This document shows, piece by piece, positions 1-64,000 of a stretch of DNA of 64,000 nt. Source of the stretch: Chrysoporthe austroafricana (taxonomy: Eukaryota; Ascomycota; Sordariomycetes; Diaporthales; Cryphonectriaceae); contig JYIP02000005.1 in NCBI GenBank assembly GCA_001051155.2, positions 1,612,001-1,676,000 of the forward strand, in the 5' to 3' direction. Each line of letters starts with the position of its first letter. The stretch's first letter is position 1. The notes beneath the pieces were generated by a model. It did not search any database, had not been told where the DNA came from, and saw only the letters and a list, made by a program, of their open reading frames with translations. The position numbers were made by a program, and so were the translations under genes.

Positions 1-33
1 GCTCACCGGCATGCTCACCGGCGCTCTGCTGCC

Positions 34-2310
34 ATGTCCAGCCACGATCTCAACAACGTGCTTGGTCTCAACTTACCCAAGAACCCAGGGGAGCCATCCA
101 GGGGCAACAGTGCGCCGTCGAGCCCATCCGGCCCAGAGCTCAACAAGCACTTCTCGTTCCCGCTGCTGCGTCCTGCAGACGTGCATCACCAGGCAGAGAA
201 GACCCCTGTACAGCAGCCCAGTGAGCTGGCGCCGGACGAAGTAGAGGTCTCGCCCCTCGCGACAAGCGAGCCCGCCCCAACTGAGCGGAAATCGTTTGGC
301 AAAGCTAGAGTTGGATTCTCAGACACGCTTGAGTTTATCCCTAGGCCGCTCTCGCTGGTGTCCAGCGATGCTTCTAGCACTGCGACAGTACGACCTGGCC
401 ACTCAGTCTCTGGCAGCATCTCGTCGATCATCTCCATCTCCAATTCCGTCATTTTCGAGGAGTCCACCGCGCCCTTGGAACTGACTCCGTCAAAGGCTGG
501 ATCGGACTCCAGACCCAGCACTGCTGGTGCGGTTCTCGATCGGACGCAGAGCCAAGCCGAGCAAGGCTCGGATGCCAACCCTAAGAGGCGGGGCTCCATG
601 CCCTTACTGATGGATTTCTCTCTGCCCGCTCCCGAGGTTTCTTCGGCGGACCCTAGCCCAACTAAATATTCCAAGAAGTGGTCCTTCTTCGGCTTGGAAC
701 ATTTCTCTGGCTCAAACTCACCTGCTAAATCTCGCCCTTCTAGTCTAAGTTCTGGTGAGGCCCCAAAGGATACTGACGTGGACTCTCCGCCTGCCGATAA
801 ACGGAAAGATGTGAGATCCGAAGAGGTTCAGGTTCCTGAGGTGAAAGTAGCAAAGAAGAAGAAGTCTGGGAAGAAGCAGAGGAAGGTCAAGAAGTGGGCA
901 GGCTCCATCCTCACTAGGCCCAAGGAACACTCCGGAAAGGGCAAAAAGGCTGTCCGCCGTGGTCCGACACCGCCTCCGCCGCGGCACAACGCTGAAGACG
1001 ATGAGGACAATGTCTCCGACTCTACTGATACCAAGAGCGAACCGTCTATGCCCACTGTGATGATCACAGAATTGGATGATCAGTACCAGGGAGGTGTGGA
1101 AGCGTGGAAACCACCCAGGCCGTTCACGGAAGACGACACGTCACTTCCTATGATCGATCTTGATGCTGCTCTGGGCCCTTTTAACACACCTTTGCCACGT
1201 AACGCGGAGTGGGAAGCGGCTCAAAAAGCCGGTGGCCTGATGAAGCGGCAACTGCACAGTGCCGCTGGAATGAGTCGATTTTCTGGACCAGGCATGCACT
1301 ACGTTCACCACCAGCGAGCCCAAAGCTCGCCTGAGATGCCGCCATTCGAGTTTCGTCGCGGGATCAACAGGTTTGGCAGCAGTTCTACGATGGCGGATGT
1401 GTTCGAGGAGGATGAGGAGGGCGACTCAGATGATGGCCAGGAGACTGGTTCATCCACCCCTCAGCCTGAATCGGTCGGTCCAAGGGACAGCGAGGCCTCG
1501 AGCATGAGTGGTTTCTTCTCCGCGCGCGCCTCGGCGGAGAGGTTAGCGGAATGCGATGCCACACTGGTGGCGAAGCGGAAGGGCAGCGACCCGGAGGACA
1601 ACAAGCCGCAACGGACAGCCAGCATGAAGTCGAGGACTTCGTTGACCTCGTTACAAGAGCAAGTGATAGAGGAGGAGCCCGTCTCGCCATCCTTCAGGAC
1701 AGTTGAGTTCGGCGGGCCCGTGCAGCAGAGATTCATCACTGTTCCCGACTCGCCGATGTCCTCACCAGTCAGCCCGAGAGCACCACTGGAGAGCAGCTCC
1801 TCGCACACAACCGCATCGTCTCTGGCTCCGATCAGCCCATACTCGACCACAGCGTCGTCTTCTTTCCCTTCGCCTCGATCGCCTCTCCTCTACGACGGCA
1901 ACATTATCTCTACCGCCCCGTCTTCGGTCACGGACGACAGCTTCCAGTCGCTTCTCATGGGCGAGCCAGGACCCGAAGTCCGGAAATCTCTTGACGTTCC
2001 TTCGCTTGCCAGCAGCCACTCGACGCAAGCAAGAGAAAACTTGTTTGCCCAGCAGGCGGCGCAGCTGAGCCGGCCGCTGGCACCCGGCGAACGGCCGGCG
2101 TCGTTTAGTGTGATAGGCTTTGGCGGCCGGAGAGGCAGCCTGGCCAGCCTCAGCCGGCTCATCAGCAGCTCCCATGGCGAGCGGAGCAAGCTGTCGCTGG
2201 AGGTCTCGTACAACAGCGACTCTGAGAAGAAGTCGAAGGAGGGGAAGCCGAAGCGGCGGCTCAGCCGGATGATGCAATTCTGGAAGACCAAGGAGAACGC
2301 TCGGGCGTAG
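34..2310 (+). CDS. Serine/proline-rich basic hypothetical protein (5' end uncertain)
   Basis: This is a single open frame of 758 codons from an ATG at 34 to a stop at 2308-2310. The frame stays open back to base 1, so the true start, or an upstream exon, may lie outside the window. I recognise no catalytic domain. The protein is mostly low complexity: long Ser/Pro-rich stretches, acidic patches (for example residues about 450-470) and a lysine-rich block near residues 270-300 that looks like a nuclear localisation or nucleic-acid-binding segment, followed by a short proline run (PTPPPPR). The C terminus is basic (KRRLSRMMQFWKTK). Codon use and the unbroken length argue for a real gene. A cytoskeletal, signalling or nuclear scaffold role is possible, but the sequence does not decide it. 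Confidence 0.75.
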   Translation: MSSHDLNNVLGLNLPKNPGEPSRGNSAPSSPSGPELNKHFSFPLLRPADVHHQAEKTPVQQPSELAPDEVEVSPLATSEPAPTERKSFGKARVGFSDTLEFIPRPLSLVSSDASSTATVRPGHSVSGSISSIISISNSVIFEESTAPLELTPSKAGSDSRPSTAGAVLDRTQSQAEQGSDANPKRRGSMPLLMDFSLPAPEVSSADPSPTKYSKKWSFFGLEHFSGSNSPAKSRPSSLSSGEAPKDTDVDSPPADKRKDVRSEEVQVPEVKVAKKKKSGKKQRKVKKWAGSILTRPKEHSGKGKKAVRRGPTPPPPRHNAEDDEDNVSDSTDTKSEPSMPTVMITELDDQYQGGVEAWKPPRPFTEDDTSLPMIDLDAALGPFNTPLPRNAEWEAAQKAGGLMKRQLHSAAGMSRFSGPGMHYVHHQRAQSSPEMPPFEFRRGINRFGSSSTMADVFEEDEEGDSDDGQETGSSTPQPESVGPRDSEASSMSGFFSARASAERLAECDATLVAKRKGSDPEDNKPQRTASMKSRTSLTSLQEQVIEEEPVSPSFRTVEFGGPVQQRFITVPDSPMSSPVSPRAPLESSSSHTTASSLAPISPYSTTASSSFPSPRSPLLYDGNIISTAPSSVTDDSFQSLLMGEPGPEVRKSLDVPSLASSHSTQARENLFAQQAAQLSRPLAPGERPASFSVIGFGGRRGSLASLSRLISSSHGERSKLSLEVSYNSDSEKKSKEGKPKRRLSRMMQFWKTKENARA

Positions 2311-3909
2311 ATTTCCCAATATGACTGACTGATCGACCATCTATCTGGTGCTTGAGATAGCCCCGGATCTGCAGTGTTTCACACAACTCATGAACTCGGC
2401 GTTTTTACAGCAGCGAATGCGATATTTGCACAAGGAGAGGAATGGATTGTATGCTAGCAAGTCCTTTACACACAATTTGAGTCCTCTCGACACAAACACA
2501 CACACAGACACACACACGAAATCATCAACCAACTCATGATCTGGACCATGGTCCACGGTGTTCTTCGATTCTACGGTCAACACTTGACACACAGAGTTTA
2601 CAAAAAGCTGGGGAGGGAGATGGATTGACCAAACAGCGTCAAATGAGATCATCGCCGTGACGACGGGACCGGGGGGCGGGGCGAGGGGAGGGGAGGGACA
2701 GACAGCACGCGGGTGCGCACGTACCGGCGAGCGCACCGCCCTCCTCATCTCGCTTTCTGGCCTGTCAAGCGGCTGGTGGGGAGGGATATCATCATCATCC
2801 CCGGCACCCATGTGCGGTGCCTTCTTTTTTCAGACATGACTTGCATGGGTCGAAACCCGGATACGCAGAGTTACGTAGAGACATAATAATGAATGATGTA
2901 TAAATTTCATCGGGACGCGTTCGTACTCGCGAGAGAGTGAGATGAGAGGTTGGCAGCCAGCGCGCGCTCGGTCCAGGCGCTGATTGTTGATGATGATTTA
3001 GTTGCATAAGCTCTCTGTCTACCCCAGATCTCACAGCACCGCCTTTCAACCTCTACCCTCTCTTCACAAGGGTGTCTTTATATGCAGATGCTACGGTGGC
3101 TCTTAGGAGGACATATATCACGCAGGCACCCCCCATGCCCAGGGCACTCGAGGGCGGAATCGAGATCGTCCAAATACGTCCAACTATTGAAGGGGGGGAT
3201 TGCGAGGGTTTTTCTCCCAATCAGGCCCCCGACACTGGACCTGCCGTATTGTATATATACGACATTTGAAGGGGCCGCCTCTGGATCCGTGTGGAGGCAA
3301 TCATCGATCAATCAATCAATACCCCGACCTCAGGGGTCCCAAGATGGAAGATGATGGGACCCGGGAGGATGCAGCGCAGGGAGTTTGTTTTGGTTTGGTC
3401 GTGGGTTCGTGGGGGGGAGCAAAAGACCCGCTTGACCTGCTTTTGCGGGGGCCAGTGGGGGGAGGTCCACCGTACTACTTATACTTAGTATACGCTCTAA
3501 TAGTACGGGAACGGGGAATTACTACGCCACGTAGCCAAGCCGCTGCCAGCCCAGCCGCCTCGCCTCTCGCTCGCTGGACGAGAGGGCGTGCCTCGGCTCC
3601 GGGGCGCCGCCTGCGTTCGGCCCAAGCTTTTGGGGCTCACCAGCGCGCACGCGCCCGGCCTGGGATCATGCCCTCGCTCGCTCGCGTGAAGCTTCTCGCT
3701 TCGGAGCCGGCGGCCATCGAGACGACAAGACATACACGCACACAGACACATACGAGATCCCACTGGACCCCTACATGGGAGCAGCACGGATCCAGACACG
3801 GCGACGCCAGTAGTAGGAGAAACCACCTCACGGAGCTACGCCCGAACCTAACCACCCCCCCTCCAAACCAGCCCTATCAGACCAACATCACCGATCCTGC
3901 GGCGACCCG
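2311..3909. other. Intergenic region upstream of PEX4
   Basis: About 1.6 kb separates the stop of the first gene from the PEX4 ATG. It contains a short CA-rich microsatellite near 2497-2520 and G-rich runs near 2665-2700 and 3190-3205. Open frames here overlap one another, are short or low complexity, and match nothing I know. I see no gene; it presumably holds the 3' UTR of the first gene and the PEX4 promoter. Confidence 0.6.
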
Positions 3910-4120
3910 ATGTCCGGCTCCTCGTCGCGCAGCGCGGCCAAGCGCCTCATCAGGGAGCTCGAGGCCTGGCGGGCCGAGGCGCCGGACGAGAAGGGCATCG
4001 AGCGGCTGGGCCCGATCGACGAGAGCGACCTGCTCACCTGGGAGGCCGTGATCAACGGCCGGGGCGTCGGAGGAGGCTACGATGGTGCGTGCAGTTCCAA
4101 GTCGCTCTCCCCACCGGCCC

Positions 4121-4162
<42 letters not shown>

Positions 4163-4701
4163 CTGTCCCCCCCTCCCATATCTTATTCACCCCTCCTCCT
4201 CCCCTCCCCCTTCTCCTCTAACTCCTTTTCAACCCCCCCTCCCCCCCCTTTTCGACAAGAGAAGGGGTAGGACGGGGGGAGAGCCAAGACAAAAGAAGAG
4301 AGAGAGAAAAAAAAAAAAGGAGGGATAGCTAGCACAGGACTGACCCGGCGCGACCGGCGCACCCACCACCAGAAGGCCGCTGGCTCCTCTCGATCCTCCT
4401 CCCGCCCAACTACCCCCTCGCGCCGCCCCGCGTGCGCTTCATCACGCCCATCGTGCACCCCAACATCAGCCTCGACACGGGCGAGATCTGCCTCGACCTG
4501 CTCGGCGACGCCTGGACCCCGGCCTACAGCGTGCTCGAGACCGTGCGCGCCGTCCGCGCCGGCCTGCTGCCCCACCCGGCCGTCGACTCCCCGCTCAACG
4601 TCGACGCCGCCGCCCTGCTGCGCGACGGCGACGTCCTCGGCGCCCGCCGCCTCGTCGAGCTGTGGTGCAGCGGTGAGGGCGGCCGGTATGGCGGCCTGTG
4701 A
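3910..4701 (+). CDS. PEX4: Peroxisomal ubiquitin-conjugating enzyme E2 (Pex4-like)
   Basis: Two exons, 3910-4084 and 4373-4701, encode 167 residues. The 288 nt intron starts GTGCGT and ends at the AG of 4371-4372. The phase-1 join gives the unbroken motif GYDEGRW, as expected in an E2 fold. E2 hallmarks follow: a YPLAPP segment (residues 72-77), HPN (87-89) and the catalytic cysteine Cys98 in GEICLDLL. The WTPAYSVL segment and C-terminal RRLVELW resemble filamentous-fungal Pex4 rather than general E2s. Pex4 with its membrane anchor Pex22 monoubiquitinates the import receptor Pex5 at the peroxisome so it can be recycled to the cytosol. The N terminus (KRLIRELEAW) is the usual E2 helix 1. The CT/GA-rich intron is described separately. 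Confidence 0.9.
4122..4158 (+). repeat. (CT)n microsatellite inside the PEX4 intron
   Basis: A run of CT dinucleotides lies just 3' of the PEX4 donor site. A pyrimidine-rich stretch follows, and a complementary GA/A-rich tract lies near 4290-4318 before the acceptor. Confidence 0.9.
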
Positions 4702-5498
4702 GGCCGGCCTGCGAGGGGGGCTGAGGCTGGCCGGGGGGGGGCAGCGCAGATCGTGAGGTTGGGGGTTGGCTCTGCTGCGGAGGGAGGAATCTGGGATTTG
4801 GTTACGGGGACGATGAGGGCAATGGCGAGTATAGGAGCATCTGGTCTCGGGGTTCGGTTTCTATGGGCAAGGGATCTATCTGTTCGGGCATAGCATTCAT
4901 TGGTGTATGTATCAAAACGACGTGGTCGGCTTCGGACCGCTGGGAATCCGAGAATGACAGGACTGAGCACGCTTGAGGAGACAGGGCTGGTGAGACAGCC
5001 GCTGGAATGTAACGATGTCATGATCAAACATACCGAGTAAGGCTCTAATGCTGTTTGCGCCTACCGTCCCGAGCTGTATCCCAAAGCCAAACGCCCCCCG
5101 AAGGCTGCTGTACACCTCGTGTATTATCGTACACGCACAAAAAGAGGCAGCCTAGCTCCTGTCCGTTCCCGGACAGCTGTCTCCCCCATCTGCCAGCTTC
5201 CCATCTATGCCCTTTTTTTGCGGCCCCAACTCCCTTCCCGCCTCCTTGGTCCGCTGTCGCGCCCAAGCCGCCCTTCTGCGCATGGAAAAGTCATTATGCT
5301 GTACTGCCAAAGTCGAATTACCCCCTGGTATCCTGACATGTGCCTTTCGCCCCAACATTTCGTTGTCCTGGGACGTTTAATTCTGGAAGAGACCGGCCTA
5401 CGGCCTTCGAGGTAGCGCAGCGACGACGGAGGACGGTCGGCTGGCCACTGACGATAATCTTAAAAGCTGATGTAATTCGAAGGGTATCCGGCCGGGTA
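4702..5498. other. Convergent intergenic region PEX4 / MNN9
   Basis: About 800 bases hold the 3' ends of PEX4 (plus strand) and MNN9 (minus strand). Open frames are overlapping and unconvincing, and I see no additional gene. Confidence 0.6.
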
Positions 5499-6702
5499 TC
5501 ATTCGTTGTAGTGGTAGACCTGCGCAGGTAGTCGATTAGCAACATTGTCATACAGGTACACCGCGAAGAGAGTCGCTACTTACGAGATAGTTCGGCAAGC
5601 CAGTCGAAGCCCAGCCAAGTCGTCTCGCCATCTTCGCAAAGCCCTCGGTCTCGATCAGATGGTAGAAAGCAAAGGGAGGGAACATGGCCCCGTCTCGGTG
5701 GACGTCTGCCTTGACCAGAACTGCCGTGCCGCCGATCCCGTCCAACTCTACCTCCATGTGTTTGTCCGCGCGGTCGTCGTACATGTAAGCCATGAGCGCC
5801 CGGAACGTCGCCATGTCCGCGTAGCCCTCCAACAGGATGTCGTCCTTCTTCATCTTGGAGGCGAGCTCCTCCGCGGTGGGGCTGTCCTTCCAGTTGTTGA
5901 AGTCGTAGGGCCTCTCGGCCATGGCGCGCTTCTCGTCGTCGTAGTACTTCTGGAAGCAGTTCGGGACAACGATCGGCTTATCGTGCATGGCGAGGTCCTG
6001 TATGAGGTTGGGTGGGGTCTCGACGATATCGGCGTCCAGCCACAGGACCCAGGATACCGATGGGCCCAGCGTCGTGAACAGGAGCGAGTTGCGCGCCTTC
6101 GACATGGCGGCGCGCCGCGGCTTCTGGTTCTGCATCTTGTGCCTCTCGCTCTCGTCCTGCGAGGCCAATGGCGGATCGAAGTCCTGCCTCAGGATGATGA
6201 TGCTCTTAAAGCGGTCCTTCTCTGCGGCCGACTTCTGCGTCTTCGAGATTTGCGCCTGGAGGAGGGACGTCGCCTCGTTGCCCTCCTTGTTCTTGGGCAG
6301 GATGAAGCCGAGCGTGATGAGCTGGTGCGGGTAGGTAAGCCTCATCAGGTTGTCCCAGTACTCCTGGTAGAAACGCGCCATCGGGGTGAGGATCAGGACA
6401 TTCTCGTTGTTCTCGATGGGGTTCGGAGATATCGTGACATTGTTGAGGTTGTAATGGATCACGGGCGGTGGCGCGGTCCTGCCATTCTTGTTCGTCTTTG
6501 GCTTCCGGAAGGGTGAGGTCGGGGGGGACAGCGGATGAGAGGCCACGATAGGCTTCTTGACGTGAGCGGAGGAGATGCTGCCGCCGACAGTGCCAGACGG
6601 AGACATGAGGAAATAGAGGATGAAGATGCACAGGACCGCACCAATGGCGAGCGTCACCGGATTCGTCTTCTTGAGACGGACAGGGCCCATGGGTCGCGCC
6701 AT
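5499..6702 (-). CDS. MNN9: Mannan polymerase subunit Mnn9 (Anp1/Mnn9/Van1 family, GT62)
   Basis: Minus-strand gene with exons 6702-5584 and 5519-5499, giving 378 residues. The long exon would run into a stop at 5548. However, a 64 nt intron (GTAAGT...GCGCAG, 5583-5520) joins it to a six-codon last exon that supplies the family's conserved C terminus, LPNYLVYHYNE. It is a type II Golgi membrane protein: short basic N terminus, one membrane anchor at residues about 14-33, a Pro-rich stem, then the GT domain with ILTPMARFYQEYWDNLM and the metal-binding DAD at 223-225 (SWVLWLDADIVE). RDGAMFP and HLIETEGFAKMA are also typical. In yeast, Mnn9 works with Van1 or Anp1 in complexes that extend the alpha-1,6-mannan backbone of N-glycans. 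Similarity is closer to Mnn9 than to Anp1 or Van1 as I remember those proteins. Confidence 0.9.
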
Positions 6703-7514
6703 GATGGGCTAGACGTGCTCTCGACACTCGACTCTTGTCTCGCAGGCCAGAAGCTGGAAGGCGGTGGCAAACAGGAGCAACAGCGTAGAGGCGATCTCTA
6801 CTTTGATCTGCCGACTGGCCTGTGGCGCCCTCAATCCATCAACGGTGGGCTGGCTCGACGTGGATCGGGAGGAAGGGAGGGAGAGATATATTCGACGCCT
6901 GGAGAGCCGCCAGAAGCAACCGTCAGAGCTGGCACGGGCGCGGGAGAGAGCCTCTGTCTCCGCAGGCTTGCTTGCGTGCTGCGTCCTCGGACCGACGTTA
7001 TCAGCCGCAGTGAGGTTCGTGTGGCTGAGGATGCGCGTCGCTGGGGGTGGCAGGAGGACGAGGGGACACGATGTGTGCTGAGCTCATCAGCAGTCGAGGG
7101 TCAAAATTGTCGCTGCAATTGGAACTCAGGCCTGGATAACACATGCAAGTTATCCAGAACAGGGGGGAGAAGCGAGGTGTCAGTACGGAGTACCTACTGT
7201 AGGCTAGCAGGTGGATAGGGTTAGGTCAGCCATTCTGGTTCCAGCATAGTGCATACTGTATCCAGTAGTGGGATGGACCCCTGAACGCAACCGACAGCTA
7301 TGGCCTGCAGGGGTGCGGTGCACCCATTGACCTCGACGATCACCATGAGACTACTTCCAAGGACGAACTATCAAACTGTCATCACAATCCTTCTCTCGTA
7401 CCTGCATTCCCTGCACAGCAACAGCATTCTGTCGTGCCCATCTCGATCAGGTGACCCTGTGCCGCTCTTTTTAGCAAGCTTTTTCATTCTCAATGCCATT
7501 ACTTATGACCCAGC
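6703..7514. other. Divergent promoter region MNN9 / ALG12
   Basis: About 810 bases lie between the MNN9 start (minus) and the ALG12 start (plus). The region probably holds both promoters. Two overlapping plus-strand open frames are present but resemble nothing and start antisense inside MNN9. Confidence 0.6.
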
Positions 7515-9454
7515 ATGAAACTGCCTGGTAAGTCCCACACCGACATAAGCTTACAGGTTAAAGGCGATGGCGCTGAGGATATCTTCTCTACAGATTTTGC
7601 TCTCAGCCTGCTCATTTTAGCAGTGGTGTTCTCGCACCTGATAGCCGCTCCATACACAAAGGTCGAGGAGTCGTTCAATATACAAGCCACCCATGATATC
7701 TTGGTCTATGGTGCCCCTGGTTTCTTCACCTGGGGCTCTCTCCGCTCGGCTCTCACGCAGAAGCTCGCAAGCTTCGATCATGTCGCCTTCCCAGGAGCTG
7801 TGCCAAGGACATTCATCGGGCCACTCATCCTAGCAGAATTCAGCCGGTACATCGTGCCCATCGTCGGGTTTGAGCATGCCCAGCTCGTTGCAAGGGGCCT
7901 GCTTGGCTGTCTCAACGCCTCAGCGCTCATCTTCTTCAAGAACCAGATCCACAAGGCATGTGGCCCTGCAGCTTCACGGTGGTATGCTGTCCTGCAGGCA
8001 AGCCAGTTCCACATCATGTTCTATGCTTCTAGGACACTGCCGAACATGTTTGCCTTTGGGCTAAGTGAGTATTCGACCTACATCCTGGGATATCGAAAAG
8101 CCCTCTCTGCCAAGAGGCTAATAGTATCATATTAACAGCGACTTTTGCCTTCGGACTCCTGCTACCATCCAACAATGTAGCCAGGACCAGTGGCAGGATC
8201 AAACTTTCTTTGATGCTGTTCGTCTTTTCTGCCGTCGTGTTTCGGTCTGAGGTGGCTCTGCTGCTGGCATTCAATGCATTCTGGCTGCTCATCGTCCCCC
8301 TATCCTCACTGGGCCAAATGATACCCCCTTTTGCAGTCTCGTTCATACTGGCTCTTGCTGTGTCCATTCCCGTGGATTCCTACTATTGGCAGAAGTGGCT
8401 GTGGCCAGAGCTATGGGGATTCTACTACAACGTCGTTCAAGGTTCCTCATCGAACTGGGGAACCTCACCGTGGTACTACTACTTCACATCTGCCCTGCCA
8501 AAGCTGCTGCTCAATCCAGTAGCTATCCTCTGCATTGCGGTTGCCTTCTACTTTCCAGCATACAGCCGCATGGCACAGCGTCTGGTCATCCCTAATCTCA
8601 TCTTTGTGGCCATCTATTCCCTGCAGCCACACAAAGAAGCCCGCTTCATCTTCTACGTTGTCCCACCCCTGACAGCCGCCGCAGCCCTCGGTGCTACCAA
8701 CCTCACAACCGCCTCAACCCCGAAGGACAAGGAGCACAAGAAGGATGGCGGCACCACTCTCAAGAGAATCACCACGCTGCTCCTCATATCATCTGTCTTC
8801 GGCACCTTCCTCATCAGCACAGGCATGCTTCTCGCCTCCAGCCTCAACTATCCCGGCGGCGAGGCCTTGATCGCCTTGAATGCCATCGTCCGCAGCGACC
8901 AGACCACCATACCCTCGGCGCTGGTGACGGTGCACGCCGACGTGCTCAGCTGCATGACGGGCGTCACGCTATTTGGCGTCGCGGGCGGGGACAATGTCCC
9001 AACGCGGCACAACTTCGTCAACGACGCGGGACTCGTGGTCGCGGAGACCAGCGATGGGAGCGAGGAGAAGCCTTCGGCATGGCTGACACTCGATAAGACT
9101 GAGGATGAAGGTGTGTTGAGCGACCCCAACTTCTGGCTGCGGTTCGACTACCTGCTCATGGAGGACCAGTCCGCCGTCAAGGGCGGGCAGTGGGACACCA
9201 TCGCGGTGGTCGAGGGGCTAGCCGGCACCGAGATCCTGAGACCTGGAATCGAGCCCCAGCAGGCTGAGCCCGTGGGCGTGCAACGCGTTGGCAGCGCCGC
9301 TCGGTACGCCGCGCTGCGGGACCGGGTCCGCCAGCTGACGGGAGGGTGGTGGGCCGGACCGCGGCTGGCGCCCAAGATCCACATCATGAAGCGCGTGAAG
9401 GAGACTGCCGCCGAGGCGGACCTGGCTGCGAGGCAGACCGTGGCCGTTGCATAG
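7515..9454 (+). CDS. ALG12: Dolichyl-P-Man:Man7GlcNAc2-PP-dolichol alpha-1,6-mannosyltransferase (Alg12, GT22)
   Basis: Exons 7515-8064 and 8139-9454 (74 nt intron, GTGAGT...AACAG, phase 1) encode 621 residues. This is a multi-spanning ER membrane protein. The first luminal loop carries the GT22 signature YTKVEESFNIQATHD, followed by FPGAVPRTFIGPL, both characteristic of Alg12. A QPHKEARFIFYVVP segment matches the conserved HKE-R-F motif of the family. At least seven hydrophobic segments are visible. Alg12 adds the eighth mannose (alpha-1,6) to the lipid-linked oligosaccharide in the ER lumen, using dolichyl-phosphate mannose, before transfer to proteins. The 28 residues before the first membrane segment are poorly conserved, so the start is the least certain point. 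It converges with the MoCo sulfurase gene, with 293 bases between their stops. Confidence 0.92.
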
Positions 9455-9747
9455 GAGCACTGCGTCGCGCTTCTCTTCGTCGATCTTATTTGTGCGGCCA
9501 TCGTGTTGGTCGATGGCTGACATGTACCTGCTGTCGCACCTCTCTGAAGTATGGAAGAGGAGTTGGACAAGTCGATCATGACAAAATTTGTGTACGATCT
9601 AGTTGAATGCGCATTGGGACATATGGGGCAGGACGTCATGGCAGATCACGGTTCATGATTAAAGATGCATCCGCAAGGCGTCTAGGGGTTGAAAGAAGGG
9701 GCCAGTTTTCGTGTCGGATTATTTGAATTTAATGCTTTACCGCTCGC

Positions 9748-12314
9748 TTACTCGAATACTACTCGATCACCAACCCGTATGGTCGGGTTCTGCGCCTCCC
9801 TGGTAGGCCCTGCCGCCCCGCTCTGTTGCTGTGTGTGGCACATATGCGTGCCGAAGAAGACCTTGCCGTCGAACCTCCTCGTCTTCGACAGCGTGACGAA
9901 GGGCTCCTCGCCCTTCTCGCCCGTCTCCTGGTTGATACAGACCATGTGGCAGCGGCGGCAGGATCCAAGCATCTTGAACTCCTGCTGTCCGATCTGGACC
10001 TTGGACCAGTTGTCCTCGGCGTAGGCCATCTCGGCATCCTCGCCTCCAGGTGCGCGGGACGTATCGAGGACGATGTTCGCTCTGAACACCGCTGCAGAGA
10101 CTTCCCTGCCGCCACGACTGACGATTTCCTTGTTTAGTGCCCGCAGGCTGGCCATGTTTATGGCGAGGATCGGCGACTCGTTCGATAGCAATATCCTCCG
10201 GCGCCCTTTGTCCTCAGCATCGGAGTCGGGTGGCGATGGAAGGTCAGTAGACAGTCTCTCAGTCCAGGACCCCGCCGTGACGTTGTTGCTGTTGTAGTGT
10301 TTCTGGTGCTTCTGCAGGTGCGCCTTTGAGTGTCTGGCGCTCTTGTCTCCCTCTTGTCCACCAGCTGGAAACCGTGCGAGCACACATGGCACCCCCAGGG
10401 CACTAGAGAAGAAGCTGTTAATCTCCTCCGAGATGTATGTTCGGGCTAGGATCTCCTCGCCACAGACACGGCTCGATAGAGATTGATGAGGGTGGGACGG
10501 TGAGGGTGATGGTCGGAAGACGGCTGGGTTCGATGACAATGGTAGTCTGACCTCCTTAGGCTGTGCCCGGTCAGACATCTTCCCGGCATACGTTACTTTC
10601 AGGTGGCCAGTCTTGAAATCCAGCACAGGCCGGATGAGAGCCATGTTAGGATAGCGCTTCTGGCTCAATGCCTGCCCGGTGCCTTGATGGAGGAGGCACC
10701 ATTCCCGATCCCAGGCGAGGCCTTCAGGCCGAACTTCCCAGTCGGTATCCCTTGGGACTAGGAAGCCACCGCAGCTTTTGATAGGATAGACGGCAATGTC
10801 CAAAACGCATATATCGTGATCTACCTTCGTAGTAGAATGGGCCCCGCGCGGTATCTCAATCGGCAAAGATTTTTCGCAGTAAAACTCATCAATAAATGCG
10901 ACGAAATCGTCAACATCTGAGAGAGTGCTCATCGCACCCAGACTCGCCCTGATGACCCCGGTAGGTTTTCCGGCAATGATATCGTTCTCGGACCCGCAGC
11001 GGAACCCAGCTGAGAAGTTCCGCTTGATCTCTCTCGAATTCGGCGAGGGACACCCATGCGCCAGCGTGATTGCGTATGTTGAACGCGACGATGGGACCAG
11101 GACTCGTGTTTTCGGGTCGATGCGCTTCCGCAGAGGTCATTCCAACGGCTTCTGGCGAGTAGATTTCGCAGACTCGCATCCCATTACAATGAGGCAAACC
11201 CTTGAGACCATCATATAGACGCCTTGTCAGACACGAAACGTGCGAAGCCACGTCGTTCATTGAGCCGAACAATTCCTGGTGCGTGCGCATTGCGACATCG
11301 AGAGCGATGATGCTGTGAACTGGTAAGGTGCCATCTTCGAGCCGTTCGTGGAGGCGGTGTTCCTTGGGAGCATGCCACTGCTCCTTTTGGCATACGACTG
11401 TGTCCACAGTGCCTCCCCCAAAATACTTTCTCAATGCAAAAGCGGGCTCTGCCTGCCGTCTCACGATCAGGGCGCCCATATCTGGGAAGCCGAAGATCTT
11501 GGAGAAGCTGACCACCGTGAAGTCCGGTGCTGTCTCTGGGTCGCTGAGATCCAGTGGAGACGTCGCCGCGAGCGCCGCAGCGTCGAGAAGGGTAAAGACT
11601 GCACTACGGCAAGCGCGTTCGTCGAGGCTTCTCGCGCGATGTGACCAGTCTAGTGGATATCTATTACCGTCCATATTCGACTGTCCAGGATAAGCGAAAA
11701 GCAACGTTGACGAGGGTTCTCCTTCATGACAGATGGGCCGGCCGCCCCTGAGCCAGTCCTCGACCTGAGTATCATCGAAGCAGAAGCTTTCTCGAGCCTC
11801 CCCTCGAACGCCCACGAGGCTGGTGTGAGACGACTGATGATAGACGTAGTCGAAACCACCAGGGGCTGCCCTCAAGGCCTCGGCTACCAACTTGATCGCG
11901 GCGGTTGCGTTGGCGACGAAGACCAGGTCGAAGTCCCCAGGATTGGCCTTGAAGAACTGCAATGCCCGGAGCCGAGTATCCTCAATACGAAGAGTGGACA
12001 GCTGAGAAGAGGGCGAGGCCGAGTGGGGGTTCCCAAGAAGGCTGCTCGTCATCTCACCGGCAAAGCGGTCTATGAGCGATTTTGGGTATAGAGTCGTACC
12101 CGCATGGTCTAGATAGACGGATCCTGTTTCGACGTGAGCCAAAGCTACCACGGAGGGATCTGTCCCGGGCGAGCGCCTCACCTCTGAGCATGGGATACTC
12201 GGAATCCCGGAACCGCTCGACTGCATGGTTATATCCTTCCAAGCCCTGAGGCAGATCCATCGTGCCCTCCGGAAACTTCCCTACCGTTTCCTCTGACAGC
12301 TGACATCTGCGCAC
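9748..12314 (-). pseudogene. Molybdenum cofactor sulfurase, internally deleted and frameshifted
   Basis: Exon 1 (12314-12182) and exon 2 (from 12123) are joined by a clean 58 nt intron. The N-terminal NifS/class V aminotransferase-like domain reads EYPMLRGSVYLDHAGTTLYPKS, then LGNPHSAS, NATAAIK and FSKIFGFPD, which includes the presumed PLP lysine. The frame is intact to AWVSLAEFE near 11033. There the peptide jumps: the family continues with about 30 residues that include an RTGG-x-CNPG loop and its conserved cysteine, but here the DNA passes straight into EIKRNFSAGFRCG in another frame. That frame continues without a stop through PTGVIRASLGAMSTLSDVDDF and the complete C-terminal MOSC domain (GSCRRCHMVC) to 9748. 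No GT...AG intron can restore the frame. HxB-type enzymes sulfurate MoCo of xanthine dehydrogenase. I infer loss of function, or an assembly error at this point. Confidence 0.8.
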
Positions 12315-13405
12315 TTATTGACAGTGGCTAATGGAGCAGCGGAGGTAGCTCGTTCCGACTCCTCTGGCGATTCAAATGATCTGCTTGACTGACACGGCGC
12401 CTTTCAAACCGACGGCAAGACTGAGTAAGATATCTAGTGTGATAATTCGGCCTTCTTGACGGTATCTGGTCTCCCCTCCGCGTGGAACCTGGTGGGCGAG
12501 ATACGGACTTGATGTAGAGCGCAGCCCGGGTATCTCGGAAGAGACACGTTTGTAAGTAAGCCCTGCTTTTGGGAATTGTCTTTCCTTGAATTGAGATGAG
12601 TCTCGACGGGGCCTCCCAAAGAGTTCGCAACTGGCTCTCAAGGGTGGCCAATTACGATCTAGGTAAACGAGCAAACCGGCCAGGCCAGTCAGAGTGGTGG
12701 TGGTCAGACGGTAGCAAGGCCCTCTTGGGGATCTGAAAAAGGTCTGTCAGAGCATGAGTAAATGACGCTGGACATAGTGAGCGTCGTCATGATGATACTG
12801 GAGATAAGGAGAAAAGAGTTGTCACAAGAAGTCACCCATCTTTTACTACTCAGTAGCCTTTGTCCCCTGGCCTTCGGAGATCGCCCCCGTCCGCGCCGTG
12901 GGTGCGCTGTCAAACGTGTGCTGGATCATGGTGAACCGCCTGTATCCCAGTCGCATTAGAGGGTCTGGGCGGGCTCACCTAAGCTAGCCAAGCCACTACT
13001 GTATACTGGCCACAGCGCCACAGTTGGTGACCCCACTCACCACTTGCCACCCACAAGCGCCACTTTACTGAAGGGGAAGGGGGGCCCTGGGGGGCAGTTC
13101 ACGCCCGAGTCGCGGGCTGGCGTCGAAGCTTGGACCACCTGCTCTTTCCCCAATTCAATTTATCACGACGCGTCGCGCTACGTGCAGAGCGCGACTTCCC
13201 ACTCAAGAGCGCGTCTTTCTTCCCAAATCTGGTCCACAGCTCCTTCCCTCCTCACAAATGCTGCCTCACCACCTTCCTCGACAACTGCCTCCTTCCTGTT
13301 TACGAAACCATACCTCGCACCTTCCAACACCTAATTTTCAAGTACTCATCCCAGCGCGACTGACACATCAATCTCTTGTCGTGACTTCCAAGGCACGCTC
13401 CCACC
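12315..13405. other. Divergent promoter region MoCo sulfurase / CDC6
   Basis: About 1.1 kb lies between two divergent genes. Overlapping short minus-strand frames at 12328-12674 look non-coding. A pyrimidine-rich leader (13200-13400) precedes the CDC6 ATG and is probably its 5' UTR. Confidence 0.6.
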
Positions 13406-15402
13406 ATGGCTGCGAGCGTCCTAGGCAAGAGGACTCGAGGGGCGGACCTGCCTACCAAGCGCACCAGACGCCTGACACGCAGCTTCCATGAGGACAACGA
13501 CGAGAATGAGGACCCCTCAGTGGCATTGGACGTATCCGACCTCGAAGAAGAGGAAGAGGAACGAGAAGAACCCGAGGACGCAGAAGCCGCATTGTTCAGC
13601 CCTGCCGTGACACGAACCCCGTCCGCGCGCAGGACAAAGAGCATCTACAAGCTCGAGGCTGTCCAGTATCGTAAGCTGCACACAAGCCTAGGCTGCCATC
13701 GAGATCCCCTTCACTAACCCAAGACTCTCTGCCAGCCATCAAAGCCCCCATTACACCTTCTACTCCCCGCCACCGAGATGTGTTCGCGAGACCGCCCGTC
13801 ACGCCCCGTCATAGGGTTATGTCCGTCGGCAAGCTCTCACGGCGGATGACGCCAAAGACGCCTCTTACCCCCGCGGCGGCGCAGACCATCTACCACCAGG
13901 CGCGCCAGCTCTTCTCCCGAAGCGCTGACCCGGGCCAGCTCATAGGACGTGACGATGAGCGCCGCAGGCTGCGTGACTTCCTCGGGCGGCGCGACACGCC
14001 AAAGCCGCATGGCTGTCTCTACGTCAGTGGGCCCCCAGGCACGGGAAAGAGCGCCATGGCCAACGAGATCACCAATGAGGCCACTGCCGAGTCGTCTGCC
14101 GCCCGCAAGGCATACATCAACTGCATGAGCATCAAGTCTTCAAGAGACCTGTACATCACCCTGGTGGAACTCTTGTGCGACGAGCCCGAGATGGAGGAGG
14201 ACGATGCAGTCACCATGTTGCAGAAGATTTTCACGCCCAAGAAGAAGAGCCAGGATGTATTTGTAGTAGTCCTGGACGAGATCGACCACATCCTGTCGCT
14301 GGACCTGGAGAGCTTGTACCGTGTCTTCGAATGGTCCATGCAGAAGTCCTCGCGCCTCCTTCTCGTTGGAATTGCCAACGCGCTCGACCTGACGGACCGC
14401 TTCCTCCCACGCCTCAAGTCTCGTAACCTGAAGCCGGAGCTTCTGCCCTTCCTCCCCTACACGGCAGCCCAGGTCAAGGCGATCATTACGAAGCGCCTCA
14501 AGAGTCTCCTGCCATTGGACAAGGCCGACGCGGATTACATCCCTTTCTTCCACCCGGCCGCGATCGAGCTCTGTTCTCGGAAGGTGTCGAGCCAGACCGG
14601 TGACCTGAGGAAGGCTTTCGAGATTTGCCGGCGCGCTCTGGACCTGGTTGAGAATGAGACTCGGCTCAGCCTGGAGAACGATGCGAAGGAGCAGTTCCTG
14701 CAGATGACACCCTCGCGGAAGGTCCTGGGCGAGATGAACAATCAGCTGTCGCCGGGCAAGAAGTCTACTGCTGGGACTGAAAAGAGCGTCACCTCCATCC
14801 TGACTAGCTCTATCCGCTCTCTTACAGTGGAAACCGCCCCACGCGTCAGCATCTCGCACCTCAACAAGATCACAGCAGCGGCCTTTAGCAACGGCACCAA
14901 CCAGCGTCTCAAGAGCCTCAACCTGCAACAGAAGGCCGCTCTCTGCGCACTCCACGCGTTGGAGCGAAGGAACCGTGAGGCCGTCCGGATTCCAACGCCC
15001 ACTACACCCGGGAGGTCGGGGCCCAATACACCATCCAAGGCAAACATCGCAGCGCCCACCATCAAGACCCTCTTCGACACGTACGCCGTCCTCTGCAAGC
15101 GCTCCGATGCCGTAGCACTGCACCCGCTATCTAGCTCTGAGTTCCGCGAGGTCGTGGGCAGTCTGGAGACGCTGTCGCTCTTGGCCGGCGTGGACGGGAA
15201 GAACGGCTCTTTCGTGTCGAGCGCCTCACAGCCGGGAACGCCCAGTGGACGCAAGGGTGGGCGGAAGCCGGCCTTCGTGGGCGGCAGCATCGATGACAAG
15301 AGGGTGGCGAGCTGTGTGGGCGACAGAGAGATCGAGCAGGCGGTCGACGGGCTCGGAGCGGATATTCTGAGGAGCATATTAAGCGGGGAAGCATTGGATT
15401 GA
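13406..15402 (+). CDS. CDC6: DNA replication licensing ATPase Cdc6/Cdc18
   Basis: Exons 13406-13670 and 13736-15402 (65 nt intron, GTAAGC...TGCCAG, with a CACTAAC branch site) encode 643 residues. The N-terminal third is basic and unstructured with several TP/SP sites (for example TPSTPRHR and TPKTPLTP), as expected for CDK-regulated Cdc6. The AAA+ module follows: LIGRDDER, Walker A GPPGTGKSA at about residues 187-194, Walker B VVLDEIDHILS, a sensor 1 segment (GIANALDLTDR) and a sensor 2 region with GDLRKAFEICRRA. A winged-helix-like C-terminal region closes the protein. Cdc6 binds ORC at origins in G1 and, with Cdt1, loads the MCM helicase. ORC1 would have an N-terminal BAH domain and be longer, so Cdc6 is the better call. 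The ATG sits in a good context (ACCATGG). Confidence 0.93.
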
Positions 15403-15939
15403 TTTGTTTCTTGCAAAGCATCGCGTTAGATCGCACCCTGCATCGCATGGCATTGCTGCATCATAGAGAGAATTGTTCACGGCATGGGCAGAGAACAGCC
15501 CGACGGAGACGTTTGTATTGTTACATTGCTTGGAGTACGGTCTGCTTACACGGAGATTGGGATGCCAAAATACCCACTAGACACAACATGAAGCTGTTTT
15601 AAAATTACAATGCAGACAAGTCGCAGACAAGACTGAGGTCAAAGATAACGGATTCATGTCAAACACATCGTACCGTTGAGTTGTCACCCTCTCACTGGCT
15701 CATTTATTGCATATGCTCCCATTAAAGTACCTAAAGCAATCTGTCAACATGAATCTGAACAATGGCGATCTATCCTCCAGAAGAAGAATGGCCGAGACTG
15801 CCACGGCCTCGCACTTAAGACATCTCGTCCGAGTCGGTAACACGCGGGCCAGTGAGCTATCGTACAGATATAAAAGCTCTCGCCATACTCCCTTTATGCT
15901 TACACATAGCGATCTCTAGACCCCTGTGTTTCCGGCTCT
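15403..15939. other. Convergent intergenic region CDC6 / tyrosinase
   Basis: About 540 bases of moderately AT-rich 3' flanking sequence lie between two convergent genes. I see no coding signal. Confidence 0.6.
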
Positions 15940-18083
15940 TTACATAAGCTCCAGTTCGTAATCCGGGGCCTCCCAGCTCGGCAGGTGTTCCTCGCTGGAC
16001 GAGGCCTGGACCAGCGCGCTGATGACCTTGATGCTCAGCCCGGGCACGTCGTCCGGGTCGACCTGGGTCCCATCGTTCTTGGCCGCAGTGACCCGGAGGT
16101 GAGATGTGAGGAAGGCAGCGACCTCGCCTGGGTCCAGGGACGAGACGGCTCCGTCAGCCACCTTGTCAACCAGGGCCTTCGTCAGCGGCACCGTGCTGGA
16201 GATGTACTCCGCGCCGGGGGCCATCTTGATCAGGCTCGCTACGGAGGGCGGGGAGGCGAACACGCCCATGGTGCCGATGTGAGAAGCGTCGGTGTCGAAA
16301 GACAGCTGCACCGAGAACGGCCCGTCGAGGCCTTGTCTCTCGACGCGGATGTTGGCGATCCACTCCCGGTACTGCCCCTGTTCAGAGATGATCCTGTTGA
16401 CAGGCAGTGACGGATCTGGTTGACGTGTTGAGCCGGCGTAGGAGTAACCCTTGTGGTGATGAGGACGTTGGGGCTGTGCGTGTTCCGAGCGCTTCGATGT
16501 GAGTGATATGCTGTTCACGCTATATCTGCCGTAGAGTTGGTTGATCACCGATGCTACTCCTGCCCGTCCTGCGAGGACCGAGGTCAAGTTTGAGAGCGAT
16601 ATCCCCACCAGCTCGGGATATGTATATCCCAGAGCCGTGGGGTCGCGAAGCATGTCTGAGTTCCAAAATGTCCCATTAGAAGAAGCATAAAAGGGCGTCA
16701 GTGCCGACGACGCGTCGAGTACCTGGCCAACGGATGTCGTGTACGAATTGTACCTCGCGACTTCAGGAGAAATCCAGGAGGTCGGGTGCATCGCTTGCCA
16801 CAGGGCAAGAAGGCGGTCTACCATGCAGTGGTGGAGGAAGAAGAGGGGGTCAAAGGCCGAGAAGGGCACAATGGTCATGTGCCCGTCTGAGCCGCCGAGC
16901 ATGGCGTGAACGTTGTCATGGAGGGACTCGAGCGAATCATACTGGGATGTATCTGCCGCCCAGCCCTCGTTGCTGAAGATGGTATAATTATCGTAGCTAG
17001 AGAAGAGATTGTAGAGTCTTTGTTGATTCTGGACCATGTGACTTATCAGATCTTGGTTGACGGCGGAGTTGTTGGATGGGGTGTCTGGGTCATCGTTCGG
17101 CGGAGCCCTCCGCGTGCTATCCCAGTCTGCCCACTGAGGTCTTCGTGAGTACGTTATTTCCCACAGCATAGATAACCTGGCTCAACTCACCGGCGTAATA
17201 TTGAAGAAGACAGAAGAATTCGGAGGATTAAAGCTATAAGTGTAGAGCGGGTTGGCAATAGTCTGAACCCCAGCTGGCCCGGAGACGTTGATCCTAGGTG
17301 AGTCTCCGACACTCGGGGGGAGAATGCTGCCACTTTCAGATGGAACGGCCGCCCAGTCGAAGTAAGGGACTCTGCAGTTGGCAGCTGCGGTCTCAAACAC
17401 GGCCCTGAGGCTGCTGCTGTACAGCGAGGCTATGTACTGGACCCGGCCACAAAGCTCTTGCTAGAAAAGAAAAGTGTTAGCTATATCGTGGTAACCCCCT
17501 CGGAAGGATGGCAATAGTCTCGCGGGACAGGTGGATCACGCTCACATACTTCGTACAAGGCCACATACGCGCGGTGCCATGTCGGGAAGAGGATATCCTG
17601 GTGATGACAGTAGCCGGAGTTTTGGTTGCCAGCAGTCGGCAAGACGCCACTCCACGACTGGAAAGGCACGCCATGGATGCCTGTACAAGATGAAATGCGT
17701 CACGTTAGTTTGAGGTCAGGAATGCGGTGGTTCGGGTTGTAAGAATACGAGTGAACGCAGTGCAACGTACTTGTAATGGAGAACCACGACGTAGGGTCCG
17801 ACTGATCGGTGTACTGCATCATGTCCAAAGCCAGGATGTACAAGGACCACATGTTCGCGTCCTGCTGGAGGTCGCGGATCTCTTGCCGGACCGGAACGAC
17901 TCCATCTGCGCCAAGGGGCATGGCGGAAGTGACGATGATGTTGTTCTCCTGGCGCTTGGCCCTCAGTGCTCCCACGACATCGAAGCCATAGTCGTAGGAA
18001 GTGCCCAGGACGAGAGAGATCAGGCAGCAGCATATGATGCTGAGACTGCAGGCTCTGCGGCCCTGACACGATCGAGATGACAT
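15940..18083 (-). CDS. Tyrosinase (type 3 copper oxidase), secreted or membrane-anchored
   Basis: Four exons on the minus strand (18083-17771, 17680-17550, 17460-17191, 17133-15940) encode 635 residues; introns are 90, 89 and 57 nt with consistent phases. A hydrophobic segment at residues about 10-27 looks like a signal peptide or signal anchor. The CuA site has His107 (IHGVPF), His131 in GYCHHQD and His140 in FPTWHRAYVALYE. Cys129 lies two residues before His131, in the position of the Cys-His thioether of fungal tyrosinases. The CuB site has His310 and His314 (ESLHDNVH) and His340 in FFLHHCMVDR. The enzyme should hydroxylate monophenols and oxidise o-diphenols. The C-terminal part, beyond about residue 400, matches the second domain common in Pezizomycotina tyrosinases. 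It is co-oriented with the neighbouring terpene synthase gene; a pigment role or a pathway role are both possible. Confidence 0.9.
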
Positions 18084-19225
18084 CTTATCCCCCTAGGGTC
18101 GATCACGCCTCTCGAGCACAGGAAGGACTGGTGTGCGATGAGTGTGACCGAAGACCGAAACAGCAGAGATCGATCAGGAGGTGGAACGGCGGTGACATGG
18201 GGAAGAAATTGAAATAGGAAATTGAGCGGCCGGTACGTGTTGCGCAACAGCCTCGGAGTCGAGCTGCTGTGCCGAGATAGATGGGATGTACCAGAGTAAA
18301 TCGTGGCTGAACGAGTGACACCAGGGCGCAAGGCGACGTAACGAGACCAAGTAAGTAAGGTGACGACGCCGCTCCGCCGACGAAGGAGAAGTCTCTAGAG
18401 GCTCCTGTGGCGTAGAACGAGCGAAAAGAAGGACGCTGATCTGGACAGCCCAGGTTGACTTCAAGATACGTAGATCAGAAGGACTGTCGAGGTTGAATGA
18501 ACGTAAAGGAGTTGAGAAAGATAGGAGAGGGAAGGGGGGGGTGGAATCGAGTCTGGTAACCCGGGGAGGGAGAGGAGAGGAGCTAGCAGAGGAGAAGGAC
18601 GCAGATGTTAGGACGAGAACGAGCAGGGGAGTCGGCCAGACTTCGAGACAGAGAGTCGAGACACTCCCAGACTGTCGGTGTCCAGGCCCAATCAGGCCCA
18701 GGAGGAAGAAGCAATATCAATCGTGCTTTCCCGAGGCCCAGTTCGCGCGGGCTGTCTGCCGACAGAGCAAGCACCGCCAATCGCTGAAATGAGATCACAT
18801 CTTTCCCGCAGCTGTGGTAGGATAATTATATCTAACTCAAACATGCTGTCTCTGAAAAGCGCCTATCACCCGAGCCTCCTGTCTCTAGAGGCTACGCGAG
18901 GAGACGGGAGATTTGTGCAAGACATCAACACCGCAGAAGAGTCGGCAGCATGCATGCAAGCGTCGCACACATGGTGGCCTCGTCCTGCAAGCAGCCTGTG
19001 GCCTCGTGGCACCTGTCTGCCAGGCCGTATATTCTCGAGGGCTTAGGCATGTATCTCGAGGGGTGGACTCGCTGCTGTTGACCCTCTGCTAACTACTGTC
19101 GCAGGCGCAGGTAGTCGTGATCCATATCAGTCGGCATGGTCGTGCATGGGACTCACAGCTTTGGGCCAGGGAGTAGTCTCGACGTGTTCATCGTGTATGG
19201 AATCTTATACTATTACTTGTTTCTC
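18084..19225. other. Intergenic region tyrosinase / ABA3-like gene
   Basis: About 1.1 kb contains the tyrosinase promoter (minus strand) and the 3' flank of the ABA3-like gene. It has a purine-rich stretch near 18485-18605. Short frames on both strands look accidental. Confidence 0.6.
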
Positions 19226-20667
19226 TCAGCACACCTCCTCAGGCAGGGCTGGCACGGGGACCTCTACGTTCACGATGGCCCTCTCATATGTCCCAACCAG
19301 CTCAGGGAACACCTTGGCGGCGCGCTCGGGAAAGCTGATCAGGAACTCGCGCCACTGCGACCTGCAGGCCTCGCACAGCTCGACGCCGCCGAAGCGATGT
19401 GTCGTCTCGGCCCCGTACGACACCCGGTACCCGCACGTATCACAGTCGCCCTCGCCGCCCTTCTCCAGGGACTCGGCCAGCCCGGGGATCAGCAGCTCCT
19501 CGCTGTTGGCGATGATGCGCCTGTACCTCTCGAAGTCCGTCTCCCCGGTCTGCGCCGCCTGGCTGGCCCGCAGGCTCTTCGCGTCGATGCGGTTCCAGAG
19601 CTTGTAGTGGTCACGCGTCTGGTCCACCACCGCCGCGTTCTCCTCGCGCCCGATCGTCATGTCCTCCTCGACGAAGCGGTACCGCCGCATCATCATGTGC
19701 AGAGGCCCGCCGAAGTAGCGCAGGAAGCTCGACACGCACGCCGTCTCCGGCCGCATGCACCACGCCGCGTCCAGCGCCCACAGCACCTCGCGGCACTGCC
19801 GGTACGCCCCGATCCGCAGGTCCGCCGGCATGTACGCGAACGTGCTGTTGGTCTCGCCCTCGCTCCGGTGCTTGTAGAAGGACACCGCGTCGTACATGGT
19901 GTCGCCCATCTCCGCGAGCAGGTCGAACTGCTCGTCCGTGAACCACACGTCGTCCTGGTCGCTGCACGCCAGCGCCACCGCGATCGTGAACCGGCACAGC
20001 GCGTCCGCGTCGCGCATCCGGAAGTACCGCTTCGGCGAGTGCGCCAGCGCGTTCACGTACCGCCGGAAGAACTCGCCGTCCCGCCGCTTGCTGGACTTGT
20101 CGCCCGACACGAGCAGGAACGTCTTGTACTCCCGCGCCATGGCGTGGTGGCCCGGCGTGCCCTTGAACAGGTCTGCGAGCACGCCGTCCAAGCTGTAGTT
20201 GAGGACTTTGTCGCCGGCTGTGACGTCCACCTGTGCACGATATGTATCAGCCTCCTGTGATTGCAGGAGTTTGCATATGAAGAGGCACTCACCAGGTCTC
20301 CCTTGAACTCGGCAATGATACCCATCACGATGATGCGCATAAACGCCACATAGCGGCTCCAGTTAGTGTAGTGCGGGATCACGGTCCGCGTGTACTCCCA
20401 GGCGGTGGCGAAGACCTCTCCCTTGACATGCTGCGGCAGGTTGATGCCGTCCAGGTCGTTAGCTATGTCCGGTGGGTAGTACCAGGTGTCTAGCTCCCTG
20501 GGGGCCGGCTTGGGCACATTTGGTACGTCAACAACTTCTTTCCGCATGATGGCTGGGGATGTGGCTTGGAAAGCTGGGACAGATACAGGAATAGGCAGGT
20601 TGCCAAGAAGCCACCAGTTGTTGTCTAAGTCTAAGGCATTCAAGTTGCGGTTTTGGGTGTATTCCAT
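19226..20667 (-). CDS. aba3: ABA3-type sesquiterpene synthase (alpha-ionylideneethane synthase family)
   Basis: Exons 20667-20293 and 20230-19226 (62 nt intron, GTGAGT...GCACAG, phase 0) encode 459 residues. The sequence carries the signatures I remember from Botrytis cinerea BcABA3: DTWYYPPDIANDL, WEYTRTVIPHYTNWSRYVAF, MGIIAEFKGDL then VDVTAG across the intron, GTPGHHAMAREYKTFLL, GETNSTFAYMP and GGPLHMMMRRYRFVEE. BcABA3 converts farnesyl diphosphate to alpha-ionylideneethane, the first committed step of fungal abscisic acid. It is unrelated to class I terpene synthases and has no canonical DDxxD/NSE pair. Acidic residues in DQDDVWFTDEQFD may serve instead (inference). The C terminus has two CxxC pairs (CDTC and CEAC). 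The gene is divergent from P450-1 with 1.1 kb between starts. The fold assignment is strong; the exact product is not proven. Confidence 0.88.
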
Positions 20668-21783
20668 GAAGACTATTTATGCGAGGGACACGCATCTATC
20701 CTCACGAGATGCCAAGCCCGGACCTCACTCTTTTCTCCGAGACAACACATATTTACTGAAGACAGTATATTACTATATCGTTGCACGCCGTTGTAAGGCA
20801 CCCTGTCAAGTATCTGTGTAGCCAGCTCATGCATACGTTGACTATGGTGTCTAGGGTATTTTCAAGGTCACTTGCCATATGCTGTGACCTATGTGGATGG
20901 ATCTAGGCTATTCGGTTCGTCGCCAAAAGTGGCGTCGTTGACCGTTGAGCATGGATCCATTCCATAAGACCCTGTAGATCCCAAATGCCGAACCAAAAGA
21001 CGAGAGCAGAGGATGCTTACTCCGAGGCGGAGTTATGCAGCAGTGGCAACAAGTGCCGGTGAGCCTCGCGCGGGAAGATCCATGAGTGATAACCCAAACT
21101 TAGCGTTGTTTTGTTGGGCTCGATACATCATGATCGATGGCCATCTGCAGACTCTAGCCGCGGATGGGGGATATGCAAGATAAGAAGCTAGGAAAGAGAG
21201 CATATAGAGAGATACTCCGAGCCGGGAGCACAGGGGGCGCATAGATTTGTCAACAGATCCAGATTCTAGTCCCTGTCCGTGAAGTAATATCAACACTGTA
21301 CTCGAGCGCAACGGGGGACTTAATATGAAACCCATTTGATGGCTTGAATCTCTTAAGTAATCATACAGTGAGCGTAGTAGAAAATTAGTGCCTTTATTTT
21401 AAAAGTGGACTAATAAGCAGTATTGAAATGTAATTATTTTCCAAATACGGCGAAAATTTGAAAAAGCTTAACGAGTAAGATTTCTGAGTAAACGTATAAT
21501 ATTTGCTTACTACGATGCAACTTTAGTAATATAAGAGAAGGCGTTTTCTTTGGACCACCTGACCTAGGTCGATCTTCAGCAGCACTGTCAGCTTTGATTA
21601 ATCGTCCTGCAAGACCCCGCACTATCGAACATTTACTCATTCCTGATACTGTTGTCCATCTCTCGTCGACGTCTTACCGTATGCCCCAAATTTCGTCCTA
21701 GGCCGCTTTCGCTTGAAAACTCGATTGTTGATAGCATCGCATGATCAACCACATGTAATACCTATAGCGCTGCATTTCCTTTC
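20668..21783. promoter_or_regulatory. Shared divergent promoter region of the ABA3-like gene and P450-1
   Basis: This 1.1 kb separates two divergent biosynthetic genes, the usual place for shared control in a fungal cluster. Its middle (about 21340-21560) is conspicuously AT-rich compared with the flanking coding DNA. I recognise no defined transcription-factor site. Confidence 0.5.
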
Positions 21784-23703
21784 ATGGCGTCCTTCTCTAC
21801 CCGCGACCCGTCTTCGGAGATGTCGTCGCTCCTCACGGCTACGAGCTGGGCCACGTTCGCCTGTCTTGGCGCTGGACTCTGCGCCCTTTACTACGTCCTC
21901 AGTGCGCTTTACGCCTGGAACCGCCTGCGGGGCATCCCAGCGGCCTCATGGACCGCCAACTTCTCCTACCTGTGGCTGGCTAAAACCACCTACTCGGGAA
22001 GGCAATACTGGGTACACCGGGACCTGCACAAGCGACACGGGCCTCTGGTCCGCGTCGGCCCCAACGAGGTCGTGACGAACGATCCGAAAGTCGTGAAGAG
22101 GATCTCAGGCACCGACAGTAGCTGGGCCCGCGATCCTTTCTACATCACGGGCCGCTTCAACCCGTACCACGACAACCTCTTCAGCCTGCTGGATCCCAAG
22201 GAGCACAGGCAGGCCAAGTCGCGCACTATCGCTGCGTACAGCGGCCGCGAGACGCCCGACCTCGAGGTTGGCGTAGACAGCCTGCTCAGGACCCTGATCG
22301 ACACGATCGGGACCAGATATGCCACCGCTTCGCCGGACTCGCCGGTGCCCCCTCTGCTGGATCTGGGCAGAATGAGCTGTTACTTTACCCTAGACGTAAT
22401 CACGAGGCTTGCCTTCGGCAAAGAATTCGGGTACTTGAGTGAGGAGAAGGACCATTATAACTTTCTGGGCAGTCTTCATGAGCTGTGGCCTCGCATGTCA
22501 ACATGTGCGGATGTTCCGTGGATAAGGAAGTTTCTATTCTCTTCCTTCTTTTTGAAGCTACTGGGGCCGAAACCGACAGATAAGAGTGGATTTGGGGCGC
22601 TCATGAGGTGAGTCTCCGGTGTCCCAAGACCGAGGCCCCCAAAATGGCATTCAAGGAGCAAAAAAACGAGGAAAGAAAAAGGTTGACTGATTTCACTCGT
22701 CTCTAGTGTTGCTAATTATCACGTTGGAAAACGATTCGCACCAGATGCCAAACCACAGCAGGATATGCTTGTAAGTTACCAATACTTAAGACTGCCAATG
22801 AGGAGATGATGGCTAATAGAGCACAAGGGCTCTATGATGAAACATGGGCTTAACCAGATTGAATGCGAAACCGAAGGTCTCTTTATGATCATCGCCGGAA
22901 CTGAGAGTACGGCGTCAGCCATCCGCTCAGCTCTCGTGCATACGATGACGAGTCCGCTCGTCTACCAGACACTCAAAGATGAGATTAACCTGGCTGTACG
23001 AGAAGGCAGAGTTTCCAGCCCAATTACCATACAAGAGGCCAAACAACTCCCCTATCTCCAGGTGAATGCTTCCCTCTCCACAATTCTCCCTAATTCTCTG
23101 ACATATCCATACTAATAAATCTCTAGGCTGTTGTCTACGAGAGCCTTCGGATGCGTCCGCCTCTAATCGGCTACTTCCCTAAGGTGGTGCCTCCGGGAGG
23201 CGAAAACATACTGGGGTACCATGTTCCCGCGGGCACGGCCATCGGCACCAACACGTCTGCGATCCTATCCTCGACTGACTTGTTTGGACCGGACGCCAGA
23301 ATATTCCGTCCCGAACGCTTCATCGAGCTCGACGACCAGCGCCGCAAGCAGATGGAGCGCGATGTCGAGCTCGCGTTCGGTCATGGGCAGTGGATGTGCG
23401 TGGGAAAGACGATTGCATTCATGGAGATAAACAAAAGTGTTTTTGAGGTGAGTCTCTACCCACTCTCTCTTTCATCTCATCCATGTGATGGCACGATGAC
23501 TCAAGCAACTAGTACAAGGAATGTATATTGCGTGCTAACTGGAACACACCACCTAGATCTTCCGCGCTTTCGATATGCAGATGCTAGATCCTTACGCCCC
23601 GAGCGACATCCTAACCTATGGGACTTTCCTTGAGTCCAACCTGAAGGTGAAGGTCACGAAGAGCGCTACTGCCACTGCTGCCCCGTTGCCGGATACTGTC
23701 TAG
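21784..23703 (+). CDS. Cytochrome P450 (P450-1), BcABA1/pisatin-demethylase-like
   Basis: Five exons (21784-22607, 22707-22770, 22828-23061, 23127-23447, 23557-23703) with phase-consistent introns of 99, 57, 65 and 109 nt encode 529 residues. An N-terminal membrane anchor covers residues about 18-40. P450 motifs are all present: the I-helix AGTEST (IIAGTESTASA), ExxR in YESLRMRPP, a PERF motif (FRPERFIEL) and the haem loop FGHGQWMCVGK with the axial cysteine. Parts resemble my memory of BcABA1 (RVGPNEVVTNDP, KHGLNQIECE, LPYLQAV), the P450 that oxidises alpha-ionylideneethane, but also the broader pisatin demethylase group. It lies divergent to the ABA3-like gene, so it is the best candidate for the first oxidation of the terpene. 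Substrate is inferred from context only. Confidence 0.88.
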
Positions 23704-25328
23704 ACCTGTAACTTAGGCTCGCCGTCAGATACTGCTGCTATAGCGCACTCAATTATATAGCACGAGATGACGACGTCAATGGTTCCGGAAAGCTTTTGCA
23801 AAGTGGATGGTCTTGCTTGCTTTACACGCAGTCGTGGTCAAACTCACCGCCATAGCTTGCTGGCCTGCCTCATATGGGGTATTCAAGATTGCAGGACGGC
23901 TGGTAGTGGAAATACACACTGTTGTAAACTATCATCTTCAAAAACACTACTGTCTCTAGAGATGGAATCATCTGCACAGTCCCCTTCGAGTTAGTCTTTC
24001 TATAAGCTTGTTCGCGGAAACTTTGATGCTTAACTCCAGCGGCCAAAAGCCATACCCTCATTATTGGAGATCAAGCTTCAATAATCTTCATCGGTGAGAG
24101 GCCCTTGGCGATGGTATAGTGTCATCACACCGCTGAATTTAGGATGACGATTTACATACAGCGATTCGTCATACGACCATGACCGCATGGTGAGATAGCG
24201 ACCAGATGTCTCTAAGAGCCGAGATTCAGGGCGAGCCGCATAATATTACCGTCCCTGGTATATGCATCACGATAGGCTTCTCTGAAGAATATGCCCACAC
24301 GGACTGACAGATACTCCGTATATAGATAAAGCAACCAAAAAATCCGAGTGAATATGGCGCGATGTCTCCTTAACAGGCAGGAGAATCCACATGCTATCCA
24401 CTTATTTTTCTTGGTCACTAATGGGGTGTCCGGCCCAAATGTTAGGTCTGACTGAGCGTCTCGGGTTTTGATAAAAGTATGTATTATGATCCTGGATCTG
24501 CCATCGCACACAACTAGCCCTGTTCTGAGTGTAAGCCTCCCGCATGTCTCTATTGTCTGACGTGCGGCCCTGCCAAGATTCCTATCAGAAGGATTCCGCA
24601 GAAGCTGCTTGCTCTATTGGGTGCCCATATGCCGACGCCATGATCTTCCCCAGATTGCTTATCTTCCCCAGATTATTATTTGGCGGGGAAGCGGGTGGCT
24701 GTATATACTCCGAGGCTACGGCATTTCAGGCTACGGCATTTGGTCTCGACTGGTGTCTTGAAGGTTCACAGTGCATGATTCTGCTTGTTCACTTTGTAAG
24801 ACTGTGATATTTGGTTCCACCAATCTTTAGATGTCTAGCCCTCATAGAACGTATACCGCGATTTCTCCTGTGAAATATAGTAAAAAAGGAAGTCTCGTTT
24901 ACGCTATTATGCTATATCGAATAAAAGTGGATATATTATAAAATAATATAAGCGATATTTTTAAGAATAATACTTTATAATTGTACAAAAAGAAAATGTA
25001 ATACAATACCTTCAAACCTTTTATACTACGGCCAAAAGTTTGCTAAATATTACATATTGCTAAAAAGAAATGCTTAGCTTTGTTTAGTTCCATTTAATTT
25101 AGTCTGATAAAGTCTATGTACTTGCAACCTTCGCCTATAGATTCTCCGACCTTTGTCATCACAATGCTTATAGATACATACGCCACTTACGGAACCGACT
25201 GTACATCCGCGCCGATATCTCAAGGAACTGTGGCAAGACTAAATATCTCTTGCTCACTCCCACAGCAACTTCCCAAACAGGCTGCACGACAAGTCGAACT
25301 TGACCAAAATAGCTGTTCCGATATCAAG
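23704..25328. other. Intergenic region between the two P450 genes
   Basis: This 1.6 kb has no convincing gene. It holds two small tandem duplications (24643-24677 and 24713-24741) and an AT-rich island at about 24830-25100 rich in TA dinucleotides. I looked for a Rossmann TGxxxGIG motif of a short-chain dehydrogenase and did not find one. Confidence 0.55.
24643..24741. repeat. Two short tandem duplications
   Basis: ATCTTCCCCAGATTGCTT is followed directly by ATCTTCCCCAGATTATT (24643-24677). About 35 bases further on, AGGCTACGGCATTT occurs twice with one base between the copies (24713-24741). Confidence 0.85.
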
Positions 25329-27214
25329 ATGAATAGTCTCAGCGCATCATCTCCTATGCTCCTGGGCGAATACCAGGTGTTGCCACTAACTCGGCTACCC
25401 TTGGTTGCCGGAACGATTGCAGTCGTGGTGAGCAACAACTCTCTCCCATATCCAAAACATTGGCAGAGTTTGACGACCGTTACTAAAATCCTGACTGTAG
25501 CTCATCGTGGGCTTCATTACCCGCGTCATTCAAGCACGGTTTTTCCATCCGCTGCGCAAGTTTCCAGGGCCTTTCCTGAATAGCATAACCTCCATACCAG
25601 CAGCCTATCTCGTGTACAAGGGAAATCAGCCCCAGGTTTTCAAGGAATTGCACAAAAAATATGGTTGGTCTCTACATTTACGTCTCTGGCGTGCTCCGCG
25701 TTGGACCTGACAGCGGCGATACTGATGTTACCATGTGACCTCCTAGGCCCCGTTGTGCGGACAGGGCCCAATGAACTTAGTTTCATCGGGGCAGACGCAT
25801 GGGAAGATATTTATGGCATTCAAGTAAGCGAGACCGTTCTGGGAGACTTCATAGTAGGGGACCTGCTGACCAGTTTGGGGCGCAGAAAAACGGGCTCAAC
25901 TTCCAGAAAGATCCGGCCTGGCTCGCAGTCGTGTCGCCCAAGGATGGCCAGACGGGCGTCAGCCTGGCCACCCCTGAGACGCACACACGGCAGCGCAATG
26001 CCCTCGGTGCTACTTTCACCAACGATGCGCTGCTGACACAGGAGTACATTCTGCAGACTCACGTGGACAAATTTATGGGGGTGATGAGGAGGTTTGCTGC
26101 CGAGAAGAAGGCAATTGATTATTCCCACTGGTGTAAGTTCTTCAAAGCCACCATTCTTTCTACTAAGACGTCACACGCTTGTAGATAGACCTGATGCTGA
26201 GTTTGCAAAATAGACACATATGCCACCTTTGATGTGATCGGCGACGTTGTCTTCTCTGAGCCCTTTGGCTGCTTGGACGAAGGCGAGGAGACCCAGTGGG
26301 CGAGGGCGATCAACGACATCTTCAAATCGGGCGCGTGGGAGCAAGCCTTCGGACAGGTGGCAGGCGTCGGCACGCTGCTTCACAGACTCATGGTGAAGGC
26401 GCTCATCCCCCACGAGCCGAAGGTCTGGCGCCAGAAGCACCTCTCCAAGTCGACCGACAAGACCCTGCGCCGGATCGCGGACCCGGACCGGCCGCACCCA
26501 GACATGATCGGCCACATCCTGAAGAACAATCAGACCAGGAAGGCCCGCCTCTCGGGCACGGAGCTGATCCTGAACATGGTCCAGTTCATCAGCGCCGGCA
26601 GCGAGACGACGGCCAGCCTGCTGACGGGCTGGACCTATTTCATCATCGCGAACCCCCACGTCTACAAGCGCGTCGTGGCCGAGGTCCGCGACGCCTTCAA
26701 GAGCAAGGAGGAGATCACCTGGGCCAGCGTCGGCAAGCTCAAGTACCTCGAGGCCACCGTCCACGAGGCGCTGCGCCTGGTCTCGCCCGCACCCTGCAAC
26801 CAGCACCGTGTCGTGCCGCCCGCCGGCCAGGGCGCCACCATCGACGGTCACTTTGTGCCCGCCGGCACCACCGTGGCCGTCGCGCCCTGGGTGGCGGAGC
26901 GCCACCCGGACAACTTCACAGACCCGGAGAAGTTCGAGCCCGAGAGGTGGCTGGGCGCCGAGAGGTACAAGAACGACAAGTTGCACGCCTCGCAGCCGTT
27001 TGGCCTGGGCGTGAGGGCCTGCGTTGGCAAGAACCTGTCGTACTTTGAGGCTCGCCTGCTTATGGGAAACCTTCTGTGGCATTTCGACCTGGCCTTTGAC
27101 GAGAGCGAGGAGGCGAAGGAGGCGCGGAAGAAGTGGGAGGAGACGAACATGTTGGTTTGGCATGTCTGGGTTAAGCCTCCCATGCTGGTTCAGCTCACAG
27201 AGCGGAAGTTCTAA
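25329..27214 (+). CDS. Cytochrome P450 (P450-2), isotrichodermin C-15 hydroxylase-like
   Basis: Five exons (25329-25427, 25501-25663, 25747-25823, 25886-26132, 26214-27214) encode 528 residues; introns are 73, 83, 62 and 81 nt, one with the weaker donor GTTGGT. The first exon supplies a membrane anchor that continues across the first intron into FFHPLRKFPGP, the proline hinge typical of fungal P450s. Further motifs are RTGPNELSF, I-helix FISAGSETTASLL, ExxR (HEALRL), FEPERWLG and the haem loop FGLGVRACVGKNL. The C-terminal half has the look of the CYP65/Tri11-like group, which hydroxylates terpenoids and polyketides. It follows P450-1 in the same direction, and with the ABA3-like synthase it forms a candidate pathway in which two P450s oxidise one sesquiterpene, as BcABA1 and BcABA2 do. 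The exact substrate is unknown. Confidence 0.88.
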
Positions 27215-27797
27215 AGCAGGCTGGCTCGCGCAGTAGGAACCACATGTTTCTTCTAAGCCTTCCGTCGTTCTTAGCATCTGCTGGTACACGAGGGTTGTGG
27301 ATGCACACAGTCTGTGATCCATCATGGCACTTCAAGTCTAGCGTTTTGCTTAGGGGGTGGAAAATGCGTTAGGACGAGGTTGTGGTGGGTTGGATGGACT
27401 GTCTCAACAGGCTGTCGAACTATGAACTGCGCATGCCTTGAAGTAGTGGTATGCGAACAGGTGACTTCACTTGATACTGCTACCTGGTTTGATACCAGTA
27501 AATGATGGCTCTGGCGATGAATCAAGCCTCATGTCGTCGTCGTCGACGACGTTCAAGCGTGGAAGTTGACCACCAAATGAGAGACACAGACCTGGTCGTC
27601 AAATACTTGTCAGCATGAAGCCCCTTTCCCAAACTCCGCACGCCTGGTTGAAATAATTGGTTTATGCAACCAGAAGATGTACAGCCCAAGATAACGATAT
27701 TCTGAGAGTCCTCTCTAACACGAACGGATCAAGACGGTGGTGAGAATGCAACATGCTTGTAGATCATTGAAACGTAGATAGACAGCCCTGCCTATGG
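27215..27797. other. Convergent intergenic region P450-2 / RPA135
   Basis: About 580 bases lie between two convergent stops. I see only 3' flanking sequence. Confidence 0.6.
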
Positions 27798-30700
27798 TCA
27801 TGAGGAGACCGTCAACGCCTGCGCCCCCTTCTGCCACTCATCCAATCCTGTCCTCTTCATCGTCCTCCCGGGCCGGTCCTTATCCGCCGGGTCAATGTGA
27901 TACTTCAGCTTGACTCCCATGGCCGCGAGCTCCACGTCCAGATACTTCAGTGCACCGGGGACAGCAATGACCGTGACATCCTCGCCACCAACCCACTGGT
28001 TCCCCTGCCCGTCCTCCCAGATCTCCCCGTCCACCTCCATGGCCATCTCGTCATCCAGACGGTGTGCGCAGTTCCTGCAACGGACGGTGTCGACCGTCCT
28101 CTTCTTGCCGACGTACGGCGTGACCGTTGGCTGCACCGACAGGAATGAGCCGCACTTACGGCAGATCCATGTCTTGGTGTAGTCGGAGCAGTTGAGCAGG
28201 CGGTCTTGTAGGAGGAAGGCCGTGCCGTGGGCAAGGAGGGCGTCGCGCTCCATTTCACCAACACGAATACCACCGCCCTTCTTACGGCCCTTAATAGGCT
28301 GACCGGTAAGTGGAACGACGGGTCCCGTGGTTCGTACTTGATATTTGTCGTTCACCATGTGACGTAGACGTTGGTAGTAGACGACACCGAGGTAGATGTC
28401 TGCAGCAAACTCCTCGCCCGTGATGCCCGAGTACATGGGCTCGTTGCCGTGGAAATTGTAGCCGGCCTTCATAAGCTGGTGGCCAAAGTAGTCCGCGGCT
28501 GTGTTCTCTTCGTCGAACTTGAAGGGTGTCGAGTCCTGGGCAAGTCCGTGGAGAGCGCCCGCCTTGCCGGCCAGAGACTCCACAAACATACCGATTGTCA
28601 TACGAGACGGGAAAGCATGGGGGTTGATGATGACGTCGGGCTGGATGCCCGACTCGGAGAAAGGCATGTCGATTGACGGCCATTTCTGGGAACACACACC
28701 CTTCTGACCGTGTCTGGAGGAGAATTTGTCACCGATGACAGGAGACCGAGGTATCCTGAACTTGATGGACAACGTCTGAGCTGGCTCATTGCCGTTCTCG
28801 CTCCCGATCACTCGGACCTCCTCAATGTATGCGACTTCATCCTCCTTGTACTTCTCGAAATGTGTCACACCATCCTTATTCTCGAGCCCACCGCGGCCGT
28901 CAGATGATACTGTGTGCCAAGCACAGATCAAGTCGCCCGACTTGATTTCTTGGCCAATGTATGGCATGCCATCCGCGTCAAGGGAGTCGCGCTGCCATGG
29001 GCGTGTCGGGCTGTTTGGCGCAAAGCCAAACATCTTCTCTATTGTGGCAGAGGATCGAGTTCTCGAGTCATCTTTCAGACTGATTTTCTTGGTCTTGTAG
29101 ATAGTTCCGTGACCGAAACCCCTCTCGTGTGCGGATTTGTTGATGATCATGGCGTCGTCCATGTCGTAGCCCGTGTAGGAGATGACAGCGACGACTGCGT
29201 TGGTGCCGTTGGGGAAATTATCGAAACCATACGCGTTGTGAAGAGGCGCTCTCACAATTGGCGTCTGTCCAGTCTGTAATCGGTACATCTTGTTGTCTGT
29301 TCGGTGTCTGATGGCAGCTCCCGGTGTTCCCATTGTCTGTTTACCCATCTGACACTGGTACATGTTTCGGGGAGATTGGTTGAAATCGGAGAACGGGGTC
29401 ATGTTGGCCAAAATGGATAGGATATTCGTAGGGTCGAACTCGACGTGTGTGGATTCACCAGAGGCGATCTCCGAATCGACACAGGCGATAGACATGTAAG
29501 GTTGCTCATACGGTCCCACGAAGTCTTCCTTCTCTAACGGAAGGTACTTGACAGGTCTCACCATACGCGCAGAAGAGGACGACATGAAGATGCCTGGGTA
29601 TGATCCTCCATTGGACGGTGGGACGTAGCCAATTTCGAGTTGTTTCGGTACGTTGTGGGAGCCTTCGACTTTCCAGTACCTCAGAGTGTCTGCGATCCTC
29701 TTGGACTCTTTTGGTGTGCACCAGCCGATGATCTTGCCATCGAGCAAGACTGGAACACTTTCAGAAGTAGCAGCTGAGGACGTCTCCACCACACCGAGCT
29801 CCACGGCCAATTGAGGCACAGCAGATGCATCAACGCTGTCGGTCATGATGATGCACTTGTGTGCAAGATGGTTGAGCAGACCACAAGGCGAGCCATCAGG
29901 CGTGTGAACGGGACACAAGAAACCCCATGATTCCGGCAGCAACTTTCGCACCGTCGTCGTTTTCAACTGCGCAAAGAAGCTACCACGATGAACCATGCGG
30001 AAATGACTGATGAAACGTAGGAAGTTGAGCTTTTCCGCGACAACCGTAAAGCCAGAGACCTGCTGCAAATCCAAACCAGATGGACTCTGCAGGTTGCCCG
30101 TCGAGAGGAAATACTCCAGAAGCTGGCCGACATTCTCTGTTACCCTCCGGAATATCGCAGCTGGAAAGTCTTTTCCGAATGCCTGGGACGTGAAGTCGTT
30201 TGCGGGCTTCTTCCTAATATAATCCCTCAACGAAGCCCTCAGGTTCACAGCCAAGAGCTCTTCGAGGCGCTCCTTCAAGATCTGGCCATACAGGAAACCA
30301 CCGAGAAGGATCTCTTGGTTCTGCACGGCATCAGGGTTGTCCACCGCGCAATCACCAGCAACAAGCGCATAGAGCTTTCGAATCATGAAAAGGAGCATCT
30401 TGAACTTGTCGGCGTCTTGCTCCTGGGTCACATTCACGTTGCCCAAGTGCACCAGAACGATCCGCCGCAGGAATTCTGTACCCACATCGTAGTGGGACAT
30501 GGTGTCTGGAACGCCTAGCACAACCCTGAATTTCTCTCCAAGATATGCTCTGGTCTTGCTCTTGCTGTACAGGCCGTACACTTTGTACGTCCGGAGAAGC
30601 AGTTCCACGCGGTCCGTCAGAAAGGTGTTCTCCGTGCCCGCGGAGTCTGCCGGGCCGATCAGGCCCTCAAAAATCTCGCGGTCGTTTGTTTCCACGAGTG

Positions 30701-31561
30701 CCTTCAAGATCATCATGACGGGCACGAGGTATTCGTTCTTCCTCCATGAGAACCGAAAGGTGACGTTTCCGTCTTCTAGGTAGTGGAGGACGTTCGTCTG
30801 GGATGTTTCGTCTGGTCGTACACATCGCATTATGATACCGTAAGGGGTGTATGCCTGTCCTCGATTCGTGAAACTCGGACGATTGATCGCGAGAGGGAAA
30901 TTGCGCTTGTTCATCATCAGCAGCCGGATGATCTTCTCGTTTCCGTTGACGATGAAGTAGCCGCCCAATTCTTCCGACTCCTCTTTCCTCTGTACGAGCA
31001 AAGCTGGCGAATTGTTCTCGAGATGGCACTTATTGGACTGTGCGTTTGTCAGATCTCTGCACAGGACAACGAGGCTTGACATGCGCATACCTTGACCATG
31101 ATAGGCATGTTGCCCAGCTCTCGGACGAACTCGTGTGGATCTCCATCGTTGATCCTATACTCGAGAGTCGCGGTGAGCTTACCACGATATGTTGAATGCC
31201 TTTCTCTGCACTCGGCCGGGTAGATCTCTCGGTTCTTGGCGAATTTGTTGCTCGGCGGGAGGAGCGATTTCTGCAATGATACGCTCTTGTATCGTATGGT
31301 CAACTTGTTCCTAGCGCCTCTGGAGGAGCCGTCAGAGCTGTCGAAGAAGGTCTTCGTCCCAATGTCTGCTAGTCCATGGTCTATGAGACCTTTGCTCCCG
31401 TCTGATGGGAAAAGAGCGTTGAAGGACTCGATGTGCGGGTTGACGGCGATCTGGAGGAGAGGGTAGGCGCTATGGTCGGTAGGAGGGTGCCGGAAGAGGT
31501 TCTCGCGGCGTAATGTGTTGTATTGGTGATCCCACTCGGTTTTCGTTCCTGCTGGAGCCAT
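27798..31561 (-). CDS. RPA135: DNA-directed RNA polymerase I second-largest subunit
   Basis: Exons 31561-31091 and 31037-27798 (53 nt intron, phase 0) encode 1236 residues. The join gives the conserved GNMPIMVK then SNKCHLE. The protein has the full order of an RPB2-type beta subunit: N-terminal protrusion, ESEELGGYFIVNGNEKIIR, lobe, fork region (LCPVHTPDGSPCGLLNHL), hybrid-binding domain with YTGYDMDDAMIINKSA, wall, the KFSSRHGQKGV segment, and a C-terminal zinc clamp (WICRKCG and VRCRNC). The N terminus (IESFNALF) and the DGVTHFEKYKEDEVAYIEEV segment fit Rpa2/Rpa135 rather than Rpb2 or Rpc2. The length (yeast 1203) agrees. With Rpa190 it forms the catalytic core that transcribes 35S rRNA in the nucleolus. 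Nothing looks damaged. Confidence 0.94.
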
Positions 31562-32540
31562 GATCGTGGGTATATTCTGGGATGATGGTTAGCAAACCTT
31601 GGCCGTTAACGCTAGGTACCACTGCGCCAGAACGCAATGCGATGAGCGAGGTCTACAGGTTGGGGGGGACTGACATTGCGCCTCCGTCAAGGGCACGGGG
31701 CTGGAAGTAGGTTTTGAAGATATGTGCTTGCTAGAGCAGTTCTCATACCCTTCTCGCGATTCTCTCGCAGGGTCTCCAACTAAAGAAAACAATTCGCAGG
31801 CTCAATACAAGATTTTTGTGTACCGTAGGCGGAAGAAGGGAAGCGGAAATGCTACCAACTTTTTTTGACAGCCGCTTATCGATAAGACTCCACCGACGAC
31901 GCTAGCACAACTGGTCCCTCTGGGGAAGCCGCCGACAGGCCTGCTACTGTTGCGAGCATGCATGACGAAGAAACCCTCGACGACATTAGAGCACAGCAGC
32001 ACACATGTTCGTCTGGAGCATCTCAGCACCACGTCTTCATCTATCAGAGGTCACATAACCACGTTGCTCATCACAAGGTGCCGCAGCCCCTGGTCGGCGC
32101 TCTGCTTGCCCCAGTGCGGGCTCTGGCCGTCGCGAAGCGTTGTGGCTGAAGCTTCGGCCCCCTCCCCCCCTCCAAGCTGACGAGATTCACACGGCAGCCC
32201 GCAGACGATGCTCTCTCCAATCGGGGAGCTCATCATCAAGACGAGAGAACACGTCCAGCTGTCAGACCTGCAGCGGGATCTGCGAGTGGCTTGTCTGCGT
32301 GTGCCCATCCCACCGCTCCTGGTGAGCCGGGCCCAGCCTTGCTATCCATGACGTGTGTCGTTCCCCATCGGCGACAGCAGCTCCAGCCACGGCCTGGGAA
32401 TGGCTACTCACGACTGCAGCCCGTCTCATCTGCATACCAAGAGCCGCCCTTGACGAGGGCAGGAGGGATCGTTCGGATCGCCTGGACGAGATTGGTCCCC
32501 GCGTCGAGTCTCGGGCTCGACACCCTCCACGAGCACCCCA

Positions 32541-32586
32541 CCACGCCCACGCCACGCCCACGCCCACGCCCACGCCCACGCCCACG
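32541..32586. repeat. CGCCCA hexanucleotide repeat
   Basis: A run of six-base units CGCCCA, with one early interrupted unit. Out-of-frame translation gives repeated Arg-Pro-Arg-Pro or Trp-Ala-Trp-Ala strings, which explains the odd open frames over it. Confidence 0.9.
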
Positions 32587-33018
32587 TACCAGGGGCGCGA
32601 GTTGCGCACGTCGACATGGTGTCGTGCTAGCCATGGCGTGCTGGTACCTGATTCACGGCAAAGTGGAGTGGTGGAGGCCATGAGACTCCCGGGATGCGAG
32701 CAGACGCACGCATAGGTCATAGCGAATCGCCGAGCCGCCCAAACCGTCGACCAGGCCCAAACTGCGGCCTCACAAGCTGGTCCCGAGATGTGCTCTCGGC
32801 CAACCAGCCGTGCCAGCCAGGCGGCTCCCGCAGGCTCCCCATGGCGCGCGCCGCCGCTGCACCTGCAGAGGAGCTGCAGAGAAGCAGACTTGCAGCCCAA
32901 CGCTGCCACCTTGGCCCTTAGCACCAGGCACCTAGCACGCTTGTGGTACACCGCAGCAGGCCACCGTACGGATTAGAGTGCTTTGATGATCCTGCAGAGC
33001 ATGGCACATGCTTCATGG

Positions 33019-33096
33019 CCCTGCCCTGTCCTGCCCGCTGTGCCCTGCCCTGTGCCCTGTGCCCTTGTGCCCTGTGCCCTGCCCTGCCCTGCCCCT
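33019..33096. repeat. TGCCC-type pentanucleotide-like repeat
   Basis: Imperfect repeats of CCCTG and TGTGCCC fill this stretch, interrupted by single changes. It is low-complexity DNA without coding evidence. Confidence 0.85.
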
Positions 33097-34680
33097 CCAG
33101 CCTGCCCTCCTCCCTCACAGGCCCTGCGACCCGACCGCCCTTAGCTTGGCTCCGGCAGGAACACACGCCTACTTGACAGCACCGGCCACCGTCGTCTTTT
33201 CCTGTCCTCTCGTCTCGAACGCGTCCGGCCGTCCCTCTTTGCTCTCCCGCCTCTCGACCGACCTGGCAACCTCCTTGTGACGGCACGCATTCGAGGAGCG
33301 GGCGAGAGCGCAGCCCATGTCACGACCGCCAGTGGGCTCGTCCTCACTCACACCTTAGCATGGGTTAAGAGGTTGCACCGAGACAACCCCTCCGCCCAAT
33401 CACTTCGGCCCTTTGTCTGACCCCGCCGTTGGACGTTGGCCTGACTGCTGCGTCTTCTGCCCTGGTCTCTTTTTCCCTCCCGACCTCTGAGATTCCCTCC
33501 AGGCACGACCGTTCACACGAGGCTCATGCTGGGCCGCGGGTGCGCATCTGAACCAAGGTAAGAGGACGTGCGTTTATTATCTCGGGACTTTTTTTCTCAT
33601 GCCACCGGGGCCGCGCGCTTGGGCAGGTCGCCAATTCGACTTTGGCCGCCGGGTCCCCCAGCAGCCCTTTGCAGCTCCCCCTATGCCCCCCCCCCGCCGA
33701 GCTCGAGAACAGCGTCTGTGGCCGTCCTGCACCCCGTCACCCCGTCCCTGCAGCGGCATGCCTCAACGCTGCCGTCGACCTAGACGCCTCCGGATCCTTC
33801 TCGGCCTGCGCTCCCCTCAGCCCCGTCGGGTCGCCCAGCCCAGCGCCCTCTACAGCCGCCCTTGCCAGGCCGGCCTGCACGGCCAGTTCATGCGTTTCCC
33901 GCCGAAGAGGCCCTGCGCCGGCGGGCTCCCTCTGGGCCCTTTTCTCTCTCTGTGTTGCCCGCTGGGCTCCTGGTGCAACCGCCCGTCGGTCCGACCACGA
34001 TGCTGCTACTCTACGCCTCCTGGGAGGCCGGCAAGGATTTCTGTTCGGTCTCTCTGCGTCTCCTCATGTCAACGTCGTGTATAAAATGCCTGCAGGCGCC
34101 TATTTCCCTCGCGCACGCGCCTGTCTATATTTGCTATCCTCGTCTAAAGCCTACCCTCAGCGTCTCGTCCGTTCTGACAGCTCTTCTGACGAATAGAACT
34201 CCCGTCCTAGCCGCGCCAAATTCCGGCATCGATCTTGTGTCCCCATAAATTCGAGGTGGAGTTTTGTGCTCCCGAGCAGAAGAGGCGGCACATCCATACC
34301 ACCACAACCACCTCCATCCTCGATGCTCGACGACACCGACCCGGCTGTCGGTTGATCACACATAATTTCAGAAGCGTCCCAGTCCGCGAAATTGCGACCG
34401 CTTCGTCCCCTCCGCGCGTTTCAAATTATACATACCCTCGGGGCGGAAAGCAGACGGCAGAGGGCAGGGCGCAAAAGTATTTAAGAAGCCGTGGCTGAGA
34501 GCACCCCCCACCTTTTCCCGTCCCTCCCTCGGACAAGCTCTACAACCACTTGGCCTAGAGCTCCCCTGGTGTTTCCATCATCTCGAGTCCCAGCTCCCAG
34601 CTCCCCGCCCCCCCAGGCTTTTCCTCGCCTCCTCACGACCCGGCACCACCACCCCCCCAACCGTGTGCTTCCCGAACGGC

Positions 34681-35569
34681 ATGATGGCTGGCCTCTTTCG
34701 CAAAGTGTACGACTGGCTGCTCAGGACTTTCTGGTAAGCTCACCATGGCCCCAGGACCACGCCGGCTGCGCCTCGCTCCGGGTTGCCGCCCCGCCTCGTC
34801 AACCCCCTTGGACCGATAACGGCGATGCTTATCGCCGTCCAGAGGTGCTAACTAGGACCAATAGGGCAACCGAGATGGATGTCACCATGATCGGACTCCA
34901 GAACGCAGGCAAGACGTCCCTGCTGAGGGTGTTGTCGGTAAGGACCTCTCCTCCCTGTGGGACTCAAACCAGCGGTACTGACGAATGACCCCGACAGGGT
35001 GGAGAATTCACCATCGAGTAAGCGCCCTGCCATGCCGTCCCATGACCCCTCCGTCGACCTCGGACATTTCTTCCACCAACCCCGTGACATGCACCTGATC
35101 CTGCTGGCTCGTCGCAAGGTTTGTGTTGTGTTCTGGGCTGACCGAGTCGGACTGCAGCTCCATCCCCACGGTTGGCTTCAACATGAAGAAGGTGCAGCAG
35201 GGACATGTCACCCTGAAGTGTTGGGACTTGGGCGGCCAGCCTCGGTTCCGGACAATGTGGGAAAGGTACTGCCGTGGTGTCAATGCGATCGTCTTCATAG
35301 TGGACATTGCGGACGTGGGTGTGATCGACCCCGCGCGTGAAGAGCTGCACTCCCTGATGAGCAGCCCAACCCTGGAGGGCATCCCTCTCCTGGTCCTGGG
35401 CAACAAGTCGGATCTGCCGAATAAGTTGACGGTAGATGAGCTGATCGACGCCATGGATCTCAAGAGCATAGGCCATCGCGAGGTGTCGTGCTATGGCATC
35501 AGCGCCAAGGAGGAGACCAACCTCGACGCAGTCCTCCAATGGCTGGTGAAGTTTGCCAACAACAGGTAG
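34681..35569 (+). CDS. ARL8: ARF-like GTPase Arl8
   Basis: Four exons (34681-34733, 34865-34937, 34998-35017, 35158-35569) encode 185 residues. The third exon is only 20 nt, yet all phases fit and rebuild the conserved LRVLSGGEFTIDSIPTVGF. The N-terminal amphipathic helix (GLFRKVYDWLLRTFW) matches Arl8 and lacks the Gly2 myristoylation site of ARFs. G motifs: GLQNAGKTS (P loop), the switch I threonine in IPTVGFNMKK, WDLGGQPRFR (switch II), NKSD and GISAKEETNLD. The GYGISAKE-type stretch and HVTLKCWDLGG are nearly invariant in Arl8. In animals it recruits kinesin and HOPS to lysosomes; in fungi it acts on vacuole/late endosome or hyphal traffic (known of the family, not shown here). Start could be the first or second of two adjacent ATGs. 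Confidence 0.94.
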
Positions 35570-37966
35570 AATGTTCGGCCGGACACACTCCCTTCCCCAA
35601 AAGCCAACCTCTTCACGCCTGGGAAACCAGTCCTGGACCCGGGTTGGCCTCTTCTTTCTGGCGCAGTAGGGCTTGGTGGACAACTTTTCGCAAACCCCTC
35701 AAGACGGTTCTTCTCCTGGCCGGCAACGACCGATCAAAAATTGCATACTTCCTTCGCGACTTACCTCGAGGCCCCGTGACACCCTCGAGCACCCCTCGTC
35801 GGCTCCGACAGAACTCGGCCCTTCTTCGTCGCACGGGGGTGCCCTCTGCACTACCCCAGCCGGCACTGATCTACGACAGGCGCTTGCCCCGGACCAGCGA
35901 CGGCGACTTTTGTTTCCTTTTTTCCTTTTTTCCTTCTTTATTTTGGTCTTCTTCTCATGATAAACATTCCACGAGAGAGACAACGCGCATGCATGCATGA
36001 CTTGCGATGCGCATAAGTTAGTTTGAACATTGATTGTAGGAGATTTGGTGGATATACCTGGGTAATTATGATCAAATGATGACGAGCCACGAGACGAGAC
36101 ATATTGCATCAAAACATGACAATCGAATCCTTCAGCCAGCCTGCAGCCGTCCGAAGCCTGCGTGAAATGAAAATGAAATGTTCCGACGGAGAGAGAGAGA
36201 AGAGAGAGAAAGAGTGAGAGTGAGAGAAAAGAGAGAAAGAGCAACAGAAACCATAGGGAAGACTGATCGACAGGTAGGAGAAAGACGTGATTGTGGGGAG
36301 GGGAGAGGGGATCACGAAATGAATACCTCCGGGGCCAGAGCCTGTACCGGCATTAATAGCCTCCTTGCACTTATAGCAGGCCACAACAGAGCCACAGAAA
36401 GACGTGGCAAACAGGTCGTCACCACTGAAAAGCCAAGAAGGAAGGTCGCAAGAAGGAAGGGAGGGAAAACTAATTCAGGGTTGCCGGAGGGTGAAGGAAT
36501 GGGAATCATCGAACTAAGATACTTGAAGTCGTGCACTGGCCCTGCACTGCCAGTTGTCATTCCGCAGCCGATTGGCCCGCGAACCGACGAGCTGCGGTTT
36601 CGTCTTTTTATTCCTCAAATCTCTGGACCGCTCGCTGCATTCCAGGCCTGCTACGATGTCATCCTCCTGTTCGCACCTCCGGGTCTCATCATGCCCTTCC
36701 CCAATATCTCATCTGTTCCTCTCTCGTGGCTACTAATGGCTGGGCGCCGAATCGCGCAGGGAACCTCCTGATGTGTTGTCCGTGCATGCAGGTTGCATGG
36801 CATGATGGCATGGTCCTGCCTGGCCCCCGGTCCTGGCCTGCACCGCAGCTCGCCAGTGCAGTGCAGCGCAGCTTCTACCACATGCAGCCCGGGCTTTTCC
36901 ACCTGGCTGGGCCCGAACAGGGAGCGAAAAATATTGTCACACCCTACCTGGATGCCCCGGGGCCGAGGTGGCATTCGGAGAATGACCTCCACGACGTCTC
37001 CCACCCACGGACGGGTGGCGAGCGGGGGGAGGAATTCAGCTACACAGGGCGTGGGAAGGTCGTCGATCCGGATAGCCGCGTGCGGTACGACGCTCCCCTC
37101 CGGCTGAGCAAACAGTGTCAGGCGCCGCCCTCATCGTGGCGCCTACAGCGTGCTGGCTCGCTGCGCGCGCTGTTCTCCCATGGCTGGCTGACTGGCGGAA
37201 TGGATGGCGGGATGCTTCGTGGGGCAGAGGCACCGTCGGGCTACTGGAGCGCAGAGAGGGACCCTGGGGCAGAAGCGCGGCGTGTGGTGTGCGTGTGTGT
37301 TTCATATCCGCAATCGCGATTTGAGGGCGCATGCGAGACCTGCGGGATGCACGAGATGCTTAGGACATCCTTCCCTGGTCCGCCACTCGGTCCTCGACGA
37401 ACCTGTTCGTCCTACCCCCCCGGTCGGCCGGCCGGGCAGGCAGAGAAGGCAGGCGACCTGTCAGGTTATGCCTAAGCTGTGGTGTCCGTTGCGGATCGAG
37501 ACTCTGCACCGGCGCATCGTCTTCTTGGAGAGGCATCGATCACTGCGGACTACTGTCCAGACAGGGAGGGCTGCAGGTGGCCATAGCTGAGGAGCGTGCC
37601 GCTGCAAGATCGCGAAGCGAGGGACCAGTGGACTTACTCAGTATTTTAAGCGCTGATCACATAGACGAGGCCTTCAATTTGTTGGTCGTACATGTCTAGT
37701 CTATTCCCAGAGCCCGTTCCCTATCCACTCGGGCTCCATCACTGGGGGTATCATCGCAGATGTGGTGGTAGGTTGACGCTTTCAGCCGTCAATAACCTTT
37801 TTTCTTTTCCTTTTTGGTCCTTTCCTTCCTATTCTTGGTCTTTTGTCACCAGCTGCCCCATATCTCTCCCGTTTCGTCGCAAGCTTTGCGAGATCCTGCC
37901 GCTGCCATGACCACCCACATCTCTCTTCCCTCTCTGCTGACAGGAACGCTTGTCTAGTGGTGGAAC
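35570..37966. other. Intergenic region ARL8 / HET-1
   Basis: This 2.4 kb holds the ARL8 3' flank with T-rich runs (35920-35945), a GA-rich low-complexity tract (36188-36242) and GC-rich sequence. A 314-codon frame at 36531-37475 has no recognisable domain and biased composition, so I do not call it a gene. Confidence 0.5.
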
Positions 37967-40116
37967 TCAGTCCTCGCCGTCCCAGCGCGAGAGCTCTCGG
38001 AGGGTGCCGGCTGAGGCGGCGTGTCTGACCACCGGAAGTTTCGGCGGTTTCACATTATCCTGCTTGGGCGCTGGTCCTCTCGATAGTAGCCGCCTCCAAG
38101 TGGAGATCTTAGGCGCCTGCGACTTCGACGTCGAACCACTCGAGCCGGTCGAGCCGGTCTTGGTCTTCTCCAGCGCGCCTTCGCCCAGCAGCGTGATCGT
38201 GTCCCAGACCGGGGGCGCCTTGAGGGTCGGCGTCTGGTCCGCGAAGCTGACGGCCTCGATCTCGAGGTCCACCAGGATATACTTCGAGCCGCCGCGGACT
38301 TGCGGCTCTGCGAAGCTTACCTGGACCCGGTGGTGTTTGAGCTCGACAGACTGGCCCGACATCCGCGGCACAAAGGTGTCCCGCACCCGACGGCGGAGGT
38401 GCTCCTGGTCCAGCTCCTCCATCCCGGCGCGGTGCCTTGACAGCTGCCGCACGGCGTCGAAGCCCACCTTCGCCGGGCCCGCCGAGCCGAAACGCACCAG
38501 CAGCCGCTCCCCGTCCTCCTCGCGCTCGAAGAGGATCGCCCCGGCCACCTGCGCCCACGGCACCTTTCCTATCCTGAAGGCCTCGGGCTTCCGGTCTGGG
38601 AGCCACTGCGTCACCCCCCTCTGCGTGGCTATGGTCTCCCTGACCTCGGCGTGCGGTGGGACCAGCACCTCGGTCGCCTTGTAGTTCCCCTTGAGGAATT
38701 TCGCCTTGCGCATCTGGAAGACGTGCCGCGGGAAGAAGCCGGTCGGCTTCGTGGCGGCTTTTTGCTGCTGTCGGACGTAGATCTGCTGGTTCTCCCCGGG
38801 GTGCCCCTCCTGGCCGAACCGGTTCGCCCGCACTCTCGCAAACTGGCCCTCCGACCCGGGCAGCTTCGCCAGGAAGATGGTGAGGAAGCAGTCGTCCTCG
38901 TAGTCGGGCGGCACCGGGCAGTCCAGCACGGCGCAGTACATGTCCTTGCGGCCCAGCAGCTCCGTCAGCGGCAGCTCCACCTGGAGGCCGCGGTTCGTCA
39001 TCTGGTACGGCGGGCGGCACTGCCAGTCCTGGTACGGGACGATGCGGCTCGAGTCGCGGAAGAACACCGGCGAGCTCGCCAGCAGGCCGTACCTCGCGTC
39101 GGGCGCCGCGTCGTCGTCCCGCCAGGCGAACAGGCTCTGGTCGTCCGACGACGCCATGATCTCCTCCTGCAGGCGGAGGAAGGCCCGCTCGGCGCCCTCG
39201 CCGTACAGCATCGGCATGTGGACGTCGAAGAGACCCATCAGGCAGTAGGCCATGTCCTCCGGCCGCGACGTCACCCGGTTCGAGGCCCAGGACATCCGCT
39301 GGGCGATGCTAGCCTTGCCGAGGAGCTCGGGGTTCACCAGGATGTCGATGTCGATTCCCGTGATGGAGGCAATGAGATCGCTGAGGTCGGTCTTCTCCCC
39401 GATGCTGCGCCATCCCGCGACCGCTCGGGGCTCTGGCTCCGGGCACGTCGGCCCACTGCTGTTCTGCGCTGGCCAGGTCTTCGCGGCCAGCTTTCTCTGG
39501 TGGTTGCTTGGGCCACTAGATGTTGGGCGCCCCTCCTCCTTCTCGACGAAGAAGACGACCTTGGAAGGCCCGAGTAGCTCCTGCAGCGTCCAGCCGCGAG
39601 TGAACCACCTGCTCCGGCGGAATTCCAGTTTGGAAAGCTTGAGGCACACGGTACCTGGGACGTCGCTCAAACTAGGAGAGTCAGTCTATGGAGGGACATG
39701 ACGTCTGCGAATCGAGTATAGTCAAGCGTGTCGACGGTCCATGTGCGCGAAAACTGACACGTAGGAACTGCTTACTATGCATAGCAAACGCCCGAGTCCC
39801 GGTACCAGGCATACATGGAGTTGATGGCCTCGGACAACTCACTGCTACTTGACTTGTCGATGCAGCACGTGTCGATCCATACCCAGTCGTACTCGTCACA
39901 GAGCGCCTGGGCACAGGTGAGCTCGACCTTCTTCCAGGAGCGCTTCAGCCGTGCGGATGGCAGCAGGGCCCTCTCGCCGCCCTCGCCATCGAAATCGGAG
40001 AAGAGGACCTCGTTGTCCGCACTGGCGTCCCAGGTGTGGGACAAGATCGCATAGGACGGGACCTGGTCTGGCAGGAAGGCTCTGAGGTATTTAGAGGTGG
40101 CGTTGAGCAGCCACAT
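37967..40116 (-). CDS. HET-domain protein (HET-E-like heterokaryon incompatibility type)
   Basis: Exons 40116-39776 and 39671-37967 (104 nt intron, phase 2) encode 681 residues. The N-terminal HET domain begins MWLLN with YAILSHTWD (residues about 22-30), then YDWVWIDTCCIDKSSSSELS and, across the intron, WYRDSGVCYAYLSDVP, followed by SRWFTRGWTLQELL. These are the three conserved blocks of HET domains. Downstream, RMSWASNRVTSRPEDMAYCLMGLFDVHMPMLYGEG is the usual extension in HET-E/HET-D-like proteins. The C-terminal half is not repeated and I see no NACHT or WD40 domain, so this is a stand-alone HET protein. In general HET domains trigger cell death after fusion with a genetically different partner; whether this one does is unknown. 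It is in the same orientation as HET-2. Confidence 0.9.
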
Positions 40117-41240
40117 TGTTGCAACGGTGAACCCAGGGGGAACTCGTTGATCTAGTCTGGCGGCTCTATTATTGCTGCGCGCTTGAAAAGGTGGGTTTCA
40201 ACGTCCCGTGCAACACTGACGTTAACACGCTGCAACATTATCGGATGATGGTTTCGCCTCTGCGGGATGCGAACATGCTTTTTGGGTCATGCCATGGTAT
40301 ATAAGGACAGCCATGACTGCTCGACCGATCGAATCTCTCGGTCAGCTCGGCAAGTCCCCAGGTCTAGAACCCGGAGCGGCCGCCACTGCAGGATGATACT
40401 GGCATGCGGTGTGCCAGGCACCGGGGTAAAATGCTCAGCTCAGAACAGAACGAATCCTTCGCGGTGCTAATGCACACTTGCTGCACTCTCACTTCTTGGG
40501 CCCCTGTAGACAATCGGGTTCCCGGCTCCGGGGCGCTGGTCTCCGCTGTCGCGATACCATCGCTAATTTCCTGGGAGCAGCAATATACGATATCGAGTGG
40601 GTCAGAAAGCAAGCACGTGTAGTAAAGATTTGGGCTCATCTTTGACGGGGGATGGGGTGAAACGAGATGGAAACCACCAGGGTGCTCGGGTTTAATTCCG
40701 CACACGCGTGCTCGTCTTCCTCATGCACCTCTCTATTGGCTAAGAACCGAACGGGAAACCAGGGGCGTCTACTGCTTGAGATACAGTACTGTGTAAGTTC
40801 TCGGTGAAGTGCAAAGACAAACTGAGGTCCATGTGTCGAGCGTTGAGGCTGTCACCTAAGGTACCCACCATATCTTCGTAAACATACTATGGCATATCTC
40901 AACCTTCCCTTTCAAGTCCATCAAAGCTCAATGGTCTGCGACCCAGTGTATGCTTGTAAGCAGCCACGAACTCTATCAGCGACAGATGTGTAAGGTCCGC
41001 CAGCGAGGCTAATGCACATGAGCTCAACCAGTAGCAGGTCTATCAAGTCCTGGAATGGCTACGATTCGAGAGCCCGCCTTCATCCGGCCTATCGGCAGCT
41101 TCAGCTGACTAGGGTTTCTCCTTTGCGTGAAATAAGCAGGGCCCTCTAGCGAACATCTCCCCGGGAGGGCATTGTCATTACTCCTGTAGATCGTATGTTG
41201 ACCGCAACTTGGTCTTACAATTGTTACCAACTCAGGTCCA
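40117..41240. other. Intergenic region between the two HET genes
   Basis: About 1.1 kb with no gene that I can support. It contains the promoter of HET-1 (minus strand) and the 3' flank of HET-2. Confidence 0.6.
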
Positions 41241-43029
41241 TCAAGCCAACGAGATACTGATGAATGAAGTATCTGGTGCCATAGCTTCGCCGTGCATGAT
41301 GTTCCATGCAAAACACCAGCTCACAAGAGAATATCCCGCATCCTTCTCAGTATTTTGAGATCCCGTCGTCGACTGCAGTGACCAGGCTGCTCCAGATTCT
41401 GGTCGCAAGATAAGAGGCAGTCGGCAGCCCGGTACAACGCAAACAATGTCCCCTGTTGAAACGTTCGGTGGCCCAATGCAGAGGGTGCCTTGCTCTATAA
41501 TGAAGGCCTTCCATGTGTCCACGCGCTGTGCCATGGCACGATGATAGACGTTTCTAGATATACGAACCATATCATCATTACTGGTACTGGAATGCAGCCA
41601 CGATAGCCATTCGAAGAAGGCTTCACTGTATTCTGACCAGTCGACCGGCTCATCGTCAATGTTCAATCCAAAAATGAGGCTTTGCCCGACAACGTCAACC
41701 CAGCTTGCCTCGGTCACCTCGCCAGGCTGTCGATGCCTGAGAGCCAGAATGGCTTGTAAAGCTTTTTTCTGGCCGGTTACGGACCACGACTGGAAAGGAG
41801 GGCAGGTCTCGGCCACGACACCTAAGGACATGACGTCCAGCTCGAGCCGGTTCGACGTCAATCTTCGGGGTTGTCGCCGGAGTGGACCACCAGTATTCCA
41901 GGAGCCTGCTTCGCAGACAACGAATGGCTCACAGTAGGAGTGAGCCCTGAAATCGGGGACCCAAGTCGGCAGCTCCGAAGGTCGCGACCGATTCTCGAGA
42001 CCACCCAGGGCCAGCACATCAAGCGACACCCCGCGAAGGAGCAGGGCCTCTGCCGTCTTAGTGTACACTTCCTCCGCCGTGATCGTGTAATCCGGTCGAG
42101 GCACCGGCCGATCGTGGTCTCCGATGCCCAAGAATCCATACACAAAGTCGCGCTTGTCCGTCGCCTCGGCATGAAACGCCGCCTCCAGCAGCCTTTCCCA
42201 GCGCACCGACCCGTGATCGAGAAAGTCCTGGCGAATATCTATTACCCGGGTCACGTTCCAGAACCCACGCAGTAGAGGGCCATCTTCAGCTTGCAGGAGA
42301 GCCCGCTCATTAAACTTCCAGATCGCGAAGACACTGTCGCGGAAGGTGTCGAACGCCACGCTGTCCGCACCACAGGCCACGACCACATTGCGGCTGAGCG
42401 TGATTTCCTATATAAATGTCATGATCAGGTCATACAAAGGGGTGAGAGGATAATGTCGCTTAACCTACCTGTATGGTCCATACACGATGAAACCAAGGGC
42501 GAGAGAACAGCGAGAAAACAGCATCCAAGCCACCCGCAAGGTCCGCTTCCGACGCCAGCTTCTCCCAGTCCTCAGGCCAAGACAGCCCTCCCTTCGCCTG
42601 CATAAAGCTAAAGGCCATGTATGTCAAGTCTGTTCCCTCTCCGAGCCAGAGAAGGACCTGCTGTGCGGAGGAATAGACCTGGCCCATAAGGGCGACCTGC
42701 TGCGCCCTCTCGTGCGGATCATTCAGGTTCATGCAGAGCGCGTCCACCCATATCGTGAGCTCTTTGCCCTTTAGTATATTGTCGAATAGGTGATTTAATG
42801 TCTTCGAGAGAGTAAGCGAGCAGCCGTTAGGGAGGCTGATAGCAGCAACAGGTGTTGTATCCTCCCAAGCGTACGAGACAGCTGTGTATGGGATGTCGCA
42901 GTCATCGAGGCATACAATTTTGAAGGTGCAAACGAGGTCTTGACTGTCATCTGAACCTGTGCCATTCTCCTGCACCTGCAGAAGTCGGATCCAGTTGCCC
43001 TGTGGGAGCTGTTGGTAGATATCAGTCAT
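41241..43029 (-). CDS. HET-domain protein 2
   Basis: Exons 43029-42469 and 42407-41241 (61 nt intron, GTAGGT...ATATAG, phase 0) encode 575 residues. An in-frame ATG at 43092 would add 21 residues. I prefer 43029 because YQQLPQGNWIRLL after it matches the usual opening of this HET subfamily. The HET blocks are PYTAVSYAWED, IWVDALCMNLNDPHERAQQV and RPWFHRVWTIQ, joined across the intron to EITLSRNVVVACG. The rest (YGFLGIGDHD, LPTWVPDF) follows the layout of the common 6-OR/HET protein group. It differs clearly in sequence from HET-1, so the two are not a recent duplication. Function beyond self/non-self recognition is not inferable from the sequence. Confidence 0.9.
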
Positions 43030-45266
43030 TGTAGGAAATGAGGAGTGAAAGGGAATAAATCCAAGTTCCAAGGTCGTGAAGCAGAGTTGCATTCAGCTTA
43101 CTAGGCCCCCTGCATGCGGACCCACCTGACGAGAACCTGATCAAGTGTGGTTCCTTTCCTAAGCCTATCGAAGAGTCGGCTAGGAACATAAATATGGTGA
43201 CCATAGAGAGAGTGCCCCTGGGGTTCTAATAAACTATATAGAGACTTTGTCATGCTCTACAAGCGGTGGCTGGAGTTTTGCAAATAATTCCCAAGGGATT
43301 GGTCAATTTTTGAAATCTGAGGGAGGGATTGGTCGAATTCTACGTGCAGAAGTATCTATAACTCCCCCTCCTTAATAAAATCCTACGTGGTTGATGAAGA
43401 GAGTAATAGTGAAAAGAAAAGCGTGCTATCGCGATCGCTTATTTAGGAAGTCCTGTATAGTAAGTGGTAGTAAGTAGCGGGCGTAGCAAGCAAAAAGGGT
43501 CCAGAAGTCCTTCCTCTGGAATATAGCTGGAGCTTCTGAAGATTGGAATTTTATGCCGTCGCTATCGTCATAAATAACTCTATTGGCATCTATCTCAGGC
43601 AAGTCAACTTCAATAACCCTATTGCTAGTTACGAATGCACAAAGAACACCCCAAAGAACACCCCGCCTCCGGTCCGGTCCTCTGCTCCGTTGATTGTTTT
43701 CTCGCTCATTTGCCGGGCTGCTAATTGAATTCGCAAGAATAATAAGTGGCAATTCGGTTCACGAGAACACTGGCTGGCAATTGAATGGGCGGATTCAGAC
43801 TACTTCATTAACAACATCTCAGTGATAAATGACAACGCGTATTTGTTAGAGCTGACCGTCAAGCTTAACACGAATTTGCTTACAATCGATCCCAATTCAA
43901 TTTTAATTAATGCCTATACTGCTTCATACACTACAGGCTGACGGCCGTATTCAAATTGGCATTCCGCCGCCAGTAAAGGGTCGCCATTCGCTAATATTCT
44001 TTCGCTAGAGCGAGCATAATGCATTCTAGGCTATTTTTGGCTTCTGGGCGAGGAAGGGTTTGACCTTGAATGATTGTTTAGCATTCACACCCATATTCCA
44101 TATCTATTCTCTAATAGTAAGTCCAAACCCACCGAAGCTATGTAAAATGACTTCAAATCACTAGCAAGAAAAAAATAAGGAAAAAGCTGCGTACCGTGAG
44201 GTGTATCGGTCTAGGCAATGCAAGTTTTTATATAGCTTCGAATATTCCCCAAATGAACTAGTGTTAAAGTTAATGTTTCACGATCCTAACAAGGTGGCAG
44301 CCGAACGTGAGGCAGACAGATAGCAAAATACGATGGCCTTGGGCGGAAAGCCCGCCAAATTTGAAGTCGTCATTATCGCGTTCCTCTACAGCAGGACCAT
44401 GTGCGAGGTGTTGTTAGAGCAGCGAGGGATATTAAAGGCATTGCGGCCAAGCAGGATCATAATGAGCACATCTTCCTATACACCCTTCAGCACAAAGTCT
44501 TGGGCTAGGAGCTTGTACAGCACTAGCTGGCTAATCCATTACCCGATCAAGCAGACATATGCCAAGGGAACCGCGATAGCTGGCTCGGACTCGCTAAAGG
44601 CCGTTCGAGAGGTGAAGCAGATCATGCACTCGGGACACCTCGGTAGCGGACACAACATTTATATACTTAGCCGCCTCAATCAACGACTCGTGTGGTAGCT
44701 TCGTAGCTAGTCAGAAACTCGGCCTCGACCCGCAGCAAATAATAGACGTGTTGAATATCGGTATGAGTGTTTGCTTCCCTAACCTCATGAGTTCCGGCGA
44801 AATAGACCTATGCTGGAGTACGATAATGGCTTTGGACTAGCATCGCTTGTAGAAAACCTGAGCTATCAGGGATTTCATTAAGTGTAGCGCTTTCGAGGTC
44901 AAGCTTTTGGAATTGCTGTAGAGGAATCTGCAATTCTCACTTCTTCCAAGTCGACCCGGGTGCTGTTCATACGATTGATTCCCTGGGTAGGAGAAGCGAT
45001 CACGGGTCAAACTGAAAAAGACGGAGAGCATCAGGAACATATTAATAATGGAAAACTTCGAGCACAGGTTGAAGAGCCTCAATCGGCCCTCACATTAAAA
45101 GCGTAGAGGTCGATGACTAATGTATGGAAAACTTATTTCAAAACTGGAACAATTTGCTTGTTGTCTCTTCGAATACGGAAACAAGAAACACACTCAACAG
45201 TGATGCCCCCCCCCCCACATACACAACGACATCTGAGAAATCATCAACACCACCTTCCATGTCTCC
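43030..45266. other. AT-rich, relic-like region
   Basis: This 2.2 kb is visibly richer in A+T and in stop codons than its surroundings. Two short frames (43426-43752 minus and 44333-44698 plus) have no match I recognise and no transposase catalytic motif. A poly-C run lies near 45204-45217. I read the region as old, possibly RIP-mutated repeat DNA, but I could not name an element. Confidence 0.45.
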
Positions 45267-47007
45267 CTAAAACTTGACTCCAATTGCGTTCTTTCTTCTG
45301 CGGACCTTCATCTTGTTCCCTGGATGAAAGAAGAGAAATTCATGCACACAACTGGGCTTCAACTGTTTTCCATCGACGAACGAAAAGTCATACTCATCCA
45401 ACAACTTAACCAGCACAATCTTAGCAGCAATGTCCGCGATCAAACGGCCCGGACAAGCCCACCTACCGGCGCCCCAAGCGAGGATATCTGTATCAACACT
45501 ACGAAAAGGTCGTGCTCGATGCTCCTCGAGCGCCTTGTCGTCAGAACAGAAGCGGAGGCCGTTGTACGTCTTCGGATTCTCGAAGATATTCGGATCTGTA
45601 GCACGGGAGGGCCCAGACATGGTAATGAACTGACCTTTAGATAGCTTGACGCCACCTAAGATGCAGTCCTCCTGGACAACTCTGCTGTAGACAATCAGAG
45701 TGCCAGGTGCAAGGCGAGCCGTCTCCTTCATAGCTGATTCGAGTTTATCAAGGCTTTGCAGGGCATCCAAATCCCATCTTCCGTCGATGAGGGTTGCGTG
45801 CTTGGTGCGGATCTCATCATGCACTGCTTCTAAGACGTTTGGATGTGCCACGATATCGGAAAGCGTTCGGCACACAAAATTGGCAATGCTGTAAGTCGAG
45901 CCGGCTGCGACCGAGCCGCATAAGGTTGTGAGTACGTCAGGGTCACGTTCCAACTCAGTCCTCCCATCCTTGACCATCCATGAGATTAGATCTGGGTTCA
46001 ATCTTGATGTACCATCGTCCGCTTTACTCAATTCTTTTTGTCGCAGTACTTCAGGTTTGACGAAGCTGCCTAGCTCCCTCCATGCACGCTCAAGCCTCCA
46101 CTTGGCAGGGAGAAGCCAGACAAGGAGCGATTGCAAACATGATGGCACACAGCGCATGGCAAAGGCTGTTTTGAAAACTAGAGACAACTCGTTTAGCCAT
46201 CATATCCTGCTTGAAAATACGGGATATCAGAAGGAATCGTACCATCTTCGGTGAGTTCGTAGGTCAACTCGATGAGCCTTGGATCTTGAGACATCTTGGG
46301 TCCGTACAACACTAGAGCGATACCCTGGCTGAAGCATCGAACCGTAGCTGGGAGCGGACTCATGACCATCCAATCTTCACCTTCTTTAGGGAAGAATTCT
46401 TCCAGAGAGGACGAGATTCGAGCCGCTATCGGAGCAAAAAGCTCTGGGAGGGCCGGGCTGATGCGTCCTTGCAACATGCGCACATGGTAACTTGTCTTCT
46501 TGACAACTTTCATACCCGTCAAACTTCCAAGTAGTGTGAACGCATGTGATTCTCTGCTATTCAAAACGGTCGTTGGAAGTCGATTCAGCGCTGCAATGTG
46601 ACGCGATGGAAGTACGATGAGTTCCTTGTCGCCCCGAGCGAGTATGTAAGGTCGCCCTTGGGCCTTCCAGCTCCTCGTTAGTAATTTCGTACATATGTCA
46701 AATAAGCAGTGTCACCCACCCTTTTGTCTGCATTTTCCAAAATTGTCTGTGCCCACACAGCCCAACGCAGGCGTGAGAACAGTGACGGCTCGAACGGGAA
46801 CAGCTTGTTGGCGATGAAGAGTTCGTCATGGCTTCTAGTCATTCCCCACGTAATATATAGTATGAGAAGCACGGTGGTGATAGTTCTATGAAGACTTATA
46901 AGTCCTGAATCAATTGAAAATATGTATTCATAGAGCCTCGTGAGGATGGGCGAGTTCAGAGCACCAACCTCCACAGGCTCCAAAAGATAGCTTGAATTAA
47001 TTTCCAT
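45267..47007 (-). CDS. Cytochrome P450 (P450-3) of the diterpene-type cluster
   Basis: Three exons (47007-46720, 46663-46243, 46177-45267) encode 539 residues; introns of 56 nt (GTGGGT...TGGAAG, TTACTAAC branch) and 65 nt (GTACGA...CTCTAG). An N-terminal membrane segment (TVLLILYITW) is followed by KRAQGRPYILARGDKELIVLP, the usual start of the fungal CYP503/ophiobolin/gibberellin-type P450s. ExxR is KETARL; the PxRF-like motif is TYNGLRF; the haem loop is WGAGRWACPGR, with Trp in place of the usual first Phe, as is common in this group. The I helix reads CGSVAAGSTYS and lacks the classic Asp/Glu-Thr pair. Members of this group oxidise diterpenes (CYP503 is ent-kaurene oxidase in gibberellin clusters). 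The position beside an MFS gene, a GST and a diterpene synthase fits a tailoring oxidase. Confidence 0.9.
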
Positions 47008-47479
47008 GCTTATTTGAATGTAGTTCGGATTGTAAATGCACAAGAGAATTTACTGAGAGTGAGCCATCGATTTTCTATGTCTTGTTCTTTGCTCTCTTCC
47101 AGCTATTTTAGTGCTGTATTTGGCCAATCTATTCTGCAAATGGCCTCGGCCGTCCGAGGGTAGCATTGGCGTACTCATTCCTACATTCTCACCCAACCAC
47201 TGCGTCATTCTACACCGATTCGGCAGCTCGGATATTTCGGACCCCAGACAACTACTGCTGAATCCAGAGCTCGCAAGATACTTACAGTGTACTTCACATT
47301 GACACCATGCTGTTGGGGCCGTGGTTCTAATTCCTTGGGCGGCGGGTTGGGGGCCGTCTATGTGAGTCGTATCATATGCCTCTGAGTCTAAAAAGGGAAG
47401 AAACACTGGATTCAGATGTCTTACTGGCCACGAGCAAGACATACCTAGTATAACGATTTCATGGTTCAAGACTCGAATC

Positions 47480-49126
47480 TTGCAGCCTAATCGGGCCATT
47501 TTTGTAGTCTGGATCAGCCGGCACTTGGGCGCTTCAGTAGTATGGGATCTTCATCACCAACTTGGCGCCTCGGGCATCTTCGCTGGGGGATTTACTCTTC
47601 TCACGACCATCATTCCGCTACACAAGCGAGCGATCTGGACCGGCACTATGAGTTCAACGTTCGCGATAGCTAGCATCGTGGGACCTGTGTTGGCTGGGGC
47701 CCTCACTCAACACGCTACCTGGCGTTGGTGCTTCTATATCAACGTAAGTCTCCCAATTGGGGCCATTCTGTGTAATGCTTGAAAGCCGTGCCTGTCAGAG
47801 CTGACCGCCAATTAAAAGCTGCCAATCGGGGGCGCCGGAGCTGTGGTTTTCTTCTTTCTAGTCCATATCAAGGCCGCCCGAACGGAAAATGCGCCATGGC
47901 GGGAGAAGTTGGAAGGTATGGATCTTTTGGGATTCACACTGCTCGCTGGCTCCGTGACAATGCTCTTGCTGGCTCTCAACTGGGGCGGAGGAGCCTATGC
48001 TTGGTCCTCGTCCGTGGTCGTTGGGCTTTTCGTCGGGGCTGGCACAGTGATGGCCCTCTTCATCCCGTGGCAACTCCATCGCAAAGACAACGCTCTTATC
48101 CCGTCGCGGCTATTTTGTGTGAATCGAAACCCAGCCCTCATCTGTGCTGCATCCTTCTTCGTCAATGGACCCTTCCAGGTCATTATATATTGGCTCCCCA
48201 TCTGGTTTCAGGGAGTTCTCGGCTCGTCTCCTACCCAGAGTGGTATTAACTACTTTCCTACTGTGGTTGCGGATGTTCTGGCCGCATTTATTGGCTCGGG
48301 CATCGTGATGCAGATTGGCTGGTGGAACCCTTTCCTACTCTTCGCTGAGGCGGCGGTATGCATTGGGGGTGGTCTACTCAGTACTATTTATCCAGATATA
48401 TCGGGCGCACATTGGGTCGGATATCAGATTTTTGGTGGCATAGGGTACTCACTCGCTTCCAATTTGGTAAGTAACATTCTAACCCTTGCCCCCAAACTTC
48501 AGAAAAATACAGAGCGGGAATTTCGTTAATGCCTGCTACCTCCAGTCGCACCTTGCGATGCAATCCTCATTGCCGCAGGATCTGGTGCCTACTGGAGCCT
48601 CCACACTTCTGGCTATAATTTCCACCAGCTGCGCGATCTTCATGGCTATTGGCGATGCTGTCTTTGAATCTCGGCTCAAGGCTAACCTGAGCCACGTCGT
48701 ACCGAGCTCTGTTGTCAACAAAATTATTTCAGTAGGAGCAACCAATATCGACGCTGTAGTCAGCGCCGCAGAGCTGCCTGCTGTTGTTGAGCAGTACAGT
48801 AAATCTGTCACGGAGGTCTTCGTAAGTTCTCTATCTGTTTAGATGTCCACCTTCTTCTGAACCGAGCCCCGGGCTTACTCGCCGCCACACAACAATCCAT
48901 AATACTGTTTACACGGCTAAAACAAGGAGAAAAAAAAAGTGTAAAGAGTTGCCACTACATCTTGTTTGAGGGCTAAAAATGCTGACTTTGAACATCCTAA
49001 ACACAGTACATTCCTACAGTGGCGCCAGTCATTTCCTTTATTTTGGTAGCTTGTTGCAAGTGGATCTCAACGAAGAGTAAACAAGGCAAGGTACAAGCTG
49101 ATGGCAAGAAGGACGAGCCTGTCTGA
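47480..49126 (+). pseudogene. MFS drug:H+ antiporter (DHA14-like), 5' part decayed
   Basis: Recognisable exons are 47480-47743, 47819-48466, 48546-48821 and 49007-49126, with phase-consistent introns of 75, 79 and 185 nt. They encode GASGIFAGGF, HATWRWCFYIN then LPIGGAGAVVFF, then about eight membrane segments, ending at a TGA at 49124. The layout matches fungal DHA14 exporters from roughly TM4 to the C terminus. The family normally has 120-150 more residues at the start. Between 47101 and 47340 only a decayed, frame-broken relic is visible (IPTFS and RFGSSDIS in one frame, TTTAESRARKILTVYFT in another). The TM4 motif itself carries an extra segment between two LGAS copies. I infer a pseudogene, or a gene with an unusual N terminus. 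It is divergent from P450-3. Confidence 0.65.
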
Positions 49127-50055
49127 ACGGAGAGGAGGGTGAAGACAACGCAAGCTCTGCTGACTTTCACCTTCATCTGGACACCAGTTGTACATCTCTA
49201 CAATTGGTACTTCACTTCCTTTTTCATCTTGTGTTCTGTCGGCTATTGTTCATTCATACTCTAGCACTGCCATGTTAGTCTGTATGGTTGCTGACAGACA
49301 GCATGGCTTGATCGTCATTATAAGGAATGCATGACGGGTTTTTGTGTACAACAAATTACAAGGTTAAATCATTGAGTCATGTAGCCATTATCACTACAGC
49401 CTTCCCACTCGACCTACTCTCATATACATTTCATTATGTTCGCGTGTCATATGCTTGAACACCCACCTCACCCTAAATTGCCTGTTTCACGCCTAAGAGC
49501 TAAATGAAGACAGGCTACTGATCCTTTATATACCTGAGATTTATTTAGACAGACCGTGGTATTCCGACTTAATGGACGTCAAGATATACCAGGTATCTCC
49601 AGACTTGCTGGTGTCTCTGTGTTTTGAAGCCGGCAATGGCTACTTACGCGCGTGAATAGGTGATCGTACCGCATGATCTAGACCTTGATTATCTTCTATC
49701 CATCGATATGACAAGAGTTGAGTTCTGCATCAATGTCGGTATCCGTTTTAATATTGTGATCACTGCAGATGTGCACCAATAATATAATGGAGGCTCGCTA
49801 CTATTCCCACAGCAACAGACAGTAGAGGGCGAGAATTGGCAGCAGGAATTTCTTTCATTTGGGGAAGACCTTCAAGGCCCGAGGATCCCAGACATAGGTT
49901 AGGTGATAAAATAAGTGGCATGTCAGTGGATGCATCACAATTGAACGTGATCCTATTTGCGGCAGTGGGACCCGTAGTATTACCATGTATACCTAAAGAA
50001 TCAGGAATTCCACTACATCCTTACTACTGATCGCCGTGCATCAGTGCGACTATAC
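49127..50055. other. Convergent intergenic region MFS / GST
   Basis: About 930 AT-leaning bases with no coding signal. Both neighbours end here. Confidence 0.6.
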
Positions 50056-51088
50056 TCAAGACTTATCTGCTGTAGCCTTGTCCGCATCTGCAATGCTCGC
50101 TTCATACTCCTGGAAGTTCTTGGTGCCCTTGGGCATGCCATTCCAATCAAGTCCCTGCTCATCCATCAGACGGGCGCGAATCTCCATCGCTTTCACCCAG
50201 GATGGTCGCTTGACCATCCGCTCGTGCCAAGCCTTTACGTGAGGGAAACCTTCAAACTTCTTCTCATCGGAAACCCCAAGAGTTGCATCTAGGCGATCAT
50301 TCCAGGGAACGAAAGCCATATCGGCAAACGTCATGCGGTCGCCGATTAGCCACTGCTTATCCGCAGGCTTAGCAGCGAGCACACCGTCAAGAACACCAAG
50401 CACGCGCTTGATTTCATTAGCGTAGCGCTCAATAGCAGACGGGATCTTCTCTGGATGCAGATATGTGAACCTGAAAATTCCATGATCAATCTTAGGACCG
50501 GACTGTCGTGTACTTGATAGGCGACATAACTCACCATGTGCACTGTCCGAAGTACGGACCTTGGCCACTGATCTGGAACGCGAGCCACTGGCCACAGAGA
50601 GTCTTCTCCTTGAATGTATCATAGCTAATTTTCTTCTCCGTATCGTACTGCTGGCTGAGATAGCCCAAGATAGCACCTGACTCCCAAAGCGTGATGCCTG
50701 TGTTCGGATCCTCGATGGCTTATTCATAGGTCAGTTTTAGGTTGTGATGGAATATTGAAATGTCTGGGTGAAACGAGGAGGCTTCACTCACCAGGAACAC
50801 GACCATTAGGGTTGATATTGGTGAACGGTGGCTTCTTGATGTTCTCGAACCTGATAGATTCGATCTCGTAGGGCACGCCCAGCTCCTCAAGGACAAAGAT
50901 GACCTGATATCACCGTGTCAGAGCGATTTAAGTGCGCCAGACGCGCAGGAGTCTGATAAAGTTACCTTCCAGGGGTTTGGGCCCGGTGCTGTTGGTCCAC
51001 TTATTAGCATGGGAAAGAGCGCGGACTCGACTTTGTTTCGTGGGGGCTTCCACTTACGTGCCAGCCAGACGCGGATTGGTTTCGTCAT
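50056..51088 (-). CDS. Ure2-like glutathione S-transferase
   Basis: Five exons on the minus strand (51088-51058, 50988-50966, 50903-50792, 50718-50535, 50470-50056) encode 254 residues. The second exon is only 23 nt, yet the joins rebuild WLAPPGPNPWK then VIFVLEELGVPYE, then NPNGRVPAIEDPN with the cis-proline region of the thioredoxin fold, and ISGQGPYFGQ. The C-terminal helical domain includes WLIGDRMTFADMAFVPW, which carries the GST N-capping box. This is the Ure2p-like fungal GST class, often found in secondary-metabolite clusters, where members conjugate or isomerise reactive intermediates or protect the producer. It is divergent from the diterpene synthase across 875 bases. A general detoxification role is the alternative. 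Confidence 0.92.
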
Positions 51089-51963
51089 AGTGTCTGATCT
51101 AATTGAGTCTTGGTGAAGTGCTGAATGAGGACAGTTGAAGCTAGAGAATGTGGTGAAGGAAGGTTGCGAGATGTCCTGGAAGACCATGAAATATGGGAAA
51201 GCTTCTTTGTCCGGGTGAGACAGCAAGTAGGCTGAGCTTTGGGCAGGGGTCGTTGGTGCAGCACCAACCAGTACTACCTAAGGCCGTATAACCACGTCAG
51301 AGCTGAGGTTGGCTGCAGGTGTCCATCAATCATGCAAGTTTCGATGGTTTCAACCACTTGTCGAGTGTCACGCCCGGGGTGTGGATGAGCTAGGTTAACA
51401 CTTTTGGTGCTGAAGGACGTATTTTACGCTACACGCATCGTAACGCCGTTGGGTAATGCCCGTTGGTTACATCAGCTCTTGTTGCGTAGTAGCCTATCCC
51501 GCGTTTCTGTAATTACTACCGAACTTTCAAGCCGTTCTAGCCGGGAGATGAGTGTCTCAGAGTTTTGTACTGTGATGTATATCTATGTACTGTATTTTCG
51601 GGCTTTTTGTCGGTCTCTTGCTTCCTCTCAAAAAATGGTAGCATTCGGACCATCGCATTGGGGGCCAATGTGCAACACAAAAGTTCCATTTCAGTGTCAT
51701 GGTACCATTATGTACCTAGGTACTCATTATCCTACTTAACACGTGAAATGGGTCCAAAGTGTTCCGGTGCAACAGGCGGCACAATCGGCAATGACGAGCG
51801 CACGGTAGTCAAGTGCACGTTGGATGCGAAGAGGATCTATCGAACTGATAGAAATTCATGCCGAGTATTTATTTCCCACTTTATAATGTCTAGATAAATT
51901 TAGTCTGTGAATGCCTCCCATAATTGCTCAACCAGAACTTCAACAGTATTTGAACTTGTAATC
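51089..51963. promoter_or_regulatory. Shared divergent promoter region of GST and diterpene synthase
   Basis: An 875-base gap separates the two start codons. A TATA-like TTTATAAT lies at about 51880-51887, some 80 bases before the synthase ATG. I recognise no transcription-factor site. Confidence 0.5.
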
Positions 51964-54900
51964 ATGGAAAACCTACCAGTTCATCAGGTGCAGGCACTCA
52001 TTGCCAAGATCGCGGAGCAATGCTCTTCAGGGCATGCGTTTGGGTCTATGTCAATTTCAGTATACGACACTGCCTGGGTATCCATGGTTCGAAAGCCTGA
52101 TGGCTCATGGCTTTCTCCTGAGTCTTTTGACTTTTTGGTAGCTCAGCAGCTTCCCACGGGTGCCTGGGAATCCTATGCGTCTTCTGTTGATGGGATTTTA
52201 AACACAGCAGCTGCATTATTGGCGCTCAAAACGCGCCTCAAAACATGTCCAGAGCATCCAGACTGGTACAGCAGAATCCAGAGGGCCGAGATAGCTCTGC
52301 AGCGTATGCTGGCTATATGGGACGCCGATTCGAATGACCAGGTCGGTTTCGAAATGCTCATCACACAGCATATTTCCTTGCTCGAAGAGAAGGGAACATT
52401 ATTGTCATTTCCACAGCGAATGACTCTCCAGTCTCTTCGCAATGACAAGCTGGCGAAGCTCCCGCCATCATCAGTATACAGCACTTCCTCCACACTATAT
52501 CACTCCCTGGAGGCTCTCATCGGCCACATTGATTTCGACAAGGTGCGGCGTTGGAGAAATGCAGATGGGTCTATGATGGGCTCGCCCTCTTCAACAGCGG
52601 CGTATCTGATGAACACATCAACTTGGGATGAGGAAGCAGAAGCATATCTCAAAAAAGTTGTGAAGTATGGTGCTGGAAAAGGCAATGGTGGTGTTCCATG
52701 CGCATGGCCAACCTCAGTCTTCGAAGTGACCTGGGTACGTCTCTGTCCTTTGACTATCATCTTATGGAGATTTACCCTTGGGCACAAGGGCTGACCGCTA
52801 TTTTTGCAGATCATCACTACCTTGCTGGATGTTGGTATCGAAGTCAGCGAGACAGCGTCGTTTGCTATCAAAACATTTCTCGAAGAAGCTTTCTCCACAC
52901 AAGAGGGTGTTGTCGGTTTTGGTAAGAACTTCACCACCAATCCTCTTCTTTCTTCTCTTTCCAGTGTTTAATTAAAATGCTTTAGCACCTCAAGGCTTTC
53001 CAGATGCAGACGATACCGCCAAAGGAGTTGCAGCATTGCGTTCGCTAGGTAGTAGCGTCTCCGTCGACGGCCTCATCCAAATGTTTGAAGCCGAACGTCA
53101 TTTCAAGACTTACCCAGGCGAACGCAATCCTAGCTTCAGCGCCAATTGCAATGTTCTAATTGCTTTATTGAAGCTGGATGACTCTATGCCCTACGCCACA
53201 CAGATCACAAAGAGCCTTAGTTTCGTTGCAACACAGGCATTTACCGGCAGAGTCAACGAAAAATGGGTACGTATTGGTCGAATGATTAGACACCTGGTTG
53301 CGTTGAATTCGGAGCTAACATTCCCGCTAATAGCACTTAAGTGAGCTATACTGGGTCATGCTTCTTTCTCAAGCATTGACACTTCTATCTGAAGACGAAG
53401 CCTTGACTAAAAAGGTTCTCGAACTCGCACCAGCCCTTCAAGAGCAAATCCCAATGATTGGTCTGCACGCTCTCATGAGGGTCCTTCACTTGCAAGACTC
53501 TCAAGGGGCATGGGATGGAATTTGTGAGGTCACCGCATATGCTGTCCTGGCACTGTCCTGTCTTGCCCGTCTGCCGTTCATCAGGCAGATAAATATAGGC
53601 AATATCGTTGCCGCCATAGATCGAGGGAAGTCGTTCCTTCTATTGAACAGAGAAAAATGGTTTTCGGGCCATTATCTTTGGATTGAGAAGGTCACTTACG
53701 CTTGCGACCAACTATCGGGAACTTACTGCCTCGCTGCAGTCCTCTGTCCAATTCCAGAGAACGTGAAATCGTTGGAGGCTCAACCATCAACATCCTTCGT
53801 CTTGCCGGATAGTCTGACCCGTGGCATGGAAAAAACCGGGGAGCTGATAGCGCGAACGCTTTTGTTTGCCGATACAAACGAATCCGTTCTGCAATTTGCG
53901 CAGATTCAGGCGTGTTATGCCTTCTGTGCCCTACAAAAGAGTGCTCCCTCAATCTTCCCACGAGTCGCCAAGGGGGAAGATAAATACATGTTCATCATCC
54001 CGTTGTCCTTCACAGCATGTTCAGCAGCCAGAGGCTGCTCGACAAGCCTGTTCGTACTGCATGAGATGATGATACTCGCAGTTCTGAACTTCTTGGTGGA
54101 TGAGTACATGGAAGGTGTGATTGAAACCAAATTTGGGGCCAATCTGAGCATCGCTCGTCATCTCATATGCCAAATCTTCAGTGATCTCGATATTTTCATT
54201 GAAGGATCCTGTGAAACTGATGCCACTGTGTCATCAACCGGACAAGATGCACCACACAACCCACAGGGCCCAGCAACAAATGCAAGTCGTCGGTCTGACG
54301 ACTTGTCAGCATATAGCTCTGTACGGGAGACAGGGGCTATCTTGACTCGATTTGTTTCTCATATACTACAACATAAAACAGTGCTTGGGAGTCCGAGAAG
54401 CCTTCAGATACGGTTGGCGCTAGAGCTCAGGACGTTCCTCCTGGCTCATGTCGCCCATGCGGAGGATAATCATTGCCTGAGTCGTCAATACGCAATTCGT
54501 CACAGCAACGGTCAAAATAGGTCTACTGAAGCTTCTGAAGCTGACGAAGAAGTCATGCCTGAAGAGATGGAGTTGCGTCAGTATCTTGACCCCGGTCGAA
54601 CTTTCTATAGCTGGGTTCGAAGCACTTCCGCCGACCACACGTCCTGTCCGTTCTCCTTCGTATTCTTCAACTGCCTTGTACAAGCTTCATCGTCCCATGG
54701 ACAATCATCAAAGCTCGATATCTTTGGCTCAGCACGAATGGCTTATCTGGCCGAGGATCTCTGCCGTCATCTTGCGAGTCTATGCCGCATGTATAACGAC
54801 TACGGTTCTCTCCGTCGTGACATCGACGAGTGCAACCTCAACTCGGCTAATTTCCCAGAGTTTCATCACAAGCCAAATTGCACAAATCTACAGCCATCAT

Positions 54901-55109
54901 CAATGATTGAACAGGCAATCAAGGAGGAGCTGTTGTGGATCGCTGAATATGAGCGGATGGGTCTCAAAACTGCATTGAGGCTTTTGGAAGAGCAACTGCA
55001 AGCGGAGAAGTTGACATATATAGGACGCTCATTGGAGCTTTTCATTGATGTGACGGACTTATACGGGCAGATATATATTCTGAAGGACGTTGGCACACGT
55101 ACAAAATAG
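51964..55109 (+). CDS. Bifunctional class II/class I diterpene synthase (fungal CPS/KS type)
   Basis: Four exons (51964-52734, 52810-52921, 52986-53266, 53334-55109) with introns of 75, 64 and 67 nt encode 979 residues, the normal length for fungal copalyl diphosphate/kaurene-type synthases. The N terminus has SISVYDTAWVSMV, and the class II active site DxDD is D301-A-D303-D304-T (PDADDT), formed just after the second intron. The class I site has the aspartate-rich motif D644-E-Y-M-E648 and an NSE-like segment starting at N876 (NDYGSLRRDIDE), followed by NLNSANFPEF. Both halves look intact. The enzyme should protonate and cyclise GGPP to a copalyl-type diphosphate, then ionise it and cyclise further. 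The product could be kaurane, pimarane, aphidicolane, phyllocladane or new; sequence alone cannot decide. No GGPP synthase lies in the window. Confidence 0.94.
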
Positions 55110-55639
55110 ATTAGACATATATGGCAGCATTGAACCTCACGTGGCAAACATCCAGTCAATCTTACGGGCACCAGACGTGACTGCCTTCAGGTACAAGTGA
55201 TCATCTGGTCTGACCCTATATCGAAATCTTACCTCATAAGGGTCGGCATAGTCTGACCCAGCTGCAGCCAAGTTGTAGTACTTCGCTGCATTTCAATTCA
55301 ATCACAGTTGCAGACTGCAGCAGGGCTCTTTTTATACTTTATGCCATGTTTGGACTGCATGAACCTGTTTCATGCATACATCTTCTTTGGTGCATATCGA
55401 TAAGGTTTGGGGACAGGGGTACTCATTTGACGTACGTCGAGAGACACGCAACCCCAAGTCATGATGGACAGCTAGCAGTCCAACCTGGAGTCTCCCTTGC
55501 ACATTTATGCTGCAGCTTCAAAAAAGGGAGCAGCACCTTTTCTTTACAATACCTCATGCAGCAATGAAACTGGTGCCACCATCAAATCTAGAGAACCTTA
55601 TGTTCTCAGCTGTCAAGTCCACCTACAGCGACAAGGAAT
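55110..55639. other. Intergenic region diterpene synthase / DOP1
   Basis: About 530 bases between tandem genes, holding the 3' flank of the synthase and the DOP1 promoter. No gene seen. Confidence 0.6.
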
Positions 55640-58600
55640 ATGTCCCTTGAACTAGGGCCACAAAGGCCAACCTCACCAGAGAGTTCCGGTCGCGAAACCC
55701 CGAATCCTGCCAGGCAATGGAGAAATCAACTGAGTGCCGGTGAGAGCTGATCCTCGAAGCATTGTACACTTCCAGGGGCTTCATGAGGAAAGCTGACTTC
55801 GAAATGCCTGTCCAGTGGATGATGCGCCGACACGAGACAAGGCCTACCGAAAATATGCAGCAGGCATCGACCGGGCTCTTACACTTTTTGAGACCGCGCT
55901 GCAGGAATGGGCAGACTACATTTCATTTCTAAACAGACTTCTCAAAGTTCGGGCACTCTCCTTTTTCTGCCATGGATACGCGCATGTCAGTCGCTAACGA
56001 CTGGTTTCTCCTAGGCCCTCCAAGCTCGTAGCCAGAACATACAGACCATCCCCGCGAAAACCATCATTGCCAAACGATTATCGCAATGTCTCAACCCAGC
56101 CCTGCCGTCTGGTGTCCACCAGAAGACCCTCGACGTATATAATTACGTCTTTACAATCATTGGGAAGGATGGCCTCTCGCGCGACCTGCCGCTCTACCTT
56201 CCAGGACTTGCGCCGACCTTGTCCTTTGCCTCTCTGTCCGTGCGAACCCCTTTTCTCGGCCTTCTCGAGAGGCATTTTCTCGAATTGGACCCCCGCGCTC
56301 TTCGGCCTGCTATGAAGTCTGTTGTGATGGCTTTGCTCCCGGGATTGGAGGAGGAGACGGCCGAGGATTTCGACCGAACTCTGAAGCTCTTGGAGAGTTT
56401 CAAGAAGACAATAAGGCCGGAAGAGTCCGAGGAAATCACGCCTATCCATTCTATGGGAGACGATTACTTCTGGCAATGTGTCTTTTTGGCTTCTATCACC
56501 GGCCATAGCCGCCGCACGGGAGCTCTGTCCTATCTTGTCCGAAGCCTTCCCAAATTGGGACACTCACTCGCTCCGGAACCGCATGAATCAATCTCAATAA
56601 ACGGGTCAGAGACTGATCTGTCCTCAAAATTGGCTCAACTTGTGACTACACCCGAGCCGGGCCTGCTATTGAGATGTTTCGCTGCGGGTTTGGCCGATGA
56701 GCAGCTGCTCATTCAGCGCGGGTTCTTGGATCTACTAGTGACTCATCTTCCTCTCCATTCCAAGGTTCTTCAGACACGTGTCAAACACGAAGACTTTGAG
56801 CTACTGCTGAAGGCTGCCGCCGGCGTGGTGCTTCGGCGTGAGATGAGCTTGAACAGGAGGCTATGGACATGGCTCCTTGGTCCAGACCCATCAGGCGGTG
56901 ATCCAGAAAGCGGCATGGCATCACCCCTCTCTCCTTCGCCACACCCAAATGGCGCTCTCGTTACTAGAACGAGTTATTTCGAGGAATACGGACTCGAGCA
57001 TCTGACCAAGGCGTTGCTCTCCCTGATCAAAGACGCCCCAGAGACGACTGCCGCCGAAAAGGCACGTCCGTACCGTGTCTGCCTCTCACTAATGGACAGG
57101 TGGGAAATCGGCGGCCTTGTAGTTCCTGAGGTCTTCTTACCGATTGTGGATAGCGTCAGGAATTTCAAGGACCGAGCCTCCAGCAAGACAGAGTTTTCTG
57201 AAGTTCTGCGCAGCGCGAGTACTTTTTTTGATGGCGTGGAGAGTGGTTTGATCTATGGCGAGATACTCGGTCAGATGGGGCAGGCAATTGGACCTGGAGA
57301 CATGACCGCTCGTGAGCGATCAGATAAACTGGACTTGGTCCAGTTTATTTACAGACATTTCAACATCAAAGAGGAAGAGATGGTCACAATCCATGCCCCA
57401 TTGACGGCTTTGGCGATTCTCTGCATGATCGAGGATGCAAGACGGAGAGATGAAGCAGCCAAGCAGACAACGGCAGACGATGGCCTGGTTACTGCTGCGC
57501 TTGGAATCGCGGCTGATCTACTCGAAATTATACCTGACCGGGCGTTTCCACCTAAGACAGAAGCGACATCGCTACTGGCACAGTCCAAAAAGACAGACCA
57601 CGATCCAAGTCTGGAATTGTTGATCAAGATCAGGGACTTCTACATCCAGGACCAAGGCAATTTGGACGTTGCCAAAACACCACTCACCAGTCGCGAGGTC
57701 GGAGAACTTCTCCTCCAGCGAGCCTGCAATTTGGGTTGCGATAGCCTAGTGCGGAAGGAGTCACTTTCTGACTTGAGTGTCAAGTGCCGCATCTTGATGC
57801 TACTGGTGTCCAAGACGCCTCAAGATACCCCATTTGACCATACTCGTCTTCTTGCAGCCCTAAGCACTCGAGCTGCCGAAGAGTCTCTACAATTCACCAC
57901 CTATTCGTCCATCCTTTCTCTTTCCACACGTCTATATTCCTCGGGCCGCATCGCATACAACGACCTCTCGGATCTTGCCGGGCCTCTCGTGCGCCATGCC
58001 TGGTCTTTTCTTGCTGCTTCAGAGCCGCGGTATCATGTCGAGACCGTTCGGAGTCTCTGGCTGCTCCAGACAGTCCTGACACCACAAAGCCGCGACATCG
58101 AGGCAGCGCTTTGTGCGCTGATGAGACAACACGACGTCAACGGTACTTTTTCGATCCGACCAGCGGAGTCTGGAAGGAGCTTCAGCATACTCTGGTCTCA
58201 CAGCTTGCAGGACAATCCGTCCGGCCCGGACAGGAGGACGCCGAAGACGCCGGTCGGAGACATACTGTCGTTCCCCAGGCTTTCCGGGATTGACAACTAT
58301 GAAGTTATGTTGTTACGGCCACTCTTCCTTATGCTTGACGCTCTCGTTGACGAGAAAACACAACTATTCATGGCTGTCAAGACTTGGCTCAACAATCTCG
58401 TTGGTATAGACAAGTGAGTGAATCAATCACCCCAAGCGTTCATGGGCTATTACTGATACGAAGGGGCAAAAAGAATGTTTTTCATTCTCATGTCACAATT
58501 CGTGCGGCTGCCTTTCCTCCAGATCTCCTCGGAAAACGCGGACGCTTCGCAGGAGCCAAAACCATACACCGAGGATGACGATCTTGACCTTTGCATATAT

Positions 58601-61582
58601 TACCTGAGAACCATCTCCAATGTTTTCAGATGGGCGCCAGATGCGATATGGGGCATTCTCGCGACGAAGACAGTATCCGCTGAGGACTTGCCTGGTCTCC
58701 CGCAATTGAGTGAGCTCTTTGTCCTTATGTTCGACTGGATACATTGCTAATGTAAACAGCGGGCACGCAAGATGATGTGCCGATTCAGTTTTTCCTATTG
58801 CAAGTCTGCCTCAGGTGTACCTCACAGTACAAGGCCCCTGAGAACCGCGGCATCAAAGTTCAAGTCACACAACTCGTTCGGAGCGCCTTACTGGTTTTGC
58901 ACCAAATTCTTCTCAATCCTTACGCTGCGCCCCTAGCAAAATTGCAGCTTGAAGATGTTTTGATCAACAGGCTGGCCCAATCGCTAGAATCCCCGGATCC
59001 CTATGTGCAGGTTTTACTGCTAGATGTTGTCTTCGCCTCGTTGAAGCTCCGAGAAGTGCTACCCGCCGAGCTTCCTCCCTCACCCACTTCCGAGAAGCGG
59101 AGGCCGGGCCCTGATACACCAAATCAACGTGGCCCTGTCTCGGCTGACAAGACACCACGCCTTCCGCCTCCGCCGCCAGCATTGCTCAAATGTCTGCAGG
59201 CTGGTCTCTCCTCGCCAAGTAGTCGACCAGTCCTAGATAGCTGGATTAGCTTCTTGACCGAATGTCTGTCCTACTACGCAGACTCAATATTTCAAGTGCT
59301 CATCCCTCTTGTGAGCACTCTTTGCGACCAGATCGGTAGCACTTTTGCAAGCCTGGAGCAGATGTTTAGAGGCTCCGAGCACGAATGGGTGGATAAGCTC
59401 AATGCGCCAGAGACGACATTGATCTCGTTCTTGAATGGTTTGGAGCATGTCCTTGCGAAAGGCCATGACAGGCTATTGCTCGAAGAGGCACGCACGCCGG
59501 TGGTCAAGGGTCAGGACCAACCACAAGGCTTCTTTGGCAACATGGTCTCTGGAGTGTTCTCGACAGAGTCACTTCATGCAAGAAGTGCTACAGCGAATGA
59601 CAGATTGACTGTCCTGCTGGCATTTCAGGATGCGGTCAGGATCTGCTTCAAAATATGGTCATGGGGCCAAGGCGGCGATGCGGCTGCCCAGAACAGCAGT
59701 TCCATCGCTTCCTTCAACTACACATCTCTTCGCATGAGGAATCGTGCACGAAGACTCCTCGAGCACTTGTTCGCCGCGGAAACTCTAGAGTGTCTAGAAA
59801 CTGTCATCGACATTTGGAGGAAGTCTCTGGATGACCCCGAGTCGTCTTCACACATCGAGGTCTTCAATCTGCTTCCAGCCCTCGATGGATCACGGCCAAA
59901 ACACACCGTCCCCGCCATATTCAACTCGATTTACAGTCGTACGAATCCCAACGCTCTTGACCCTACCAGGAAATCAAACCTCACCGTCGACCTCCAAGAC
60001 ACGGATATAGTGATATTCCTGGTGGACTATGCTAAGTCTCTCGAGGACGATGCTATGGACGAGATATGGCAAGATTGCATTACGTTTCTGAAGGACTTGT
60101 TGACGAATCCCTTCCCACATAGGCAGACTCTGCCCAGCCTTCTGGAATTTGCGGCGATCTTGGGAGAGAAGGTCGACAATACCAACTTTGGAGAGCAGCG
60201 CAAGATGCGTCGAGAGCTTGGTGTAAGTGCGACTCCCATTACGCAACTAACACGTTTGACTAACCTTCATATCCAAGGACCTCTTTCTTCGATTGCTCAC
60301 TGCGCTCTTCACAACGCGGCCGGTGTCCTCATGGGACGGTGCGAATGGCGCGTCCGAGAAGCCAACGCGGCTCGAGTCTACGGGGCAAGTGATGCGGGAT
60401 AGAAATCCTCAGGAACGTGCGGACGATACCGTTGGCATACTGTCATCTATCGTACCCAATCTTCCGAAGATCCTGGTTGAGAACGATCGGGTGCTGTCAG
60501 CCGCAACTTCGATCTCAGTTAGCGTGATTGGCCCCGCTCTACGCGCAAAGGCCTTCCCAGACACCTTCTCCAAGAGCACGCTTGTTCTGTTGCAAGAGCT
60601 TTCTAGATTGCCGGGAAACCAGAAGACATGGAAGAAGGACGTCACAGACGCGTTCAACGATCCTCGCTTCTTCGGATCCAGCGTATCCTTAGTCGAAAAC
60701 GACTGGCTACCACTACTGAGGCAGTGGACAATCACGGATAAAGACCGGATGCCTGAGCTTCTCAGCAGGATTACTGCTCCAACGACAGCTGGCATAGTGT
60801 TCGGCGTGGGAGCAACGTCTGCTAGACTAGAGGCCGACCGGAAGACTCAACTTACACTTCGCCGCATGGCAACTCTCATTCTTGCCACGGCGGAGGACAC
60901 ATTTGTCACAGAACTGCCGAGCATTATGGATAAGCTCATTGAATTACTGGGAGCGACCGCGACATCGTCACCATCGTCCACAACACGAGCGGAGCTATTC
61001 ATGGTTGTGCGCGCTCTAGCACTCAAGACTAGCGCCATACATCTAGCTCCCATATGGCCAGTAATCGATACCGAATTGCATGCTGCCATCTCATCGGTAG
61101 CGGCGCCTGAGCACAGCTCTTCCTCAGAAGCGTACAACAACTTCTCAGTGCTGCAAGCATGCAAGCTGTTAGATCTTCTCGTCTGTGTCGCCCCGGATGA
61201 CTTCCAGCTCTACGAATGGTTGTTTGTAACAGACACGATCGATGCTGTATATCGACCGGATAACTACCAGCCAGTCGCCCTGGTGGACGAGCTTTCCGAA
61301 GAGCTCGGGTCGAGCGTCGCGGGACCGAGCCCACAAGTTGATTTTTTGACAGCACAGGGTTCTGGAAGGAGGCCCCTCCTGGGGGACGGTGGGATCAGGG
61401 ACGGCGTTAATCTCGAGAGGAGGGATGAGCTGATCGCGAAGGTCCTGAGGCCCTTTTTTGGCCAGCTGAGCATCTTCGCGTTTGAGTCGACGTATGCGAT
61501 GGGTCCTCTAGACCGAGAGATCTGTATTAAGAGGTTGCTGAGAGACATATTTGACGAGTCGAGTATCGTCAAACAGTTGTAA
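55640..61582 (+). CDS. DOP1: Dopey family protein (Dop1/DopA)
   Basis: Six exons (55640-55739, 55816-55946, 56015-58413, 58474-58709, 58760-60222, 60278-61582) encode 1877 residues, the usual Dopey length. The second exon gives the family's N-terminal core DKAYRKYAAGIDRAL and EWADYISFLNRLLK, continued across the intron by ALQARSQNIQTIP. LYLPGLAPTLSFASLSVRTPFL and the C-terminal LRPFFGQLSIFAFES are also typical. No catalytic domain is expected. The rest is helical repeat-like, with a low-complexity proline segment near the start of exon 5. Dop1 works with Mon2 and the flippase Neo1 in endosome-Golgi membrane traffic, and A. nidulans DopA affects development. The second intron has the weak donor GTTCGG. 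It lies in tandem after the terpene cluster and converges with TGS1, with 114 bases between the stops. Confidence 0.93.
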
Positions 61583-61696
61583 TTGCCGTAGGTAGACTCC
61601 ATAGCATAGCTGGAGCTGGCGCTCCAACACCAAGCCTTAGATATCCAATCTCGCGTTGGGTTGCATCTGTGCGCATTCGTCACGTCGAGTGGTCCC

Positions 61697-62764
61697 TCAT
61701 GGAATGCCATAGTTCTTGTCCGCCGGATAGTAAGCGACCATGCCCTTGCTGAACCCGTTGATGCAGCACTGCACCACATCCAACTTCTCCTCGGCTTCAT
61801 CCGGCATCAGCCGCGCAAGCTGCTCGAGATTCCCGTTGCGTGGCAAAAACATCGCATGCGCCATCGGCGCACACATGGCGTGCAAATCGCCCACCCCGAA
61901 AGGCTCCATCGCGTCCAGGTCCAGGACCTCCGCGCTCTTGTACATCGGTCCGCCCCACGGGGGGCTCGCGAACAGCTGGACGTCTCGCGCGAGCAGGGCC
62001 AGGCGGCGCGCGGCGTCCCCGGGCGGGCACAGCCGCAGCACGGGGTCGAGCGCCGGGTCCAGCGCCTCGGGGCGGCGCTTCAGCCGGTCCAGGAAGTCGG
62101 TGCAGTCGCCGTGGACCCACAGGATGCGGTCATCGACGCCGTACACGGCGGCGTTGTGCTGGGCGCAGGCGAGGGTCGGGCCGTCGATCTCGATGCCGAT
62201 CACCGTGTCCCAATGGCCCGACCGCGCGAAGGCGATGGTGTTGCCGCCGGCGCCGGCGAAGAGGTCGATTATGACGCGAGGGCGGTGCGCCTTGTTAGCG
62301 TCCTTGTGGATGAGCTCGGTGGAGATCTCGCTGGGGACGTCGTCAGCATGAGGGTGAGAAGGAGTGAGGCGTGGGCTCTGGGGCATGAGGGATGAGGTGA
62401 GGGCTGGGAGGAGGGATAAGTGAGCGTGAGTGTGGTGCGGATGCGTGAGCGAATGGACTCACTCGGCTATGGGCTCAGCGGTGACCCCAAACCAGGCGTT
62501 GTCAGTCATGCAGATGTCCCCATCGTAGAGCCGGAACAGATCGTTTCGCTGGCGCCAATATCTGGCGCTCATCCAGGTCAGCTTCCTCTCCTCTCATGCG
62601 GCTCACTGTGGGGGAGGGCTGTGGATGGGATGCTGCTGCACGCACTTTTTGATCTCGCCGGGCATGTCGTAGGAGGACTCGTAGTGCTTGCATTCGTCTG
62701 TCAAGGGTAGCAGTCCCGAAGGGGCCATGATGCCCAGCGGCTCTTGGTTCTGGCCCCGTGCCAT
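61697..62764 (-). CDS. TGS1: Trimethylguanosine synthase Tgs1 (snRNA/snoRNA cap hypermethylase)
   Basis: Three exons (62764-62646, 62561-62463, 62330-61697) with introns of 84 and 132 nt encode 283 residues. The joins rebuild MPGEIKKYWRQRNDLF, then DICMTDNAWFGVTAEPIAD and EISTELI, all expected of Tgs1. The methyltransferase core follows: VIIDLFAGAGGNTIAFA (SAM motif I), IGIEIDGPTLACAQHNA, and the catalytic SPPWGGPMY. It converts m7G caps of snRNAs, snoRNAs and telomerase RNA to 2,2,7-trimethylguanosine in the nucleus. The start chosen at 62764 gives a compact N terminus; an in-frame ATG at 62950 would add a hydrophobic-basic extension that looks less likely. The loop between motifs (residues about 160-180) is Arg/Pro/Leu-rich. 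Its start faces the GRASP gene. Confidence 0.92.
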
Positions 62765-63236
62765 TGTCAGAGAGACGGCGATACTTCCGATTTTGCGTCT
62801 TCTGCCTGATCGGCCTGAGCTCGATGTTGCCCGCCGGTGGTGGATGATGGGGACTTGGAGCCTGAGAGCGGAGAAAAGCAATGGCACTCTTATAGACATG
62901 CTGGATGGCCGAGCAAAAAACGAAAAGTGAATAATTAATACTGCATCCATCGACGGCTGCTCTCCTGCGGCTTCAGCAGAAGCCGAAATGAAGTTTGTTA
63001 GCCACCACTTCCAGCAGTAAGCAGGGGTCTACACGGCGCACTAGCGGCCCCACGGGGAGCTTGGGCCAGGGGTAAGGCTGAAGCTAGCTGCGGGCTGGGC
63101 TTGATGACAAGGTTGCAGACACGCCGTGAACCGCCCTTGAGTGGACGACAACCCCTTTGAGCAAACTGACTGCACAGGAGGCACAACACCAAACTTTCCC
63201 CCGCCCTAACCGACCACCCTAAGACCGACTGGGAGC
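62765..63236. other. Divergent promoter region TGS1 / GRASP
   Basis: About 470 bases between two divergent start codons. It probably contains both promoters; no gene seen. Confidence 0.6.
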
Positions 63237-64000
63237 ATGTTCAACGCCCTCAACCGCTTCATATCCCGCCTCGACGGCGAGGATCCCCGCCAGAAACAGC
63301 AGCAGGGGCTGTTCGGCTTCCAGGTCCTGCGCAACGCAAACCTCCAGCTCGCGATCGAGCCATGGTTCGACTTCATCGTGGGGATCAACGGGCGCGTGAT
63401 TGTACGGACAAGATCCCCGGAAGAGGCTCAGGCCGAACCCACCACGCGCACCAACTAACCCCATCTCTCTCTCTCGCGCACAGGACGACCCGAGCCCGAA
63501 CCTCTTCGCCCAGGAGATCCGCAACTGCGCCGGCGGCACCGTGACCCTCGGCCTGTGGAGCGCCAAGGGCCAGCGCACGCGCACGCTGCACGTGCCCGTG
63601 CCGACCGACACGGCGTCGCTCGGCCTGGCGCTGCAGTGGACGTCGCTCGCCGCCGTGACTAACATCTGGCACGTCCTCGATGTGCCCGCCGGCTCGCCCG
63701 CCGACCTCGCGGGCCTGCTGCCCTACAGCGACTACATCCTGGGCTCGCCCGAGGGCGCGCTGCACGGCGAGAGCGGGCTGTCCGAGGTCGTCGAGGATCA
63801 CATCGGGCGCCCGCTGCGCCTGTACGTCTACAACAACGAGTACGACGTCACGCGCGAGGTGACGCTGCAGCCGAGCCGCGAGTGGGGGGGCGAGGGCGCC
63901 CTGGGCTGCGTGCTGGGCTACGGCGCCCTGCACCGCCTGCCGGCACCCCTGAGCGAGCCCGTCCACGCGCCCGGCGAGATGATGTTCGACGGCGGCGAGC
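63237..64000 (+). CDS. GRH1: Golgi reassembly-stacking protein (GRASP/Grh1), 3' end outside window
   Basis: Exon 1 is 63237-63401 and exon 2 starts at 63484 and runs off the window (82 nt intron, GTACGG...GCACAG, phase 0). The visible part encodes 227 residues. The first GRASP PDZ-like domain reads GLFGFQVLRNANLQLAIEPW and FDFIVGINGRVI, joined to DDPSPNLFAQEI, then NIWHVLDVPAGSPADLAGLL and SDYILGSPEGALHGE, with the second PDZ-like domain (LRLYVYNNEYDVTREV) beginning. The N terminus MFNALNRFISRL is an amphipathic helix without a myristoylated glycine, as in fungal Grh1. GRASPs tether early Golgi membranes and take part in unconventional secretion. The proline-rich C-terminal tail is not in view. 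Confidence 0.92.

Follow-up and report, generated by a model that had tools for sequence, protein, structure and literature searches.

A 64-kb window of Chrysoporthe austroafricana DNA, the whole stretch that was analysed, contains a trio of adjacent genes whose identity as an ABA1-3 cluster is well supported. With moderate confidence, and on the strength of homology and of analogy with Botrytis cinerea, the trio can be read as a three-gene abscisic acid (ABA)-type sesquiterpenoid cluster without a linked aba4, which would lead from farnesyl diphosphate (FPP) to ABA-diol, with some ABA arising through oxidation outside the cluster. Judging from the encoded proteins, the fungus probably makes ABA or a close relative; the claim that it makes ABA itself is not well supported. 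ABA-type fungal clusters are already known, and the window adds a further one. Through such clusters, plant-associated fungi may sway the hormone balance of their hosts. The Botrytis pathway has been worked out, but for the window's branch attempts to find the product in Colletotrichum tofieldiae were unsuccessful; a compact, intact trio with no canonical terpene synthase beside it offers a clean case for the questions of the product and of the need for aba4. The features of the locus are:

19226..20667, minus strand: ABA3-type sesquiterpene synthase gene, ATG at 20667, stop at 19226-19228, 459 aa
20667-20293 and 20230-19226, minus strand: synthase exons, from splicing and translation, around a single 62-nt GT-AG intron (20292-20231)
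20668..21783, no strand: 1.1-kb divergent intergenic region between the synthase and ABA1-like P450 genes
21018-21026 and 21213-21221: two TACTCCGAG sites in that region
about 21330-21580: AT-rich stretch in that region
21784..23703, plus strand: ABA1-like cytochrome P450 gene, 531 aa, five exons, GT-AG introns
21784-22607, 22707-22770, 22822-23061, 23127-23447 and 23557-23703, plus strand: exons of the ABA1-like gene (splice model)
23704..25328, no strand: 1.6-kb intergenic region between the ABA1-like and ABA2-like P450 genes
24706-24714: one TACTCCGAG site between the two P450 genes
about 24840-25130: AT-rich stretch between the two P450 genes, 27% GC
25329..27214, plus strand: ABA2-like cytochrome P450 gene, 528 aa, five exons
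25329-25427, 25501-25663, 25747-25823, 25886-26132 and 26214-27214, plus strand: exons of the ABA2-like gene (splice model)

By homology and predicted fold, the first of these genes encodes a full-length ABA3-type sesquiterpene synthase, as a sequence-only reading of the DNA had proposed. BcABA3 (P0007, 440 aa identical to PDB 8zac) matches it in phmmer with 67% identity across 83% of the query (E 3.8e-179), the identity in a multiple alignment being 61.5% over the 426 columns that are lettered in both; the 8zac match scores 613.8 bits. The nearest named relatives among the matches listed are 78-79% identical, and the top matches include proteins named BcABA3 or ABA 3 protein. The same reading had held that the enzyme lacks the canonical metal motifs, and a pattern search indeed found neither DDxxD/E nor NSE in it or in BcABA3. 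Since a Pfam scan returned no family at E <= 0.01, the assignment rests on homologues, trees and fold. The AlphaFold2 model has a mean pLDDT of 79.4, falling below 50 at residues 1-42, 311-323 and 333-342. All nine matches at E <= 0.001 in a structure search with this model are ABA3 structures, and the predicted fold aligns with 8zac_A (BcABA3) at a TM score of 0.95 by target length (64% identity, E 1.1e-32) and with 8zae_A (RuABA3, FsPP-bound) at 0.97, likewise by target length. The window synthase keeps all 52 columns that are invariant across 45 homologues, one of these being the start methionine, and, of the 131 columns in which at least 90% of rows agree, carries the common residue in 129. 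A genome-wide search with the synthase found no second place matching at E <= 0.001.

ABA3 enzymes extend to bacteria. SkABA3 of Shimazuella kribbensis shares the fold and family of the window synthase at 34-36% identity, and five actinobacterial homologues recognised among the matches listed are 57-61% identical to it. P450s adjoining three actinobacterial ABA3 loci are only 22-31% identical to those of the window. The literature matches listed included no title on bacterial ABA3.

The P450 divergent from the synthase, which had been thought to resemble BcABA1 in part, is ABA1-like by sequence. It is 66% identical to a 509-aa B. cinerea protein and 70-80% to members of its own branch, the nearest named relatives among the matches listed being from Cryphonectria parasitica (80%) and C. 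incanum (75%); several matches carry the name aba1 or BcABA1, and its heme (FGHGQWMCVG) and ExxR (ESLR) motifs are intact. The second P450, rightly noted as following the first, is ABA2-like on the same kind of evidence: its best match has an E value of 2.6e-289, its nearest named relatives among the matches listed are from Zasmidium (79%) and C. incanum (78%), and it is 56% identical to a 527-aa protein of Botryotinia calthae. Its heme motif (FGLGVRACVG), ExxR motif (EALR) and AGSETT are likewise intact.

P450s form a large family, with at least 111 exon-level matches in this genome, so that the two genes might belong to unrelated pathways and lie beside an ABA3-like synthase by chance. This is scarcely credible, as the P450s find their closest relatives in much the same lineages as the synthase does. 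Moreover, ABA1-like and ABA2-like matches occur on equal-sized contigs in at least seven cases, three of them with ABA3 too, albeit paired on size only. ABA3-like matches in other fungi share equal-sized contigs with ABA1/ABA2-like ones in at least 16 of 103 cases; this is a lower bound, based on contig size alone, into which 61 of 120 listed ABA1-like and 31 of 120 listed ABA2-like matches were entered, and from which 17 of 120 listed ABA3 matches were dropped (contigs below 5 kb). In Apiospora (PG984_005041-5043) and Gaeumannomyces (RB595_010201/203/204), homologues of the trio also have locus tags that are consecutive or nearly so.

The order aba3-aba1-aba2 is common to the window and Botrytis, where homologues of all three genes are found in the bcaba1-4 cluster. 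In the available text of PMC4227169, bcaba3 is the first gene of that cluster and bcaba4 the last, and gene numbers in that of PMC6876084 run aba4-aba2-aba1-aba3. The former also describes five exons each for bcaba1 and bcaba2 of strain TB-3-H8, a number that both window P450s share; the window synthase has one intron where that of TB-3-H8, as described there, has none.

Three of the four aba roles had been expected to have a candidate at the locus, and homologues of ABA3, ABA1 and ABA2 are indeed clustered there, with no candidate for aba4 in the window. None of 55 genome matches to a short-chain dehydrogenase (SDR) query fell inside it. The query was the SDR half of P0257, a record from Colletotrichum tanaceti that continues from an ABA2-like P450 into an SDR, and not BcABA4 itself; it ends in GGWRC, as does BcABA4 when deduced from a primer printed in the available text of PMC4227169. 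Three candidates in the genome, at C1:101822-102433 (ending GGWIC), C19:1088237-1088875 (GAWI) and C17:931827-932153 (GGWTC), were set aside, identities in the 45-50% range being too low for an orthologue call. The Botrytis four-gene set thus differs from the window in having aba4, as well as in its tree branches. The window instead resembles the clusters of the C. spaethianum complex (C. tofieldiae, C. liriopes, C. incanum) and of Diaporthe helianthi, for which the available part of PMC10482981 describes ABA1-ABA3 with no clustered ABA4. In the ABA-BOT clusters of Colletotrichum and Diaporthe the ABA genes are joined to botrydial genes, whereas none of the 12 genome matches to PF19086 lies on the contig of the window (C18), so that neither BOT2, the botrydial synthase, nor any other canonical sesquiterpene synthase adjoins the trio.

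AT-rich stretches in both intergenic regions might be taken as signs that the trio is a silent or decayed relic. This is decidedly improbable, given that removal of the GT-AG introns (one for the synthase, four per P450) leaves a complete reading frame in each of the three genes, and the P450 motifs are intact; identities of 78-80% to the nearest named relatives suggest continued selection. The two intergenic regions share six 10-mers against 2.9 expected (p about 0.11), a count that is not unusual, and it was from these that TACTCCGAG was picked post hoc. All three copies of TACTCCGAG in the 64 kb lie inside the trio's two intergenic regions (0.34 expected; none of 100 shuffles reached three). 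The shorter TACTCCG is not enriched across the window (six observed, 5.1 expected). Owing to the post hoc choice, the unremarkable 10-mer count and this lack of enrichment, TACTCCGAG is a hint of a shared promoter motif, and any regulatory role would be conjectural.

We infer every catalytic step for the trio from Botrytis. The ABA3 enzyme would cyclise FPP to alpha-ionylideneethane, the ABA1-like P450 would convert this to alpha-ionylideneacetic acid, and the latter would give rise to 1',4'-trans-ABA-diol. Conversion of ABA-diol to ABA, if it takes place at all, would be by an unlinked dehydrogenase or by non-enzymatic oxidation. According to the available text of PMC6876084 and PMC11210036, bcaba1-3 are essential in Botrytis and bcaba4 is dispensable, its knockout yielding ABA-diol and traces of ABA. 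Strong full-length homology, fold, invariant columns, gene order, exon number and concordant trees count for the ABA reading; the culture-negative C. tofieldiae, branch-specific residues, a long ABA2-like stem and the lack of aba4 in the window count against it.

The expectation that the synthase would fall in the BcABA3 clade held in part. All three proteins belong to the ABA3, ABA1 and ABA2 families, but they do not lie beside the Botrytis rows; instead, in three gene trees they cluster with Colletotrichum, Aureobasidium and Dothistroma-Fulvia (SH-aLRT 99, 100 and 100, from a quick method without bootstrap that used 53, 31 and 27 of 120 listed homologues). The trees place them with largely identical lineages, the order of deeper branches among rows of the ABA3 tree being unsettled, and the stem of the ABA2-like branch is long (0.61 changes per column). 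A comparison with Leptosphaeria, also proposed earlier, could be drawn for two proteins of L. maculans (Plenodomus lingam) on equal-sized contigs: its ABA3 (P0054) and ABA1 (P0145) homologues, 58% and 55% identical to those of the window, sit in other branches and are more distant than the Botrytis ones.

Such separation raises a possible, though less favoured, alternative, in which cyclisation or P450 regiochemistry has shifted in this branch and the product is another ionylideneethane-type or FPP-derived metabolite, neither ABA nor ABA-diol. At 40 positions the five aligned ABA3 members of the branch agree with one another and depart from BcABA3, and the missing linked aba4 points the same way. 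The available text of PMC10482981 reports that ABA and its precursors were sought in C. tofieldiae in three media and none detected, its authors allowing that the cluster may yield something besides ABA. On the other hand, the synthase matches BcABA3 at 67% identity where the two align, has the ABA3 fold and retains 52 of 52 family-invariant columns; the non-detection may reflect a silent cluster, and the C. tofieldiae cluster is reported in a published abstract to activate host ABA pathways. Furthermore, the remaining 40 rows mostly side with BcABA3 at 18 of the 40 sites and with the window's branch at 13, so that some of the divergence is peculiar to Botrytis. Asparagine at position 136 (N136) occurs in the window's branch and two Aspergillus rows, with G in 39 of 46 rows.

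It is also conceivable, if doubtful, that the trio represents a distinct and perhaps horizontally spread ABA1-3 branch whose actual product, rather than ABA, is an ABA-diol-type or altered ionylideneethane metabolite that acts on the plant ABA pathway. A non-ABA product of the branch would account for both the missing linked aba4 and the ABA-negative C. tofieldiae cultures. The reading of the trio as an ABA-type cluster ending largely at ABA-diol is nevertheless preferred. The C. tofieldiae cluster itself probably belongs to the window's branch, given its kinship with C. liriopes and C. incanum, which the available part of PMC10482981 names as carriers of putative ABA genes; C. liriopes ABA3 and C. 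incanum ABA1 and ABA2 sit in the window's branches. Of the P450s listed as ABA2-like, the only one from C. tofieldiae (P0270, 49%) falls outside the branch and may be a different P450. Single genes of the branch are found in Diaporthe, Cryphonectria and Zasmidium.

The window (C18:1612001-1676000, in a genome of 48.15 Mb on 22 contigs) carries three genes that occupy 19226-27214, with GT-AG introns and reading frames closed by normal stops. These genes and their neighbours are as follows.

15943-17181, ORF: tyrosinase-like gene, left of the trio
20667 down to 19226, minus strand: ABA3-type synthase gene, 459 aa, two exons
21784-23703, plus strand, facing away from the synthase: ABA1-like cytochrome P450 gene, 531 aa, five exons
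25329-27214, plus strand: ABA2-like cytochrome P450 gene, 528 aa, five exons
27801-31154, ORF: RNA polymerase I second-largest subunit gene, right of the trio
42463-43092, minus strand: ORF with a HET domain (heterokaryon incompatibility; Pfam)

Three of the four ABA roles have candidate genes here, as the sequence-only reading had proposed; a genome-wide search for SDRs (aba4-type) gave no match within the window. A Pfam scan covered 29 window ORFs and the spliced synthase. Between the tyrosinase-like and RNA polymerase I genes it took in, besides the synthase, only ORF 17700-18080, which had no Pfam match, so small genes are possible there.

The assignment of the synthase to the BcABA3 type is borne out. 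Among the best 120 of 334 protein matches, the closest named relatives are from Aureobasidium subglaciale (79%), Diaporthe sp. PMI_573 and Colletotrichum liriopes (78% each), with lower identity to Fulvia fulva (72%), BcABA3 (67%) and Leptosphaeria/Plenodomus (58%); match P0007 is the crystallised BcABA3 (8zac), identical across 440 residues. A structure predicted from 46 sequences (mean pLDDT 79.4) draws nine PDB hits at E <= 0.001, every one an ABA3 structure (BcABA3, Rutstroemia RuABA3 both FsPP-bound and without FsPP, and bacterial SkABA3), while the first match to any other terpene synthase comes at E 0.018 and the rest are weaker. The expected lack of canonical metal motifs also holds, a motif search finding neither DDxxD nor NSE in the window synthase or BcABA3. 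All 52 columns invariant across 45 homologs are kept, and a genome-wide search with protein match P0001 gave no hit at E <= 0.001 beyond this gene's two exons. Mycena mushrooms have many ABA3 homologs among the same best 120 of 334 (51-68% identity, e.g. P0005, P0006 and P0008), with three each listed for M. rosella, M. vulgaris and M. rebaudengoi.

Both P450s retain intact heme-ligand and ExxR motifs. The divergent one is ABA1-like, as had been suspected: the closest of its listed matches are from Cryphonectria parasitica (80%), Colletotrichum incanum (75%), Aureobasidium (75%) and Dothistroma (70%), followed by a Cadophora protein named aba1 (68%). For the ABA2-like P450 they are from Zasmidium (79%), C. 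incanum (78%), Aureobasidium (78%), Dothistroma (70%) and Fulvia (70%). The first is 66% identical to a 509-aa B. cinerea protein and the second 56% to a 527-aa Botryotinia calthae protein, these being taken as ABA1 and ABA2 by length, organism and rank, neither record being so named. In strain TB-3-H8 the bcaba1 and bcaba2 products are reported as 509 and 527 aa, each from five exons, the B05.10 model of bcaba2 having four (PMC4227169); five exons are common to both window genes and the TB-3-H8 pair.

Phylogeny upheld the ABA3-, ABA1- and ABA2-type kinship of the trio, but not a place beside Botrytis, as Botrytis/Botryotinia rows fall outside the window's set in all three trees. The ABA3 set (eight rows, SH-aLRT 99) unites the window with C. 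liriopes, Aureobasidium, Fulvia, Diaporthe PMI_573 and three unnamed sequences; the ABA1 set (six rows, 100) with Cryphonectria, C. incanum, Dothistroma and two Aureobasidium rows; and the ABA2 set (eight rows, 100) with C. incanum, Zasmidium, Aureobasidium, Dothistroma, Fulvia and two unnamed rows. Colletotrichum and Cryphonectria belong to classes distant from Aureobasidium and Dothistroma-type fungi. Their mixing in these trees is compatible with the horizontal spread proposed for ABA-type clusters (PMC10482981). Diaporthe PMI_573 is inside the window's ABA3 set, but its listed ABA1-like protein P0157 (54%) lies in another branch and on a contig of different length; co-inheritance of the trio is therefore incomplete in the rows examined.

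In Botrytis, bcaba1-3 are described as essential and bcaba4 as dispensable, its knockout yielding 1',4'-trans-ABA-diol and traces of ABA (PMC6876084, PMC11210036). It follows by analogy that the trio would be the gene set needed for the diol. Its enzymes would produce ABA-diol, which an unlinked enzyme or non-enzymatic oxidation would convert to ABA; three SDRs elsewhere in the genome (45-50% identity) are candidates for the final step. ABA1-3 clusters without a clustered ABA4 have been described (PMC10482981), and a 2017 paper had already pointed to homologs across many fungi (PMC5395610). In contrast to the Colletotrichum cluster, the window contig has no canonical terpene synthase among the genome's 12 PF19086 matches.

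Alternatively, the trio's branch may make a changed product that is neither ABA nor ABA-diol. Published work on C. tofieldiae detected neither ABA nor related precursors in the conditions used, and its authors raise the possibility of a different metabolite as the cluster's product (PMC10482981). Relative to BcABA3, the five members of the window's branch in the alignment have 40 differing residues in common; at these positions the commonest residue in the other 40 rows is that of BcABA3 at 18 and that of the window's branch at 13. At position 136, 39 of 46 rows have G, and N is found in the window's branch and two Aspergillus rows. The ABA2-like branch also has a long stem (0.61). Because of the C. 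tofieldiae result, the branch-shared residues and this stem, a changed product is kept in consideration, albeit as a rather unlikely outcome.

Beyond the RNA polymerase I subunit gene, at a distance of 18-28 kb from the trio, lies a second terpenoid candidate.

45270-46199, minus strand: P450
47816-48526, plus strand: MFS/TRI12-like
50059-50730, minus strand: GST C-terminal domain
51904-55106, plus strand: two ORFs with copalyl diphosphate synthase structure matches (first, 8v0f, E 6.6e-63; second, 9q3i, E 8.4e-08)

The first ORF of the pair contains SVYDTAW, which resembles the class II diterpene cyclase motif. The pair at 51904-55106 is a candidate diterpene synthase, for which the P450, MFS/TRI12-like and GST genes are possible tailoring genes.

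ABA3 homologs have been noted in Amycolatopsis and Streptomyces (PMC5395610). In three of five actinobacterial ABA3-homolog loci, the end of an ORF carrying a P450 heme motif is no more than about 40 bases from where the ABA3 match starts.

L013, 6664-9104: P450-heme ORF and ABA3 match; the locus has a second ORF with a P450 heme motif
L015, 5162-7542: P450-heme ORF and ABA3 match
L016, 6610-9104: P450-heme ORF and ABA3 match

These P450s are 68-71% identical among themselves and only 22-31% identical to the window's two; with ABA3 they possibly form an ionylideneethane-oxidising gene pair.

Intergenic regions of the cluster include AT-rich stretches at 21330-21580 (34% GC) and 24840-25130 (27% GC; window, 55%), both with a TA/AT ratio of about 1.2, which are perhaps the remains of mutated repeats. 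The motif TACTCCGAG, which was picked post hoc, could serve as a regulator site; its three copies in the 64 kb, at 21018, 21213 and 24706, all lie within these intergenic regions.
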